A stretch of 64,000 nucleotides of DNA from Clostridium sp. BNL1100 (lineage in GTDB: Bacteria; Bacillota; Clostridia; Acetivibrionales; DSM-1351), in the NCBI RefSeq assembly GCF_000244875.1, contig NC_016791.1:989501-1053500 (forward strand). The letters run 5' to 3'. Below are positions 1 to 64,000 of this stretch, in pieces (position 1 is the stretch's first letter; each line of letters begins with the position of its first letter). The notes beneath the pieces are model-generated. The model did no database searches, had not been told where the DNA came from, and worked only from the letters and a program-made list of their open reading frames with translations. Both the position numbers and the translations under genes were made by a program.

Positions 1-1
1 T

Positions 2-2512
2 TATTCAACTATAAACTACGATATCCTTGGACTTGTTATCAAAAATGTGTCAGGTGAAAGCTATGAACAATATGTGAAAAGTAATGTTTTACAGCCGCTA
101 GGTCTTAATAATACTTACCTTTTTAGAAATGAAGTTCCCCAAGAGAATATGTCTTCGGGTTATAAGGTTAAATTTTTAAGGCCTGTAAAATATATTGCAC
201 CTATGTACAGAGGAAATACTCCGGCAGGGTATTACATTTCAAATGCAGTGGATATTGCAAAGTGGCTTAAAATTCAAATGAATACCATAGAACCGGGAAC
301 CTTTGATAAAAGCCTTATTGATATATCTCATATACCTGACAGAACGGTAGCACCAAACAGTGACGGATCTTCTTATGCTTATGGGTGGTCCGTGTTCCAG
401 AGCGGTGGAGGTGTGATATCACATGGAGGAAGTAATCCCAATTACTCATCATTTTTCTTATTCAGGCCTCAGGAACAGGTCGGTGTAGGTATTCTTGCTA
501 ATTTAAACTCCTCATTTACAGAAGTAACTGCCTATGGCATCGATAATATAATTCGAGGGGAAAAGCCGGTCAATTATTTATCAGACCAGTATCTTGCAAT
601 TGATAATGCTTCAACAACCATTACACTGATAGCTTTACCGGTAGCACTCGTAACTATTTTTTTGATATTGATTCTGATAATTCAGATTATAAAAAGAAAA
701 AGAATATATGTCGGCAAAGTGAAAAGGGTTCTCCTTAGCACCCTTTTCCTATCAATTTTCATATCTGGTCTGGGATACTGTATGTACAAAATTCCTGATG
801 CACTCTATGAGGGACTTCCATGGAGTTTTATTAAAGTCTGGGCACCACAGAGTCTTATGGTTGGAATTTCATTACTGATAGCATGTGTAACAATATTTTG
901 TATTTATTTTTTACTGACATCATTATTTATAAAAAAAAAGGATAAATCCTGGTTTGTAATTGCTGTTTTAAGTATTGTAAGCGGGTTTGGAAATGCAATA
1001 GTTATTTTTATTATAAATGAGGCATTAAACAGAACTAATGGTTTTCAAACCGGATTATTACTGTTTTTTGTATTGGGAATTGCTTTATATGTATACGGTC
1101 AACGTTTAGTAAGGGTCAGACTTTTAAAGCTTACAAATGAATTAGTATATAATACTCGGATGAATCTGATTGATGGAATTTTAAGAGCGTCTTATGAAAA
1201 AATAGAACAATTGGAAAATGGAAAGATTCATGCAGGGCTTAATAATGATTCAGAAACATTAAGCAATTTTGCAAACGTACTTATTTCGGCTATAACCAGC
1301 CTTGTAACACTTTTTTGCTGTTTTATTTATTTAGGAATAATAAATATTTACGGTTTACTTGTTTCAATTTTTGTTATATTCATAGCGGCAGGTTTATATT
1401 TTGTCGTAGGCAGACACGCCAACAAGCTGTGGGAAGAGACAAGGGATATTCAGAACATCTTTTTTAAATTTATCAATAGTCTGGTAAATGGTTTCAAAGA
1501 GCTTAAATTGCATAATAAAAGACAGATTGAATTTAGAGATGATATGAAGGAGAGTTGTAAAGAATACAAGGATAAGCGTATCAGGGGAGATTTGGGTTTT
1601 GCTAATGCATTTGTTATAGGAGAACTTCTTTTCACATTAGTAATCGGAGTTGTGGCCTTTGCTTTTCCTGTTCTTTTTAAAGATATACAAACCAGTTCTT
1701 TAAGAAACTACATATTTGTATTTTTATATATGACCGGGCCGGTAAATGGGGCTCTAAATTCAATACCACAAATTATAGGCGTTAGAATCAGCTATAAAAG
1801 ATTGAATGATTTAAAGAAAGAGTTGGAATGTGAAGATAAAAAAACAAATAAAACTGAATCTGATAACAAACTGCTGAGTAATAAATTTGAGTTAGAACTG
1901 AAAAACGTTGAATACAGCTATAAAAACAGCCACGGTGAGCTTTTTAAAGTAGGACCAATCAATTGTTCTTTCAAATCAGGCGAGGTTACATTTATTACAG
2001 GAGGTAACGGTAGCGGGAAGTCAACTCTTGCAAAACTTGTGACGGGGCTTTACAAGCCTGACAGCGGGGAAGCACTTGTAAATAATAATGTGACCGAGTT
2101 TGAAGATTTGAGTCAGAATTATTCAACGGTTTTTAGTGATTACTTTCTCTTTGACAAATTATACGGCATTGACTATAAGGATAAATCAGAAAGAATGCTG
2201 GAATTGTTAAAAATATTGCATATTGATGATAAGTTGAGTATAGACAATGGAGTGTTTAGTACGACTAAATTGTCAAGTGGGCAAAGAAAGAGATTGGCAC
2301 TGCTGGTTAGTTATCTGGAAGACAGAGAAATATACATATTTGATGAGTGGGCTGCAGATCAGGATCCTGAATTCAGAAAGTACTTTTATGAATACTTGCT
2401 GTCAGATTTAAAAGCCAGAGGGAAATGTGTTATTGCTGTGACCCATGATGATAGGTATTTTAATAAAGCAGATAAAATAATAAAAATGGAAATGGGTAAG
2501 ATTGGGCAATAA
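2..2512 (+). CDS. Prodrug-type peptidase fused to ABC exporter (5' partial)
   Basis: The frame is open from the window edge, so the true start lies upstream; 836 residues are visible. The first ~190 residues are the C-terminal part of a class C beta-lactamase-like serine hydrolase: a Y-S-T-x-N-Y segment at the edge (the YxN region) and a HGGSN segment (KTG-like box). The catalytic SxxK is upstream of the window. Three hydrophobic helices follow (about 205-230, 242-262, 277-305), then a second membrane domain and an ABC ATPase of the cyclic-peptide exporter (SyrD/PvdE) type: Walker A GGNGSGKST near 667, signature LSSGQ near 758, Walker B IYIFDE near 777, switch His in THDD near 814. ClbP has a peptidase plus three helices; XcnG and ZmaM are described as peptidase-transporter fusions. 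Inferred role: export of the precursor and removal of an N-acyl-D-amino-acid leader outside the cell. An ordinary transporter fused to a different hydrolase remains possible. Confidence 0.82.
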   Translation, partial: YSTINYDILGLVIKNVSGESYEQYVKSNVLQPLGLNNTYLFRNEVPQENMSSGYKVKFLRPVKYIAPMYRGNTPAGYYISNAVDIAKWLKIQMNTIEPGTFDKSLIDISHIPDRTVAPNSDGSSYAYGWSVFQSGGGVISHGGSNPNYSSFFLFRPQEQVGVGILANLNSSFTEVTAYGIDNIIRGEKPVNYLSDQYLAIDNASTTITLIALPVALVTIFLILILIIQIIKRKRIYVGKVKRVLLSTLFLSIFISGLGYCMYKIPDALYEGLPWSFIKVWAPQSLMVGISLLIACVTIFCIYFLLTSLFIKKKDKSWFVIAVLSIVSGFGNAIVIFIINEALNRTNGFQTGLLLFFVLGIALYVYGQRLVRVRLLKLTNELVYNTRMNLIDGILRASYEKIEQLENGKIHAGLNNDSETLSNFANVLISAITSLVTLFCCFIYLGIINIYGLLVSIFVIFIAAGLYFVVGRHANKLWEETRDIQNIFFKFINSLVNGFKELKLHNKRQIEFRDDMKESCKEYKDKRIRGDLGFANAFVIGELLFTLVIGVVAFAFPVLFKDIQTSSLRNYIFVFLYMTGPVNGALNSIPQIIGVRISYKRLNDLKKELECEDKKTNKTESDNKLLSNKFELELKNVEYSYKNSHGELFKVGPINCSFKSGEVTFITGGNGSGKSTLAKLVTGLYKPDSGEALVNNNVTEFEDLSQNYSTVFSDYFLFDKLYGIDYKDKSERMLELLKILHIDDKLSIDNGVFSTTKLSSGQRKRLALLVSYLEDREIYIFDEWAADQDPEFRKYFYEYLLSDLKARGKCVIAVTHDDRYFNKADKIIKMEMGKIGQ

Positions 2513-2563
2513 ACAAGTCAATTGAAAAAATAAACATATAACAAATAAATAGGGGGTGATGAA

Positions 2564-3601
2564 ATGGGGGAGTTTGTTAAAGAAATAAAGTGTGTTGTCT
2601 GGGATTTGGATAATACACTTTGGGATGGAATACTTCTTGAAGATAAAGATGTTATTTTAAAGCCTGGTATATGTGACATTATAAAAGAGCTTGATTCAAG
2701 AGGAGTGCTTAATTCAATAGCGAGCAAGAATAACTATGAAGATGCTGTGAAAAAGCTTGAGAAAGCAGGTATCAGGGAGTATTTTCTATACCCGGAAATA
2801 ACTTGGGATGCAAAGTCCAAATCGATAGATAGGATTATAAAAAATCTGAATATCGGGCAGGACACAATTCTTTTTATTGATGACCAGCAGTTTGAACTAG
2901 ATGAGGTTAAATATGAACTTCCGCAAGTAACGTGTATTAATTCCTGTGAATACATGAACCTGCTGGAATATCCGAGATTAAGGCAAAGATTTAACACAGA
3001 AGATTCAAAAAGAAGACGGTTAATGTACCTTGAAGATATTGAAAGAAAAAAAGATGAAGATAGCTATAACGGACCCACGGAGAAATTTCTTATGTCTCTG
3101 AATATGAGGGTTACAATTACAGAGGCGGAGGAAAGTGATCTGCAAAGAGCTGAAGAGTTGACAGTAAGAACCAATCAGTTAAATGCCACAGGGATAACCT
3201 ACAGTTACAGCGAACTTGACGAATACCGTAAAAGTGCTAATTACAAATTGTTTATCTGTGAGCTGGTTGATAAATATGGTTCTTACGGAAAGATTGGACT
3301 GGCTTTAGTGGAAATTAAGGAGTATTGGCATTTGAAGATGCTCTTAATGTCTTGCAGAGTTATGTCTAGAGGTATAGGAACTGTATTGCTGAGTTTTATT
3401 ATGAGACAAGCAAAGGATAAAGGCGGGAAACTCTATGGGGACTTTAAAATGACGGATAGAAACCGCCAAATGTATATCACATACAAGTTTGCTAATTTTA
3501 AGGAAGTACATATTGCTGATACTGATGGAGTAATTCTTATGCAGAATGATCTTTCAATGATACAAGAGTATCCGCCTTTTGTTGAAGTAAGTATTATGTA
3601 A
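2564..3601 (+). CDS. FkbH-like glyceryl-ACP synthase
   Basis: 345 residues, the normal size of stand-alone FkbH proteins. The N-terminal half is a HAD domain with motif I W-D-L-D-N-T-L-W (Asp14 and Asp16) and a second motif FIDDQQFE. The C-terminal half is the GNAT-like FkbH part with the family hallmark RTNQLN. FkbH enzymes take 1,3-bisphosphoglycerate, remove phosphate and load a glyceryl unit on a carrier protein. That unit is then oxidised to hydroxymalonyl-ACP or, with an FkbG methyltransferase, methoxymalonyl-ACP. No FkbG is seen here, so hydroxymalonyl is the simpler prediction. The start is set by a GGGGGTGA ribosome site just upstream. The likely partner is the carrier protein encoded 18 bp downstream. 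Confidence 0.9.
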   Translation: MGEFVKEIKCVVWDLDNTLWDGILLEDKDVILKPGICDIIKELDSRGVLNSIASKNNYEDAVKKLEKAGIREYFLYPEITWDAKSKSIDRIIKNLNIGQDTILFIDDQQFELDEVKYELPQVTCINSCEYMNLLEYPRLRQRFNTEDSKRRRLMYLEDIERKKDEDSYNGPTEKFLMSLNMRVTITEAEESDLQRAEELTVRTNQLNATGITYSYSELDEYRKSANYKLFICELVDKYGSYGKIGLALVEIKEYWHLKMLLMSCRVMSRGIGTVLLSFIMRQAKDKGGKLYGDFKMTDRNRQMYITYKFANFKEVHIADTDGVILMQNDLSMIQEYPPFVEVSIM

Positions 3602-3619
3602 CGAAGAGAGGAAAAGTTT

Positions 3620-3871
3620 ATGGATAGTGTTAAGATAATCAGAAATTTTATTAATGAAAACCTTATAACCTTTAATGAGGATGCAGCTTTTACCGATGAA
3701 GACGACATATTTAAATTGGGCTTTGTAAATTCCCTTTTTGCTATGAAGCTTCTTACATTTATCGAAAATGAGTTCAACATAAAAGTTGAAAATGAAGAAA
3801 TGGAATTATCAAATTTTAATTCGGTATCAAACATTGTAGGTTTTATTGACCGGAAAATAAAAAATAATTGA
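3620..3871 (+). CDS. Stand-alone acyl carrier protein 1
   Basis: An 83-residue acidic protein with the carrier-protein pattern G-F-V-N-S-L-F-A-M-K-L. The Ser in NSL is the expected phosphopantetheine site; the usual DSL is NSL here. It follows the FkbH gene by 18 bp, preceded by GAGAGGAAAAG as ribosome site. By position it should carry the glyceryl unit made by FkbH and present it to the dehydrogenases for conversion to hydroxymalonyl-ACP, the role of ZmaD-type carriers. The assignment of glyceryl to this carrier rather than the second one rests on adjacency only. Confidence 0.88.
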   Translation: MDSVKIIRNFINENLITFNEDAAFTDEDDIFKLGFVNSLFAMKLLTFIENEFNIKVENEEMELSNFNSVSNIVGFIDRKIKNN

Positions 3872-3922
3872 ATTATATATAAGTCGGATATAGCAAGATA
3901 AATTAATATTGGAGGGCTTAAT

Positions 3923-4774
3923 ATGCAATTTAGTAATATCGGTATAATAGGTGCAGGTACAATGGGAATTGGGATGTGTATAGACCTTGCATTCCATGGT
4001 AAGAGTAGTGTACTTGTGGATATTTCTGATGATACTCTGGAAAGTGCAAAAGCAGAGATTACAAAAATAGTCAGGTTTGCACCCTTACTGGATAAAACTC
4101 TCCCGAAGATGGACGCGGACGTCGTCTTGAGCAAAATTAAATTTACAACAGACATTGAAGACGTAGCAGAATGTGAATTTATTGTAGAGAATGTAACGGA
4201 AAATTGGGAAATCAAGGAGACAGTCTATAAGCAATTGAGCAAGATTTGCAATGCCGATGCCTGCTTTGCCGTGAATACGTCATGTATATCTATTACAAAA
4301 GTCGGAAGTGTAACTGACAGACCTGATAAGGTTATAGGAATCCATTTTATGAATCCGGTGTATTTGAAAAAAAGTGTGGAAGTAATAAAAGGTTTTCATA
4401 CATCTGAGGAAACCATAGATACAACACAGAGTTTTTTAAAACAGCTGAATAAGGAAGCTATTATTGTTAATGATCTGCCCGGTTTCGTTTCAAACAGAAT
4501 ATCACATTTGCTTATGAATGAAGCTGCTTTTGTTGTTCAAGACGGAGTGGCAAAACCTTCACAGGTGGATGAGATTTTCAAAAAATGCTTTAATCATAAA
4601 ATGGGTCCTCTTGAAACTGCAGATTTGATTGGATTGGATACTGTAGTTAATTCGCTGGACATCCTTTATGAAAGTTATCAGGACCCAAAATTTCGTTGTT
4701 GTCCCTTACTGAGAAAAATGGTGGATGCGAAATTATTGGGTAAAAAATCCGGCAAGGGATTTTATACATATTAA
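3923..4774 (+). CDS. 3-hydroxyacyl-CoA dehydrogenase-like enzyme (ACP-linked extender unit)
   Basis: 283 residues, full length for the FadB-type NAD domain plus its C-terminal helical domain. The Rossmann motif G-A-G-T-M-G is near residues 10-15 and the active-site His lies in H-F-M-N-P-V. Related enzymes (ZmaG, ClbD, FkbK) oxidise the terminal hydroxyl of glyceryl-ACP or seryl-ACP to the aldehyde. The gene lies between two carrier-protein genes, which fits a shared enzyme acting on both. The ribosome site GGAGGG precedes the start. The C-terminal GKKSGKGFYTY is the usual end of this family. A housekeeping fatty-acid role is unlikely given the context. Confidence 0.9.
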   Translation: MQFSNIGIIGAGTMGIGMCIDLAFHGKSSVLVDISDDTLESAKAEITKIVRFAPLLDKTLPKMDADVVLSKIKFTTDIEDVAECEFIVENVTENWEIKETVYKQLSKICNADACFAVNTSCISITKVGSVTDRPDKVIGIHFMNPVYLKKSVEVIKGFHTSEETIDTTQSFLKQLNKEAIIVNDLPGFVSNRISHLLMNEAAFVVQDGVAKPSQVDEIFKKCFNHKMGPLETADLIGLDTVVNSLDILYESYQDPKFRCCPLLRKMVDAKLLGKKSGKGFYTY

Positions 4775-4797
4775 TTAATGTAATGTTCATAAAAAAA

Positions 4798-4818
4798 GCA
4801 GCGATTTAGTGTCGCTGC
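4798..4818 (-). terminator. Intrinsic-terminator-like hairpin, best read on the minus strand
   Basis: A perfect 7-bp stem GCAGCGA/TCGCTGC with a 7-base loop lies between the dehydrogenase and second carrier-protein genes. Seven A residues (4791-4797) flank it on the left, so on the minus strand the hairpin is followed by a T7 tract, a complete intrinsic terminator. On the plus strand it is followed only by TATACTT, so operon transcription would probably read through, perhaps with attenuation. No minus-strand gene is supported nearby. Confidence 0.5.
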
Positions 4819-4852
4819 TATACTTAAGCAAAATGAAGGGAGGGTAATACTA

Positions 4853-5107
4853 ATGGAGAGTAATGTGTATGCTGAAAAAATAAGTGAGTATATAATGATG
4901 AATACTAACTTAAATAGTATTGACTACAATTTGGACATATTTGAGGAAGGACTAGTAAGTTCTTTATTTGCTATAGAGCTGATGACTTTTTTAGAAAAAA
5001 ACTTTGAAGTAAAAGTAACAATGGATGATTTAGATATGGAGAATTTTAAATGTGTAAATAACATAGTTAAGTTTGTTGAAAACAAACGAAATGGAGGCAA
5101 TGTATGA
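4853..5107 (+). CDS. Stand-alone acyl carrier protein 2
   Basis: An 84-residue acidic protein with E-G-L-V-S-S-L-F-A-I-E-L, where the Ser before LF is the predicted phosphopantetheine site. It is clearly related to the first carrier protein. A GGGAGGGT ribosome site precedes the start. It overlaps the next gene by an ATGA junction, so it is translationally coupled to the acyl-CoA dehydrogenase-like gene. The ClbE/ZmaH-type carriers next to such enzymes hold the seryl unit that becomes aminomalonyl; the free serine adenylation domain two genes downstream fits that role. Confidence 0.88.
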   Translation: MESNVYAEKISEYIMMNTNLNSIDYNLDIFEEGLVSSLFAIELMTFLEKNFEVKVTMDDLDMENFKCVNNIVKFVENKRNGGNV

Positions 5108-6264
5108 TTGAATTACTTTTAGATGAACAGAAGGATAAATATAATGAGTTTTGTAGTTTTGTGGAAAGTAATGTTCAACCATATGCAAGTGATTGGGAAA
5201 GAGAAGAGCGAATTTCCAAGGACATAGTTAATAAATGTATAGAACAAGGATATTTGGGATGTACCATACCTGAAGAATTCAATGGTAACGGATGGGATAG
5301 TATTACATATGGTATTTTTACAGAAGCAATAGCTCGTTCAAGTACTTCATTGGCCGGATTATTCAATGTACATACTATGGTAATGCAAACTCTCTTGAAG
5401 TGGGGAACTGAGGAACAAAAAAACAAATGGTTATACAGGATGTGTAAAGGTGAAATACTGGGTGCTTTTGCATTAACAGAGCCAGATGCCGGAAGTGATA
5501 TCAGAGGGATTAAAACCAGATTTACTCCCAAAGGTGATAAAATTATACTAAACGGAAAGAAGAGATGGATTACCTTTGGCGGTTTAGCAGATATATTTGT
5601 TGTCTTTGGAATGATGGATGATGAAAGCGGAAAACCTGTGGCATGTATTGTTGAGAAGAATACACCGGGGTTTGAAATAATACCAATTACAAATATGCTG
5701 GGATTCAAGGCAAGCTATTTGGCAGTACTTGAGTTTAATGATTGTGAGGTCGATAAGGAGAATATTATAGCAAAACCGGGTTTTGCATTTTCTCACATTG
5801 CTCCTTATGCCTTGGATTACGGGAGGGTCAGTGTGTCTTTCACAGCCCTTGGTATTATAGGCGGGTGTCTGAATTACTGTTGTAATCATGTTTTACGGAG
5901 AAAAACTTTTAATTCAAGACTTATTGACCAAAGTACTATTAAAGAAATGATAACCAAAATGGGTGTGGATTACGAAGCTGCGGGTCATTTATGCGTTAAT
6001 TCCTGCAGGGCAAAAGATTTGAATAACCCTAACTATGCAGAAAAAGTCATGATTGCAAAATATTTTACAACAAGAGCTGCACACAGACATGCTGATAACG
6101 CCGTTCAAATCATGGGTGCCACCGGTTGTAATGAAAATCATGCGACAGCAAGATACTATAGGGATTCTAAAGTATTGGAAATAATTGAAGGAAGTAATCA
6201 AATACATGAAATGATATTAGGTAACAGCTTCACTAAGAAATATAGAAAAATAGAAAAAAAATAA
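5104..6264 (+). CDS. Acyl-CoA dehydrogenase-like flavoenzyme (extender-unit formation)
   Basis: 386 residues, normal for the family. It shows the FAD/substrate segment F-A-L-T-E-P-D-A-G-S-D and the C-terminal catalytic Glu region I-I-E-G-S-N-Q-I-H. ZmaE/ZmaI, ClbF and FkbI-type members complete oxidation of the carrier-bound aldehyde to the acid, giving hydroxymalonyl-, aminomalonyl- or methoxymalonyl-ACP. The start codon overlaps the stop of the carrier-protein gene. Zwittermicin uses two such enzymes, one per extender; only one is visible here, so it may serve both carriers or a second may lie outside. Confidence 0.9.
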   Translation: MIELLLDEQKDKYNEFCSFVESNVQPYASDWEREERISKDIVNKCIEQGYLGCTIPEEFNGNGWDSITYGIFTEAIARSSTSLAGLFNVHTMVMQTLLKWGTEEQKNKWLYRMCKGEILGAFALTEPDAGSDIRGIKTRFTPKGDKIILNGKKRWITFGGLADIFVVFGMMDDESGKPVACIVEKNTPGFEIIPITNMLGFKASYLAVLEFNDCEVDKENIIAKPGFAFSHIAPYALDYGRVSVSFTALGIIGGCLNYCCNHVLRRKTFNSRLIDQSTIKEMITKMGVDYEAAGHLCVNSCRAKDLNNPNYAEKVMIAKYFTTRAAHRHADNAVQIMGATGCNENHATARYYRDSKVLEIIEGSNQIHEMILGNSFTKKYRKIEKK

Positions 6265-6309
6265 GCGAAAAAAGTACCAGACCCTTAAAGGTTCAAGGAG
6301 ATTATTCAT

Positions 6310-7890
6310 ATGACAGATATGGGTAACACATGTGATATCGAGATTTTATACCAGCATATTAATGATACAAAAGCAGTTTATCCAAAGGATAAAACGGTTA
6401 TAAAACTGTTTCAGGAGCAGGTAAAAAAGAATCCGGAAGCTAAAGCAGTAATTTTCGGTGAGAAAAGTCTTACGTATGGAGAACTGGATAAGAAATCAAG
6501 TCAGGTCGCCTATTTATTACATACAAAGGGAATTTCCACAGGAAACATAATAGGGATAATGCTGGAGCGCTCTCTTGAGATGATTATTGGGATATTTGGA
6601 ATAATAAAAAGCGGAGCTGCTTACCTTCCGATTTCACCGGAGCTTCCTGTAAAAAGAATTGAGTATATTATTTCGGATAGTAACAGTGAATATTTGCTTA
6701 CCACTACCAGGTTCTTAGACAAACTTCAGGGGATAAACACTAAAATTATAGATTTAGAACAAGAGTCCATTTATTCTTTGCCTGAATATACCAACGACTC
6801 AATAGAGCCATCTGATTTAATTTATGTAATATATACTTCAGGTTCCACAGGGAACCCTAAGGGGGTAATGGTAGAACATTATTCTGTGGTCAACAGACTT
6901 AACTGGATGAAAAATAAATATCCCCTCACTCAGAGTGACACTATTTTACACAAAACACCTTTTGTATTTGATGTTTCTGTATGGGAGTTGTTCTTGTGGG
7001 CTATTACAGGTGCCAAGGTGGCACTACTGGGCCCCGGATATGAAAAATTTCCACAGGGGATAATTGAGGAAGTGGAAAAGAGCCAGGTTACAATAATCCA
7101 TTTCGTACCTTCCATGTTTAATTCGTTTTTAAATTACCTTAAAGATACTGAATACGTAAAAAAACTATCAAGCTTGAAGCAGGTGTTTTGCAGTGGTGAA
7201 GCTCTGCTGCCCATACATGTTAAAAAGTTTAATGAAACAATCGGTAAAAGCGGCAATGCATTTCTGACTAATTTATATGGGCCAACCGAGGCAACCGTTG
7301 ACGTAACTTATTTTGATTGTAATGATGTGAATAATGATATAGTACCTATCGGAAAACCCATCGATAATATAAGGATTTATATTATCAATGGGTCTGATTT
7401 GCAGCCGGTAGGGAGCAGCGGTGAATTATGTATTGCAGGTGATGGGCTGGCAAGGGGATACCTGAACCAACCCAAATTGACAGAAGAAAAATTCACAGGT
7501 ATTGCCATAAATAGTGAAGAAAGAATTTATAGGACAGGAGATCTTGCACGTCTTTTACCTGACGGAAATATCGAATTTCTTGGCAGAATGGACAACCAAG
7601 TCAAAATTAGAGGATTGCGGATTGAATTGGGAGAAATTGAGTCTAAGATTGGTGAATATGAATATGTTGAACAATGTGTTGTAGTATTAAAGAATCAGGA
7701 GCAGATCAATCCTGTTTTGACTGCATATATACTTACTGACAGGGAGGAATTAACTGCAAAAGAAATCAAGCAGTTTTTAAAGACTCAATTACCTGAGTAT
7801 ATGATCCCGAATCAGTATATTATGTTAAATAAATTACCATTAACACAAAATGGAAAAATAGACAGAAAAGCGTTGTTGCTTCATAATTGA
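6310..7890 (+). CDS. Free-standing adenylation domain, serine-activating
   Basis: 526 residues holding only an A domain: A3 YTSGSTGNPKG, A5 YGPTE, A7 YRTGDLA and A10 NGKIDRKA. No condensation or carrier domain is attached. Aligned by eye to GrsA, the specificity positions read D-V-W-H-F-S-L-V-D-K, which is the classic EntF serine code. ZmaJ in zwittermicin is the known counterpart: it loads serine on a discrete ACP for aminomalonyl formation. The likely target here is the second carrier protein. The ribosome site AAGGAGA sits upstream of the ATG. Confidence 0.92.
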   Translation: MTDMGNTCDIEILYQHINDTKAVYPKDKTVIKLFQEQVKKNPEAKAVIFGEKSLTYGELDKKSSQVAYLLHTKGISTGNIIGIMLERSLEMIIGIFGIIKSGAAYLPISPELPVKRIEYIISDSNSEYLLTTTRFLDKLQGINTKIIDLEQESIYSLPEYTNDSIEPSDLIYVIYTSGSTGNPKGVMVEHYSVVNRLNWMKNKYPLTQSDTILHKTPFVFDVSVWELFLWAITGAKVALLGPGYEKFPQGIIEEVEKSQVTIIHFVPSMFNSFLNYLKDTEYVKKLSSLKQVFCSGEALLPIHVKKFNETIGKSGNAFLTNLYGPTEATVDVTYFDCNDVNNDIVPIGKPIDNIRIYIINGSDLQPVGSSGELCIAGDGLARGYLNQPKLTEEKFTGIAINSEERIYRTGDLARLLPDGNIEFLGRMDNQVKIRGLRIELGEIESKIGEYEYVEQCVVVLKNQEQINPVLTAYILTDREELTAKEIKQFLKTQLPEYMIPNQYIMLNKLPLTQNGKIDRKALLLHN

Positions 7891-7926
7891 TGTTAAGATA
7901 AGTAAACACTTATTGGGAGATTTAAA

Positions 7927-9165
7927 ATGGACAATGTTTTGCCAAAGATTGCATTAGTTTTTCCGGGCGTTGGTTCACAGCATACAATGATGGTTAAAAG
8001 CTTCTACGAAAACTCCGAAGCTGTCAGAAGTACTTTTGAGGAAGCAAGTGAGATACTGAAAATAAATCTAAAAGAAATTTGTTTTTCAACTGATTTGAAA
8101 GATGAGTTGAATAAGATTGAGATCTCACAAGTTGCATTGTTGGTTGCCAGTTTAGCGGTATACAGGACATTTGAGTCAGAATTCGGTTTTTTGCCGGATT
8201 ATTGTTTAGGACATAGCCTTGGAGAATATTCAGCCCTATGTGCCAGCGGAATAATAAATTTCTCTGATGCAGTGGAAATAGTAAAACAGCGGGGGCGCAT
8301 TATCAAAGAAGCAATTTCCTCATGCGATGGAACAATGATGTGGGTAATAAATTTAGACAGTAATATCGTTGAGGAAACCTGTATGGAAATTTCGGGAGAT
8401 AATGATAGAGTATATATCTCGGCATACGATACACCTACCCAATGTTCAATATCAGGGAACAATGGAAGCATGATGAAAGTTGCACAAGAGTTAGAGAAGA
8501 AAGGTGCCATTGTCTTTCCACTTAAAATGTCGGGCCCTTTTCACAGTCCTTTAATGCATAAGGCAGCCGAAGAGATGAAATCAGTGCTCAGACAGTTTAA
8601 ATTTAATCCCCCTAAAATTCCCGTAATTTCAAATTACAGTGCTCTCCCATATACCGACGAGAACAGTGTGGTTGAAAATTTGACTAGGCAGTTGGAATCA
8701 CCTATAAGGTGGACTCAATCAGTTTCGTATCTTGTTGATGCTGGAGTAAGAGTAGCTATTGAAATTGGCCCTAAGGATGTATTAAAATTTTTGATTAAAA
8801 AGAATACGTCACTTATTGAAGCATTCTCCTTTAATGAATTCACCCAAATAGACCAAATAAGAGACAGCGTTGTTATTGGAAGAGAGCAGGCATTGGCGCT
8901 AATAGCCAGATGCCTTAAAATAGCCATAAGTACAAAAAACTGTAATAATGATACAAATACATACCAAAAGGATGTAGTGACACCTTACAAAGAGATTGAA
9001 GCGCTATATTTGGAATTGAGAGAAAAAAAGCTGTACCCTGAAAAAGAGCAGGTTTTTAAGGCGGTTCAAATGGTTGTTTCAGTATTAGACGCCAAGAAAA
9101 CGCCTATTGATTTAAGAAGAAAAAAGTTGGACCAAATTTTTCAAAATAAAATATTATCAATTTAG
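7927..9165 (+). CDS. Discrete acyltransferase 1 (trans-AT)
   Basis: 412 residues: a FabD-like acyltransferase with G-H-S-L-G-E (Ser97) and G-P-F-H-S, plus a ~110-residue C-terminal extension shared with the second discrete acyltransferase of the locus. The N-terminal oxyanion box reads F-P-G-V-G-S-Q, with Val in place of the usual first Gln of GQGSQ. Its position directly after the aminomalonyl genes and free serine A domain matches ZmaF/ClbG, which transfer aminomalonyl from its ACP to PKS modules. The substrate here is inferred from context. It should serve modules whose own AT is missing or dead. Confidence 0.87.
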   Translation: MDNVLPKIALVFPGVGSQHTMMVKSFYENSEAVRSTFEEASEILKINLKEICFSTDLKDELNKIEISQVALLVASLAVYRTFESEFGFLPDYCLGHSLGEYSALCASGIINFSDAVEIVKQRGRIIKEAISSCDGTMMWVINLDSNIVEETCMEISGDNDRVYISAYDTPTQCSISGNNGSMMKVAQELEKKGAIVFPLKMSGPFHSPLMHKAAEEMKSVLRQFKFNPPKIPVISNYSALPYTDENSVVENLTRQLESPIRWTQSVSYLVDAGVRVAIEIGPKDVLKFLIKKNTSLIEAFSFNEFTQIDQIRDSVVIGREQALALIARCLKIAISTKNCNNDTNTYQKDVVTPYKEIEALYLELREKKLYPEKEQVFKAVQMVVSVLDAKKTPIDLRRKKLDQIFQNKILSI

Positions 9166-9191
9166 ATAATTAAAAAATAAGGAGGCATTTC

Positions 9192-10334
9192 ATGCTTAAA
9201 TTAGAATTGGACAAATATGTAAAAGTGAGACCTCTATTCAAAACACTGGAATACAATCTTGGAATTGAAGCAATACTGAGTGGTAAGGTTCAAGGGGATG
9301 TATATGTAGATGATTTGGAAAATCCTCGTACTGCATGTATGTTTGACGGAGTCCACCATTTTTATATGGGAGGCAACGAGAAAAATCAGAATTTTAATTC
9401 GAGTTTATCAGAACTGATAATTAACGATATATTTCCCAAGATAAAAAATGAAGGTAAAGAAGTAGATTACTTTTTCTTTTATGATGATTCATCGGAATGG
9501 GAAAAGGAATTGGAAATTGCATTAAAAGAAATATATCCGGGGAAAACGTATAGAAGGTATTATAACTTTTATGCCGGAGATCCAGTTTTGAGCCTTGATA
9601 TGCTGGAGGGTTTCAAACTCAGGAAAATTGACAGTGAATTGATGGAAAGCACTGACCTGAATAATGTTGAAGAAATTCAGCAATGGGCTTTTACCGAGAG
9701 CTGGTTGGGGAAAGAGGATTTTCTTAAGAATGGATTCGGATTTTGCATTATAAAGGATAAGGATATTGTAAGTTGGTGTATGGCTGATCATGTTTTCGAC
9801 GGTAACTGTGAGATTGGTGTTGAAACAGACGAAGACTTCAGAGAAAAAGGACTGGCAACCAGAGTAGTTTCAGCCTGTGTAGAATATTGCCTGAGTGAAA
9901 GTATGGATAGAATAGGATGGAGCTGCTTCGACTCCAATGAGGCTTCATATGCTCTTGCGGAAAAAGTTGGGTTCAAAATGTACAAGAAATATCCTGTTCT
10001 ATTCGGTTGGTATAACAGCTATGACAATTTATTTGTACAGGGAGATGTAAGTACCAAAGAAGGTAATTTTGAAAAAGGTGCACAGCTATTAGAAAAAGCA
10101 ATACTATTGGCTGAGACTGATGATGATGATTTTAAACGTTCAAGGATAAGCAACAGGGATAGTGTTTGCTGGGCATATTTTCTGGCAGCCAAAGCACACG
10201 CTTTATCAGGCAATGCGGAAAAGTGTATTAACAGACTTAAAAAAGGCTTTGAGCTTGGATTACCCAATAAAGATATGTTAAACGATTCAGCTTTTGATAC
10301 TTTAAGGGATAATGAGGTGTTTAAACAATTGTAA
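9192..10334 (+). CDS. GNAT acetyltransferase with TPR-like tail, probable self-resistance
   Basis: 380 residues. A GNAT domain occupies about 130-275, with the acetyl-CoA loop R-E-K-G-L-A-T-R and the following N-E-A-S-Y-A-L-A-E-K-V-G-F segment. Residues ~285-365 form helical TPR-like repeats. Size and layout resemble ZmaR, the acetyltransferase that inactivates zwittermicin A; acetylating self-protection enzymes are also known for edeine and paenilamicin. Its place at the end of the precursor block fits acetylation of an amine on the product or its precursor. GGAGG lies 8 bp before the ATG. A tailoring rather than resistance role is possible. Confidence 0.78.
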   Translation: MLKLELDKYVKVRPLFKTLEYNLGIEAILSGKVQGDVYVDDLENPRTACMFDGVHHFYMGGNEKNQNFNSSLSELIINDIFPKIKNEGKEVDYFFFYDDSSEWEKELEIALKEIYPGKTYRRYYNFYAGDPVLSLDMLEGFKLRKIDSELMESTDLNNVEEIQQWAFTESWLGKEDFLKNGFGFCIIKDKDIVSWCMADHVFDGNCEIGVETDEDFREKGLATRVVSACVEYCLSESMDRIGWSCFDSNEASYALAEKVGFKMYKKYPVLFGWYNSYDNLFVQGDVSTKEGNFEKGAQLLEKAILLAETDDDDFKRSRISNRDSVCWAYFLAAKAHALSGNAEKCINRLKKGFELGLPNKDMLNDSAFDTLRDNEVFKQL

Positions 10335-10368
10335 GTCGGGTAGAAATAGAGCTTTACAACATTAATTG

Positions 10369-10394
10369 GGATGCCTTTAAGGCATCCTTTATTT
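10369..10394 (+). terminator. Rho-independent terminator candidate
   Basis: A perfect 7-bp stem GGATGCC/GGCATCC with a 5-base TTTAA loop is followed by TTTATTT, 34 bp after the acetyltransferase stop. It separates the export/precursor/resistance block from the first megasynthase gene. The remaining ~65 bp before the next start is AT-rich; I see no convincing -35/-10 pair there, so partial read-through is also possible. Confidence 0.72.
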
Positions 10395-10459
10395 AATGTT
10401 AAATTCTGTATTTAAACAGATAATTGTTCCTATTAAAATAGTTAAGAAGGGAAAATAAT

Positions 10460-13400
10460 ATGGACGTACTTCCAAAAACAATTGATAAAAATAATATTGA
10501 GAATATTCTTTCTTTGTCACCTGTACAGGAGGGAATCCTATTTCATTATCTGCTTAATCAGAAAAGTAGCTATTATTTAGAACAATTGAGATTAAGAATT
10601 GAAGGTGAAGTAAACACTAAAGTATTTCAAAGGGCATGGGATTTGGTTGTAAATGCAAACGAAATGCTGAGAACTGTTTTTAGATGGAATAATCTTACGA
10701 ACCCGGTTCAGATAATTCTTAAAAAAAATGAAACCCGAATAAGCTTTTTTGATTTGGCCGAGTATAGGGACAAGGAAGAAAGACTTGATAAGATTATTGA
10801 TGAAGACAGAAATGATTTTTTTGATTTAACTGAGGTTCCCTTTAGAGTGACTTTATGCAAGTTAACTGAAAAATCCTATAACATAATTATAACTCACCAT
10901 CATATTCTGTATGACGGTTGGAGTACGGGTATAGTATTAAGAGATTTTTTTAATGCCTATAAATGTTTAGCACATAATAAGGAAATCTGGTTAAATAATA
11001 AGCAAAAGTATCATGAGTACATAAAATGGCTTAGAGCAGATAATAAAAAAATGCAGCAAGATTTCTGGAGTGAATATCTCAGAAATTATTCTTCAAAATC
11101 AATTTTAGACCGTAAAGCAATTAACGATAATGCAAGTGAAAAAAAAGTAACAGGTCACTTATTCTCCATTCCAGAAGAGCTTACAAAAAAAATATATGAT
11201 TTTGCAAGATTTAATAATATAACAGCAGCATCGTTATTATACAGTGCTTGGGGTGTCTTACTATTTAATTATTGTAACGAGGAGGATATAACCTTTGGAA
11301 CCACCACAGCTGTTAGACCGGCTGATATAAAAAATATTGAAAATACTGTAGGAATGTTTATTAATACAATTCCTTTAAGGATTAAAGCATCTTCGGAGGA
11401 AAACGTATTAAGCTACATTAAAAATGTAAGTTGTAGCCTTCAGGAAAGAAAAGAATATGAAGCTACACCACTAGTTGACATAAAGAAATATAGCGGGACT
11501 CATAGAGAAGAGGAACTATTTCAATCAATATTTGTAATCGAAAATTACCCAATTGACCAATCACTCACGAGCGATGATAATCCTTTACGGATTAAAGAGT
11601 ACTCCAGTTTTGAAAAAACCAATTATGATATGACAATAATAGTGAACCTGTCCGAATCGACTATGGAAATTAAATTACTATATAACTGTGAATTATATAG
11701 TACAAAAACGATTCAAAATCTGGTTGGACATTATGAAGTGATATTAAGGGAATTGATAGAAAAAAGCGATAGCACCTTAGGTTCTTTGAACATTTTGACT
11801 CAGGGTGAAAAAGAAGACATTTTACATTTATTCAACGATACAAATAGCATATATAATGATGGGCTTTTGATTCATGAGATTTTTGAAAAGCGTGTTGAGG
11901 AAAGCCCTGACTGTATTGCGGTTAAATATGGAAATAACAGGATTACATATCTTGAACTGAACAGAAGGGTAAATCAATTAGCAAGGCTGATTAATAAAAA
12001 AGTAAATACTGTTCCAGATTCAAAAATAGGCATATTGCTATATCCTTCATTAGAAATGATGATAGGTGTTTTGGCCATATTGAAAACTGGCAGTGCATAC
12101 GTTCCTATTGATCCGGATAATCCAATTGACAGAAACAAGTTTATAATAAATGACTCAAAAATATGTGCACTAATAAGTACTTTTGAGCATTGCCCAAAAA
12201 TAGATTTTGGCGGACATTTGATTTTTATTGATAAAGAGTCTACCGACGGGGAAAACAGCGACAATCCCGAAAGAAAACCTGATTCAGGCAATCTTGCATA
12301 TGTAATATATACATCAGGTTCTACCGGTAATCCCAAAGGGGTAATGGTCGAACATAGAAGTGTCGTAAATATATTGCTAGATTTGGAAAATAGATATCCC
12401 CTTAAGGAAACAGATACATATTTACTCAAAACAACATTTACCTTTGATGTATCTGTAACTGAGCTTTTTGGATGGTTTATAGGTAAGGGCAAACTGGTCA
12501 TATTAAATAAAGGCGAAGAAAAGAATCCCTATAAGATTATTGATGCAGTAGAAGCTTTTGGTGTAACCCACTTGAACCTTGTACCATCAATGTTCAGATA
12601 TATTCTAGAAAGCTTGTCCCAAACAAAAGAAAATATTCGTAAGTTAAAGAGTTTAAAATATATTTTTGCGGCAGGAGAAGCACTGAAACCTGATCTTGTG
12701 AAGCAATTTAAAGAGTTGGGTACTGGTATAAGACTGGAGAATATATATGGGCCCACCGAATGCACAATTTATGCTACCAAATACTCTTTAAAAGATCATC
12801 AAAATGAATCTATGGTGCCCATAGGGAACCCTTTATCCAATATCCGGTGCTATATTGTTGATAAACATAACAGACTCCAGCCCGTGGGTGTACCGGGAGA
12901 ACTATGTTTAAGTGGTGTTGGTCTGGCAAGAGGATATTTAAACAGAGATGAACTTAACAAAGAAAAATTCGTATCTAATCCTTTTATAACAGAAGCTGAA
13001 AGTAGCAACAGGTATTCAGCTACATTTCAGAAGATGTACAAAACAGGAGATTTGGCCCGGTGGCTTCCTGATGGAAACATAGAGTGCCTTGGAAGGAATG
13101 ACTTTCAGGTGAAAATAAGAGGCTTCAGAATAGAGTTAGAAGAAATTGAAAATAAACTATTAAAATACGAAAAGATTATGGAAGCTGTAGTAATTCCAAA
13201 GTCAGATAGAGAAGGCAATGTACATTTGTGTGCATACTTTACATCAGGTGAGGAAGTTACAGATTCTGAAATAAACAATTTCTTATCCGGGGAACTTCCA
13301 TATTATATGCTTCCTTCATTTTTTATTAGGCTTGATAAGATGCCTCTGACACAAAACGGCAAAATAGACAGAAAGTTGTTGCCTGAATGGAACAATGTGC

Positions 13401-16400
13401 GTCCAAATATTGAGACAAAATATATTGAACCCCAGACGGAAATCCAAAGAGAAATCATCGAGATATGGAAAGAAGTACTTGGTATAGATAAGATAGGAAT
13501 AAATGATAATTTTTTTGATATAGGAGGCAATTCCTTAAATCTGATTAGGCTTAATAATAAGCTAAACACTCATTTTAATAAAGAATTGCCTATTACAACA
13601 ATTTTCCAGTTTCCTACAGTACGTGGCTTAGCTCTCAGCCTAGCTGATAATACTGAAAAGAAGCTAGCTTCCATGGAAACCCCGGGGCAAACACAAGAAA
13701 ACACACAGAAAACAGATGAAGCCCCTGAAACAAACGATATTGCAATAATAGGAATGTCTGTAAGACTGCCAAACATATCAGATATTTATGAATATTGGAA
13801 TCGTTTGGTGAACAGTACCGAATGTATCAGCTTCTTTACGGAAGAAGAAATAATAAAAGCAGGGGTTAGCCCCAAACTTGCTCGGGATAGTAATTACGTA
13901 AAAGCACAGGGAGTTATGAATGGAATTGAGAATTTTGATGCGGATTTCTTTTCATATTCTCCTCGTGAGGCTGAAGTCATGGACCCGCAGGTTCGGGTTT
14001 TCCATGAGATTATTTGGGAAGCACTTGAAGACAGTGGATACTGCCCTTGGAATTACGAAGGTTCAATAGGCTTGTTCGGAAGTGCATCACCAAATTTATT
14101 TTGGGAATCTCTGGTTGTTGGCTCCGGCAAAACTAAAATACTGGGGGATTTTGCTTCAGAACAGCTTTTCAATAAAGATTATATGAGCACCAGAGTAGCA
14201 TACAAATTAAATTTAACAGGCCCTGTTGTGTCTACTTATACAGCTTGTTCAACATCCTTAGTTTCAGTAGCACTGGCATGTCAGTCCTTGATACGAAAAG
14301 AATGTGATATTTCTATTGCCGGTTCGGCTACTATAAGTCCGTTACCCGATAAAACAGGGTATCTGTATCAGGATGGTATGGTCAAATCACCTGATGGGCA
14401 TTGCAGAGCTTTTGACATAGACGGAAAAGGTTTTGTAGGAGGAACCGGGGCGGCTGCAGTTGTGTTAAAAAGGTTAGATGATGCAATTAAAAGTAAGGAC
14501 AATATTATCGCCGTAATCAAAGCGGCTGAAATAAATAATGATGGTATTAATAAAGCGGGATATACTGCCCCAAGTATTGAGGGACAAAAAAAGGTAATAC
14601 AGGCAGCTTTAAAGAGAACTGGTATTAGTCCAGAATCCATTAGCTATATTGAAGCTCATGGAACTGCTACTCCACTTGGAGACAGTGTTGAGATAGAAGC
14701 TCTGAAACAGGCATTCAATACATCAATGAAAAATTACTGCGGTATTGGGTCGGTTAAGTCAAATATAGGGCATCTGGATTGTACGGCTGGGATTGCAGGG
14801 CTGATTAAAACAGCATTGGCATTAAAAAATAAGATTATACCTTCAACTTTAAATATTACAGCTGCAAATCCAAAATTAAATTTAATAGACAGTCCATTTT
14901 ATCTTGTAACGGAGCCCACGGAATGGAAAAGTGAAAAATATCCTCTAAGGGCCGGAGTAAGCTCCTTGGGGCTTGGAGGAACTAATGCCCACGTGATTAT
15001 AGAGGAAGCACCTGAAATTAAAAAAGAACAAAGTCCATTAACACCTGAGTTGCTAATGTTCTCGGGAAAAACAAAAACTGCTTTAGATAATCAGATTTCA
15101 AGGGTAAGGAAGCATTTACAGGAAAATCCTAATCTGGATTTGAATGATGTTGGGTATACCCTCCAAACCGGAAGGTATCACTTTAACCATAGAAAGGCAT
15201 TTGTTTGTAAAGATATTAGCGATGCAATTAAAAATCTTGGGAACGATTGCGACCTTTCCGGTTATGTTGAAGGTGAGAAAACACTTATTACCTTTAATTT
15301 TCATTCAACGGAAATAATAAAAATTATCAGATATATTGAATTATATGAATCAGAGCCGGTATTCAAAGAGGCATTAGATCAGGTTATTAAAAGGCTGGGT
15401 TTGAATTTGCCTTCTTGGTTCACAGATTTGGTTAAGAATCCGGCTCAACGCAATTACGATACAGAGTATCTGAATACAAATAGTGTTTTCGTTGTTTTCG
15501 TGATGCAGTATGCTTTGGCAAAGCTTCTTATTTATTGGGGAATAGTACCGGATATTGTAAGGGGGGACGGTGCGGGAGGATTAATCTCATTGCTACTTTC
15601 AGAAGCGGCCCCGGAGGACAGACTGTTCCCTCTGATCGAATTAAGACTGAGTATAATTGATAACATGGATAAAGGGATTGAGTGTTCCGGTACTTTTCAT
15701 GATAAATTTAAAGAACTTCTTTGGGATATAGAATTTTCCGAGCCTGTTATTCAATGCTTCGACATACAATACGGAAGATTTATTAATAGGGAAGACTTTG
15801 AAAATTTAACTTTCTGGACAAGAAATAATCAGACAAACACTAAATCAAATAGTTCTGAAATAGAAACAGACGGTAAACATGTTTTAATAGATTTTGGAGA
15901 ATCCATTGAAAATGCTCTAAATAATAAACCTGATGAAGGTGTTGTAAAGCTTGCAATGTGCTGTAACAAGGATGTTGAACTTCACAGCCATGTTTTATGG
16001 TTGATAGGACAGGCGTGGCTTAATGGCATAAATTTAAAATGGAACAGATTTTATCATCAGAAGGAAAGGAAGAGGGTTTCCCTGCCTACCTATCCCTTTG
16101 AACACCAAAAGTACTGGATAGAAGGAAATCCTTTTACTATGGGACTTCAAAAGCAGGATACTGAAATAACGAAGAAAACAGATATATCAGATTGGTTTTA
16201 TTTACCCCTTTGGAAGCAGTCAGCTCCAAGTATTTTAAATAGTACGGATAATAATAAATCTACCTGGCTGGTATTCACAAATAATATTAGCTTTAATAGT
16301 AAATTACTTGAAGCACTTAAAGAGAAAACAGAGGATGTTATTAAAGTTACTAAAGGTTCAGACTTTAACAAGGTAGATGATTCAGAATACACTATAAATG

Positions 16401-18145
16401 TAAATCGTGAGGAGGATTATAATAATCTACTTAACGAGCTGCAAAAGAACGGAGAGCTTCCAAGCAATATTCTATTTTTGTGGGGTATTGATGAAGATGA
16501 AAGAATTAATACACTGGAATTAGATTCCATAAATGAGAAACTGGATACAGGTTTTTTCAGTTTGGTTTATATCTTAAAGGCATTATTAAAACAAAGTGTC
16601 ACGGATAAAGTCAGGATTGTTGTAGCTACTAATAATCTGCACAATATAAATGGTGCTGAGAAGGTAAATCCGGCTAAATCTGCAGTACTAGGCCCGTGCA
16701 AGGTAATACCTCAGGAAGCCCCGTTCATCGAATGCAAAAACATTGATATTTGTATTCCAAAAGATGAGGTAACTGAGAAAAAGCTAATAAAAAAAGTATT
16801 AGCTGACATTTTCGATGAAAAAACAGAAACCGTTGTAGCATATAGAAATTGCATACGATATACACCAAGTTATTCCCCGATGAGATTAACGCAAGATGCC
16901 AACAGAGAAAATTCAAGCTTTAAAAATAATGGAGTATATCTGATTACCGGCGGTCTGGGGAACATTGGTCTGAAGCTGGCAGAGTATCTTGCAGAGAAGT
17001 ATTCCGCAAAACTTATATTAACCGGAAAATCTGAATTCCCAAGAAGGGATAAATGGGAGCAATGGCTGGAAAGCCACCGTGAAGATGAACAGATTTCAAT
17101 GAAAATCCAGAGTTTATTATATCTTGAGAAACAAGGTGCAAAAATTCTGACATATACTTGTGACGTTGCTGACCAAGAGAGTATGGAGACAATAGTTGAT
17201 GAGGCGGAAAGACATTTCGGACATATAGATGGTGTAATACACGCAGCAGCGACAATGAGAGATTCTTTATTTAGAACGGTGGAACAGTTGAATAAAGAGG
17301 ATTGCATAGAACAGTTTAATCCTAAAATACACGGTCTTCTTACATTGTATAAAGTATTTAAGGACAGGGAATTGGATTTCCTCACAGTGACATCATCCAC
17401 GTCGGCACTACTTGGAGGATTGGGCTTTTGTGCATATTCTGCCGCAAATATATTTATGGATTCTTTTGTTAATGAATTTAACAGAGTTGCTTCGAAAGAA
17501 TGGTTGACTGTGAACTGGGAGGGGTGGCGGTTTAACTCAGATAAAACTCAGTTCAGCTTCAGTACTTCCCTGGATGAATTGCTGATGGAACCGGAGCAAG
17601 GTGTTGAAGCCTTTGAACGTATAATGAACAATCCGGGTATTGGACAGGTAATAATTTCATCAGGTGACCTTAACAAAAGAGTGGATAAATGGATAAAGCT
17701 TGACAGCATTAATTCTACGGAAAGCTTAAAAGATAGCGGTAACAGTAAAAAACAGCGTCCAAATCTAAAAAACTCTTATGTAATGCCTGCAAACAAACTG
17801 GAAGAAACAATAGCCAAGGTATTTGCAGATTTCTTCGGTTATGATGAAATTGGTATCGATGATAATTTTTTTGATTTAGGTGCTTCATCACTGGATATGA
17901 TTCAGATTACAAATAATTTAAGAAGACAGCTTAATACTAACATACCGATCTTGAAGTTATTTACATTTTCTACTATTCGTACATTGGCTGCTAATTTACA
18001 AAATTCCAATGAAGATAATGATACTCAAGAGGTAAATCAACAACGAGAAAACCAAGTAGTAAAAGGAAAAAACAGTATACAGGCGAGATACAATCTTAGA
18101 AAACAGCTTAAAAAGAAAGACATAGCTGATGATGAGGAAGATTAA
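10460..18145 (+). CDS. NRPS-PKS hybrid: C-A-PCP-KS-AT(dead)-KR-ACP
   Basis: 2561 residues. C about 15-445 (HHHILYDGW near 145); its SPVQEGILFH start resembles domains that follow an E domain. A about 470-975, code by eye D-V-T-N-F-A-I-I-Y-K, no confident substrate. PCP Ser1025. KS about 1091-1510 (Cys1263, both His motifs intact). The AT region about 1605-1890 is degenerate: GHSxG reads G-D-G-A-G (Gly1704 replaces Ser), the N-terminal GQGxQ is absent and the HAFH-type segment is deleted. KR about 2155-2400 (GGLGNIG, Tyr near 2326). ACP Ser2477. A basic C-terminal tail probably docks to the next protein. It adds one amino acid and one reduced ketide, the extender delivered in trans. The first C domain suggests a missing upstream D-residue donor. 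Confidence 0.93.
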   Translation: MDVLPKTIDKNNIENILSLSPVQEGILFHYLLNQKSSYYLEQLRLRIEGEVNTKVFQRAWDLVVNANEMLRTVFRWNNLTNPVQIILKKNETRISFFDLAEYRDKEERLDKIIDEDRNDFFDLTEVPFRVTLCKLTEKSYNIIITHHHILYDGWSTGIVLRDFFNAYKCLAHNKEIWLNNKQKYHEYIKWLRADNKKMQQDFWSEYLRNYSSKSILDRKAINDNASEKKVTGHLFSIPEELTKKIYDFARFNNITAASLLYSAWGVLLFNYCNEEDITFGTTTAVRPADIKNIENTVGMFINTIPLRIKASSEENVLSYIKNVSCSLQERKEYEATPLVDIKKYSGTHREEELFQSIFVIENYPIDQSLTSDDNPLRIKEYSSFEKTNYDMTIIVNLSESTMEIKLLYNCELYSTKTIQNLVGHYEVILRELIEKSDSTLGSLNILTQGEKEDILHLFNDTNSIYNDGLLIHEIFEKRVEESPDCIAVKYGNNRITYLELNRRVNQLARLINKKVNTVPDSKIGILLYPSLEMMIGVLAILKTGSAYVPIDPDNPIDRNKFIINDSKICALISTFEHCPKIDFGGHLIFIDKESTDGENSDNPERKPDSGNLAYVIYTSGSTGNPKGVMVEHRSVVNILLDLENRYPLKETDTYLLKTTFTFDVSVTELFGWFIGKGKLVILNKGEEKNPYKIIDAVEAFGVTHLNLVPSMFRYILESLSQTKENIRKLKSLKYIFAAGEALKPDLVKQFKELGTGIRLENIYGPTECTIYATKYSLKDHQNESMVPIGNPLSNIRCYIVDKHNRLQPVGVPGELCLSGVGLARGYLNRDELNKEKFVSNPFITEAESSNRYSATFQKMYKTGDLARWLPDGNIECLGRNDFQVKIRGFRIELEEIENKLLKYEKIMEAVVIPKSDREGNVHLCAYFTSGEEVTDSEINNFLSGELPYYMLPSFFIRLDKMPLTQNGKIDRKLLPEWNNVRPNIETKYIEPQTEIQREIIEIWKEVLGIDKIGINDNFFDIGGNSLNLIRLNNKLNTHFNKELPITTIFQFPTVRGLALSLADNTEKKLASMETPGQTQENTQKTDEAPETNDIAIIGMSVRLPNISDIYEYWNRLVNSTECISFFTEEEIIKAGVSPKLARDSNYVKAQGVMNGIENFDADFFSYSPREAEVMDPQVRVFHEIIWEALEDSGYCPWNYEGSIGLFGSASPNLFWESLVVGSGKTKILGDFASEQLFNKDYMSTRVAYKLNLTGPVVSTYTACSTSLVSVALACQSLIRKECDISIAGSATISPLPDKTGYLYQDGMVKSPDGHCRAFDIDGKGFVGGTGAAAVVLKRLDDAIKSKDNIIAVIKAAEINNDGINKAGYTAPSIEGQKKVIQAALKRTGISPESISYIEAHGTATPLGDSVEIEALKQAFNTSMKNYCGIGSVKSNIGHLDCTAGIAGLIKTALALKNKIIPSTLNITAANPKLNLIDSPFYLVTEPTEWKSEKYPLRAGVSSLGLGGTNAHVIIEEAPEIKKEQSPLTPELLMFSGKTKTALDNQISRVRKHLQENPNLDLNDVGYTLQTGRYHFNHRKAFVCKDISDAIKNLGNDCDLSGYVEGEKTLITFNFHSTEIIKIIRYIELYESEPVFKEALDQVIKRLGLNLPSWFTDLVKNPAQRNYDTEYLNTNSVFVVFVMQYALAKLLIYWGIVPDIVRGDGAGGLISLLLSEAAPEDRLFPLIELRLSIIDNMDKGIECSGTFHDKFKELLWDIEFSEPVIQCFDIQYGRFINREDFENLTFWTRNNQTNTKSNSSEIETDGKHVLIDFGESIENALNNKPDEGVVKLAMCCNKDVELHSHVLWLIGQAWLNGINLKWNRFYHQKERKRVSLPTYPFEHQKYWIEGNPFTMGLQKQDTEITKKTDISDWFYLPLWKQSAPSILNSTDNNKSTWLVFTNNISFNSKLLEALKEKTEDVIKVTKGSDFNKVDDSEYTINVNREEDYNNLLNELQKNGELPSNILFLWGIDEDERINTLELDSINEKLDTGFFSLVYILKALLKQSVTDKVRIVVATNNLHNINGAEKVNPAKSAVLGPCKVIPQEAPFIECKNIDICIPKDEVTEKKLIKKVLADIFDEKTETVVAYRNCIRYTPSYSPMRLTQDANRENSSFKNNGVYLITGGLGNIGLKLAEYLAEKYSAKLILTGKSEFPRRDKWEQWLESHREDEQISMKIQSLLYLEKQGAKILTYTCDVADQESMETIVDEAERHFGHIDGVIHAAATMRDSLFRTVEQLNKEDCIEQFNPKIHGLLTLYKVFKDRELDFLTVTSSTSALLGGLGFCAYSAANIFMDSFVNEFNRVASKEWLTVNWEGWRFNSDKTQFSFSTSLDELLMEPEQGVEAFERIMNNPGIGQVIISSGDLNKRVDKWIKLDSINSTESLKDSGNSKKQRPNLKNSYVMPANKLEETIAKVFADFFGYDEIGIDDNFFDLGASSLDMIQITNNLRRQLNTNIPILKLFTFSTIRTLAANLQNSNEDNDTQEVNQQRENQVVKGKNSIQARYNLRKQLKKKDIADDEED

Positions 18146-18188
18146 TCTGACGAAAACACAACTATATCATAAGGGTGGAGATTCATAA

Positions 18189-21100
18189 ATGGATCAGGAA
18201 AATCAAATGAGGTCAGGCTTAGAAATAGCCATAATTGGAATAACAGCACGTTTTCCCGGCGCTGACAATACAGAAGAATTTTTCGAAAATCTTAAAAATG
18301 GTATTGAGTCCATTGAAATACTAACAGATAAAGAATTAGAGGAGTTAAAAGTAAGTCAGGAGCTTATAAATGACCCAAACTATGTAAAAGTACGAGCTAG
18401 TATGAGAAAACCTGAATACTTTGACTCAGAATTCTTTGGATATACACCTGAAGAAGCAAAAATTATGGATCCTCAAATGCGTCTTCTGCACGAATGTGCG
18501 TGGGATTCGTTGGAGAATGCAGGCTATAACCCTGAGCAGTATAATGGCACCATTGGACTTTTTGTAGGAGGTACACCAAATCCTCTTTGGGAATCCCACA
18601 CAATATTAGCAGGCGAACAAGGAATATGGAATGATTTTAATTCAGGGAAATCCTTGGATGCCTTCTCAAAGACACTTTTACATGATAAGGACTTAATGAG
18701 TACAAGAATTGCTTATAAGTTAAACCTTAAAGGGCCTGTAATCACTGTGTTTACATCATGTTCAACTTCACTTGTTTCTGTTCATCTGGCGGCACAGTCA
18801 ATCCTGGGAGGAGAATGTGATATAGCAATAGCCGGTGGGGTTTCAGTGTATTTCCCCAAAAGAAAGGGCTACCTTTATCAGGACGGGATGATAGTATCAC
18901 CGGATGGTCACTGCCGTTCATTTTCAGGAGAAGCCGGTGGGGCGGTATTTGGTGACGGTATTGGCTTAGTAATCCTTAAAAGACTTGAAAATGCTATTGA
19001 GGATGGAGATACCATTCACGCAATAATTAAAGGTTCTGCTATAAATAATGATGGTAATGACAAGATTGGGTATACCGCCCCCGGTATTGAAGGACAGTCG
19101 CTTGTAATACAACTTGCCCAGCAGATGGCAGAAGTTGAGCCTGAAAGCATAGGATACATAGAGGGTCACGGAAGTGCCACAAAGCTTGGTGATTCTATTG
19201 AAATAGAAGCAATGAAAAATGCATTTAAAAATATTGATAAGAGAAACAGAATAGCTATCGGTTCTGTTAAGACTAATATAGGACATTTAAACAGTGCTTC
19301 AGGTATAGCAGGACTCATTAAAACTGTACTCTCATTGAAGCACAAAATGTTGTTCCCGTCGTTACACACGGGTGAACCAAATCCTGATCTGGAGAACAGT
19401 CCATTTTATATAAATGACAAGCTCAAAGGTTTTGAAAGAGGTGATTACCCATTAAGGGCCGGAGTAAGCTCCTTTGGAGTAGGTGGTACCAATTTACACA
19501 TTATTCTTGAAGAACCTCCTGAAGAGGTATTTGAAAGCTTCGAGTCCGATATGCCACAATTATTGGTATTATCAGCAAAAACCGAGTCTGCACTTCAAAC
19601 TCAAACCCGTAATCTGTTAGACTTTATCAGGGATAATCCGGATGAAAATCTGTCAGACATAGCCTATACTCTAAAGGTTGGACGAAAACCCTTTCAAAAT
19701 AGAAAAATGCTTATTTGCTCAGATTTGAAAGATGCAATTAATGTTCTTGAAGGGGATGTTTCCGGAGAAAGCCATATAAATATTGTAAAGGCTAACGACA
19801 GGAGCATTAATATTGTTTTCATGTTTTCTGGTCAGGGTGCTCAATACATTAATATGGGAATAGAACTTTATAGATATAATTCCTTCTTTAGACAACAAAT
19901 AGACAAGTGCTTCGATATACTGAAATTGCAAAGTGGAAGCGATTTGAAAGAAATATTGTATCCCCGCGATAATATTTTATCTGCAGTGAATAAGCTGCAT
20001 GAAACTGAATTTTTACAACCGGTACTGTTTATTTTTGAGTATGCTTTGGCGAGGCTTTTAATAAGTTGGGGGATAAAGCCCAGTATGTTGATTGGCTATA
20101 GTTTGGGAGAAATTACGGCAGCATGTATAGCAAAGGTATTTACACTTGAAGATGCGATAAAGTTGGTTACGTTAAGGGGTAAACTCATTAGCAAAACGTG
20201 TAAAGGCATGATGCTGAGTGTTCCTTTACCAAAAGAAGAGATTTTGCCTTTTATGGATTCAGAGCTGTCATTGGCTATAGATAATGGCCTTTCCTGTGTT
20301 ATTTCCGGCAAAACTGAAAAAATCGAGGCCCTCAGTAAAGAATTGGCAAACAGACGCATAATCTGTATGCCGTTAAAGAGCACACATGCGGCACATTCAC
20401 ATCTGTTGGATTGCATATTGGATGAATATATGGAAGGGCTTAAGGAGATTGTTTTCTCGCCTCCGGTATACCCTTTAATTTCAAATGTGACAGGCAGATT
20501 GGTTGAAAATAATGAGGTATTGGAACCGGCGTACTGGGTAAGACAAATAAGAGAGACTGTAAATTTTTCGGATGGAATCAAGGAGATATTAAAAGAGCAA
20601 AACTGTGTATTCATGGAAATCGGCCCCGGACGTGATTTAGCCTTATTGGTTCATTCTCTTATTACAAACGGCAAAAAAGAAATTAACGGAGTTACAGTTA
20701 CTGATATTATTAAAACCGAAAATAGTGAAATATCAGATATTTTCTTTGTTTTAAACAGGATTGGCAGACTATGGCTCAGGGGTATTAATATTAACTGGAA
20801 TAACTTTTACAGGGACGAAAAGAGAAGGCGTATACCTTTGCCGACATATCCCTTCGAAAGCCAACCGTATTGGCCTGATAATGAGTATAAACAGGTTTCA
20901 AACAGTGAAATAGCAGGCGCTACGGATATATATAAAGAGCCTTCATTGAACGATTGGTTCTATGTACCTTCATGGAAAAATGTACCTCTAATCGAGAATG
21001 ACAGGAGTAATAAGAACGAACCTGTCGTTTTATTATTTCATACTTCCAAGTACAGTCTGGAGTCAAGAATTTCGGAAGTGTTCCATGAGAAGAATTGTAA

Positions 21101-24100
21101 AGTAATAGAGGTTACACTTGGCGAAGTTTATAAAAAAATTGACCCTTGCTCTTATATACTGAATCCTTTTGATTCTGACAGCTACGATTGTCTGTTCAGA
21201 GAACTAAAGGAGGACAAAATAAACCCGGACACAATTATACATATGTGGTCTTTGGAAAGTAACACAACACATGAAGAGGACTTAAAGAAGAGGTTTGACA
21301 GTGCGCAGAGAACCGGGTTATACAGTTTGCTGAATATTGTAAAAGGGGCAGACAAATATAACCGAAGCAACAAAACCAACATATATATAATTACCTCCAA
21401 CCTTCATGAAATCACCGGATTGGAGAGTATAGAACCGGAAAATTCAACACTTATTTCTACAGCAAAAGTTATTTCTCAGGAATATTTGAACATTGGCTGT
21501 GCATGTATAGACGTTGAGTATGAAAGCTTAAATAACAAATCAACAGATTTTATTGCAAAGCAGTTAGTAAATGAAATAAATGCTCCCATAGGAGAAAGAG
21601 TAATAGCATACAGAGGAAAACGCCGATGGGTACAATATTTTGAACAGCTGAATTTAAAGGAATACAGCGGAATAAACAAATATTTGAAATCTAAAGGAGT
21701 TTACCTTATAACAGGAGGACTTGGTGATCTTGGATTTAATCTGGCAAAATATCTGATTACCTCTTATAATGCGAAGGTTGCCATAATAGGCAAAACTCTG
21801 ATTCCTGAAAGAGATGAATGGGACAAATATATTGTTGAGAGTAATGAATTGGCTGGTAAAATAAAAAAATTAAAGGTACTTGAAGATTTTGGAGGTACGA
21901 TACTTTATTATTCACAGGACATTTCAGATTACGATAAGGTACTGGAAATAGTAAAGGATATTGAGAAAAAAACCGGTGAGATTAACGGTGTAATCCATAC
22001 AGCAGGTGTTGTAGGGAAAAATGCAAAGGCTGCAAAAGAAATGGAAGAAGAGGATTTTGAAACCCAGTTCAGAAGCAAAGTCTATGGACTCATGGTAATA
22101 GATAAAATTTTTAGAAATAAAAATCTGGATTTATGCCTTTTAACTTCATCACTTTCCAGTATATTGGGAGGTCTTGGTGATACGGCTTATGCAGCAGCAA
22201 ATATTTATATGGATTATTTTGCTCAGATGCATAGAAGTATGGGAAAACTCAATTGGATAAGTGTCAACTGGGAGACCTGGCTATTTGAAAAGGAAGAGAA
22301 GGCTAGTACTACAAACCTTGGTATTAATAGAATAGCATATGCAATGAACCTTGAAGAAGGGATAGCCTCTTTTGAAAAGCTTATGTCTTTGCAATGTGCC
22401 AACCAAATAATAATTTCATCAGGCAGTATCCAGAAGAGAAGCAGTAAATGGCTTCATTTGGATACAATACCTGAGGTTATTGACGACAGTGTACAGAATA
22501 AAATTATAAAATCCCGGCCTGACTTGCTATCGGATTATGTAGAACCACGGAATCAAAAGGAAAGATTGTTAGCCCAAAGTTGGCAGGATTTCTTCGGTAT
22601 AGATAAAATCGGGGTCAGGGATGATTTCTTTGAACTTGGAGGGGATTCACTAAAAGCTATTAGCATGATTGCAAAAACCCGAAAAGAAACCGGTACACAA
22701 ATTTCAATAGGGGAGTTCTTCCACAAACCGACCATTGAGGCAATGGCAAAGTTGATTGAAGATACAAGCCACGGTTATGAGCCGGTTATAAAAGCTGCAC
22801 CCGTAAACGATTATTATAAAACATCCTCAGCACAAAAGAGAATTTATATATTAAATCAACTGAATCTTAATTCAACAGCATACAATGAGCCAATAATAGC
22901 TGTGCTGGAAGGTTCACTGGATAAGGAAAAATTAGAGGGAGTATTTAAAAAGTTAATATTAAAAAATGAAACACTGAGAACCGGTTTTGTTTTTAGAGAA
23001 GGAGAATTATATCAAAAAGTATTTGAAGATTCAAAAATAGGAATTAGTTATTTCAATTCCCTTGAAGGGGATATTGAAAAAATAATATCGGAGTTTATAC
23101 AACCCTTTGATTTGAGTAAACCACCCTTATTAAGAATAGGATTAATAGAAATAAACAGCAATAAACATATTTTGATTATAGACATTCATCATATAATCAC
23201 AGACGGTGTATCAGAAGGTATTCTCATAAATCAAATAATGGATTTATACGCAGACAGAGTAGTTAAGGATTTGCAGATTCAATACAAGGATTACTCTGAA
23301 TGGCAAAGTCAGCTTCAGGGAAAAGAAGAATTATTGAATCAGGAGAAATACTGGCTGGAAACGTTTAAAAAAGAAGCTCCTGTACTAAATCTCCCGGTTG
23401 ATTTTCAAAGGCCTTATTTGAAAAAATATGAAGGCGATGTACACAGTTTTACAATTACGAGACAAGAGATAGATGGATTGGCTGAGCTGTGCAGAAATGA
23501 AAATGCTACATTATATATGTTTTTTATGTCTGCATTCATTATTCTTATGAACAAATTAAGCGGCAGCACTGATATTGTTGTAGGTACCGCTGTTTCAGGC
23601 AGAAAATATGACGAACTGAAAGATATTATCGGGATGTTTGTAAATACTCTTCCTGTCAGAAATTTCCCTGAGAAAGAAAAGAAATATAATGATTTCCTGA
23701 AAGAGGTCAGGGAGAATATAATAAATACTTTTAACAATCAGGATTATCAATTTGAAGACCTTATTGATAAATTGGCAATTACAAGGGATAAGAGCAGGAA
23801 CCCTCTCTTTGACATAATGTTTGTATGGCAGAATTATTCAATATCTGAGACAAGTATTCCGGGATTGGTCTTTAAACCATACACATTTAAAAAGCCAGTC
23901 TCCAAATTTGATTTAAGCCTTATAGGATTTGAAAAAGATAACGGAGACATAACATTCAATATAGAATATTCCACAAACCTTTTTAAGGCTGATACAATCA
24001 AGCGGTTCAGTGACGGTTTCAGAAAAATTATAAAAACCATATTACAAAAGCCGGACACACACATAAAAAATATAGACATACTTTCAGATAATGAAAGACA

Positions 24101-26006
24101 AAAAGTGCTTGAAAAGTTTAACGATACATACACAGAGTATGATTTCAGCAAATCTCTAAGCTTTTACCTTGAGAAAAATGCACTTGCCAAGGAAAATAGG
24201 GCGGCAATTTTATGTGATGATTGTCAGATGTCCTATAAAGAATTTAATGAAAAGGTCAATCAATTAGCAAATCTATTGATACAAAAAGGTGTCAGTGCAA
24301 ACGATATGGTTGGCGTAATAATTAAACGCAGTATTGATATGCTGATAGCAATCTGGGGAGTTATAAAGGCCGGTGGAGCTTATTTGCCCATTGATCCAAA
24401 ATCTCCTGTAGACAGAATAACCTTTATGCTTAATGATTGCAGTTCAAAAATTGTTATTACAAACATAGAAAATATAATCGGTTCCGGTTACGATGGAGAG
24501 ATTATTAATATTAATAACCCGGAATTAAAGGAAATAAGTACAAAGAATCCATATACTGAAATTAAGCCGGAAGATGCGGCATATGTCATATACACTTCAG
24601 GTTCTACCGGATTGCCAAAAGGTGTGGTAATCCGGCATGTAAGTCTTTTGAACAGACTTTTATGGATGAAAGATATCTGTAATATAACTGAACAAGATAC
24701 CATATTGCAAAAAACCACGTACACCTTTGATGTATCTGTTTGGGAGATTATTCTGCCTTTTGTACTTGGTGCAAAAATATATCTGGCAAAACCGGGTGGA
24801 GAAAAAGAGCCTGATTACCTTCTTAATCTTATTAACAATAAAGGGATTACAGTTACACACTTTGTTCCGTCTATGCTTTCAGCTTTCCTTTCAGTGGTTC
24901 CTGAAGGCATGGTAATAAGTAAATTACGTAAATGTATTTGCAGCGGAGAGGCGCTGACCCTAAATCATAAAGACCTGTTCTACAGAAAATTTAATGATGA
25001 AACTGAATTGATTAATTTATACGGGCCTACAGAAGCAGCAATTGATGTAACTTACTGCAAAATATCAAAGGAAAGTGAAAAAATCCCCATAGGGAAACCT
25101 GTTCCCAACACTAAAATATATATTTTAGATGAAGACAAAAAGCCTGCTCCTGTTGGTGTGAACGGAGAAATATACATTTCAGGTAATCAGGTAGGAAAAG
25201 GATACATCAACAATCCTGAGCTTACGGCAAGATGCTTCCTCGACGACCCGTTTAACATCGGTCTGAGAATGTATAAAACAGGAGATATAGGAAGGTGGCT
25301 GGAGGACGGAAATATAGAATATATAGGTCGTAATGACGATCAGATAAAAATCAGGGGATTCCGTATAGAACTTGGAGAAATAGAAAGCAGGCTTATAAGA
25401 CATCCGAATATAAATGAAGCCGTTGTTATAGTAAACCGGAATAATGAAAATGCAAACCTGACTGCTTATGTTAAATATAATGAGCTTGTAAAAAGTGAGG
25501 AACTCAAGAGCTTTTTACTTAAAAGCTTACCGGATTATATGATTCCTGCAAAGTTTTACAGTGTTGATGAATTTCCGCTAACCTCCAGCGGTAAAATAGA
25601 CAAAAAAGTCCTCCATAACTATGGCCGGGAATTAGAGGGCAAAACCAGTTGCATAGCACCTGAAAGTGAAATGGAAATGCGTATAATGCAGATATGGGAA
25701 GATATGCTTTGTGTAAAAAATATTAGTACGGATGCTAATTTCTTTGATGTGGGAGGCAATTCACTAAGCTTAATCCAATTGGGAATAAAGATTAAAGAAG
25801 AGCTGAACATCGAAATACCGGTAGAAGTTCTTTTCCAGTATACTACGGTTCAAAGTTTAGCTCGTTATCTGACTGATGAAAAGCCGGTAATTACTAACCC
25901 GATAGAGGATAAGGAATTAATTAATTCTATTGAAAAAGGCAAAAGAAGAATGAGGGATAAAAAGAACAAACTGAAAGATGAATTTGAGAATAACTCAGAC
26001 TGTTAG
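18189..26006 (+). CDS. PKS-NRPS hybrid: KS-AT-KR-ACP-C-A(Ser)-PCP
   Basis: 2605 residues. KS about 10-440 (Cys191, H-G-S-A-T, N-I-G-H). AT about 545-850 with intact G-Y-S-L-G-E (Ser638) and H-A-A-H-S near 733, close to the malonyl-type HAFH but not identical. KR about 1170-1420 (GGLGDLG, T-A-Y-A-A-A-N). ACP Ser1487. C about 1535-1975 (HHIITDG near 1666, of the L-donor sequence type SSAQKR). A about 1990-2490, code D-V-W-H-I-S-L-I-D-K, serine. PCP Ser2525. It ends in a charged tail (KGKRRMRDKKNKLKDE), a likely docking segment. It starts 43 bp after the preceding gene with GGTGGAG as ribosome site. Predicted step: one reduced ketide, then serine. Confidence 0.95.
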   Translation: MDQENQMRSGLEIAIIGITARFPGADNTEEFFENLKNGIESIEILTDKELEELKVSQELINDPNYVKVRASMRKPEYFDSEFFGYTPEEAKIMDPQMRLLHECAWDSLENAGYNPEQYNGTIGLFVGGTPNPLWESHTILAGEQGIWNDFNSGKSLDAFSKTLLHDKDLMSTRIAYKLNLKGPVITVFTSCSTSLVSVHLAAQSILGGECDIAIAGGVSVYFPKRKGYLYQDGMIVSPDGHCRSFSGEAGGAVFGDGIGLVILKRLENAIEDGDTIHAIIKGSAINNDGNDKIGYTAPGIEGQSLVIQLAQQMAEVEPESIGYIEGHGSATKLGDSIEIEAMKNAFKNIDKRNRIAIGSVKTNIGHLNSASGIAGLIKTVLSLKHKMLFPSLHTGEPNPDLENSPFYINDKLKGFERGDYPLRAGVSSFGVGGTNLHIILEEPPEEVFESFESDMPQLLVLSAKTESALQTQTRNLLDFIRDNPDENLSDIAYTLKVGRKPFQNRKMLICSDLKDAINVLEGDVSGESHINIVKANDRSINIVFMFSGQGAQYINMGIELYRYNSFFRQQIDKCFDILKLQSGSDLKEILYPRDNILSAVNKLHETEFLQPVLFIFEYALARLLISWGIKPSMLIGYSLGEITAACIAKVFTLEDAIKLVTLRGKLISKTCKGMMLSVPLPKEEILPFMDSELSLAIDNGLSCVISGKTEKIEALSKELANRRIICMPLKSTHAAHSHLLDCILDEYMEGLKEIVFSPPVYPLISNVTGRLVENNEVLEPAYWVRQIRETVNFSDGIKEILKEQNCVFMEIGPGRDLALLVHSLITNGKKEINGVTVTDIIKTENSEISDIFFVLNRIGRLWLRGININWNNFYRDEKRRRIPLPTYPFESQPYWPDNEYKQVSNSEIAGATDIYKEPSLNDWFYVPSWKNVPLIENDRSNKNEPVVLLFHTSKYSLESRISEVFHEKNCKVIEVTLGEVYKKIDPCSYILNPFDSDSYDCLFRELKEDKINPDTIIHMWSLESNTTHEEDLKKRFDSAQRTGLYSLLNIVKGADKYNRSNKTNIYIITSNLHEITGLESIEPENSTLISTAKVISQEYLNIGCACIDVEYESLNNKSTDFIAKQLVNEINAPIGERVIAYRGKRRWVQYFEQLNLKEYSGINKYLKSKGVYLITGGLGDLGFNLAKYLITSYNAKVAIIGKTLIPERDEWDKYIVESNELAGKIKKLKVLEDFGGTILYYSQDISDYDKVLEIVKDIEKKTGEINGVIHTAGVVGKNAKAAKEMEEEDFETQFRSKVYGLMVIDKIFRNKNLDLCLLTSSLSSILGGLGDTAYAAANIYMDYFAQMHRSMGKLNWISVNWETWLFEKEEKASTTNLGINRIAYAMNLEEGIASFEKLMSLQCANQIIISSGSIQKRSSKWLHLDTIPEVIDDSVQNKIIKSRPDLLSDYVEPRNQKERLLAQSWQDFFGIDKIGVRDDFFELGGDSLKAISMIAKTRKETGTQISIGEFFHKPTIEAMAKLIEDTSHGYEPVIKAAPVNDYYKTSSAQKRIYILNQLNLNSTAYNEPIIAVLEGSLDKEKLEGVFKKLILKNETLRTGFVFREGELYQKVFEDSKIGISYFNSLEGDIEKIISEFIQPFDLSKPPLLRIGLIEINSNKHILIIDIHHIITDGVSEGILINQIMDLYADRVVKDLQIQYKDYSEWQSQLQGKEELLNQEKYWLETFKKEAPVLNLPVDFQRPYLKKYEGDVHSFTITRQEIDGLAELCRNENATLYMFFMSAFIILMNKLSGSTDIVVGTAVSGRKYDELKDIIGMFVNTLPVRNFPEKEKKYNDFLKEVRENIINTFNNQDYQFEDLIDKLAITRDKSRNPLFDIMFVWQNYSISETSIPGLVFKPYTFKKPVSKFDLSLIGFEKDNGDITFNIEYSTNLFKADTIKRFSDGFRKIIKTILQKPDTHIKNIDILSDNERQKVLEKFNDTYTEYDFSKSLSFYLEKNALAKENRAAILCDDCQMSYKEFNEKVNQLANLLIQKGVSANDMVGVIIKRSIDMLIAIWGVIKAGGAYLPIDPKSPVDRITFMLNDCSSKIVITNIENIIGSGYDGEIININNPELKEISTKNPYTEIKPEDAAYVIYTSGSTGLPKGVVIRHVSLLNRLLWMKDICNITEQDTILQKTTYTFDVSVWEIILPFVLGAKIYLAKPGGEKEPDYLLNLINNKGITVTHFVPSMLSAFLSVVPEGMVISKLRKCICSGEALTLNHKDLFYRKFNDETELINLYGPTEAAIDVTYCKISKESEKIPIGKPVPNTKIYILDEDKKPAPVGVNGEIYISGNQVGKGYINNPELTARCFLDDPFNIGLRMYKTGDIGRWLEDGNIEYIGRNDDQIKIRGFRIELGEIESRLIRHPNINEAVVIVNRNNENANLTAYVKYNELVKSEELKSFLLKSLPDYMIPAKFYSVDEFPLTSSGKIDKKVLHNYGRELEGKTSCIAPESEMEMRIMQIWEDMLCVKNISTDANFFDVGGNSLSLIQLGIKIKEELNIEIPVEVLFQYTTVQSLARYLTDEKPVITNPIEDKELINSIEKGKRRMRDKKNKLKDEFENNSDC

Positions 26007-26025
26007 GAATATTAGGAGATAGAAT

Positions 26026-29000
26026 ATGAACAAGGTTGAATATTCAGGAAATGAAATAGCTGTTATAGGTATGAGTGGAAGATTTCCGAGAGCCGGTAAT
26101 ATATCTGAATTATGGGATAATTTAAAGGCCGGAAAAGAATGTATAACTTTTTTCAGCCAAGAAGAATTATTATCAGCGGGAATAGATATTCACGAAATAG
26201 AAAACCCAAATTATATCAAAGCCCATGGACATCTGGAAGAAGCAGAAAAGTTCGATAATGATTTTTTTGGTTACAGCAATATTGAAGCTTTAGTGATGGA
26301 TCCACAAATTCGAATACTGCATGAGGTTGTGTGGGAAGCTCTTGAAGACGCAGGCTATAACCCGGAAACCTATAAAAAACCCATAGGGTTGTATGTGGGG
26401 GCCTCTGATAATTTGTACTGGCAGATTGTTTCGTCATTTTCAAAGGATGACAGCGTTTCAGAAGGGTTCGGGACTTTTTTGCTGAATAATAAGGATTTCA
26501 TAGCCACTCAAATTGCCTATAAACTAAACTTGAAAGGCCCGGTAATAGATTTATCAACGGCTTGTTCAACTTCTCTTGTAGGAATACATATGGCTTGTCA
26601 GGCCCTTTTGAGCGGTGAATGTGATATCGCTCTGGCAGGAGGAGTTACAATATCACTTCCCCTAAAAAAAGGCTATATGTACGAAAAGGATATGGTGCTG
26701 TCTTCTGATGGACATTGCAGGGCTTTTGATGAAGGAGGCTCCGGATTTGTGGAGGGTAGCGGAGTAGGTGTTGTTGCTCTGAAACTTCTGGAAGATGCTC
26801 TTAATGACGGGGACGATATATATGCGGTTATAAAGGGTTCTGCTATAAATAATGATGGAAACAGAAAAGTCGGGTATACGGCACCAAGCATAGAAGGTCA
26901 GGCAGAGGTCATAAGATTAGCCCACAGGGTTGCCGAGGTGGAGCCTTCAACCATATCATACATTGAAACCCATGGAACTGGTACCAGACTGGGAGATGTG
27001 GTTGAAATAGAGGCATTGAGACAGGCTTTTGGAAAACAGGAGAAAAATTACTGTGCTTTAGGTACTATCAAAAGCAGTGTAGGGCATCTTGATTTTGCAG
27101 CTGGTGTTGCAGGTTTTATTAAAACCGCTTTAATGTTAAAGCATAAGCTTATTCCGCCTGTTGTTAATTTTAACACACCTAATTCACAACTGAATTTAGA
27201 AAACAGTCCCTTTTATATTAATAAGGAATTGATTGATTGGAAAAAGGAAGATACACAGTTAAGGGCGGGAGTCAGTTCTTTCGGTATCGGCGGAACAAAT
27301 GCCCATATCGTGCTGGAGGAGGCTCCAAAAGCGTTAAACGAGCCTCAGCAGGAGGGACAGTGGAATGTGCTGGCACTTTCCGCCAGAAGTCTTCAGGCAC
27401 TAGACAGGATGACTGACAATCTGGCACATTATTTAGAGGCAAACCCGGATGTAAATCCTGCCGATGTAGCCTATACCTTACATACCGGCCGTAAACTGTT
27501 TAAATATCGCAGAACTCTTGTGTTCAGTGGAATAAATGATGCAATTGACGCTCTGAAAGCAAAAGACAATAGAAATATTAAGGCTTTCTTTTCAGAAAAG
27601 GACAAAAAATCTGTCATTTTCATGTTTGCCGGGCAAGGTTCTCAATACGTTAATATGGGCTTAGAATTGTATGAAAAAGAACCTGTATTCAGAATGGCAT
27701 TTGACAATTGTAGGGTAATTTTAAAAGGTCTTGTTAATTTTGATATAAAGGATGTTTTATACCCAGTTAAAGAAAAAGAACAGGAAGCACAACAGAAAAT
27801 AAACCAAACGGAATTAACTCAGCTTGTAATTTTTGTATTTGAATATTCCCTTACCAAACTTTTAATTCATTGGGGTATAAAGCCTGATGCAATGATTGGT
27901 TACAGCTTTGGTGAATATACCGCAGCTTTGATTTCAGGGGTATTTTCTCTAGAAGATGCTCTGGAATTAATTGTGGCACGCGGAAAGCTCATGAAATCAC
28001 TTAATACGGGAGCTATGTTAAGTGTACCCCTTACTGAAACAGAATTAGTGCCCTTGATAAATGAGTTCAATTTAATTAATAACAGCACTGCAGATTCTGA
28101 TACATTAAGGGTTTCTATTGCAATAATTAACGGTTTTTCCTGTATTGTATCAGGTTCTGCAGAATCAATAGACACATTTGATAAATATATGAAACAAAAA
28201 AGATATTTGTGCATGAAAGTACCTGTATCATATGCAATGCATTCCCAGGAATTAGCTCCAATAGTGGAAGAATTCAAAATAAAAGTTCAAAGTATAACCT
28301 TAAATAAACACTCAATTCCTTATATATCCGGCTTGACCGGAACTTGGATAACCGGGGAGCAGGCTACAGACCCGGAGTACTGGACAAGACATTTGATTCA
28401 ACCAATCAGGTTTTCAGACGGTATGGAAAAACTTCTTGAAGACTCTGATACTGTATTTGTTGAAGTAGGCCCCGGCCGGGATTTAAGTGTTCTGATGAAC
28501 AGATTTATTGAGAACGAACCGGAAAGGATTCTGAATACGGTACATGTTCAACATGACGGTAAATCTGACATTTATTTTCTGCTAAACAAGATAGCACAAT
28601 TATGGAGATGTGGTATAAAAATCAATTGGAAGAACTTCTATGGCGCAGAGAAAAGGCAGCATATAAATTTACCTACATATCCTTTTGAAGGTAAGAGATT
28701 CTGGATAGACAGTAATCCAAAAGATGTTTTCAGAAACGAAAAAACAATCTCATTATATAAAAAGGAAAACATTGCAGAATGGTTCTATGTACCTCAATGG
28801 GTTCGTTCCACACCCGGATACAACTGTAAGTCAAATAGCTCACAGTGGCTAATATTTAGGGATACTCTTGGAATTTCTGATGAAATAATTAAATACTTTA
28901 CAAAAAATGGGATTAATGTTGTTACAGTGACCATGGGAAAATCCTATGAAAGAGTTGATAAAAAAAGGTTCATAATCGACCCTACACAAAGCGGTGATTA

Positions 29001-32000
29001 TGAAAGACTTTTTAATGAAATTACATCTACCGGAATAACAATCGGGAAAATAGCACATTTTTGGGGAGTAGACAGTATTGCCATAGAGGAATGCCAAATG
29101 GGAAGTTTTGACTGTGCCCAAGATGCAGGCTTGTACAGTATTCTAAAAATTGCAAAAGCATTGGCAAAATTGGAAATACATAAAGAGATAAGACTTGATG
29201 TAATAACAAATAACGTTCATGTTGTCACAGGTGAGGAACCAACATGTCCTGAAAAGGCTACGGCATTAGCCGCAAGTATAGTAATACCACAGGAATACTC
29301 CTACATAAAAAGCAGATGTATAGACATAGTTGTACCTGAAGGACACAAAAAGGGTAGAAGCAATCTTGTACACCAATTGGGGGCAGAATTGCTGTCTGAA
29401 TCACCCGATAGGGTAATTGCATATAGAAGTGGATTCCGCTGGGTTATGATATATGAACAGGTCAAATTGGAACAACAGGTAAATACGGAGATTCCATTGA
29501 AGAGCCAAGGAGTATACCTTATTACAGGAGGACTCGGGGGAGTGGGATATGCCCTTGCGGAGCATATCGTTAAAGAGTATAAAGCAAAGGTTATTTTAAC
29601 GGGCCGAACTGTTCTCCCGGAAAGGGAAAAATGGGATTGGTGGTTGGAGACCTACCCTCAGGAAGATAAAATCAGTAATAAGATAAGAAAAATACTTGCT
29701 CTTGAAAACTATGGAACAGACATATTGTTATTTGACGCTTCTGATGCCTCTGATGAGGATAAAATGAAGTATATAGTTGACAGGGCAGAAGAAGAGTTCG
29801 GAGCTATAACAGGTGTAATTCATAGCGCAGGAGTATTGGACGGCAGTTCTTTCAGTCTGATTAACGATTTAGATTTAGCTGAATGTAAAACTCAGTTTAA
29901 TTCAAAAGTGTATGGTTTATTGGTTCTGGAGAGGATTTTCAGAGACAAAGAAACGGACTTTTGTGTATTAATGTCTTCAATTGCGTCAGTACTTGGTGGT
30001 TTGGGTCATGTTGCATATTCAGCTGCTAACCTTTTTATGGATTATTATGTTCAAAAAATAAACAGCTTTAACAATAAAAACTGGAAAAGTGTTTGCTGGA
30101 GTGAATGGCAAAAAGATAAGGGAAGTAATGAAAAAATCACAATAGGAGCAACAATTGCTGAACTTTCAATGTCACCTGATGAAGCAATCGATGCATTTGA
30201 AAGAATTTTGTCTTTTGAAGGTCAGGGACAGATTGTTTGCTCCCCCGGAGACTTGCAGCAAAGATTGAATCAATGGGTTAAACCCAATCACACTGATTCA
30301 GGGGAATCGGAAAAAAGTGAAAATATACCCAAAACTTATTACACAAGACCTGTATTATCCAACAGATATGTTGAACCACAGAGTCAAATTGAAAAAGAAC
30401 TTGCAGAAATCTGGAAAGACTTGTTCAGAATCAGTGAGGTGGGAATATTTGATGATTTCTTTGAATTGGGTGGGGACTCATTAAAGGCAATTACGGTTAT
30501 AAATAATATATATAAAAAATTCGAAGTGGAATTACCTTTGACGGACTTTTTCAAATTTTCAACAATAGAGAAGCTGGGAGCATATTTAACAGCTTCTGAT
30601 AAAAAAGCGTATATCCCAATAAACAAAGTTGAAGAAAATGAACATTATCTATTATCTTCTGCACAAAAAAGACTATACTTTATTAATCAATATGACCCCT
30701 CACTGACAACATATAACATGTCAGGGATTTTTGTATTAGAAGGCGATATCGACAAAATCCACTTTGAAAAGGTATTCAATTGCCTTATAGAAAGACATGA
30801 CTCACTTCGTACCTCTTTTGTTATGAAGGATAGTGAACCGGTTCAGATTATACATAACCAGATTGATTTTAAGATAATGTTCCATGAGTGTAATGAGAAT
30901 CAGGTTGATAATATAATTGACGATTTTATTAAGCCGTTTGATTTAAGCAAAGCTCCGTTGATACGTGTTGCACTTATCAGTCTTACTGATGGTAAATATA
31001 TTTTTATTTATGATATGCACCATATTATCTCTGACGGTGTCTCAATGAACATTCTGATAAATGACTTTATAAGTCTGTACAATGGTGAACAGCTAAAGCC
31101 ATTAAAAATGCAATATAGAGATTTTTCAGAATGGCAGAACAACCTGTATAAAGAAAATATTGATAATGTACAGGAAAAGTATTGGCTTAACCGCTTTTCA
31201 GGCGAAATACCCGTATTAAATATGCCTACGGATTATAACCGTCCTGCCGTACAAAGCTACGAAGGCGCACATACATACTTTGTATTAGACAAGTCTCGAA
31301 CCGGTAAGCTTAACGATTTGGCTGCAGAAAAGGGTGTTACGCTTTTCATGGTTCTTCTTGCGGCATACAATGTATTATTGAACCGATACACGGGGCAGGA
31401 GGAAATAATTGTGGGAACGCCTGTAGCTGGGCGACAACATGCTGATTTACAGGATATCATCGGAGTATTTGTTAACACGCTACCTCTTTTAAACCACCCA
31501 AAAGGTAGTAAAAGTTTTGTACAATTTCTTGAAGAGGTAAAGCAAAGCACTCTTGAGGCATTTGATAATCAAAGTTACCAGTTCGAACAACTGGTGGATA
31601 AGTTGAACATTCCCAAAGATATCAGCCGAAATCCGCTGTTTGATACCATGCTTGTTCTACAAAATACCGGTAACATGCTGGATACATTAAATGCTTCGGG
31701 AAAACTTCGTTTTTCTGAATATAGTCACAAGAACAACATGTCAAAATTTGATATTATGCTGACTGCTTTTGAAGATAAGGGTGAAATAACCTTTGAATTT
31801 GAATATAGCACAATGTTGTTTAAAGAAGATACAATTAATAATCTGTCCAAGCACTTTATAAATATTTTAGAGGATATTTGTGAAGCTCCCCATAAGGAAT
31901 TAAGGGAGATAAAAATACTCTCCCAAGAAGAACAAGATATTATAACAAATACTTTTAATGCTACAGCATGTGATTACATAAAAGATAAAAATGTAATTGA

Positions 32001-35000
32001 TCTGTTTGAGGAAAATGTGGCTCTGATACCTCAAAACATTGCAGTAATATATAACAATAAGTATTGGACATATGCAGAATTAAATGAACGTTCTAATCAA
32101 TTGGCACATTACTTGAGAGGTCTGGGTATAGGAAATGACACAATTGTTGGCCTTATGGTAAGGCGATCCTTTGAAATGATGGTGGGAATATATGCGATAT
32201 TGAAGGCCGGGGGTGCATATTTACCTATAGACCCCGAGTATCCCCAAACACGCATAAATTATATGATTAATGACAGCGGAATTGAGTTTATACTGACCGA
32301 TAGGAATACTGTTACTTCATCCGATATTAAAGGCAAAATTGTTTATCTGGATGACGATTATTCAAAGGAAAGTAAAACAAATCCAAATAATATAACCCAG
32401 CCAAACAGTTTAGCATATGTTATCTATACTTCAGGGTCAACTGGAAATCCCAAGGGTGCAATGATTGAGCATACGTCTTTAATGAACAGATTGATATGGA
32501 TGCAAAAAAATACGCCCATAAATCAAGGAGATGTTGTTCTTCAGAAAACCACATTTTCTTTTGATGTATCAGTTTGGGAGATACTCTGGTGGGGTATGCA
32601 GGGAGCGGTAGTATGTCTTTTGGAAAACGAAGGGGAGAAAAATCCTCAGTCCATAGTTGAAGCCATTTATAACAATAAGGTGACTACACTTCACTTTGTT
32701 CCATCAATGTTTAATGCATTTTTGAGTTATTTGGATACATGTTCCGAAGCGTACAAGCTTAATAGCTTAAAGTATATAATTACAAGTGGTGAAGCACTGA
32801 CACTTGATATGGTAAATAGATTTAATTACATACTCAGAAATAATACCGGAGTATGTTTGGTAAATCTTTACGGACCCACAGAGGCGACCATAGACGTATC
32901 CTATTTTAACTGTCCCCGTAATACAACAGGTATACAGTCTATTCCAATCGGAAAACCAATAGATAATATAAGACTGTATATTACAAATGAGGACGGTCGC
33001 CTTCAACCTATTGGTGTGCCGGGTGAGCTATGTATCGGTGGTGTAGGCCTGGCAAGAGGATATCTCAATAAAGAGGTTCTGACAAAGGAGAAGTTTATTT
33101 TTAATCCATTTGTTAACGGAGAGCGCCTATATAAAACCGGAGATCTGGCAAAGTGGAATGAAGACGGGAATATAGAGTATCTGGGAAGAATAGATAATCA
33201 GGTTAAGATAAGAGGATTCAGAATTGAACTTGGGGAAATTGAAGGTGCATTAAGGAAGATTGACGGAATAACTGATTCTGTTGTAATTGATGTTGATGAT
33301 GAGACGGGTAAAAGTTTGTGTGCATACATTGTCACTGATAAGGAGATTTCTCCAAACAATTTGAGAACTGCTCTTGGAGGTGTTTTACCTGACTATATGG
33401 TTCCATCATATTATGTGACAATAGAAAAAATCCCTTTGACAGCCAATGGAAAATTGAATAGAAAGGCTTTGCCAAAGCCAAACAAAGTTTTAGTGAGAAA
33501 GACTTATGTTCCACCTGAGAATAATACTCAAATGGTGCTTTGCCAAATTTGGGGTGATGTTTTAGGCATTGAACGTGTTGGAACTTTAGATAATTTCTTT
33601 GAAATTGGCGGAGATTCAATTAAAGCGCTGCAAATATTAGCCCGTCTTTATCAGCATGGATTACAATTTACAATAAAGAATCTTTTTAAATATCCTACTG
33701 TAAAAGAGTTGTCCTCACATGTTAAATCAGTTGTGTACGAAACAGGTAAAGAGTTTGAAGCTGGGGAATTACCTTTGACTCCTATTCAGAAATTATTCTT
33801 TAAAAAGAGTAGTGAAGACAATCACCATTTTAATCAATCAGTTATGATTTTCAATAAAGATGAATTCTCCGTTAAGGCTTTAAAAAATGCTCTTAACGGG
33901 ATTATAAGGCATCATGATGCAATCAGAATGGTATATAAGATGCAGGGTAATGAAATTATTCAGTACAATAATGATGAATCTGCAAATCTGTATGACTTTT
34001 ATGAATATACACTTACAGACTGCGAATATATAAAAACGATTGAGGAGCAATGTGAATTACTTCAAAGCAGTATTAACCTAAGTACAGGTCCTCTGGTGAA
34101 AATCGGACTATTTCACACATCTGCAGGAGAATATCTGGCTATAATAATTCATCACCTTGTTGTAGACGGGGTATCCTGGAGAATACTCCTTGAAGACCTT
34201 AAGCTTGCATATGACCAGTCCTTGAAGGAAAACAAGATAGTGCTTCCTTCAAAAACAGCTTCATTTCAACAGTGGGCAAAGGAATTGAAGGAACATGCCA
34301 ATTCCGATTCAGTATACAAAAATGTTCAATATTGGAGAGATATATTGAATGTACCTGTACCAAGATTACCAAGGGATTTTCAAGCCTCTGATATAAGAAG
34401 AAACAAATACAAGGAAGCAGTTTCAATAACCTTTACAAGTGATGAAACAAACGATCTGTTAAAGAATATACACAATACATATCATACTAAAATAGAAGAC
34501 ATTCTACTGGCAGGACTTGGAATGGCGTTGAAATCCTGGAGTGGAAATGATAAGGCACTTATTGCACTTGAGGGACATGGACGTGAGGAGCTGTTTCAGG
34601 ATTTACCCATAGCTCGTACAGTTGGATGGTTTACGTCATTATCTCCGGTGCTACTGGATATGGGCAGTGTAAATAAATTATCATATTATCTCCGGATGAT
34701 AAAAGAAAACCTTCGTAAGATACCCCATGGTGGTATAGAATTCGGATTATATCAATATATCAGAAACAGAGGGGAAGAGGAAAAGTCATTTGAAAGCCTT
34801 GAACCCGAGATTATGTTTAATTATATGGGACAGTTTGATAAAGAGTTGGTTTCAGATTATTTTGAAGTTGCTCAGCAATCCTGCGGGAAGGAAGTAAGTC
34901 CCGAAGGCACTCCGTGGTATGCTTTGGATATTAATTGCATTACTATAGACGGATGTTTGAAAGTAACAGCTTCCTTTGATAAAAATGAATTTAAAAGTGA

Positions 35001-38000
35001 AACAATCAGTAATTTGATGGAGATTTACAAATCCAGTCTCCAAGAAATAATACTGCATTGCAAAACTCGGAAGCCGGAACTTGGATCACCTGCTGATTTT
35101 AAACTGGACATGCCCTTGGAAAGCTTCGATAAGCTGACTGAGAGTTTATATACAAATATTAAATGGAATAATGAAAAGGAACGAATAATACAGGACATAT
35201 ACAAGCTCTCTCCCATGCAGGAAGGAATATTGTTTCATGCTGTTTCAAGCAACTCAGAGACATATTTCCAACAGTGTGCCTTTGATATATCCGGAAAACT
35301 CGAAATTGATTTATTGGAAAAAGGCCTTAATGAAATAGTTAAGAGATATGATATTTTACGTACGGTGTTTGTTTATGAGGGACTTTCCAATCCTCTCCAA
35401 GTTGTATTGAAGGAAAGAAGGATATCAGTTCTCTATGAGGATATTTCCGGCATGGATGACCATAAAAAGCATGAATATTATAAGGCATTTAAGAAACTGG
35501 AACGTGAAACCGGTTTTAATGTAACAAGAGACAGTCTTATAAAAATGTCTGTACTTTATTGGGGAGACGGACAATACAAGCTTATATGGAGTTTTCATCA
35601 TATACTGATGGACGGATGGTGCCTAAGTATACTATTTGGTGAACTCCTGAAACGATATACCTGTTTTTACGGAAAAAATAAATTAGAGTTTCCTCAGGTA
35701 ACTTCCTACAGGAATTATATCGAATGGCTTGAAAAGAATGATGAAAATTCAGCATTACAATATTGGGGCAAGTATTTACAGGGTTATAATACTCAGGCAT
35801 TATTGCCCCAAAGGAATAAAAGGGAAGACCAGAGTTACAAACAAAAGCAGTTCAGTATGAACCTTGATGAAGAGTGTGTCAGAAAGATTGAGGACATAAG
35901 TAAGAAGTATCACGTAACACAGAATACAGTTATTCAGAGTGTTTGGGGGATTCTTTTACAAAAATACACCGGTAATGAGGATGTGGTGTTCGGTGCTGTT
36001 GTATCAGGGCGCCCTGCAGAAATAGAAAATATCGAAAATATGCTTGGATTATTTATTAATACGATTCCGGTACGCTTTAGCACTGAATCATGGACTAAGT
36101 TCAGTGAGTTGGTAATGGCTCGGCAGGATGAAGCACTTGAATCTGAGCAATATAGCTTTATATCTCTTTCAAAAGTACAGGCTGCATCAGAACTAAAACA
36201 AGGACTATTTGACCACATTATTATTTATGAAAACTATCCCCTGGGACAAAATGCCTCAGAAGCTGCCGGATACGAAAGTACAGGCTTTATAGTTGAGGGG
36301 GTTGAAGCATTTGAGCAGACAAACTACGATTTGAATATTATTGTAAACTCTGCAAATGGAATTGAAATAGATTTTAGTTATAATGCTAATGTTTACGAGG
36401 AATGGTTGATAGAACAGATAGCAAGACACTTGGGGACAATAATAAAACAGGTTTCCGATAATTTTGAAATAACTATAGAGGATATAGACCTTCTCCAGGA
36501 AGAAGAACGTCAACAATTGCTATACGAATTTAATGATACCTATTGTGATTATTCCAGAGGAGATACCATTATTGATTTATTTGAAAAGCAGGTGGGATTA
36601 ACACCTGAGGCTACTGCTTTGATATATCACAATGAAATACTTACGTATAGAGAATTAAATGAACGCTCAAACAGATTGGCACATTATTTAAGAAGACAGG
36701 GTTTCAAACCGAATATGGTTGCAGGAATTATGTTAAAGCGTTCCTTTGATATGATGATAGCCATTGTAGGTATCCTAAAAGCAGGGGGAGCATACCTGCC
36801 TATTGATCCGGAACTTCCGGAAGAACGTATTTCATATATGCTGGAAGACTGTGACGGCAAGTTCTTGCTTGTGGATAAGCAAAAATCTATTTCCTGGGAT
36901 TTTAAAGGGCAAGTAATAAACATTATTGAATCTGAGAAAGAACCGTATTACAATCCTGAAAAAGTGAATATACCTTCAGATCTCGCCTATGTCATATATA
37001 CCTCAGGCTCTACCGGAAAACCTAAAGGAGTAATGATTGAACATCGAGCAGTAAATAACTTTATAACAGGTATGAGCAGAAAAATAGACTTTTCAGCCGG
37101 AAAAACTATTTTAGCCCTTACCACAATTTCGTTTGATATTTTTGTACTTGAAACAATATTGGCACTTACAAAGGGCTTAAAAGTTGTAATTGCCGATGAA
37201 CAAAGTCAAAAAGATATTGGTATGGTTTGTGAACTGATCCGTAAAAATAATATTGATATGGTTCAAATGACACCTTCAAGGGCACAACTGTTCCTGAGTG
37301 ACAAGAAATGGTCAAAGTACCTTACCTGCTTAAAGGAAATTATCATAGGAGGGGAGCCTTTCACGGAGAACCTTCTGGGATATCTTGAAGGTCTTGAGGG
37401 CTTAAAGGTGTATAACGTATATGGACCAACTGAAACCACAGTCTGGTCTACTATCAAAGAACTAACAGGACAAAAACAAGTAAATATAGGTAACCCAATT
37501 GCAAACACACAAATTTATATACTAAATAGCAAAAAACAGCTCATACCAAAAGGGGTAAAAGGTGAACTATACATTGGCGGAGATGGGCTCGCCAGAGGCT
37601 ATATATCAAATAATAAATTAACAGAAGAAAAATTCATACAAAATCCTTTTATTCCAAATGAGAGAATATATAAAACCGGAGATATTTCAAAATGGCTATA
37701 TAACGGAGAAATTCAGTGTTATGGCAGGATGGACCATCAGATAAAAATCATGGGTTACAGAATTGAACTGGGAGAAATAGAACACCTGATATCCAAGCAT
37801 GAACTTGTATCTGATGTAGTTGTATCAAAAATAACTACCTTGTCCAATACTGATTCCTTGGTTTCCTTTATTGTTGTTAAAGATGAGGGACAGAAAGAAG
37901 AACTGATTAATTCACTGAATGAATTTCTATCCCACAGTTTACCGGCTTATATGATTCCTTCAAAAAACATAGTCATTGATAGTATACCAAGATTAATAAA

Positions 38001-39699
38001 CGGAAAAACCGACTATAGAGCTTTGAACGAAATAGCTAATGATTTTAAGGATGTAGACAAAAAAAAGCTACCCGGAGATGAATTTGAGCAAAAAATATAT
38101 GAGATCTGGTCGGGTATTCTTGGTACGAACCAATTTGATATTGAAACAAGTTTCTTTTATCTTGGCGGTAACTCTCTAAACCTCATGAAACTGGTTTCTG
38201 ATTTAAATACTGCATTTAATGTAAGTATACCGCTGGGGACTCTGTTTACAAACAACACAATTGAAATGCAATCGGCGATTATCAAAAAGTGGTCAACCGA
38301 TGGTTCAGATAACATAATATTGCCTGCTGAAAACAGAGAATATTACCCTTTATCCTTTGCACAAAAAGGGTTGTATATTCTAGATTTACTGTATAAAGAC
38401 AATACAATGTACAATATTTCAGAGATTGTAGAATTGGAGGGTGATTTAGATATCTCCTTGATTCAAAGTATTTTTGACAATCTGATTGTAAGACATGAGA
38501 GCTTAAGAACCGCTTTTATCAGTGTAGATGGGGTACCGGTACAAAAAATAATGGACAAGGTGGATTTTCAAATTGAATTCATTGAAAAAGGGTCCGAAAA
38601 CATTGAAAGTACGGTACAAAAATTAATCAGGCCATTTAATCTGAGTAAACCACCTCTGCTTAGAGTGGGAATTGTCAAATTGGAAAATAAAAGACATCTG
38701 TTAGTTATAGACATGCATCACATAATTACTGATGCAATTTCTATTGGAATTATAATCAAGGATTTTTTGAGCATATACCAGCAAAAGGAATTGCCTAAAT
38801 TGAAGCTGCAATATAAAGACTATGCCGTATGGCAAGATAGTTCAAGATATCAGGATAAATTAAAAAAACAGGAAGTATACTGGTTATCCCGTTTTAATGG
38901 GGTTATTCCACAACTGAATCTTCCGATTGATTTTGAAAGACCGCCGGTTCAGACTTATGGAGGAGCCAGTGTGGCTTTTGAACTGGATAAGGAAGAGGTC
39001 TCCTTGTTGAGAAAGCTCTGTGTTGACTTGGATTCCACATTATACACAGTATTATTGACTGTATTTAATATTTTTCTTTATAAGATAACCGGACAGACGG
39101 ATATAATTCTGGGAACCCCGGTTTCAGGTCGTACTATGGGAGACGTTGAACATTTAGTGGGAATGTTTGTAAACACAGTCATCCTCAGAAATAAACTGGA
39201 ACGTACCCAATCATTTGAGGAAGTATTTTCTCAAATAAAATTGAATACCGTGACAGCATTCAGCAACCAAGATTATCCTTTTAATGAGCTAGTCAAAAGG
39301 GTATGTTCAAAAAGGGATTTAAGTAGAAATCCTATTTTTAATGTAATGTTCCAGCTGCAGGATTTTGAAGTCCCAAGGGTAAGCTTAGATGGTTTGAAGA
39401 TAAACCCATTTGAAAGAAGCATAAATTCAAATTTTGATATGACTTTTTCCGTAACAGATACGGGTGAAACCATTAAAGTTAATATTATTTATAATATCAG
39501 TTTGTTCAAAAATGAGACGGTGGAAAAGTGGAAGACATATTTTATTGCAACTCTTAACCGGATTCTAGCTGATAGAACTGTTAAATTAACGGATATACAG
39601 GATTTTAAAGATGATTATGAGTACAAAGAATTAAAATCCATTGAAAGTGACTTGGAAGTACCATTTGCGGTTGATATTGATTTTGATTTTGATAATTAA
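26026..39699 (+). CDS. PKS-NRPS hybrid: KS-AT-KR-ACP-C-A(Ser)-PCP-E-C-A(Gly)-PCP-C
   Basis: 4557 residues. KS Cys180. AT Ser627 in G-Y-S-F-G-E with Y-A-M-H-S near 736, an intermediate between malonyl HAFH and methylmalonyl YASH types. KR from ~1162. ACP Ser1485. C1 (HHIISDG near 1665). A1 code D-V-W-H-I-S-L-I-D-K, serine. PCP Ser2531. E domain about 2580-3040 (HHLVVDGVSWR near 2709, EGHGRE, TVGWFTS), giving D-Ser. C2 with SPMQEGILFH and HHILMDGW near 3191, the D-accepting type expected after E. A2 code D-I-L-Q-I-G-V-V-W-K, glycine. PCP Ser4050. The terminal C3 reads H-H-I-I-T-D-A (usual Gly replaced by Ala) near 4231. Predicted output: ketide, D-Ser, Gly, passed to the next NRPS. Confidence 0.95.
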   Translation: MNKVEYSGNEIAVIGMSGRFPRAGNISELWDNLKAGKECITFFSQEELLSAGIDIHEIENPNYIKAHGHLEEAEKFDNDFFGYSNIEALVMDPQIRILHEVVWEALEDAGYNPETYKKPIGLYVGASDNLYWQIVSSFSKDDSVSEGFGTFLLNNKDFIATQIAYKLNLKGPVIDLSTACSTSLVGIHMACQALLSGECDIALAGGVTISLPLKKGYMYEKDMVLSSDGHCRAFDEGGSGFVEGSGVGVVALKLLEDALNDGDDIYAVIKGSAINNDGNRKVGYTAPSIEGQAEVIRLAHRVAEVEPSTISYIETHGTGTRLGDVVEIEALRQAFGKQEKNYCALGTIKSSVGHLDFAAGVAGFIKTALMLKHKLIPPVVNFNTPNSQLNLENSPFYINKELIDWKKEDTQLRAGVSSFGIGGTNAHIVLEEAPKALNEPQQEGQWNVLALSARSLQALDRMTDNLAHYLEANPDVNPADVAYTLHTGRKLFKYRRTLVFSGINDAIDALKAKDNRNIKAFFSEKDKKSVIFMFAGQGSQYVNMGLELYEKEPVFRMAFDNCRVILKGLVNFDIKDVLYPVKEKEQEAQQKINQTELTQLVIFVFEYSLTKLLIHWGIKPDAMIGYSFGEYTAALISGVFSLEDALELIVARGKLMKSLNTGAMLSVPLTETELVPLINEFNLINNSTADSDTLRVSIAIINGFSCIVSGSAESIDTFDKYMKQKRYLCMKVPVSYAMHSQELAPIVEEFKIKVQSITLNKHSIPYISGLTGTWITGEQATDPEYWTRHLIQPIRFSDGMEKLLEDSDTVFVEVGPGRDLSVLMNRFIENEPERILNTVHVQHDGKSDIYFLLNKIAQLWRCGIKINWKNFYGAEKRQHINLPTYPFEGKRFWIDSNPKDVFRNEKTISLYKKENIAEWFYVPQWVRSTPGYNCKSNSSQWLIFRDTLGISDEIIKYFTKNGINVVTVTMGKSYERVDKKRFIIDPTQSGDYERLFNEITSTGITIGKIAHFWGVDSIAIEECQMGSFDCAQDAGLYSILKIAKALAKLEIHKEIRLDVITNNVHVVTGEEPTCPEKATALAASIVIPQEYSYIKSRCIDIVVPEGHKKGRSNLVHQLGAELLSESPDRVIAYRSGFRWVMIYEQVKLEQQVNTEIPLKSQGVYLITGGLGGVGYALAEHIVKEYKAKVILTGRTVLPEREKWDWWLETYPQEDKISNKIRKILALENYGTDILLFDASDASDEDKMKYIVDRAEEEFGAITGVIHSAGVLDGSSFSLINDLDLAECKTQFNSKVYGLLVLERIFRDKETDFCVLMSSIASVLGGLGHVAYSAANLFMDYYVQKINSFNNKNWKSVCWSEWQKDKGSNEKITIGATIAELSMSPDEAIDAFERILSFEGQGQIVCSPGDLQQRLNQWVKPNHTDSGESEKSENIPKTYYTRPVLSNRYVEPQSQIEKELAEIWKDLFRISEVGIFDDFFELGGDSLKAITVINNIYKKFEVELPLTDFFKFSTIEKLGAYLTASDKKAYIPINKVEENEHYLLSSAQKRLYFINQYDPSLTTYNMSGIFVLEGDIDKIHFEKVFNCLIERHDSLRTSFVMKDSEPVQIIHNQIDFKIMFHECNENQVDNIIDDFIKPFDLSKAPLIRVALISLTDGKYIFIYDMHHIISDGVSMNILINDFISLYNGEQLKPLKMQYRDFSEWQNNLYKENIDNVQEKYWLNRFSGEIPVLNMPTDYNRPAVQSYEGAHTYFVLDKSRTGKLNDLAAEKGVTLFMVLLAAYNVLLNRYTGQEEIIVGTPVAGRQHADLQDIIGVFVNTLPLLNHPKGSKSFVQFLEEVKQSTLEAFDNQSYQFEQLVDKLNIPKDISRNPLFDTMLVLQNTGNMLDTLNASGKLRFSEYSHKNNMSKFDIMLTAFEDKGEITFEFEYSTMLFKEDTINNLSKHFINILEDICEAPHKELREIKILSQEEQDIITNTFNATACDYIKDKNVIDLFEENVALIPQNIAVIYNNKYWTYAELNERSNQLAHYLRGLGIGNDTIVGLMVRRSFEMMVGIYAILKAGGAYLPIDPEYPQTRINYMINDSGIEFILTDRNTVTSSDIKGKIVYLDDDYSKESKTNPNNITQPNSLAYVIYTSGSTGNPKGAMIEHTSLMNRLIWMQKNTPINQGDVVLQKTTFSFDVSVWEILWWGMQGAVVCLLENEGEKNPQSIVEAIYNNKVTTLHFVPSMFNAFLSYLDTCSEAYKLNSLKYIITSGEALTLDMVNRFNYILRNNTGVCLVNLYGPTEATIDVSYFNCPRNTTGIQSIPIGKPIDNIRLYITNEDGRLQPIGVPGELCIGGVGLARGYLNKEVLTKEKFIFNPFVNGERLYKTGDLAKWNEDGNIEYLGRIDNQVKIRGFRIELGEIEGALRKIDGITDSVVIDVDDETGKSLCAYIVTDKEISPNNLRTALGGVLPDYMVPSYYVTIEKIPLTANGKLNRKALPKPNKVLVRKTYVPPENNTQMVLCQIWGDVLGIERVGTLDNFFEIGGDSIKALQILARLYQHGLQFTIKNLFKYPTVKELSSHVKSVVYETGKEFEAGELPLTPIQKLFFKKSSEDNHHFNQSVMIFNKDEFSVKALKNALNGIIRHHDAIRMVYKMQGNEIIQYNNDESANLYDFYEYTLTDCEYIKTIEEQCELLQSSINLSTGPLVKIGLFHTSAGEYLAIIIHHLVVDGVSWRILLEDLKLAYDQSLKENKIVLPSKTASFQQWAKELKEHANSDSVYKNVQYWRDILNVPVPRLPRDFQASDIRRNKYKEAVSITFTSDETNDLLKNIHNTYHTKIEDILLAGLGMALKSWSGNDKALIALEGHGREELFQDLPIARTVGWFTSLSPVLLDMGSVNKLSYYLRMIKENLRKIPHGGIEFGLYQYIRNRGEEEKSFESLEPEIMFNYMGQFDKELVSDYFEVAQQSCGKEVSPEGTPWYALDINCITIDGCLKVTASFDKNEFKSETISNLMEIYKSSLQEIILHCKTRKPELGSPADFKLDMPLESFDKLTESLYTNIKWNNEKERIIQDIYKLSPMQEGILFHAVSSNSETYFQQCAFDISGKLEIDLLEKGLNEIVKRYDILRTVFVYEGLSNPLQVVLKERRISVLYEDISGMDDHKKHEYYKAFKKLERETGFNVTRDSLIKMSVLYWGDGQYKLIWSFHHILMDGWCLSILFGELLKRYTCFYGKNKLEFPQVTSYRNYIEWLEKNDENSALQYWGKYLQGYNTQALLPQRNKREDQSYKQKQFSMNLDEECVRKIEDISKKYHVTQNTVIQSVWGILLQKYTGNEDVVFGAVVSGRPAEIENIENMLGLFINTIPVRFSTESWTKFSELVMARQDEALESEQYSFISLSKVQAASELKQGLFDHIIIYENYPLGQNASEAAGYESTGFIVEGVEAFEQTNYDLNIIVNSANGIEIDFSYNANVYEEWLIEQIARHLGTIIKQVSDNFEITIEDIDLLQEEERQQLLYEFNDTYCDYSRGDTIIDLFEKQVGLTPEATALIYHNEILTYRELNERSNRLAHYLRRQGFKPNMVAGIMLKRSFDMMIAIVGILKAGGAYLPIDPELPEERISYMLEDCDGKFLLVDKQKSISWDFKGQVINIIESEKEPYYNPEKVNIPSDLAYVIYTSGSTGKPKGVMIEHRAVNNFITGMSRKIDFSAGKTILALTTISFDIFVLETILALTKGLKVVIADEQSQKDIGMVCELIRKNNIDMVQMTPSRAQLFLSDKKWSKYLTCLKEIIIGGEPFTENLLGYLEGLEGLKVYNVYGPTETTVWSTIKELTGQKQVNIGNPIANTQIYILNSKKQLIPKGVKGELYIGGDGLARGYISNNKLTEEKFIQNPFIPNERIYKTGDISKWLYNGEIQCYGRMDHQIKIMGYRIELGEIEHLISKHELVSDVVVSKITTLSNTDSLVSFIVVKDEGQKEELINSLNEFLSHSLPAYMIPSKNIVIDSIPRLINGKTDYRALNEIANDFKDVDKKKLPGDEFEQKIYEIWSGILGTNQFDIETSFFYLGGNSLNLMKLVSDLNTAFNVSIPLGTLFTNNTIEMQSAIIKKWSTDGSDNIILPAENREYYPLSFAQKGLYILDLLYKDNTMYNISEIVELEGDLDISLIQSIFDNLIVRHESLRTAFISVDGVPVQKIMDKVDFQIEFIEKGSENIESTVQKLIRPFNLSKPPLLRVGIVKLENKRHLLVIDMHHIITDAISIGIIIKDFLSIYQQKELPKLKLQYKDYAVWQDSSRYQDKLKKQEVYWLSRFNGVIPQLNLPIDFERPPVQTYGGASVAFELDKEEVSLLRKLCVDLDSTLYTVLLTVFNIFLYKITGQTDIILGTPVSGRTMGDVEHLVGMFVNTVILRNKLERTQSFEEVFSQIKLNTVTAFSNQDYPFNELVKRVCSKRDLSRNPIFNVMFQLQDFEVPRVSLDGLKINPFERSINSNFDMTFSVTDTGETIKVNIIYNISLFKNETVEKWKTYFIATLNRILADRTVKLTDIQDFKDDYEYKELKSIESDLEVPFAVDIDFDFDN

Positions 39700-39775
39700 A
39701 AAATTCAGTGAGCTATTGGGCAAGGTAGAGGAATTTTTTCTTGTTCTGATAAGAAAGGGAGGGGGATTATATTTT

Positions 39776-40939
39776 ATGATTAAGTATTTTAGTATGCCCG
39801 CAGATTTTAAAAACGAAACAATAGATGGTTATCATAAACTTAATCAACAGTATGACCATGCTAAGGTAGTTGAGACGTATGGGAGTTTAACAAAAGGCAA
39901 AATCGTTGGTTCGGGAAGACTGGTGGAACAAATGCTCGAAACGGATTTTGTGGATTTATATAACTATATCAAGTATTCAAAACAGCACAATATTGACTTT
40001 AATTATACTTTGAATGCCACACACATGCACAATATGGAATTTAGTGAGGATGGGATACTTGAACTGAAAACATTTCTATGGAATTTATATGATACAGGTG
40101 TAAGAAAATTAACCATTGCCCTTCCTCCTTTGATTGAAATAATAAAATCCATGAAATTGGATTTTGAAATTAAAGCGTCCTGCCTTTGTCAGATTACAAA
40201 CGTAAATAAGGCTATGTACTATAAAAGACTGGGTGTAAATAAAATTGTTCCTGATGAATCAATTAACAGGAAGTTTCATGTACTGGAAAGGATCAGCAAG
40301 TCCTTTGGGGAGAATGTTGAGGTTATAGCAAACCAGATATGTGCAATAAACTGCGTATACCGTATGTTTCATTATAATATGGTATCTGAAAATCCCTTTG
40401 GGAATGTAAGTAATACCAGCATAAACTATTACGAACACAGGTGTATTCGTCAGAGATATGAGGATATAAGCAACCTTCTCAAGCTTTCATGGATTAGACC
40501 TGAGGACCTCAATTTGTATACCGACATAGGGATAAACAGATTTAAAATACAGGGAAGACATACCTTTATGAAGGGTGGAGATCCTGTTAGAACAGTTTCA
40601 TATTATTTCAAAGAGGATTATGACGGTAATTTAATGGATTTGCTAAATATGTTTTCAACACTTAACAATTTTAATGCGTATTTGGATAATAAGAAACTGG
40701 ATGGCTTTATAAAACCATTTTACGAAAAAGAAGAGTTCTGCAAAAATGACTGCCAGGAGTGCAATTATTGCGGGGCATACATAAAGAAAGCTGTTGACAT
40801 GGAAAAGACAACTGCCATGAAAGATTTATACGATAAATTTTATAACGAATATGACCAATTCAACAGGTGTGTAAACAGTGTCAATGTGAAGGAATTCGGT
40901 GGTAACAATGATGTTGATATAGAATTTGATTTTATGTGA
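39776..40939 (+). CDS. U32-peptidase/UbiU-like cysteine-rich protein
   Basis: 387 residues from the ATG at 39776, chosen because GGGAGGGGGA lies ~10 bp upstream; an earlier in-frame start at 39641 would overlap the preceding NRPS. The layout resembles U32 proteins: a barrel-like N-terminal half with L-N-A-T-H and N-V-N-K-A-M-Y-Y-K-R-L-G-V, then conserved cysteines C189, C193 (C-A-I-N-C-V-Y-R-M-F-H), C223 and a C-terminal cluster C322, C326, C329, C332. Known U32 members UbiU/UbiV, RlhA and TrhP are iron-sulfur proteins that hydroxylate without oxygen; others were called collagenase-like peptidases. In an NRPS operon of a probable anaerobe, oxygen-independent hydroxylation of a carrier-bound intermediate is an attractive but untested role. 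Family assignment is from pattern only. Confidence 0.62.
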   Translation: MIKYFSMPADFKNETIDGYHKLNQQYDHAKVVETYGSLTKGKIVGSGRLVEQMLETDFVDLYNYIKYSKQHNIDFNYTLNATHMHNMEFSEDGILELKTFLWNLYDTGVRKLTIALPPLIEIIKSMKLDFEIKASCLCQITNVNKAMYYKRLGVNKIVPDESINRKFHVLERISKSFGENVEVIANQICAINCVYRMFHYNMVSENPFGNVSNTSINYYEHRCIRQRYEDISNLLKLSWIRPEDLNLYTDIGINRFKIQGRHTFMKGGDPVRTVSYYFKEDYDGNLMDLLNMFSTLNNFNAYLDNKKLDGFIKPFYEKEEFCKNDCQECNYCGAYIKKAVDMEKTTAMKDLYDKFYNEYDQFNRCVNSVNVKEFGGNNDVDIEFDFM

Positions 40940-40950
40940 GGTAAAATACT

Positions 40951-43900
40951 GTGAATGATAATAGGATTTTTGAAACAACTGAATTTGAAAATGCAAAAGA
41001 ATACTGGATGAAGAAACTGGAAGGATTATCCGTGGAAACGGAAATAATCGCAGAATCTCTAAGGTCTGCACGTTATGAGAGCTGCACCAGTAATTTTGAT
41101 TTAAGTGGCAAAGTATATGAAAAATTACTCCAGATATCAAAAGGCAATGATTTATCAATGTTTGTTATACTTCTGGAATGTTTTAAAATCTTATTTTATA
41201 AAACTTCAGGTATAAGTGATATCTCTATTGCAGTTCCGGTTTATAAAAAAGCAGATTGCAGGTTCAATAAATATGTTGTCATACGGGATTTCATTGAAGG
41301 CGGCTTATCAGTGAAGGATTTACTCTTATCCGTAAAACAAACAGTCTCGGAAGCATATAAGTATCAATATTATCCTGTAGACAGAATCATAAATGAAATT
41401 GATCATGAAAAAACCGATTGTATAACCAGATATTTGTTTATGATGGAAGATATACATGACTTGGAGCTTTTAAATGACATAAAGAGAAACGGTATACATA
41501 ATGACATTACCGTTGCAGTTAAAAGGGATATAGAAAAACTGTCGGTTTCTATTGTTTACAATTCAATCATTTATACGGACGGAACAATTTCAGCTATCTT
41601 TAGTTCCTTTGGTAATATATTGAGCCAGATGCTGGATAATCTTAATATGTACATAAAAGATATTGAGTTGGTTAACGAGACTGAAAAAAATAATATTCTG
41701 GAATGTCTGAGCGGAAATGTGAGACAAAACCAAAAAGACCTTACCTTGATTGACCTTGTGGAAGAACAGGTTATAAGAACTCCTGATAAAACTGCACTGA
41801 AGTTTGTCAGCTTTTCCGGTGATAAAGAAAGAAGCATTACTTACAAGTCGTTGTCCGGTAAATCTAACCATATAGCTGATGAACTGAACTCAAAGGGATA
41901 TGGTACTGGTCACATAATAGGAATAATAGGCGATAGAACAATTGAAACCGTCATAAGCATGCTTGCGGTTCTAAAAGCAGGTGGATGTTTTCTTGTTCTA
42001 AACCCCAATCTTCCAAAAGACAGGTTGGAGTACATTATAAAAGACAGTGATATTCAAGTTCTTTTAATTACAACTCAGCAAAATACAGGAATTGATTTCA
42101 AAGGTACTGTTATTGAATTATCCGATTATGAATATATTCCTGAAATTAGTTCAGAAACAAAAAACGAGGTAAAACCCGTTGATTTAGCTTATATAATATA
42201 TACCTCAGGCTCTACCGGTAATCCCAAGGGTGTTCTAATAGAACACCAATCAATAGTAAATACAATAACATGGAGAAGAAATTGTTATAGCTTTGACCAG
42301 CAGGATGTAATCCTCCAAATACCTTCATTTTCATTTGACAGCTCTATAGAAGATTTATTTACTCCTTTATCATCAGGGTCATCCATTATTCTTATTGAAG
42401 AGGAGCATAAACTGAATATTGAGCATTTGAAAAGAGTACTATTAAATAACCCGGTTACCCATTTCCTTATAACCCCAAGCTATTATAAGCTATTTTTAAG
42501 TCAGCTAAAGGATTATTTGACATCTTTACGAGTAGTAACGGTAGCAGGTGAAAGCTTTTCAACAGATCTGGTCAGCGAGCATTTTAAGGCTTTTGTAAAT
42601 GTCAGGCTATTCAATGAGTACGGCCCCACGGAAAACAGTGTTTGCAGCACTTTCTTTGAGCTGAAGGAAGGATGTCAGAAAGTATTGATAGGTAAACCTA
42701 TCGACAATGTCAAGTGCCTGATATTAAATCACGAAGGAAAACTGAATCCTATTGCAATACCTGGAGAACTCTGTCTGGCAGGAATTGGTCTTGCCAGAGG
42801 GTATATGAATAATTCTTCCTTGACAGAAGAGCGTTTTGTAAACAGTTCATACATAGATGGGAAGAGGATTTACCGTACAGGGGACATCGCTGTTAGTGAA
42901 GACGATGGGAATATAAGATTTCTGGGAAGAATTGACCATCAGATAAAAATACGGGGTTTCAGAATTGAATTAGGTGAAATTGAGGCTCAAATAAGGAATT
43001 TCCAAGGTATAAAGGATGTAGTAGCCGTAGTTAAGGAAGACAGTAATCAAGAAAAAATATTAACTGCTTTTATTACTTCAGACATCAGGATATACACAAA
43101 TAAACTAAAGGAGTTTTTGTCAGGTTTCCTGCCTTATTATATGGTTCCGGAACAAATTACTCAAATAGAAGAAATCCCTCTTACACAGCATGGAAAAATT
43201 GACAGAAAGGCTCTACTGAAAATAAACCATAATGACCGAAGAGAAGTGATTATGCCTGAGAACTCTCTGGAAATGAAACTTGTAGATTTATGGGCAGAGG
43301 TACTTGGCAGGGACAAATCTGAGCTGAGCGTAGCGGATAGTTTTTTTGAACTAGGGGGTCATTCACTAAGTGCGGTTATTTTAATTGAGAGGTTGAAGAA
43401 GGAATTCAATCAGGATATACAATTGCTGGATTTTATCCAGAAATCCTCCATAAGAGATACTGCAACATATATTATGGACTCAAAGCAAGAAGATTATATA
43501 AAAATTTTACCGGCACAACCTAAAGAGTATTACCCTCTTTCATCCGCACAGAAGAGATTTTATCTGTTGCAAAGCATTGAGCCTGATAGTACTGCTCACA
43601 ATATGCCAATAGTTGTTGAAATGGAAGGAGAAGTCCATCGTAACAAACTTGAAGATACCTTTATAAAGATGATTGAAAGGCATGAAGTGCTCAGGACTTC
43701 TTTTAAAGTCGTAGGACAAAGCCCAATGCAGAAGGTACACGATAACTTTAATTTCTCTATGGAATATTATGAGGTAAGCGAAGAAGGGTTAAATGAAATT
43801 GTAACCAATTTTGTTAAGCCATTTCGGTTGGATTGCGCACCTTTGATAAGGGCATGTCTTATAAAAATAAAAGCTAAAAAGTATATTTTTTGCATAGATA

Positions 43901-46900
43901 TGCATCACATAGTGTCCGATGGTGTTTCTACAGAAATTTTTATTAATGAATTTTCAGAAATATATTCAGATAAGGATTTGGAGCCTTTAAAAGTTACTTA
44001 TAAGGATTATGTGGAATGGCAGCAGAGCATTGAATATAAAAATCGTATAAAAAATCAGGAAGAGTACTGGCATGGGAAATTCGACGGGGAAATTCCAGCA
44101 GTAAACCTTCCATATGATTTTATAAGGCCGGGCAAACAGAGTTTTGAAGGAGCCAGTTTAAGCTTTGAAATTGATTCTCATGCTACAGATGGGCTTAAAA
44201 ATCTTGCACTAAGTGAAAATGCAACATTATTTGTGGTACTGCTATCTATTTATGAGGTGTTTATTTACAAAATCACTAATCAGGATGATATTGTTGTAGG
44301 TACTGCGACAGCCGGAAGAAACCATACTGATTTACAAAATATTATAGGTAACTTTGTAAATATCCTGGCGTTGAGAAATAGAATCAATAGTGATATGTCT
44401 TTCAGGGAATTTCTTGGGTTGGTTAAAAAGGAGACCTTTGAAGCATTTCAAAATCAAGATTATCAATTTGATGATCTTGTAGACATGCTTTCAGTAAAGA
44501 GGGACAGCAGCAGAAATCCAATATTTGATATTATGTTTATTCTTCATAATATGAAAAGGGGAGATGCCGAAAATCCCGAATTCGATATCAGAGCATATAA
44601 TTTTATTCATAAAAAGGCTCAGGTTGATTTGAAGTTACAGGGGACTGAGGATAATAACAGTCTTAAAATGGAATTTGAATATTGTACCATGCTTTTTAAA
44701 GAAACTACTATTCAAAGATTTATTGATATTTATATATATGTTTTAAGCCAGGCTTTACAAAACCCTGAGTTAAAATTAAAAGATTTTGAAATAGTCCCGG
44801 AACAGGAAAAGTACAAGATGCTTTCTGAAATTAATCAAACTTCCATAAGTTTTCCTCCATACAGGGCATTTACCGAAATATTTAATGAGCAGGCTGAAAA
44901 ATACCAGGATAAAATTGCGATAATATGTAAAAATAAAGAAATTACATATGGAGAGTTAAATAGCAAGGCGAATTCTTTGGCATCCTATTTGCAGTCAAGG
45001 GGTCTGAAAAAAGAAGAAACCTGCTGTATCCTTGTGGATCGTTCCGTTGAAATGATGATAGCCATTTTAGCAGTGTTAAAAGCCGGAGGAGCGTATGTGC
45101 CTATAGACACAAGGTATCCTCAGGACAGGATATCCCGCATAATAAGCCAAAGCAAAGCCAAACTGTTAATTACAGAGGACAAGGTTTCTGATAGGTTTGA
45201 TTTTTCAGAGGCAAATTTAGAAATAATTAATATTTTTGATAACAAGTACTTTACCGGAGAGCAAATATACATAGATACGGATATCGAAAGAAATAATCTG
45301 GCATATCTGATATTTACCTCAGGGTCCACAGGTAATCCGAAAGGTGTATATATTGAGCATGGAAATTTAATAAACTTTGTTCAGGCTATGAAAGAAAGAA
45401 TAGAATTTTCCAGTGAGAACAGATTCTTGGCCCTTGCATCCGTCTCTTTTGATTTATCGGTATCAGAATTGTTACTACCACTGGCGCATGGAGCTTCCAT
45501 TGTTATAGCCACAAACGAGGAACAGCAGGACCCTAGTAAATTGATTTCCATAATCATCGAAAAGAATGTAGACTTACTTCATTTGACACCTTCAAGATTG
45601 AAAATGTTGCTGGATTTTGAGGGCAGTTCTCTTATTTGGGACAGGGTAAAACTCTTGGCAGTGGGAGGAGAAGCTTTGCCGGGAAACCTTTTGATTAGCT
45701 TAAAGCAGAGATATAAAAATAAGGTCTATAACATGTACGGACCGACAGAAGCGACTGTGTGGGCTACCTCAAAGGATTTAACCTGTGACGACGTTGTAAC
45801 TATAGGTAAGCCTCTCCCCAATATTGAAGTTTTTGTTGTAAATCAATTTAAACAGTTATTGCCTGTAGGCGTACCCGGAGAACTTGCCATAGGGGGAAAA
45901 AATACAGGAAGAGGTTACACGGATATAGTCGAGACAGAAAGAAAGTTCTCCCGAAATAAGTTTAATCTAAATGCCGATGACAGAATCTATTATACAGGTG
46001 ACATGGCCAGAATACTTGAAAATGGAGAAATAGAATATTTAGGCAGGGGAGACAATCAAGTAAAGCTAAGAGGTTATAGGATTGAACTGGAGGAAATTGA
46101 AAACCAACTTCTGAACCATAGCCTTATAAATCAGGCAGTAGTTATTCCATGGGAAGGGAAAAATGATAATAGGTACCTGTGTGCATACGTAGTTGGAGAG
46201 AAAGCCATTAAAATACAGGAACTGAAGGACTTTTTGGCTAAAAAGTTACCTGAGTATATGATTCCTTCCTACATTGTGCAATTAGATAAAATTCCCCTCT
46301 CTCAGAATGGGAAACTTGACAGGAAGTCATTACCTGAACCCAGCGGAGATATCCTTATACAGACAGAATATGTTGCTCCAAAGAATGAGACAGAAGACAG
46401 GTTGGTCAATATATGGCATGAAGTTCTTGGAACTGAAAGGATTGGTGTTGAAGATAACTTTTTTGAAATAGGAGGTAATTCCATGCTTCTTATTCAAGTT
46501 CATTCAATGATAAACAGTGTTTACCCGTCGAAAGTAAGCGTGGCTGACTTGTTTACATACCCCACGATTTCGAAATTGACTGAGTTAATATTGAAAAAAC
46601 CAGCCGATAAAAAGAAAATCCATATAAAGACCGTTAAATTTCCAGAGGATTATTTTAGAGCAGATGATAGCCCGGTAGAACATTCAACTTTTGTATTCAA
46701 GATCCCCGAAGCTTTAAGGGAAAAATTAATTTCCTTGGCCGATTTAAAAAATATTGAAGTACAATACATACTTTTAACCGCATATATGTATCTCTTGCAT
46801 GAAATATCAGAAGAGGACGAAATCTCTACTAATATTCTTGGTGATACAAAGGGCATGGACGGTGCTCGTGGATTGGACATTGATATGTCAGAGATTTCAA

Positions 46901-47217
46901 GCATAGAAAACCTCCTGCTGACAGTTTATGAAAAATGTACAGGTGCTGAAGCTTCATACACGTACTACTTGGATGATAGAGATATATTTGAACTGAGTAG
47001 GGACAATTATTCCATTGCATCATTTTTTTCCTATGCAGACTATAAATTAGAGAACATTTCGGACATATATGATGTCATCCTAAAAGTGAACGATTCAGAT
47101 CAGGAAATAGATTTTATATGTATTTATAATCACCATAGGTTGAAACAGGAAAAGGTGATGGAAATGATAAAAACATATATCAGCGTAATTGAAGCACTAA
47201 CAGAAAATATCAATTAG
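40951..47217 (+). CDS. NRPS: half-C lobe-A-PCP-C-A-PCP-half-C lobe
   Basis: 2088 residues, GTG start with GTGAGGT upstream. Residues 1-230 resemble only the C-terminal lobe of a condensation domain and lack HHxxxDG. A1 about 270-770, code by eye D-S-E-L-T-A-E-V-C-K; the L-T-A-E-V part recalls tyrosine-type codes, no firm call. PCP Ser805. C about 855-1290 (HHIVSDG near 985). A2 about 1300-1810, code D-L-S-H-A-G-M-V-W-K, unmatched. PCP Ser1844. The last ~210 residues are again a half-C lobe. The full C domain ending the preceding NRPS probably works with the first module here, so the N-terminal lobe may be a docking element. The C-terminal lobe faces the next PKS module. Confidence 0.9.
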   Translation: MNDNRIFETTEFENAKEYWMKKLEGLSVETEIIAESLRSARYESCTSNFDLSGKVYEKLLQISKGNDLSMFVILLECFKILFYKTSGISDISIAVPVYKKADCRFNKYVVIRDFIEGGLSVKDLLLSVKQTVSEAYKYQYYPVDRIINEIDHEKTDCITRYLFMMEDIHDLELLNDIKRNGIHNDITVAVKRDIEKLSVSIVYNSIIYTDGTISAIFSSFGNILSQMLDNLNMYIKDIELVNETEKNNILECLSGNVRQNQKDLTLIDLVEEQVIRTPDKTALKFVSFSGDKERSITYKSLSGKSNHIADELNSKGYGTGHIIGIIGDRTIETVISMLAVLKAGGCFLVLNPNLPKDRLEYIIKDSDIQVLLITTQQNTGIDFKGTVIELSDYEYIPEISSETKNEVKPVDLAYIIYTSGSTGNPKGVLIEHQSIVNTITWRRNCYSFDQQDVILQIPSFSFDSSIEDLFTPLSSGSSIILIEEEHKLNIEHLKRVLLNNPVTHFLITPSYYKLFLSQLKDYLTSLRVVTVAGESFSTDLVSEHFKAFVNVRLFNEYGPTENSVCSTFFELKEGCQKVLIGKPIDNVKCLILNHEGKLNPIAIPGELCLAGIGLARGYMNNSSLTEERFVNSSYIDGKRIYRTGDIAVSEDDGNIRFLGRIDHQIKIRGFRIELGEIEAQIRNFQGIKDVVAVVKEDSNQEKILTAFITSDIRIYTNKLKEFLSGFLPYYMVPEQITQIEEIPLTQHGKIDRKALLKINHNDRREVIMPENSLEMKLVDLWAEVLGRDKSELSVADSFFELGGHSLSAVILIERLKKEFNQDIQLLDFIQKSSIRDTATYIMDSKQEDYIKILPAQPKEYYPLSSAQKRFYLLQSIEPDSTAHNMPIVVEMEGEVHRNKLEDTFIKMIERHEVLRTSFKVVGQSPMQKVHDNFNFSMEYYEVSEEGLNEIVTNFVKPFRLDCAPLIRACLIKIKAKKYIFCIDMHHIVSDGVSTEIFINEFSEIYSDKDLEPLKVTYKDYVEWQQSIEYKNRIKNQEEYWHGKFDGEIPAVNLPYDFIRPGKQSFEGASLSFEIDSHATDGLKNLALSENATLFVVLLSIYEVFIYKITNQDDIVVGTATAGRNHTDLQNIIGNFVNILALRNRINSDMSFREFLGLVKKETFEAFQNQDYQFDDLVDMLSVKRDSSRNPIFDIMFILHNMKRGDAENPEFDIRAYNFIHKKAQVDLKLQGTEDNNSLKMEFEYCTMLFKETTIQRFIDIYIYVLSQALQNPELKLKDFEIVPEQEKYKMLSEINQTSISFPPYRAFTEIFNEQAEKYQDKIAIICKNKEITYGELNSKANSLASYLQSRGLKKEETCCILVDRSVEMMIAILAVLKAGGAYVPIDTRYPQDRISRIISQSKAKLLITEDKVSDRFDFSEANLEIINIFDNKYFTGEQIYIDTDIERNNLAYLIFTSGSTGNPKGVYIEHGNLINFVQAMKERIEFSSENRFLALASVSFDLSVSELLLPLAHGASIVIATNEEQQDPSKLISIIIEKNVDLLHLTPSRLKMLLDFEGSSLIWDRVKLLAVGGEALPGNLLISLKQRYKNKVYNMYGPTEATVWATSKDLTCDDVVTIGKPLPNIEVFVVNQFKQLLPVGVPGELAIGGKNTGRGYTDIVETERKFSRNKFNLNADDRIYYTGDMARILENGEIEYLGRGDNQVKLRGYRIELEEIENQLLNHSLINQAVVIPWEGKNDNRYLCAYVVGEKAIKIQELKDFLAKKLPEYMIPSYIVQLDKIPLSQNGKLDRKSLPEPSGDILIQTEYVAPKNETEDRLVNIWHEVLGTERIGVEDNFFEIGGNSMLLIQVHSMINSVYPSKVSVADLFTYPTISKLTELILKKPADKKKIHIKTVKFPEDYFRADDSPVEHSTFVFKIPEALREKLISLADLKNIEVQYILLTAYMYLLHEISEEDEISTNILGDTKGMDGARGLDIDMSEISSIENLLLTVYEKCTGAEASYTYYLDDRDIFELSRDNYSIASFFSYADYKLENISDIYDVILKVNDSDQEIDFICIYNHHRLKQEKVMEMIKTYISVIEALTENIN

Positions 47218-47230
47218 AAGGAGAATACAT

Positions 47231-48490
47231 ATGAACAAAATTGCTTTTTTATTTCCGGGACAAGGATCCCAATATACTGGGATGGGGAAAAATCTCTGTG
47301 ATGCCTACTCTATAGCAAGAGAAACTTTTGAAGAGGCAAATGATACTTTAGGATTTGACCTTCAAAAGTTGTGTTTTGAAGGAGACCCCGAAGAACTGGC
47401 AAAAACTGAAAACACACAGCCTGCTATTTTAACATTAAGTGTTGCACAATTCCGGGTATACAAGCAAGAATTGTGCATAGAGCCTGATTATTGTGCCGGA
47501 CACAGCCTTGGAGAACTATCAGCTTTGACATGTGCAGGGGCTATTGAATTCTCGGATGCTGTAAAAATTGTAAGACAACGCGGCAGGTTTATGCAAAAGG
47601 CAGTACCTGTTGGTATAGGTGCTATGGCAGCAGTTACAGGCATAAGCAGAAGAGAGATTGAAGAAGAGTACGGAATAAATTCCGGTGAATCAAGAGTAGT
47701 AGTTATAGCGAACTATAATTCACCTGAACAGATTGTTATCTCAGGCCATATGGATGCGGTGAACCTCACTGCGGAGAACCTCAAGGCAAAAGGCGCAAAA
47801 ATAATACCGTTAAAAGTAAGTGCACCTTTCCACAGCCCTTTAATGAATCCTGCGGCAGAGGAGATGAGGGAAGAATTAAAAAAGTATAAATTCGGTGAAC
47901 TAAAGTATCCTGTTATATCAAACGTATCCGCAAGACCGTATATTTCAAAGGAGAGCATACCTGAGAACCTGAAATCGCAAATAATAAGTCCTGTAAGGTG
48001 GCAGGAATCCATGGAGTTCCTGCAAAGATGCGGAGTTGAGGTTGTTGTTGAAATGGGGCCTAAAACAGTACTAAAGAATCTGGCAAAAAGGAATACACCA
48101 GACATATTGGCATATGCCTATGACAACAATGAAGATGTTTCCTCTTTGACAGATAAGCTTAGACCCCAAAATTGTGATAATAAAGACTCAAGATTAAAAC
48201 TTATAGTCAGGTGTCTTGCAATAGCAGTATGTACCAAAAACAGGAATTGGGACAACGATGAATATGCAGCAGGTGTTGTTGAGCCATACCGGAAAGTACA
48301 GGAATTACTGGCGAAACTGGAAGGCAACAATATGGAACCCTCCCTTGAACAATTGACAGAAGCACTAAGGATGCTAAAAACAGTGCTTATTACAAAGAAG
48401 ACTGATATTAAGGAACAAGAAGAAAGATTTAAGCAAATATTTGACGAAACCGGTCTGGGATATCTTTTCGGGGACGCTGATTTTCAGTAG
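47231..48490 (+). CDS. Discrete acyltransferase 2 (trans-AT)
   Basis: 419 residues. FabD-like: F-P-G-Q-G-S-Q, G-H-S-L-G-E (Ser92) and S-A-P-F-H-S, all intact. A C-terminal ~110-residue extension (V-R-C-L-A-I-A-V-C-T-K-N region) matches that of the first discrete acyltransferase and is absent from plain FabD. It starts 13 bp after the NRPS gene with AGAAGGAGA and directly precedes a KS-ACP gene that has no AT, so it likely loads that module. The canonical motifs suggest malonyl, while acyltransferase 1 may handle aminomalonyl or hydroxymalonyl; this split is inference. Confidence 0.9.
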   Translation: MNKIAFLFPGQGSQYTGMGKNLCDAYSIARETFEEANDTLGFDLQKLCFEGDPEELAKTENTQPAILTLSVAQFRVYKQELCIEPDYCAGHSLGELSALTCAGAIEFSDAVKIVRQRGRFMQKAVPVGIGAMAAVTGISRREIEEEYGINSGESRVVVIANYNSPEQIVISGHMDAVNLTAENLKAKGAKIIPLKVSAPFHSPLMNPAAEEMREELKKYKFGELKYPVISNVSARPYISKESIPENLKSQIISPVRWQESMEFLQRCGVEVVVEMGPKTVLKNLAKRNTPDILAYAYDNNEDVSSLTDKLRPQNCDNKDSRLKLIVRCLAIAVCTKNRNWDNDEYAAGVVEPYRKVQELLAKLEGNNMEPSLEQLTEALRMLKTVLITKKTDIKEQEERFKQIFDETGLGYLFGDADFQ

Positions 48491-48503
48491 GATTAACTAT
48501 TTA

Positions 48504-48517
48504 TGAATAATTATTCA
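48504..48517. other. 14-bp perfect palindrome upstream of KS-ACP gene
   Basis: TGAATAATTATTCA is self-complementary over 14 bases and lies in the 43-bp gap between the second acyltransferase and the KS-ACP gene, just ahead of the ribosome site. It could be an operator or simply a chance palindrome in AT-rich DNA. Confidence 0.2.
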
Positions 48518-48533
48518 CAATATGGAGGATATA

Positions 48534-50843
48534 ATGGTTAAAAAACTTTTAGATTTGGATAAAACTAAATCTTATGATGCCTTTAGCGAAGAAGATAATT
48601 TAATAAAAGCCATTTCAAACAGAGATATAGCTATTATCGGAATAGCTTGTGAGTTCCCTAAAGCATCCGATGTTGACCAGTATTGGGAAGTATTACGCAA
48701 TGGCGTTAACTGTATGAGTGAGTTTACAGGACAAAGAAAGCTGGATACCGATAATTATCTTGTCATGGAAGGAATGTCCCCGGATGAAATTCAGTACTCA
48801 AAATATGCTTATATTAAAGAAATTGATAAATTTGACTACGAATTTTTTCATATATCCCCAAAGGAAGCTCAATTAATGGACCCAAAGCAGAGAATGTTTC
48901 TTGAAACTGCCTGGAAAGCTATTGAAGATGCTGGTTATGGTGGTAAGAAGATTGTTGGTACCAGAACAGGTGTGTACTTAGGCTATTGTGTTGAATTTGA
49001 CTATGAATACAAACAGTTTATTGAAGCAGTTGATCCCTCACAACGTTATCTTTCTATCCCGGGAAATATAAAGGCTATCGTAGCAAGCAGAATTTCTTAC
49101 ATACTAAATCTAAAAGGCCCAAGTATGACTGTAGATACAACCTGTTCTTCATCTCTGGTAGCAACCCATCTGGCATGTCAGGCAATACGGAACGAAGAAT
49201 GTGAAATGGCGATTTCAGGTGCCATAAAAATCAGATATCTTCCGGAAGACCCAAAGGATGCGGTAAATTTAGGGATAAATTCTTCCGACGGAATAACTAG
49301 AACTTTTGACGATTATTCAGATGGAGTAGGTTCAGGAGAAGGTGTTGGAGCTGTACTGTTAAAACCATTGAATAAAGCTATTGAAGATGGGGATCACATC
49401 TATGCAGTAATAAAGGGAACTGCCATAAATCAAGATGGAACAACTAATGGGATTACCGCCCCGAACCCTGCTGCCCAAGAAGAGGTTATAATCAGGGCAT
49501 GGAAAGATGGTAAGATAGATCCTGAGACAATTTCCTATATTGAGGCTCACGGTACAGGAACAAAGCTAGGAGACCCAATTGAGATAGAGGGGATAACCAG
49601 GGCGTTTAATAATTTTACTCAGAGAAAGCAGTTTTGCGCAGTTGGATCAGTTAAATCAAATTTAGGCCATTTGGATGATGCAGCAGGGATAGCGGGTCTG
49701 ATAAAAACCGCACTGGTTCTGGATAAAAAAGAAATCCCGCCTTTGCTCAATTTCAGCAGACCAAACCGTGCAATTGATTTTACAAACTCACCGGTTTACA
49801 TAAATGACAGAATTGTCTCCCTCCAAACAACAGGCACAAAGGCCAGATGTGGAATCAGTGCGTTTGGATTCAGTGGGACAAACTGTCATATGGTTTTGGA
49901 GGAGGCTCCTCAGATAGAGAAGAGATCTCAAAAAAATACTGAACCGGTAAATATCCTTACAATTTCAGCAAAATCAAAAGAAGCACTTATAAGGTATGTG
50001 GAGTTGTACAAAGATTATTTTAGTGAAATGACTGTAGAGGATTTAAACAATATTTGCTTTACTGTAAATACAGGAAGAGATCATTTAAATTATAGAATAG
50101 CCATAGTGTTGGATCATGACCGGAGTATAAAAGAGAAACTAGATAAAATAGATTCACACAGAATCAGGACTAATAAAAGTGAAGGTATTTTTTATGGAGA
50201 ACACAAGATTGCATCCCTCTTTAATAAGTCAAGACAAAAAGATGAAATAAGTGAAGAGCAAAGAAATGAACTTAGTGATATTGCAAATAAAAACATGGAT
50301 CAGTTCTTAAGTAGTAACCAACTCAATACGGAACTTGTTAATGACATATGTGAGAAATATGTACAGGGTGCTAATGTTGAGTGGGAAAAATTATATGGAA
50401 AAGGAAGAAATAAAAGAGTCAGGATACCTACATATCCATTTCTTAAGAACAGGTGCTGGTTGGATGTTGAAAACGCAAATCCGACCAATGAGACAAATCG
50501 AAATGGAGTTAAAAACGGACGCAATAACATTGATAACCGAAATGTCAAAAAAGTTAATTTATCCGGCCGTGACAACGGAATATATACCGATACTGAAACT
50601 AGCATTGCTGAAGTCTGGGCTTATGTTTTGGGACTAAAGGAAATTAATATTTTCAGCAGTTTTTTTGAATTAGGCGGAGATTCGTTGTTAGCTATTCAAC
50701 TAAAAATTCAGTTGGGAAAAACATTTAACAAGGAAATAACCCTGCAGAGCTTCTTTATGAATCCTACCATAACGGAATTAGCCGAAATAATTAATAAAGA
50801 TAATTCATACGCTGATGAAGAATATGAAGAATTTGAATTTTAA
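48534..50843 (+). CDS. AT-less PKS module: KS-ACP
   Basis: 769 residues from the ATG at 48534, preferred because GGAGG lies at 48524-48528; the in-frame ATG at 48522 would put that site inside the gene. KS about 29-460 with V-D-T-T-C-S-S-S-L (Cys204), H-G-T-G-T and N-L-G-H, of the MDPKQRMFLE type common in trans-AT systems. A ~200-residue linker ending in YPFLKNRCW follows, then an ACP (G-G-D-S-L, Ser717). There is no AT, KR or DH, so the module should add an extender supplied in trans and leave a beta-keto group unless another enzyme acts. The acidic C terminus may dock to the next NRPS. Confidence 0.92.
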   Translation: MVKKLLDLDKTKSYDAFSEEDNLIKAISNRDIAIIGIACEFPKASDVDQYWEVLRNGVNCMSEFTGQRKLDTDNYLVMEGMSPDEIQYSKYAYIKEIDKFDYEFFHISPKEAQLMDPKQRMFLETAWKAIEDAGYGGKKIVGTRTGVYLGYCVEFDYEYKQFIEAVDPSQRYLSIPGNIKAIVASRISYILNLKGPSMTVDTTCSSSLVATHLACQAIRNEECEMAISGAIKIRYLPEDPKDAVNLGINSSDGITRTFDDYSDGVGSGEGVGAVLLKPLNKAIEDGDHIYAVIKGTAINQDGTTNGITAPNPAAQEEVIIRAWKDGKIDPETISYIEAHGTGTKLGDPIEIEGITRAFNNFTQRKQFCAVGSVKSNLGHLDDAAGIAGLIKTALVLDKKEIPPLLNFSRPNRAIDFTNSPVYINDRIVSLQTTGTKARCGISAFGFSGTNCHMVLEEAPQIEKRSQKNTEPVNILTISAKSKEALIRYVELYKDYFSEMTVEDLNNICFTVNTGRDHLNYRIAIVLDHDRSIKEKLDKIDSHRIRTNKSEGIFYGEHKIASLFNKSRQKDEISEEQRNELSDIANKNMDQFLSSNQLNTELVNDICEKYVQGANVEWEKLYGKGRNKRVRIPTYPFLKNRCWLDVENANPTNETNRNGVKNGRNNIDNRNVKKVNLSGRDNGIYTDTETSIAEVWAYVLGLKEINIFSSFFELGGDSLLAIQLKIQLGKTFNKEITLQSFFMNPTITELAEIINKDNSYADEEYEEFEF

Positions 50844-50866
50844 GTCTCATCTACAGGAGGGATAAT

Positions 50867-53800
50867 ATGAGTGAGTTTACAAATAACTTTAACAATAATG
50901 GCAAATCAATAAAAGATATAATAGCTAATCTCGAAAAAAAGGATATAAAGTTGTGGGTGGAAGGTGAAGCCTTGCGCTGTAAAGCTCCAAAGGGAGTAAT
51001 GAATCAGGATATTTCGGACATGATTAAAAGCCGAAAAGAAGAGATTATTGAATATTACAGGTTAAAAGAAATACAGAACAGTTTATACCAACCAATACAG
51101 AGAGCCGAGGAAAAAGAGTATTACCCTTTATCGGAAGCGCAAAAAAGGATGTATTTCATCAGTCAGCTTGATAATTCTAATTTAAGCTATAATATGTCCA
51201 ATGCTTTATGTATTGAAGGAAACATTGATATTAAACGTTTGGAAGAAGCATTCCATTCTCTTATCATGAGACATGAAGGGCTTAGAACCTCATTCAAAAA
51301 CTTAGACGGCGAGCCTGTTCAATATATAAATTCAGAATTTGATTTTAATATTCAATACTTTAAGTCGGAAAAAGAAACAGATGATTTGCTCGTTGATTTC
51401 AGGCAACCTTATGATTTGGCCAAAGCTCCTCTTTTTAGAGTAGGGTTGGTTGAACAGGCTCAGGACAAGTATATTTTATTAATGGATATGCATCATATAA
51501 TATCCGATGGAATATCAAGAGATATCCTGTCAAATGACCTGATTAGAATTTATAACAATGAGATTCTGCCAGAACTTAAAATTCAGTATAAAGACTTTGC
51601 CCAATGGTATAACAATATTTTAAACTCAGAAGTGATTAAAAACCAGGAACAATACTGGCTTAATATGTTTAAGGGAGAAATCGACACACCTGACCTTCCA
51701 ATTGATTATTCCAGAACTCAGCAAGCGAATTACACAGGCAGACAATTTAGTTTTACTACAGGAAAAGAATTGGGTAATAGGTTAAAACAAATTGCAAAAC
51801 AAGAAAATACAACTTTATTTTGTTTGTTATTGGCTGCTTATAAAATTATTTTATCTAAATCATCGGGAAGCGAAGACATTACAGTTGGAATACCTGTCTC
51901 AGGCAGAAATCACATAGATGTGGAAAATACTGTGGGAATGTTCATAAATACTCTGGCTGTAAGAAGTTATCCTGCAGGTGGCAAAACAATAAGAGAATAT
52001 TTAGGTGAAGTAAGTAAAAATTTATTCGAGGCTATTGATAATCAGGACTACCAGTTGGATATGCTTCTCCAAAAATTAGCCATAAAAAGGAATTTAAGTA
52101 GAAATCCATTATTTGATACTATTTTTAACTCTCAGAATTACAGTGCTTCCGGCAACAATGCAAGTTCCTTCACTGTAGACAATGTAACTTTTTCACAATG
52201 CGAATGCGAAGGTACTACTGCAACATTTGATATAACCTTATATTTCGAAGAACATGAAGGCGATATTAAACTTTATGGTACCTACCGGACAAGCCTGTTC
52301 AAACATTTCACAATAGAATACCTTATGGGTGAATGTTTGAGGTTGCTCGAAGAGATAGCAAATACCCCGGAGAAACTTATAAAAGAATGTGAAGTGTTCA
52401 GTAAAGGAAGATTGGCTAAAATAGAAGATAGCGTTACTATAGATATACCTTTTGAAGAATTTAAAATAAATGAGCACTTGCAATCCATACCGGAATATTT
52501 TGAGCAACAGGTATGCAAATACAAACATAAAACTGCCATTAAGAACGGAAAATCCGAAATTAGTTACGAGGAGTTAAATTTTCAAGCAAACATGACAGCA
52601 CACTACATTGACTGCTGTGAAAATGCCGAAAACAGACCTGTGGCATTGTTATTCGAGCATGGAGCCGACATGATCACCGCAATACTAAGTGTATTGAAGG
52701 CTGGAAGGATTTTTGTGCCCCTAGAGCTATCCAATCCTGAGGAAAGACTTGTATATATGCTTAAAGATTCAGGTGCAGCTGTCCTATTATGCAACGGCAA
52801 TACAGAGAAACTTGCCAGAAGGTTAGTAGATTTAGGGGGTATTTCAGTTCAGATAATAAATATTGAACTTATTGATATAAATAATTCAGATGAAAATCTT
52901 GATATAAATATCTCACCCTTACAGGAAGCCTATATTTTATATACCTCAGGTTCAACAGGTAAGCCAAAAGGAGTAGTACAAAACCATAGTAACATTCTGA
53001 GATTCATGGGTACTTACATAAACAAATTACATATTAATAGCGAGGATAAACTTGTTTTACTTACCTCATACAGTCATGCAGTGGGTATAATAGATATTTT
53101 CAGTACATTACTGAGCGGAGGGACTCTCTGTATATTTGATTTAAAATCCAAAGGAAATATGAGGGATCTTGCACATCTCATAAAAAATGAGGAAATTACT
53201 ATATTTCACTCAGTACCTATGGTCTATAGATATTTTACTGAAGAGCTAAGTGAAGAGAAAATGCTGAATAAAGTGCGACTGATAATATTGGGAGGAGAGG
53301 CTGTTAATAAAAGTGATGTTGAGCTTTACAGAAAGTACTTTTCTGACAGCTGTAGATTTGTTAATTTCCTTGGTGCTTCAGAAGTACTTGTTGCAACGTT
53401 TAAATTTATTGATAAAGATACCGTTATCCCAAGGGAAACAGTGTCGGCAGGCTATCCGGTTAATGAAGTGGAAGTGCTAATAATTAATGAGCATAATGAG
53501 GAAGCCAGAGTATATGAAGTTGGCGAAATTGTATATCAAAGCGAATGCCTTGCATTAAGATATTGGAATATGCCGGAATTGACAGATTCCGTATTCATTG
53601 CAAATCCACTCACCGGAGATGGCAGAGTATATAAAAGCGGAGACCTGGGACGAATCTTGCCTGATGGTAGTTTGGAATACATAGGTAGAAATGATAATCA
53701 GGTGAAAATAAGAGGACTACGGGTTGAATTAAATGAAATAGAAGCCATAATGGATACATTTGACGGCATAGAAAAAAGCATTGTTAACGCATATAAAAAA

Positions 53801-54385
53801 TCTGATGGCGACAGCTATCTGGCAGCTTATTTTATAACACGGGAAGGTGTAAATTTAGATGGGAGGGAGATAAGGGAATTATTAAAAAGAAAATTACCTG
53901 AGTACATGATTCCTTCGTACTATATAAAACTTGAAAAATTACCGGTTACTGTAACCGGCAAGATAGATAGAAAGGTATTGCCTGAACCCAATGACGCTGT
54001 ACCTGCAACAGAGGAATATTCAGCTCCTACCAATTCAATAGAAGAAGAGCTGATAGCTATTTGGGAGGACGAACTGGGGAAAAAAGGTATCGGTATAAAT
54101 CACAATTTCTTTGAGAGTGGCGGAACGTCTTTAAAAATTTTAAGGGTACATTCCAAATTGGACAAAATATACCCCGGAGCCACAACTGTAACAGATTTAT
54201 TCTCATATCCTACTATTTCGAAATTGGCTTCCTATATTCATAGTAGCCAGAATATTATAACAAAATATGAGAAGGAAAAGACTGAGATTAGTTATGAAAA
54301 GGAAGTAAGTAATATTTTCAGCCAGCTCAAAGATGGTTCGATTAATCTTGATGAGGCAGTCAAATCACTGTTTAGAGAGGAATAA
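50867..54385 (+). CDS. NRPS: TubC-type docking-C-A(atypical)-PCP
   Basis: 1172 residues. The N-terminal ~12-65 segment (I-I-A-N-L-E-K-K-D-I-K-L-W, then I-S-D-M-I-K-S-R-K-E-E-I) fits a TubC-type docking domain. C about 80-520 (HHIISDG near 209). The A domain about 545-1035 has normal A3 (YTSGSTGKPKG) and A7, but A5 reads G-A-S-E instead of G-P-T-E. The A4 region is S-H-A-V-G-I-I-D-I-F, so the position of Asp235, which binds the amino group of alpha-amino acids, is Ala738. A substrate other than a normal alpha-amino acid is therefore possible. PCP Ser1088 (S-G-G-T-S-L). The C-terminal helix (L-K-D-G-S-I-N-L-D-E-A) looks like a docking element for the next protein, whose N terminus has a matching S-G-S-I-S-E-E-Q-A helix. 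Confidence 0.92.
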   Translation: MSEFTNNFNNNGKSIKDIIANLEKKDIKLWVEGEALRCKAPKGVMNQDISDMIKSRKEEIIEYYRLKEIQNSLYQPIQRAEEKEYYPLSEAQKRMYFISQLDNSNLSYNMSNALCIEGNIDIKRLEEAFHSLIMRHEGLRTSFKNLDGEPVQYINSEFDFNIQYFKSEKETDDLLVDFRQPYDLAKAPLFRVGLVEQAQDKYILLMDMHHIISDGISRDILSNDLIRIYNNEILPELKIQYKDFAQWYNNILNSEVIKNQEQYWLNMFKGEIDTPDLPIDYSRTQQANYTGRQFSFTTGKELGNRLKQIAKQENTTLFCLLLAAYKIILSKSSGSEDITVGIPVSGRNHIDVENTVGMFINTLAVRSYPAGGKTIREYLGEVSKNLFEAIDNQDYQLDMLLQKLAIKRNLSRNPLFDTIFNSQNYSASGNNASSFTVDNVTFSQCECEGTTATFDITLYFEEHEGDIKLYGTYRTSLFKHFTIEYLMGECLRLLEEIANTPEKLIKECEVFSKGRLAKIEDSVTIDIPFEEFKINEHLQSIPEYFEQQVCKYKHKTAIKNGKSEISYEELNFQANMTAHYIDCCENAENRPVALLFEHGADMITAILSVLKAGRIFVPLELSNPEERLVYMLKDSGAAVLLCNGNTEKLARRLVDLGGISVQIINIELIDINNSDENLDINISPLQEAYILYTSGSTGKPKGVVQNHSNILRFMGTYINKLHINSEDKLVLLTSYSHAVGIIDIFSTLLSGGTLCIFDLKSKGNMRDLAHLIKNEEITIFHSVPMVYRYFTEELSEEKMLNKVRLIILGGEAVNKSDVELYRKYFSDSCRFVNFLGASEVLVATFKFIDKDTVIPRETVSAGYPVNEVEVLIINEHNEEARVYEVGEIVYQSECLALRYWNMPELTDSVFIANPLTGDGRVYKSGDLGRILPDGSLEYIGRNDNQVKIRGLRVELNEIEAIMDTFDGIEKSIVNAYKKSDGDSYLAAYFITREGVNLDGREIRELLKRKLPEYMIPSYYIKLEKLPVTVTGKIDRKVLPEPNDAVPATEEYSAPTNSIEEELIAIWEDELGKKGIGINHNFFESGGTSLKILRVHSKLDKIYPGATTVTDLFSYPTISKLASYIHSSQNIITKYEKEKTEISYEKEVSNIFSQLKDGSINLDEAVKSLFREE

Positions 54386-54390
54386 GATTT

Positions 54391-57300
54391 ATGGAAAGGA
54401 TACAAAAGTTAATAGTACAGAATGTACTATCGGGAAGTATTAGTGAAGAACAAGCATATGAAATGATTAAGGTATTAAGACAAAAAAATACAAAATCAGA
54501 AGAGCCAATAGCTGTTATAGGAATGGCGGTTAATTTACCTCAGGCAAAAGATATAAATCAATACTGGGATATTATAAGTAATAAAATCAATTGTGTATGT
54601 TCATTTCCCGAAAATAGGCGCAGAGACATAGATGATTTTCTGGAGTACCAAAAAATTGACCCATCGGACATAAAGTACAGACAAATGGCTTTTCTGGGCC
54701 AAATTGACAAATTTGATTGTGAATTTTTCAAGATTTCACCCAGAGAGGCAGGACTAATGGACCCAAATCAGAGATTATTCCTCCAAACAGCATGGAACTC
54801 AATTGAAGATGCAGGATACGGCGGAGATAGACTCAAGGGAACGAAGACAGGAGTATATGTGGGATTCCGTGGTGATTCAGAATATAAAAGATTAATATTG
54901 GATACCCAGCCTGAAGCATTTTCTATTGCCGAAGCAGGAAACCTTACCTCCGTCATTGCAAGCCGCATATCTTACATATTGGATTTAAAAGGGCCAAGTA
55001 TTGTAGTAAACACCGCATGTTCTTCATCACTGGTAGCCATACATTATGCATGTCAGGGAATAAGGTCAGGTGAATGTGATATGGCAATAGCCGGGGCTGT
55101 AAAAATAATACTGGCCCCTTTTGAGTATGAAAATAAACTTGGAATTGAGTCTTCTGATTCGAGAACCAAGTCATTCGATAATAGCTCTGACGGTACCGGA
55201 GAAGGTGAAGGTGTAGCTTCCGTATTATTGAAACCTTTATCAAAGGCCTTGAAGGACGGTGATCCGATTTATGCCGTTATAAAAGGTTCTGCCATAAATC
55301 AGGACGGCAGTTCAAACGGAATAACCGCCCCCAACCCAAAAGCTCAGGCTGATGTTATAAAAATGGCCTGGAAGGATGCAAAGGTTGAACCCGAAACAAT
55401 AGCTTACATAGAAGCTCACGGGACTGGTACCAAAATCGGTGATCCAATAGAAATAGACGGAATTACCAGTGCATTCAGAAGCTATACAAATAGAAACAGT
55501 TTTTGTGCCGTAAGCTCTGTAAAGACAAATTTGGGACATCTTGACACTGCTGCCGGGGTTGCAGGTTTCGTAAAGGCGGTATTGGCTTTAAAAAACAGAA
55601 AACTACCTCCCTTGGCTTCCTTTAATAGTCCTAACAAGGCATTAAACCTGATAGAATCTCCGGTTTATATTGCAGATAAACTCATGGATTGGGATACGGA
55701 AGGCTCCCCAAGAAGGTGTGGAGTCAGCTCTTATGGATTAAGTGGCACAAACTGCCACATGGTTTTGGAGGAAGCTCCTTCGACTAAAGTCAATGATGTG
55801 ACAGGCTTTCTGAATGTGCTTACTGTTTCTGCAAAATCAAAAGAATCCCTTCGAAGTCTATTTGATACATATATAGAATTTTTCAGAAAGGCAACAAAAG
55901 AAGATTTCAGAAATATATGTTATACCTCAAACACAGGAAGAGGTCACTACAAGTATAGAATTGCTGTTTTTCTGGAACCGGAAGAAAGCCTACAGGACAT
56001 TATCGGCAAGCTTGAATCCATAAAATTGGATGAGCACAATGCAGAGGGCATTTTCTATGGAGAACCGAAAAATAATCATCCCCACAATAGAGATAGCAAG
56101 ACAAGGGAAACTATTGAAGCCGATATACTAAAAAGAGCATTGACGAAAATTGATGATTTTGTTTGCACCGGTAAAGTGGATAGGAGATTGTTATTTGACA
56201 TATGTACTCTATATATTCAAGGTGCCGAATTTGACTGGAAGGATTTATATAAAGACGAAGATAACACTAAAGTCAATATCCCCGTCTATCCCTTTACACA
56301 AAAAAGATGTTGGCTACAAATTGACAATGAAAATAAAAATGAAGCTTTTAATACTAAAGAATACTACAAGGAGATTGATCATCCCCTCCTTGACAGATGT
56401 TTAGTTAAGACAATTAATGAAATTATATTCGCAACAGATTTTAATATAGACAGACATTGGGTGTTAAGTGAGCATTCAATTGGCGGTATCAGTGCAGTCC
56501 CGGGAACAACTTACCTTGAAATTGCCGTACAAGCAGCAAAATACTGCTACAAAAAGGAGGTTGCCTGCATTGAGGATGTTCAATTCTATACTCCTTTGAT
56601 AGTAAGAGAAGATGAAACAATAAGTGCACATACTTGCATAAGAGAACAAAATGGAGAAGTGTATTTTTCAGTAGCCAGCTGTGAGAAAGCTGATGAAACG
56701 GATAGTCAGGATAAATGGAATCTCCATGCTACCGGAAAACTGTCATTGAGTAAGCTTGAAAGTCCGGAAAACATCAACATGAAGGAATTATTTTCAAGAC
56801 TTGGCAGTGAAGAAACCTTCCAGTTTGACTATAACCAAAAGATGCAATTTGGTTCAAGATGGCAATGTATGAAAAGTATCAGAAGCGGAGATGACGAAGG
56901 TCTTGTATATATTGAACCTTTAAAACATCTTGTTGACGAAGTTGATAAATATATGCTGCATCCTGCAATTTTGGACAATGCTACTGCTTTAGGCATAAGT
57001 AGTGAGTTTTTCTATTTACCGTTTTCATATAAAAAGATAGAGATATTTAAACCTATACCTGCAAATAGTTATGTGTACATAAACCAACTTCCTGAAAGGG
57101 ATGGAAGTAAAGAAATTGTAAAACACAACTTATCCATAATTAATCCTGCAGGAGAAATCGTTGTAAAAATTCATGATTTTACAATGAAAAAGGTAAAGGA
57201 TATAAGTCATACGATAGGGAAAAACAAAGCTATAGACAACTTGTTCTTTAGGTTGCGATGGGAAGAGGAGAAGAATTTCTATGAAGATATTGAAGAAGAC

Positions 57301-60300
57301 GGCAAAACCATATTAGTTATTAAAGATGATAGCGTAAATGCGGAAAGTATAATATCTGAATTAAAACAAAGACAGAATAGTGTCATAGAAGCGGATATAG
57401 GGACGAGCTATCACAGAGTTAGCGAGTACCGGTATACTGTTGGCATAGGAGAAGAGGATTTTGCAAAATTACTAAGAGATACTATGGGGTATGGAATAAC
57501 TCAGATTTTATATTTATCAAAACTAACCAGTGATTGCGGTGAAAAAATAAATCAAACAGTCGGGAATCCATCCCAATCCATATACACGATGTTTTACCTT
57601 ACCAGAGCCTTAGTAAACAGCAAGCTGAAGGGAGCCCTTGATGTTGTACTCATTTCTGGATATGCCAATAAGGTAACAGGAAAAGAAGAAGCAATAATCC
57701 CCCAAAATACTGCACTTTTTGGATATGGGAAGGTTGTAGGCCAGGAATACCCGGATTTAAAAGTTAGATGTATAGATATCGATGACAATATGATTGCAAA
57801 AGAACTGATTTCAGAAATCGGCAGGGAGAATAAGAACTTTTTAGTATCATATCGTAACGGAAAGAGATATGTTGAGGTATTCGAATCCGTAATAGCATCC
57901 GAAATACCACAAAATGATCTTGTTTTAAATAAAAAGGGCGTTTATATCATTACAGGAGGAATTGGCGGTATCGGACTTGAAATTGCCAAATACCTTGCAT
58001 CAAAGGAAAACATTAACCTTGCGTTGCTTTCCAGAACTGAGCTTCCTGAGCGGGATAAATGGGATGAGTTTATCAAAGATGATAAAAATGAAAAGCTCGG
58101 TAAAAAGATAAAATCATTATTAGAGATAGAGAGTACCGGTTCAAATATTGCATATTGCCGGGCAGATGTTACTAACTACGAGGAAGTTTCTGCAGTTATT
58201 AATCAATTGAGGACTCAATACACAAAAATCAACGGAATAATCCACAGTGCCGGAGTGCCGGGAGCCGGGCTGATTATAACAAAAAATGAAGATCAAATTA
58301 CAAAAGTACTGGCTTCAAAAATAATCGGTACATATAACCTTGACCGTGCAACAGAAAGTGATGAATTGGAATTCTTCGTTCTCTTTTCATCAATAAAAAG
58401 TTTATTAGGTGGTGAGGGACAAAGCGATTATGCAGCGGCAAATGCATATTTAGATGCATACACTCACTATAGAAACAGACTTGGAAAAAGAACCTTGACC
58501 ATAAACTGGCCTGCATGGAAGGAAACCGGAATGGCCGCAGACTATGGAGTAAACAAGGACAATGTTTTCAAAGCCATAAGTACTCAGGATGGAATAGAGG
58601 CATTTGGAAAAGCCTTACTGAGTGATATGGAAAGAGTTATAATCGGAGAATTGGATTACAGTGATCCAATTCTATCTTCTGAGCAGAATTTTATAAGAAT
58701 GTCCCAGAGTCTGAAACTAAAAATTGAGCAGGAATTAAAGAAATCAGTATCCGGAAGAAATAACAGGGCAAAGGAACAAATTCACTCTTTTGTTTTAAAA
58801 GGGAAAGAGGGGGAGACATACACTGAGATTGAAAAAACAGTAGGAAAAATATGGACTGAAGCCTTGGGATTGCACGAAATAAATATATATGATGATTTTT
58901 ATGGTATGGGAGGAGATTCAATACTTGCAATAAATATAGTAAGCGGTATTAAGAATCTTATGAATCTCGACATAAATATAAGTGATTTTTTTGATAATCC
59001 TTCAGTTTATGATTTTGCAAGGTTTATTGAGACAACTCAAGCCTGTGAAAGTACTACTTCAAATGAATTAAAATATAATAAAAAAACTCTGATCCCGGCG
59101 GCTGAGGCAAAAGAATACTATCATGTATCCTCAGGCCAGAGAAGAATGTATATAATGAGTCAGGTGGACGGGGAAACAACAAACTACAATATTCCCGGTG
59201 TAAATACTATTGAAGGGGAACTGGATAGAAAACATTTTGAAGAAGTATTCGAAGTATTAATACAAAGACATGAAGCATTCAGAACCTCATTCAAGGTGGT
59301 AGATGATGAGCCTGTGCAGGTAATTCACAAAGATATCGACTTTACTATTGAGTACATAGACGCACAGGAATCACAGGTAAGGGATATTATCGATGGGTTC
59401 ATACGTCCTTTTAACTTGAAAATGGCACCCCTTATAAGGGTTGGTCTTATCTCCTTGTCAAAAACCAAGCATATATTGATACATGATATTCATCATATTG
59501 TTTTTGATGGAAGTTCTATGCGAATTTTGATGAAGGAATTTTTCACTCTGTATAATAGGCAGAAATTGACAGAAATGCTTCTCCAGTACAAAGATTTCTG
59601 CGAATGGGAAAATAATCTAATAAAATCAGGAAGTATGAGCAAACAGGAGGAATACTGGCTGAATACTTTCTCAGGCCGGATACCTCAACTTATAATGCCA
59701 CTTGATTACAAAAGGGCAAGGGTTCAGACCTTTAATGGAGACACAATTAACTTTAATATCTCAAGTGATATAAAAGATAAAGTATACGGGCTGGTAAAAG
59801 AACAGAATATCACCTTGAATATATTGTTTTTTTCCATGTTTGCCTTACTCATAAACAAATATTCCTCACAAAAGGATATAGTAGTAGGTTCTTCTGTTGC
59901 AGGAAGGCCCTATGAAGAGTTGAACGATATTATCGGAATGTTTGTAAATTCGATTGCCATCAGGATAAATATTGATACTGAAAGTAAAATTCAGGAGTTT
60001 TTAAAGTATTCAAGGGATATAATAGTTGCGGCATATGATAATCAAAGTTATCCCTTTGACAAGCTGGTAGAAAAGCTGTCATCAAAAATAGACCGTTCTA
60101 GAAATCCGTTGTTTGATGCAATGTTGATTTACCATAATGAGTTTGACACAAATACGGAGGATGAACCGGAGGACATAAGGTTTTCCAATTATGAATTCAG
60201 CAGAAAAACATCAACACTGGATTTTAAAATGGATGTATACCCTCAGAAAGAAGGAGGGTTTAGCTGTGTACTTGAATATAATGTGGACCTGTATAAAAAG

Positions 60301-63300
60301 GAAACAATGGATACCTTCATAAAGCATTTCATTATGCTTTTAGAGGATGTCGTAAATAACCCGACTCAGGTCGTATCGGAAATCGATGTGTTTACCAATG
60401 AAGAAAGGCTACTGATAGAGCAGAAGAGGAAGAACAACGGTTCAGAAGGAAGCAACTCCTTGAAGTTAGCTGTAAGCTCCACGTTTACAGCCGAACCTAT
60501 CTTGGACTATATCGCATGGTGGTGTAAAGAGTTCAAGGAGCCTGTGGAGATTGAATTTGCTCCGTACAATCAGGTATTTCAGGAACTTTTAAACGAATCC
60601 AGTTTGATATCCGGAAATACAGGACTGAACTTACTGCTTGTACGTTTTGAGGACTGGATCAGGGATGATATGTCAGAAGACGGGTCAAAGATTGAAAAGC
60701 TTGAAAGGAACTTTAGGGAACTGGTACAGCTCCTTGAAAACAAGAAAAAATCAATCCCGTACTTTGTTGGTATATTCCCGGTTTCAACCCATCTTTCCCT
60801 TGGTACTGAACTGGTGAATCACCTTGAAGAAATGAACAGAAGATGGAAGGAAAGCTTAAAGAATATCAAAGAGGTTTATACGGTAGACTTTAGCTTGGCA
60901 GAAGAATTATATGATGTCGGAGAGATTTTTGATAAATCCAAAGATAAAGCCGGGCACATACCATTTACCGACGAATACTTCTCTGTAATAGGGACTATGG
61001 CAGCACGAAAAATATGTGCATGGAAAAAACAAACCTTCAAGGTGATAGTACTTGACTGTGACAATACTCTTTGGAGTGGCATATGCGGTGAAGGAACTGC
61101 CTGTGAAGTAGATGTGGCTGAACCATATCGTGCACTTCAAAGCTTCATGCTGCAAAAACGCAATGAAGGAATGCTTCTTGCTTTATGCAGTAAGAACAAT
61201 GAAAAGGATGTATGGGAAGTCTTTGATAACAACAAACAAATGATGTTGAAGAAAGAACATTTTGCAGCATATCGGATTAACTGGAACAACAAGTCTCAGA
61301 ACATAGCGGAGATGGCAGCTGAGTTAAATCTGGGAATAGACAGCTGTATATTCATTGATGATAATCCGGCAGAGTGTGCCGAAGTAATGACAAACTGTCC
61401 GCAAGTATTGACCCTGCAATTGCCTGAGGATCAAAATCAGATAGAAATGTATCTAAGGCATGTTTGGGCCTTTGACAAATTGAAGGTAACAAAAGAGGAC
61501 AGGACAAGAGCTCAAATGTATACTGCTGAAAAGAAAAGGCAGGAGTCACAAAAGGAACTATCCTCACTGGACGATTTCCTTAAAGGACTGGAAATCAAAA
61601 TGAGTATGAACATAATGGAGGAACAGGAGACCGACAGGGTTTCTCAATTAACACAAAGAACAAACCAATTCAATCTCAGCACAATACGCAGAACCGAAAA
61701 AGAAATAAATGAAATAACCCTGCTACCCGATAAAAAATGCCATGTAATAAAAGTATCCGACAGATTTGGGGACTACGGACTTGTAGGTGTGGTAATAACG
61801 GAAGAAAAAGGGAATAGCCTGTTTGTTGAAACACTGCTGTTAAGCTGCAGGGTACTGGGAAAAGAAATAGAGGATTCAATTCTGGTAGGCCTTGCAAAGC
61901 AATGCAGAGAGCAAGGTATTGACATTATGGAAACGGAATATCTGCTTACGGAAAAGAATAAGCCTGTACTGGAATTCCTTGAGAGAACGGGATGGGAAAG
62001 AGTAGGTACAACAGAAAAAGGTATAAAATTCAAAATTGCCGTTGATAAGGTACCTGCAAGGGCCAAATATGTTGATTGCTACTTCAATTCCAGCTATCCT
62101 GACTCCAGAGCGGCAGTAGAAGAGAAGGAAGTGTCAAAGGCGCCAAGCCATGAGGATAATGAGGCTCAGGTAGAAACAGTAGCAGCAACAAAGCCGGGTG
62201 ACCTAAAATGGGAAGTACATATAGTAAACGAGGAGAAGCTTTTACACAGAGAATACATGTCCCCATTAATGAAGTGCACAGTTAAGGAGCTTCTGGAGAT
62301 ACCCAAATTTGAAAGGGTAAGCAGCAACCCGGCTAAAACTGAGTATGTACCACCAAGAAACCAAGTAGAAGAGGAAATCTGCAAAATATGGCAGATAGTA
62401 TTGAATGTAGAGACTGTAGGCATAGACGATTCATTTTTTGAATTGGGCGGAAACTCACTAAAGGCTGTATCTGTTATATCTAAAATTCACAACAGGTTCA
62501 GCGTTGAAATGTTTTTAAGAGATATATTTAGTGCACCGACTGTAAGAGAAATGGCAGAACTAATCGGGAATCTGGATAAGAGCTTATATACAAATATTCA
62601 ACCGGTTGAAGAAAAGGAATACTACTCTCTTTCCTCTGCTCAAAGAAGAATGTACATAATAAATAAAATGGAAGGGGCTACAACAAACTATAATAATCCG
62701 GGTGTAAATGTTATTGCGGGTGAACTGGACAAGGTGAGACTGGAAGAAGTGTTTAAAGCATTAATACAAAGACATGAAGCATTCAGAACCTCATTTAAGG
62801 TGGTAGATGGCGAACCTGTTCAGATAATTCATAAAGAAGCAGACTTTAAAATAGAACATATTATGGCAGAGGAATCAGACGTGGACAGAGTTATTGAGGA
62901 GTTTATACGTCCGTTTGAGTTGGAAAGAGCACCATTGTTGCGGGTAGGTCTGGTTGAATTATCAAGCCAAAAGCATATATTAATATGTGATATGCACCAT
63001 ATTATATCTGACGGAGTCTCAGTAAATATTTTAGTAAATGAGTTCATACAACTGCTTAATGGAAAAAGTTTACCTAAGACTTTGTTACACTACAAGGATT
63101 ACTCCGAATGGCAAAATAAGCTAATAAAATCAGGGAGTATGAGCAAGCAGGAGGAATACTGGCTGAATACCTTCTCAGGACAGATACCTGAACTTGCAAT
63201 GCCTCTTGATTACAAAAGGACAAGGGTTCAGACCTTTAATGGAGACACAATTAACTTTAGTATTTTAAGTGACATAAAAGATAAAATACATGAACTGGTA

Positions 63301-64000
63301 AAAGAACAGAATATCACCTTGAATATACTGTTTTTCTCCATGTTTGCCTTACTCATAAACAAATATTCCTCACAAAAGGATATAGTAGTAGGTTCTTCTG
63401 TTGCAGGAAGGCCCTATGAAGAGTTGAACGATATTATCGGAATGTTTGTAAATTCGATTGCCATCAGGATAAATATTGATACTGAAAGTAAAATTCAGGA
63501 GTTTTTAAAGTATTCAAGGGATATAATAGTTGCGGCATATGATAATCAAAGTTATCCCTTTGACAAGCTGGTAGAAAAGCTGTCATCAAAAATAGACCGT
63601 TCTAGAAATCCGTTGTTTGATGCAATGTTGATTTACCATAATGAGTTTGACACAAATACGGAGGATGAACCGGAGGACATAAGGTTTTCCAATTATGAAT
63701 TCAGCAGAAAAACATCAACACTGGATTTTAAAATGGATGTATACCCTCAGAAAGAAGGAGGGTTTAGCTGTGTACTTGAATATAATGTGGACCTGTATAA
63801 AAAGGAAACAATGGATACCTTCATAAAGCATTTCATTATGCTTTTAGAGGATGTCGTAAATAACCCGACTCAGGTCGTATCGGAAATCGATGTGTTTACC
63901 AATGAAGAAAGGCTACTGATAGAGCAGAAGAGGAAGAACAACGGTTCAGAAGGAAGCAACTCCTTGAAGTTAGCTGTAAGCTCCACGTTTACAGCCGAAC
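54391..64000 (+). CDS. PKS-NRPS megasynthase KS-DH-KR-ACP-C-FkbH-PCP-C-(FkbH...) (3' partial)
   Basis: Open to the window end; at least 3203 residues. N-terminal docking helix 1-40. KS (Cys210 in T-A-C-S-S-S-L, His motifs intact), no AT. DH about 660-940 (H695 in H-S-I-G-G-I-S-A-V-P, Asp862 in H-P-A-I-L-D). KR from ~1184 (GGIGGIG, Tyr1347). ACP Ser1510. C about 1572-2010 (HHIVFDG at 1701). A long-form FkbH domain follows at 2025-2570: an N-terminal V-S-S-T-F-T-A-E-P domain, HAD L-D-C-D-N-T-L-W-S (Asp2222) and L-T-Q-R-T-N-Q-F-N. PCP Ser2689. Second C about 2740-3180 (HHIISDG at 2869), then the same FkbH N terminus begins at the edge. FkbH takes the place of an adenylation domain, predicting glyceryl units joined by the C domains, probably as esters. 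Confidence 0.92.
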   Translation, partial: MERIQKLIVQNVLSGSISEEQAYEMIKVLRQKNTKSEEPIAVIGMAVNLPQAKDINQYWDIISNKINCVCSFPENRRRDIDDFLEYQKIDPSDIKYRQMAFLGQIDKFDCEFFKISPREAGLMDPNQRLFLQTAWNSIEDAGYGGDRLKGTKTGVYVGFRGDSEYKRLILDTQPEAFSIAEAGNLTSVIASRISYILDLKGPSIVVNTACSSSLVAIHYACQGIRSGECDMAIAGAVKIILAPFEYENKLGIESSDSRTKSFDNSSDGTGEGEGVASVLLKPLSKALKDGDPIYAVIKGSAINQDGSSNGITAPNPKAQADVIKMAWKDAKVEPETIAYIEAHGTGTKIGDPIEIDGITSAFRSYTNRNSFCAVSSVKTNLGHLDTAAGVAGFVKAVLALKNRKLPPLASFNSPNKALNLIESPVYIADKLMDWDTEGSPRRCGVSSYGLSGTNCHMVLEEAPSTKVNDVTGFLNVLTVSAKSKESLRSLFDTYIEFFRKATKEDFRNICYTSNTGRGHYKYRIAVFLEPEESLQDIIGKLESIKLDEHNAEGIFYGEPKNNHPHNRDSKTRETIEADILKRALTKIDDFVCTGKVDRRLLFDICTLYIQGAEFDWKDLYKDEDNTKVNIPVYPFTQKRCWLQIDNENKNEAFNTKEYYKEIDHPLLDRCLVKTINEIIFATDFNIDRHWVLSEHSIGGISAVPGTTYLEIAVQAAKYCYKKEVACIEDVQFYTPLIVREDETISAHTCIREQNGEVYFSVASCEKADETDSQDKWNLHATGKLSLSKLESPENINMKELFSRLGSEETFQFDYNQKMQFGSRWQCMKSIRSGDDEGLVYIEPLKHLVDEVDKYMLHPAILDNATALGISSEFFYLPFSYKKIEIFKPIPANSYVYINQLPERDGSKEIVKHNLSIINPAGEIVVKIHDFTMKKVKDISHTIGKNKAIDNLFFRLRWEEEKNFYEDIEEDGKTILVIKDDSVNAESIISELKQRQNSVIEADIGTSYHRVSEYRYTVGIGEEDFAKLLRDTMGYGITQILYLSKLTSDCGEKINQTVGNPSQSIYTMFYLTRALVNSKLKGALDVVLISGYANKVTGKEEAIIPQNTALFGYGKVVGQEYPDLKVRCIDIDDNMIAKELISEIGRENKNFLVSYRNGKRYVEVFESVIASEIPQNDLVLNKKGVYIITGGIGGIGLEIAKYLASKENINLALLSRTELPERDKWDEFIKDDKNEKLGKKIKSLLEIESTGSNIAYCRADVTNYEEVSAVINQLRTQYTKINGIIHSAGVPGAGLIITKNEDQITKVLASKIIGTYNLDRATESDELEFFVLFSSIKSLLGGEGQSDYAAANAYLDAYTHYRNRLGKRTLTINWPAWKETGMAADYGVNKDNVFKAISTQDGIEAFGKALLSDMERVIIGELDYSDPILSSEQNFIRMSQSLKLKIEQELKKSVSGRNNRAKEQIHSFVLKGKEGETYTEIEKTVGKIWTEALGLHEINIYDDFYGMGGDSILAINIVSGIKNLMNLDINISDFFDNPSVYDFARFIETTQACESTTSNELKYNKKTLIPAAEAKEYYHVSSGQRRMYIMSQVDGETTNYNIPGVNTIEGELDRKHFEEVFEVLIQRHEAFRTSFKVVDDEPVQVIHKDIDFTIEYIDAQESQVRDIIDGFIRPFNLKMAPLIRVGLISLSKTKHILIHDIHHIVFDGSSMRILMKEFFTLYNRQKLTEMLLQYKDFCEWENNLIKSGSMSKQEEYWLNTFSGRIPQLIMPLDYKRARVQTFNGDTINFNISSDIKDKVYGLVKEQNITLNILFFSMFALLINKYSSQKDIVVGSSVAGRPYEELNDIIGMFVNSIAIRINIDTESKIQEFLKYSRDIIVAAYDNQSYPFDKLVEKLSSKIDRSRNPLFDAMLIYHNEFDTNTEDEPEDIRFSNYEFSRKTSTLDFKMDVYPQKEGGFSCVLEYNVDLYKKETMDTFIKHFIMLLEDVVNNPTQVVSEIDVFTNEERLLIEQKRKNNGSEGSNSLKLAVSSTFTAEPILDYIAWWCKEFKEPVEIEFAPYNQVFQELLNESSLISGNTGLNLLLVRFEDWIRDDMSEDGSKIEKLERNFRELVQLLENKKKSIPYFVGIFPVSTHLSLGTELVNHLEEMNRRWKESLKNIKEVYTVDFSLAEELYDVGEIFDKSKDKAGHIPFTDEYFSVIGTMAARKICAWKKQTFKVIVLDCDNTLWSGICGEGTACEVDVAEPYRALQSFMLQKRNEGMLLALCSKNNEKDVWEVFDNNKQMMLKKEHFAAYRINWNNKSQNIAEMAAELNLGIDSCIFIDDNPAECAEVMTNCPQVLTLQLPEDQNQIEMYLRHVWAFDKLKVTKEDRTRAQMYTAEKKRQESQKELSSLDDFLKGLEIKMSMNIMEEQETDRVSQLTQRTNQFNLSTIRRTEKEINEITLLPDKKCHVIKVSDRFGDYGLVGVVITEEKGNSLFVETLLLSCRVLGKEIEDSILVGLAKQCREQGIDIMETEYLLTEKNKPVLEFLERTGWERVGTTEKGIKFKIAVDKVPARAKYVDCYFNSSYPDSRAAVEEKEVSKAPSHEDNEAQVETVAATKPGDLKWEVHIVNEEKLLHREYMSPLMKCTVKELLEIPKFERVSSNPAKTEYVPPRNQVEEEICKIWQIVLNVETVGIDDSFFELGGNSLKAVSVISKIHNRFSVEMFLRDIFSAPTVREMAELIGNLDKSLYTNIQPVEEKEYYSLSSAQRRMYIINKMEGATTNYNNPGVNVIAGELDKVRLEEVFKALIQRHEAFRTSFKVVDGEPVQIIHKEADFKIEHIMAEESDVDRVIEEFIRPFELERAPLLRVGLVELSSQKHILICDMHHIISDGVSVNILVNEFIQLLNGKSLPKTLLHYKDYSEWQNKLIKSGSMSKQEEYWLNTFSGQIPELAMPLDYKRTRVQTFNGDTINFSILSDIKDKIHELVKEQNITLNILFFSMFALLINKYSSQKDIVVGSSVAGRPYEELNDIIGMFVNSIAIRINIDTESKIQEFLKYSRDIIVAAYDNQSYPFDKLVEKLSSKIDRSRNPLFDAMLIYHNEFDTNTEDEPEDIRFSNYEFSRKTSTLDFKMDVYPQKEGGFSCVLEYNVDLYKKETMDTFIKHFIMLLEDVVNNPTQVVSEIDVFTNEERLLIEQKRKNNGSEGSNSLKLAVSSTFTAE
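59617..60496 (+). repeat. Tandem module repeat, copy A (visible part)
   Basis: Covers the second half of the first C domain and the start of the FkbH N-terminal domain in the last megasynthase. It aligns without gaps to 63121-64000 at an offset of exactly 3504 bp (1168 codons). The first ~215 bp are similar with scattered differences; from 59833 to 60496 (664 bp) I found no mismatch. The repeat continues past the window edge. Confidence 0.95.
63121..64000 (+). repeat. Tandem module repeat, copy B (runs off window)
   Basis: Second copy, matching 59617-60496 in the same reading frame. From 63337 to the end of the window every base compared agrees with copy A. The copy therefore includes the beginning of a second FkbH domain, and a repeated C-FkbH-PCP module downstream is expected. 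The identity suggests recent duplication or gene conversion. Confidence 0.95.

Follow-up and report, generated by a model that had tools for sequence, protein, structure and literature searches.

The window analysed here, a 64,000-nucleotide stretch of the Clostridium sp. BNL1100 genome (a single contig of 4,613,747 bases), contains on its plus strand a hybrid PKS-NRPS open reading frame (ORF) that starts at position 54391 and is still open at the window end. The full protein has 4256 residues and is encoded by positions 54391-67161 in window numbering, its last part lying outside the window on the same contig. In the HMM layout the order of the whole protein is KS-DH-KR-ACP-(C-FkbH-PCP)-(C-FkbH-PCP)-BtrH_N-like domain, and the part inside the window reads KS-DH-KR-ACP-C-FkbH-PCP-C in one frame; Pfam detects in that part two Condensation and two PP-binding domains in addition to the KS, DH and KR. 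The coordinates 60457-62580, to which the initial annotation had drawn attention, correspond to the first FkbH domain and its PCP. Its description of a C domain, FkbH, PCP and C domain in one frame without an A domain is borne out by Pfam, NCBIfam and the HMM layout, as are the internal position of the module, which is followed by a C domain, and the assignment of the carrier serine as Ser2689. The twin module is the last of the protein, whose most unusual features are located past the window end. The first C domain ends at residue 2005 and the FkbH domain starts at residue 2025, and since only 19 residues lie in this gap in the HMM layout an A domain cannot fit ahead of the FkbH domain. We also considered a starter-loading FkbH module of the kind found in suomilide, which is ruled out by the C domain and full PKS module upstream.

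Table 1. Features of the PKS-NRPS locus, with domain inserts from related loci. Positions follow window numbering unless a locus is named.
Feature	Position	Strand	Details	Basis
Beta-lactamase-fold peptidase + ABC transporter fusion	1..2512	+	1037 aa; start lies 601 bases ahead of position 1	
Stand-alone short FkbH	2564..3601	+	345 aa	
Small ACP-like ORF	3620..3871	+	83 aa	by eye
3-Hydroxyacyl-CoA dehydrogenase	3923..4774	+	283 aa	
Small ACP-like ORF	4853..5107	+	84 aa	by eye
Acyl-CoA dehydrogenase	5104..6264	+	386 aa	
Stand-alone A domain	6310..7890	+	code DVWHFSLV	
PKS-NRPS ORF	54391..64000	+	4256 aa; runs on to 67161	
KS domain	54508..55776	+	aa 40-462	Pfam, HMM layout
DH domain	56371..57210	+	aa 661-940	Pfam, HMM layout
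KR domain	57844..58626	+	aa 1152-1412	Pfam, HMM layout
ACP	58822..59019	+	aa 1478-1543	HMM layout
C domain 1	59125..60405	+	aa 1579-2005; HHIVFDG; predicted ester-forming	Pfam, layout, tree
Near-exact repeat, copy 1	59791..62430	+	aa 1801-2680	
FkbH domain 1	60463..62034	+	aa 2025-2548	NCBIfam, layout, alignment
PCP 1	62341..62565	+	aa 2651-2725; Ser2689	Pfam, layout
C domain 2	62629..63909	+	aa 2747-3173; HHIISDG	Pfam, layout, tree
Near-exact repeat, copy 2	63295..64000	+	in-window part; continues to 65934	
FkbH domain 2	63967..64000	+	aa 3193-3716; start only in window	layout
PCP 2	past window end		aa 3819-3891	
BtrH_N-like domain	past window end		aa 3926-4256	
Glyoxalase-fold insert	L041:10782-11750			
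Glyoxalase-fold insert	L047:11582-12532			
Glyoxalase-fold insert	L054:11576-12568			
Glyoxalase-fold insert	L105:11613-12638			

The window opens with a fusion of a peptidase and an ABC transporter (Pfam was run on the 836 residues inside the window), followed by a stand-alone short FkbH at 2564..3601 that likely serves a hydroxymalonyl-type extender, two small ACP-like ORFs, two dehydrogenases and a stand-alone A domain. We take the code of this A domain to be serine-like and the incomplete code of the first module's A domain, D-L-T-?-?-?-E-V, to be Asn-like; the codes were located through motif anchors, and several of them could be read only in part. The first module ends in a C-like domain that could be an E domain, and two stand-alone ATs are present. 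Because of the peptidase-ABC fusion, the incomplete Asn-like code, the extender-type genes and the two ATs, the cluster looks zwittermicin-like with a different end. The fusion belongs to the length class of prodrug-activating peptidases (compare the ZmaM-like type of about 1,100 residues; PMC9889268) and is a feature shared with zwittermicin, paenilamicin and edeine (PMC9889268, PMC4207774). In the available excerpts of these two papers zwittermicin is described with an N-acyl-D-Asn prodrug and a hydroxymalonyl extender, and for clusters of its type those excerpts mention no terminal FkbH module. The cluster also contains a GNAT acetyltransferase (PF12746, PF00583; 9192-10334), which possibly confers self-protection by analogy with PamZ of paenilamicin (PMC9054821), and a peptidase U32-like gene (39641-40939).

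FkbH domains and the architectures that contain them

Residues 2215-2535 of the first FkbH domain match the NCBIfam model TIGR01686 with 310.1 bits (cut-off 146.65, E 1.6e-92). The HAD part has the DxDxT motif (D2222-C-D2224-N-T2226) together with S2267, K2301 and D2323/D2324, and the acyltransfer part has RTNQFN from residue 2423 and C2486, presumably the cysteine that holds the glyceryl group; the catalytic roles of the other motif residues are likewise presumed. Ten tested motif residues are kept in 32/32 aligned domains (alignment A4, 32 rows of 33, with L071 left out for a stop in the stretch) and in both tandem copies. After the HAD motif the alignment consensus is GEDG and both tandem copies have GEGT. 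A sequence search of the PDB with the FkbH-PCP stretch gave one partial match to the HAD part, 3slr, the other listed matches being to the carrier part. Homology favours the proposal of the initial annotation that the module loads glyceryl without an A domain and joins it through an ester, and we treat these activities as predicted from the sequence.

We compared the host protein with published systems as they are described in the available excerpts of the papers cited. For the FkbH domain of vioprolide synthesis 1,3-bisphosphoglycerate has been proposed as the donor and D-3-phosphoglycerate has been shown to be activated (PMC10099666), and a module of the C-FkbH-carrier type whose C domain forms an ester has been characterised (PMC8949500, PMC10099666, PMC12397197). 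VioA (FAAL-ACP-C-FkbH-T) shares with the host the A-free C-FkbH-carrier arrangement, which there ester-links glycerate to a fatty acid, but its single described module is the second of the line and follows a fatty-acid loader, whereas the host closes its line with two consecutive modules downstream of a PKS module; the likeness is drawn from the published description. Corramycin ComK (FAAL-ACP-C-HAD-T) has a vioprolide-like start and differs in being at the start of the line with a single such module (PMC10099666). A seven-module NRPS of Leaf82, which came from mining for SulM-like thioesterase domains, has an FkbH-like domain in its fifth module where an A domain is expected; this internal replacement is as in the host, but it involves one module and is uncharacterised (PMC11298585). 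In BurF (malleicyprol) an ester-forming C domain adjoins an FkbH-derived N-terminal (NEX) part, and unlike the host modules BurF keeps only this part and has a reductase domain at its end (PMC12304814). The presence of an FkbH domain is by itself no proof of loading, since the FkbH-like domain of OocJ sits in a module judged inactive (PMC4552970) and that of BurF is partial. Single C-FkbH-PCP modules are thus already known, and the tandem with a fused BtrH-like end is an unusual variant; among the matches listed from the open-licence literature we found no paper naming tandem C-FkbH-PCP modules.

A scan of a genome collection (84,980 species) yielded 392 confirmed FkbH relatives, and the best 80 of the 392 were examined. 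The scan relied on a pair of peptide patterns derived from closely related proteins, so that the sample leans towards the FkbH type of the PKS-NRPS protein. Together with further relatives and the two clusters of the host, these gave 104 FkbH domains with more than 70% model coverage (L018 and L030 were dropped as duplicates of L037 and L038, and locus ends truncate some of the frames). Twenty-seven of the 104 have the layout C-FkbH-PCP-C, two of them within the host genome and 25 outside it, the latter including Bacillota, Bacteroidota, Pseudomonadota, Acidobacteriota, Cyanobacteriota, Chloroflexota and Aminicenantes. The remainder are C-FkbH-PCP only (16), FkbH-PCP without an annotated neighbour on either side (31), C-FkbH-PCP-BtrH (one, the PKS-NRPS protein itself) and others (29). 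At the level of genomes the long FkbH type is uncommon, being found at E<=1e-120 in 2/398 genomes drawn from the phylum and 9/58 of the order, the host being counted in both. The internal C-FkbH-PCP module, which the initial annotation had put forward as new on the view that FkbH domains are known as stand-alone or starter-loading units, is common among the FkbH-bearing assembly lines of this sample; that view is not supported in the light of vioprolide, corramycin, the Leaf82 NRPS and the 25 non-host examples, and we reject the claim of novelty. Occurrences of the internal module are many (27/104) but characterised ones are few.

The second host cluster (C1 3.16-3.19 Mb in contig coordinates) encodes C-FkbH-PCP-C-A-PCP-C at C1:3169323-3177557; its FkbH-PCP is 51% identical to the module at 60457-62580, and similar proteins of 2738-2774 residues are found in three genomes of the same genus (G002, G006, G009). 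In 4/4 tested inserts between FkbH and PCP we detected a glyoxalase-fold domain (PF13669; Table 1), and L020, L044, L049, L050 and L055 have inserts of comparable length that begin in a similar way. A reductase-like domain (PF07993) follows FkbH-PCP at L039:12113-13381, where a C domain is ahead, and at L112:11951-13258, and possibly provides a reductive end.

C domains ahead of FkbH

Both C domains of the host protein carry HHxxxDG, and we placed them in a FastTree phylogeny built from 168 C domains, of which 47 stand directly before FkbH and two more both after and before one (C domains covering <=85% of the model were dropped from the counts and the tree). The pattern HHxxxD[GA] has no match in 9/47 of the pre-FkbH C domains. 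On the tree, the label for a position directly before FkbH needs 14 changes against a shuffled mean of 41.2 (0/500 shuffles as low), a comparison that tests clustering only and to whose signal near-copies add, in a tree with flagged long branches. Both host domains fall within a group of 22 (local support 99), drawn from Bacillota, Bacteroidota and Aminicenantes, every member of which directly precedes an FkbH domain.

Three residues in the C-terminal half of the domain, within the repeat described below, mark this group: H1915, K1946 and D1948 are present in 22/22 members and elsewhere in 10/119, 2/118 and 12/117 C domains, respectively. Another 27 pre-FkbH C domains are scattered in the tree outside the group, with H1915 in 1/27 and K1946 and D1948 in 0/27 each, so these private residues are not required in all FkbH modules and may be a mere mark of descent. 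From the vioprolide precedent and the membership of this group, both host C domains are putatively ester-forming.

A BtrH_N-like domain at the end of the line

The C-terminal domain of the PKS-NRPS protein resembles BtrH_N and Peptidase_C39_2. Its BtrH_N match scores 33.7 bits for the domain alone (Pfam cut-off 29.7) and 29.2 bits, just under the cut-off, within the whole protein; 15/15 aligned relatives match BtrH_N at E<=0.01, and Cys3944, Asp4031, His4046 and His4049 (C25, D112, H127 and H130 of the domain) are invariant among those 15. A PDB sequence search with the domain gave no match better than E 0.41. BtrH of butirosin synthesis, described in PMC10318531 as an ACP:aminoglycoside acyltransferase, belongs likewise to a cysteine acyltransferase family and takes an acyl group off a carrier protein; unlike BtrH, the domain described here is fused to a PKS-NRPS C terminus.

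Homologues of the domain occur in 22 of 100 relatives, the host genome included. Among 20 BtrH-like loci, nine (the PKS-NRPS protein included) have a PCP directly ahead, one has a C domain ahead and ten are stand-alone, although one of these ten (L118, in G005) is cut by a contig end and two (L134, L135) are partial matches. The nine with a PCP followed by a BtrH_N-like end lie at clostridial PKS-NRPS termini (L119, L122, L123, L124, L126, L127, L130, L131 and the PKS-NRPS protein), and this recurring ending in Clostridia is possibly a further type of chain release. No paper naming a PCP-BtrH_N fusion was found among the matches listed from the open-licence literature.

A separate observation concerns Ruminiclostridium hungatei (L037:8866-15665), where a row of genes encodes a glycosyltransferase-like protein, an FkbH protein with a carrier-like end, directly after it a partial BtrH match, a protein with no Pfam domain and an SDR-like protein. 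The carrier-like end was called by eye, the PCP model giving no match, and so were the glycosyltransferase-like and SDR-like proteins. The row suggests a candidate small cassette in which a BtrH-like enzyme would move glyceryl off its carrier.

The tandem repeat and a proposed route

A second C-FkbH-PCP, which runs past the window end (contig coordinates C1:1053461-1055584), is 95% identical to the first over query residues 1-707. At a shift of 1168 residues (3504 bases) the two modules contain a near-exact repeat that differs at 17/2640 nucleotides and 4/880 residues, with a longest exact run of 980 bases, and that begins within the C domain and stops just short of the PCP serine motif. Outside these borders the modules diverge: 61/162 residues differ in the N-terminal part of the C domain (1579-1740), 10/60 just ahead of the repeat (1741-1800) and 34/35 past the PCP serine motif (2691-2725).

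In the draft genome of a sister species (G005) the DNA flanking the repeat is 93% identical over 1.7 kb. There contig C17 ends at about residue 1770 and contig C44 begins at residue 3859, directly after the GGNSL of the second PCP, and an FkbH of the tandem's type was not found in the draft contigs in searches at E<=1e-60 and E<=1e-120. A short-read assembler would lose a near-exact repeat, which would explain why contigs end at both borders; the contig ends suggest that the repeat is conserved and homogenised, two copies in G005 being presumed. If G005 does have two, the host copies, 0.6% apart, are younger than the split between species that here differ by about 7%, and this would point to gene conversion. 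Gene conversion or a very recent duplication best explains, in our inference, the nearly identical unit from C-domain lobe to PCP serine.

We consider it probable, on the strength of these sequence comparisons, that the hybrid PKS-NRPS ends in two tandem modules that insert glycerate and join it by ester bonds, followed by BtrH-like transfer or release. Each FkbH domain would take phosphoglycerate, judging from the family most likely D-1,3-bisphosphoglycerate; the glyceryl group would be held, probably on Cys2486 and its twin, the HAD part would remove the phosphate and D-glyceryl would pass to the adjacent PCP. An A domain would be unnecessary in this proposal because FkbH itself would load glyceryl onto the PCP. 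By the vioprolide precedent and the C-domain group, the first C domain would esterify a hydroxyl of the glyceryl on the first PCP with the polyketide-peptide acyl chain arriving from upstream, and the second would repeat the esterification on the second PCP, giving a chain-O-glyceroyl-O-glycerate end. The cysteine domain resembling BtrH_N would then take the chain off the second PCP and either pass it on to an acceptor bearing an amine or hydroxyl or cyclise it. If this is true, glycolysis supplies glycerate as a building block that can be added repeatedly through ester links, and the repeat would point to a natural exchange unit; its borders, one within the C domain and the other at the serine of the carrier, bear on NRPS engineering. 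Tentatively, we extend the proposal to a zwittermicin-like chain that ends in an oligo-glycerate ester and is handed over in BtrH fashion, the exchange unit of C lobe, FkbH and PCP being kept identical by gene conversion.

It is unlikely, in our judgement, that only one module is used per chain, whether through skipping or because a recent duplicate is unused, and that the product contains a single glycerate. The near identity of the copies over 2.6 kb is what would be expected of a very recent duplication, but the N-terminal part of the C domain and the post-serine part of the PCP have diverged as if each fitted its own neighbour, and the contig ends in G005 suggest that the repeat is not new. 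Moreover, a second tandem within one protein, C-FkbH-glyoxalase-PCP-C-FkbH-PCP in a Clostridia MAG (L041), has FkbH copies only 61% identical to each other; its two C domains pair together in the tree, apart from those of the PKS-NRPS protein.

We regard as quite improbable the loading of Ser2689 and its twin by an A domain working in trans, with the FkbH domains as relics or in another role. The cluster does contain a stand-alone A domain with a presumably serine-like code (6310-7890), but its neighbours are the two dehydrogenases and the pair of small ACP-like ORFs, an arrangement like that of zwittermicin-type extender synthesis. The ten tested FkbH residues kept in both copies, and C domains of a group found only before FkbH, also argue for loading by FkbH. 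Equally improbable is the reading in which glyceryl is a precursor of a carbon chain or ring (tetronate-like or hydroxymalonyl-like) and not an ester-linked unit: glycerate and beta-keto thioesters do give tetronates elsewhere (PMC12304814) and a stand-alone FkbH does occur with dehydrogenases in the cluster, but a C domain, not a KS, stands ahead of each FkbH-PCP, and the dehydrogenases are grouped with the stand-alone FkbH and the small ACP-like ORFs at the opposite cluster end. A misassembly of the reference genome is a very improbable origin for the tandem, for although near-exact repeats may be assembled wrongly, the copies lie in frame on one contig with 17 differences and different flanks, and the related G005 draft breaks at both borders.
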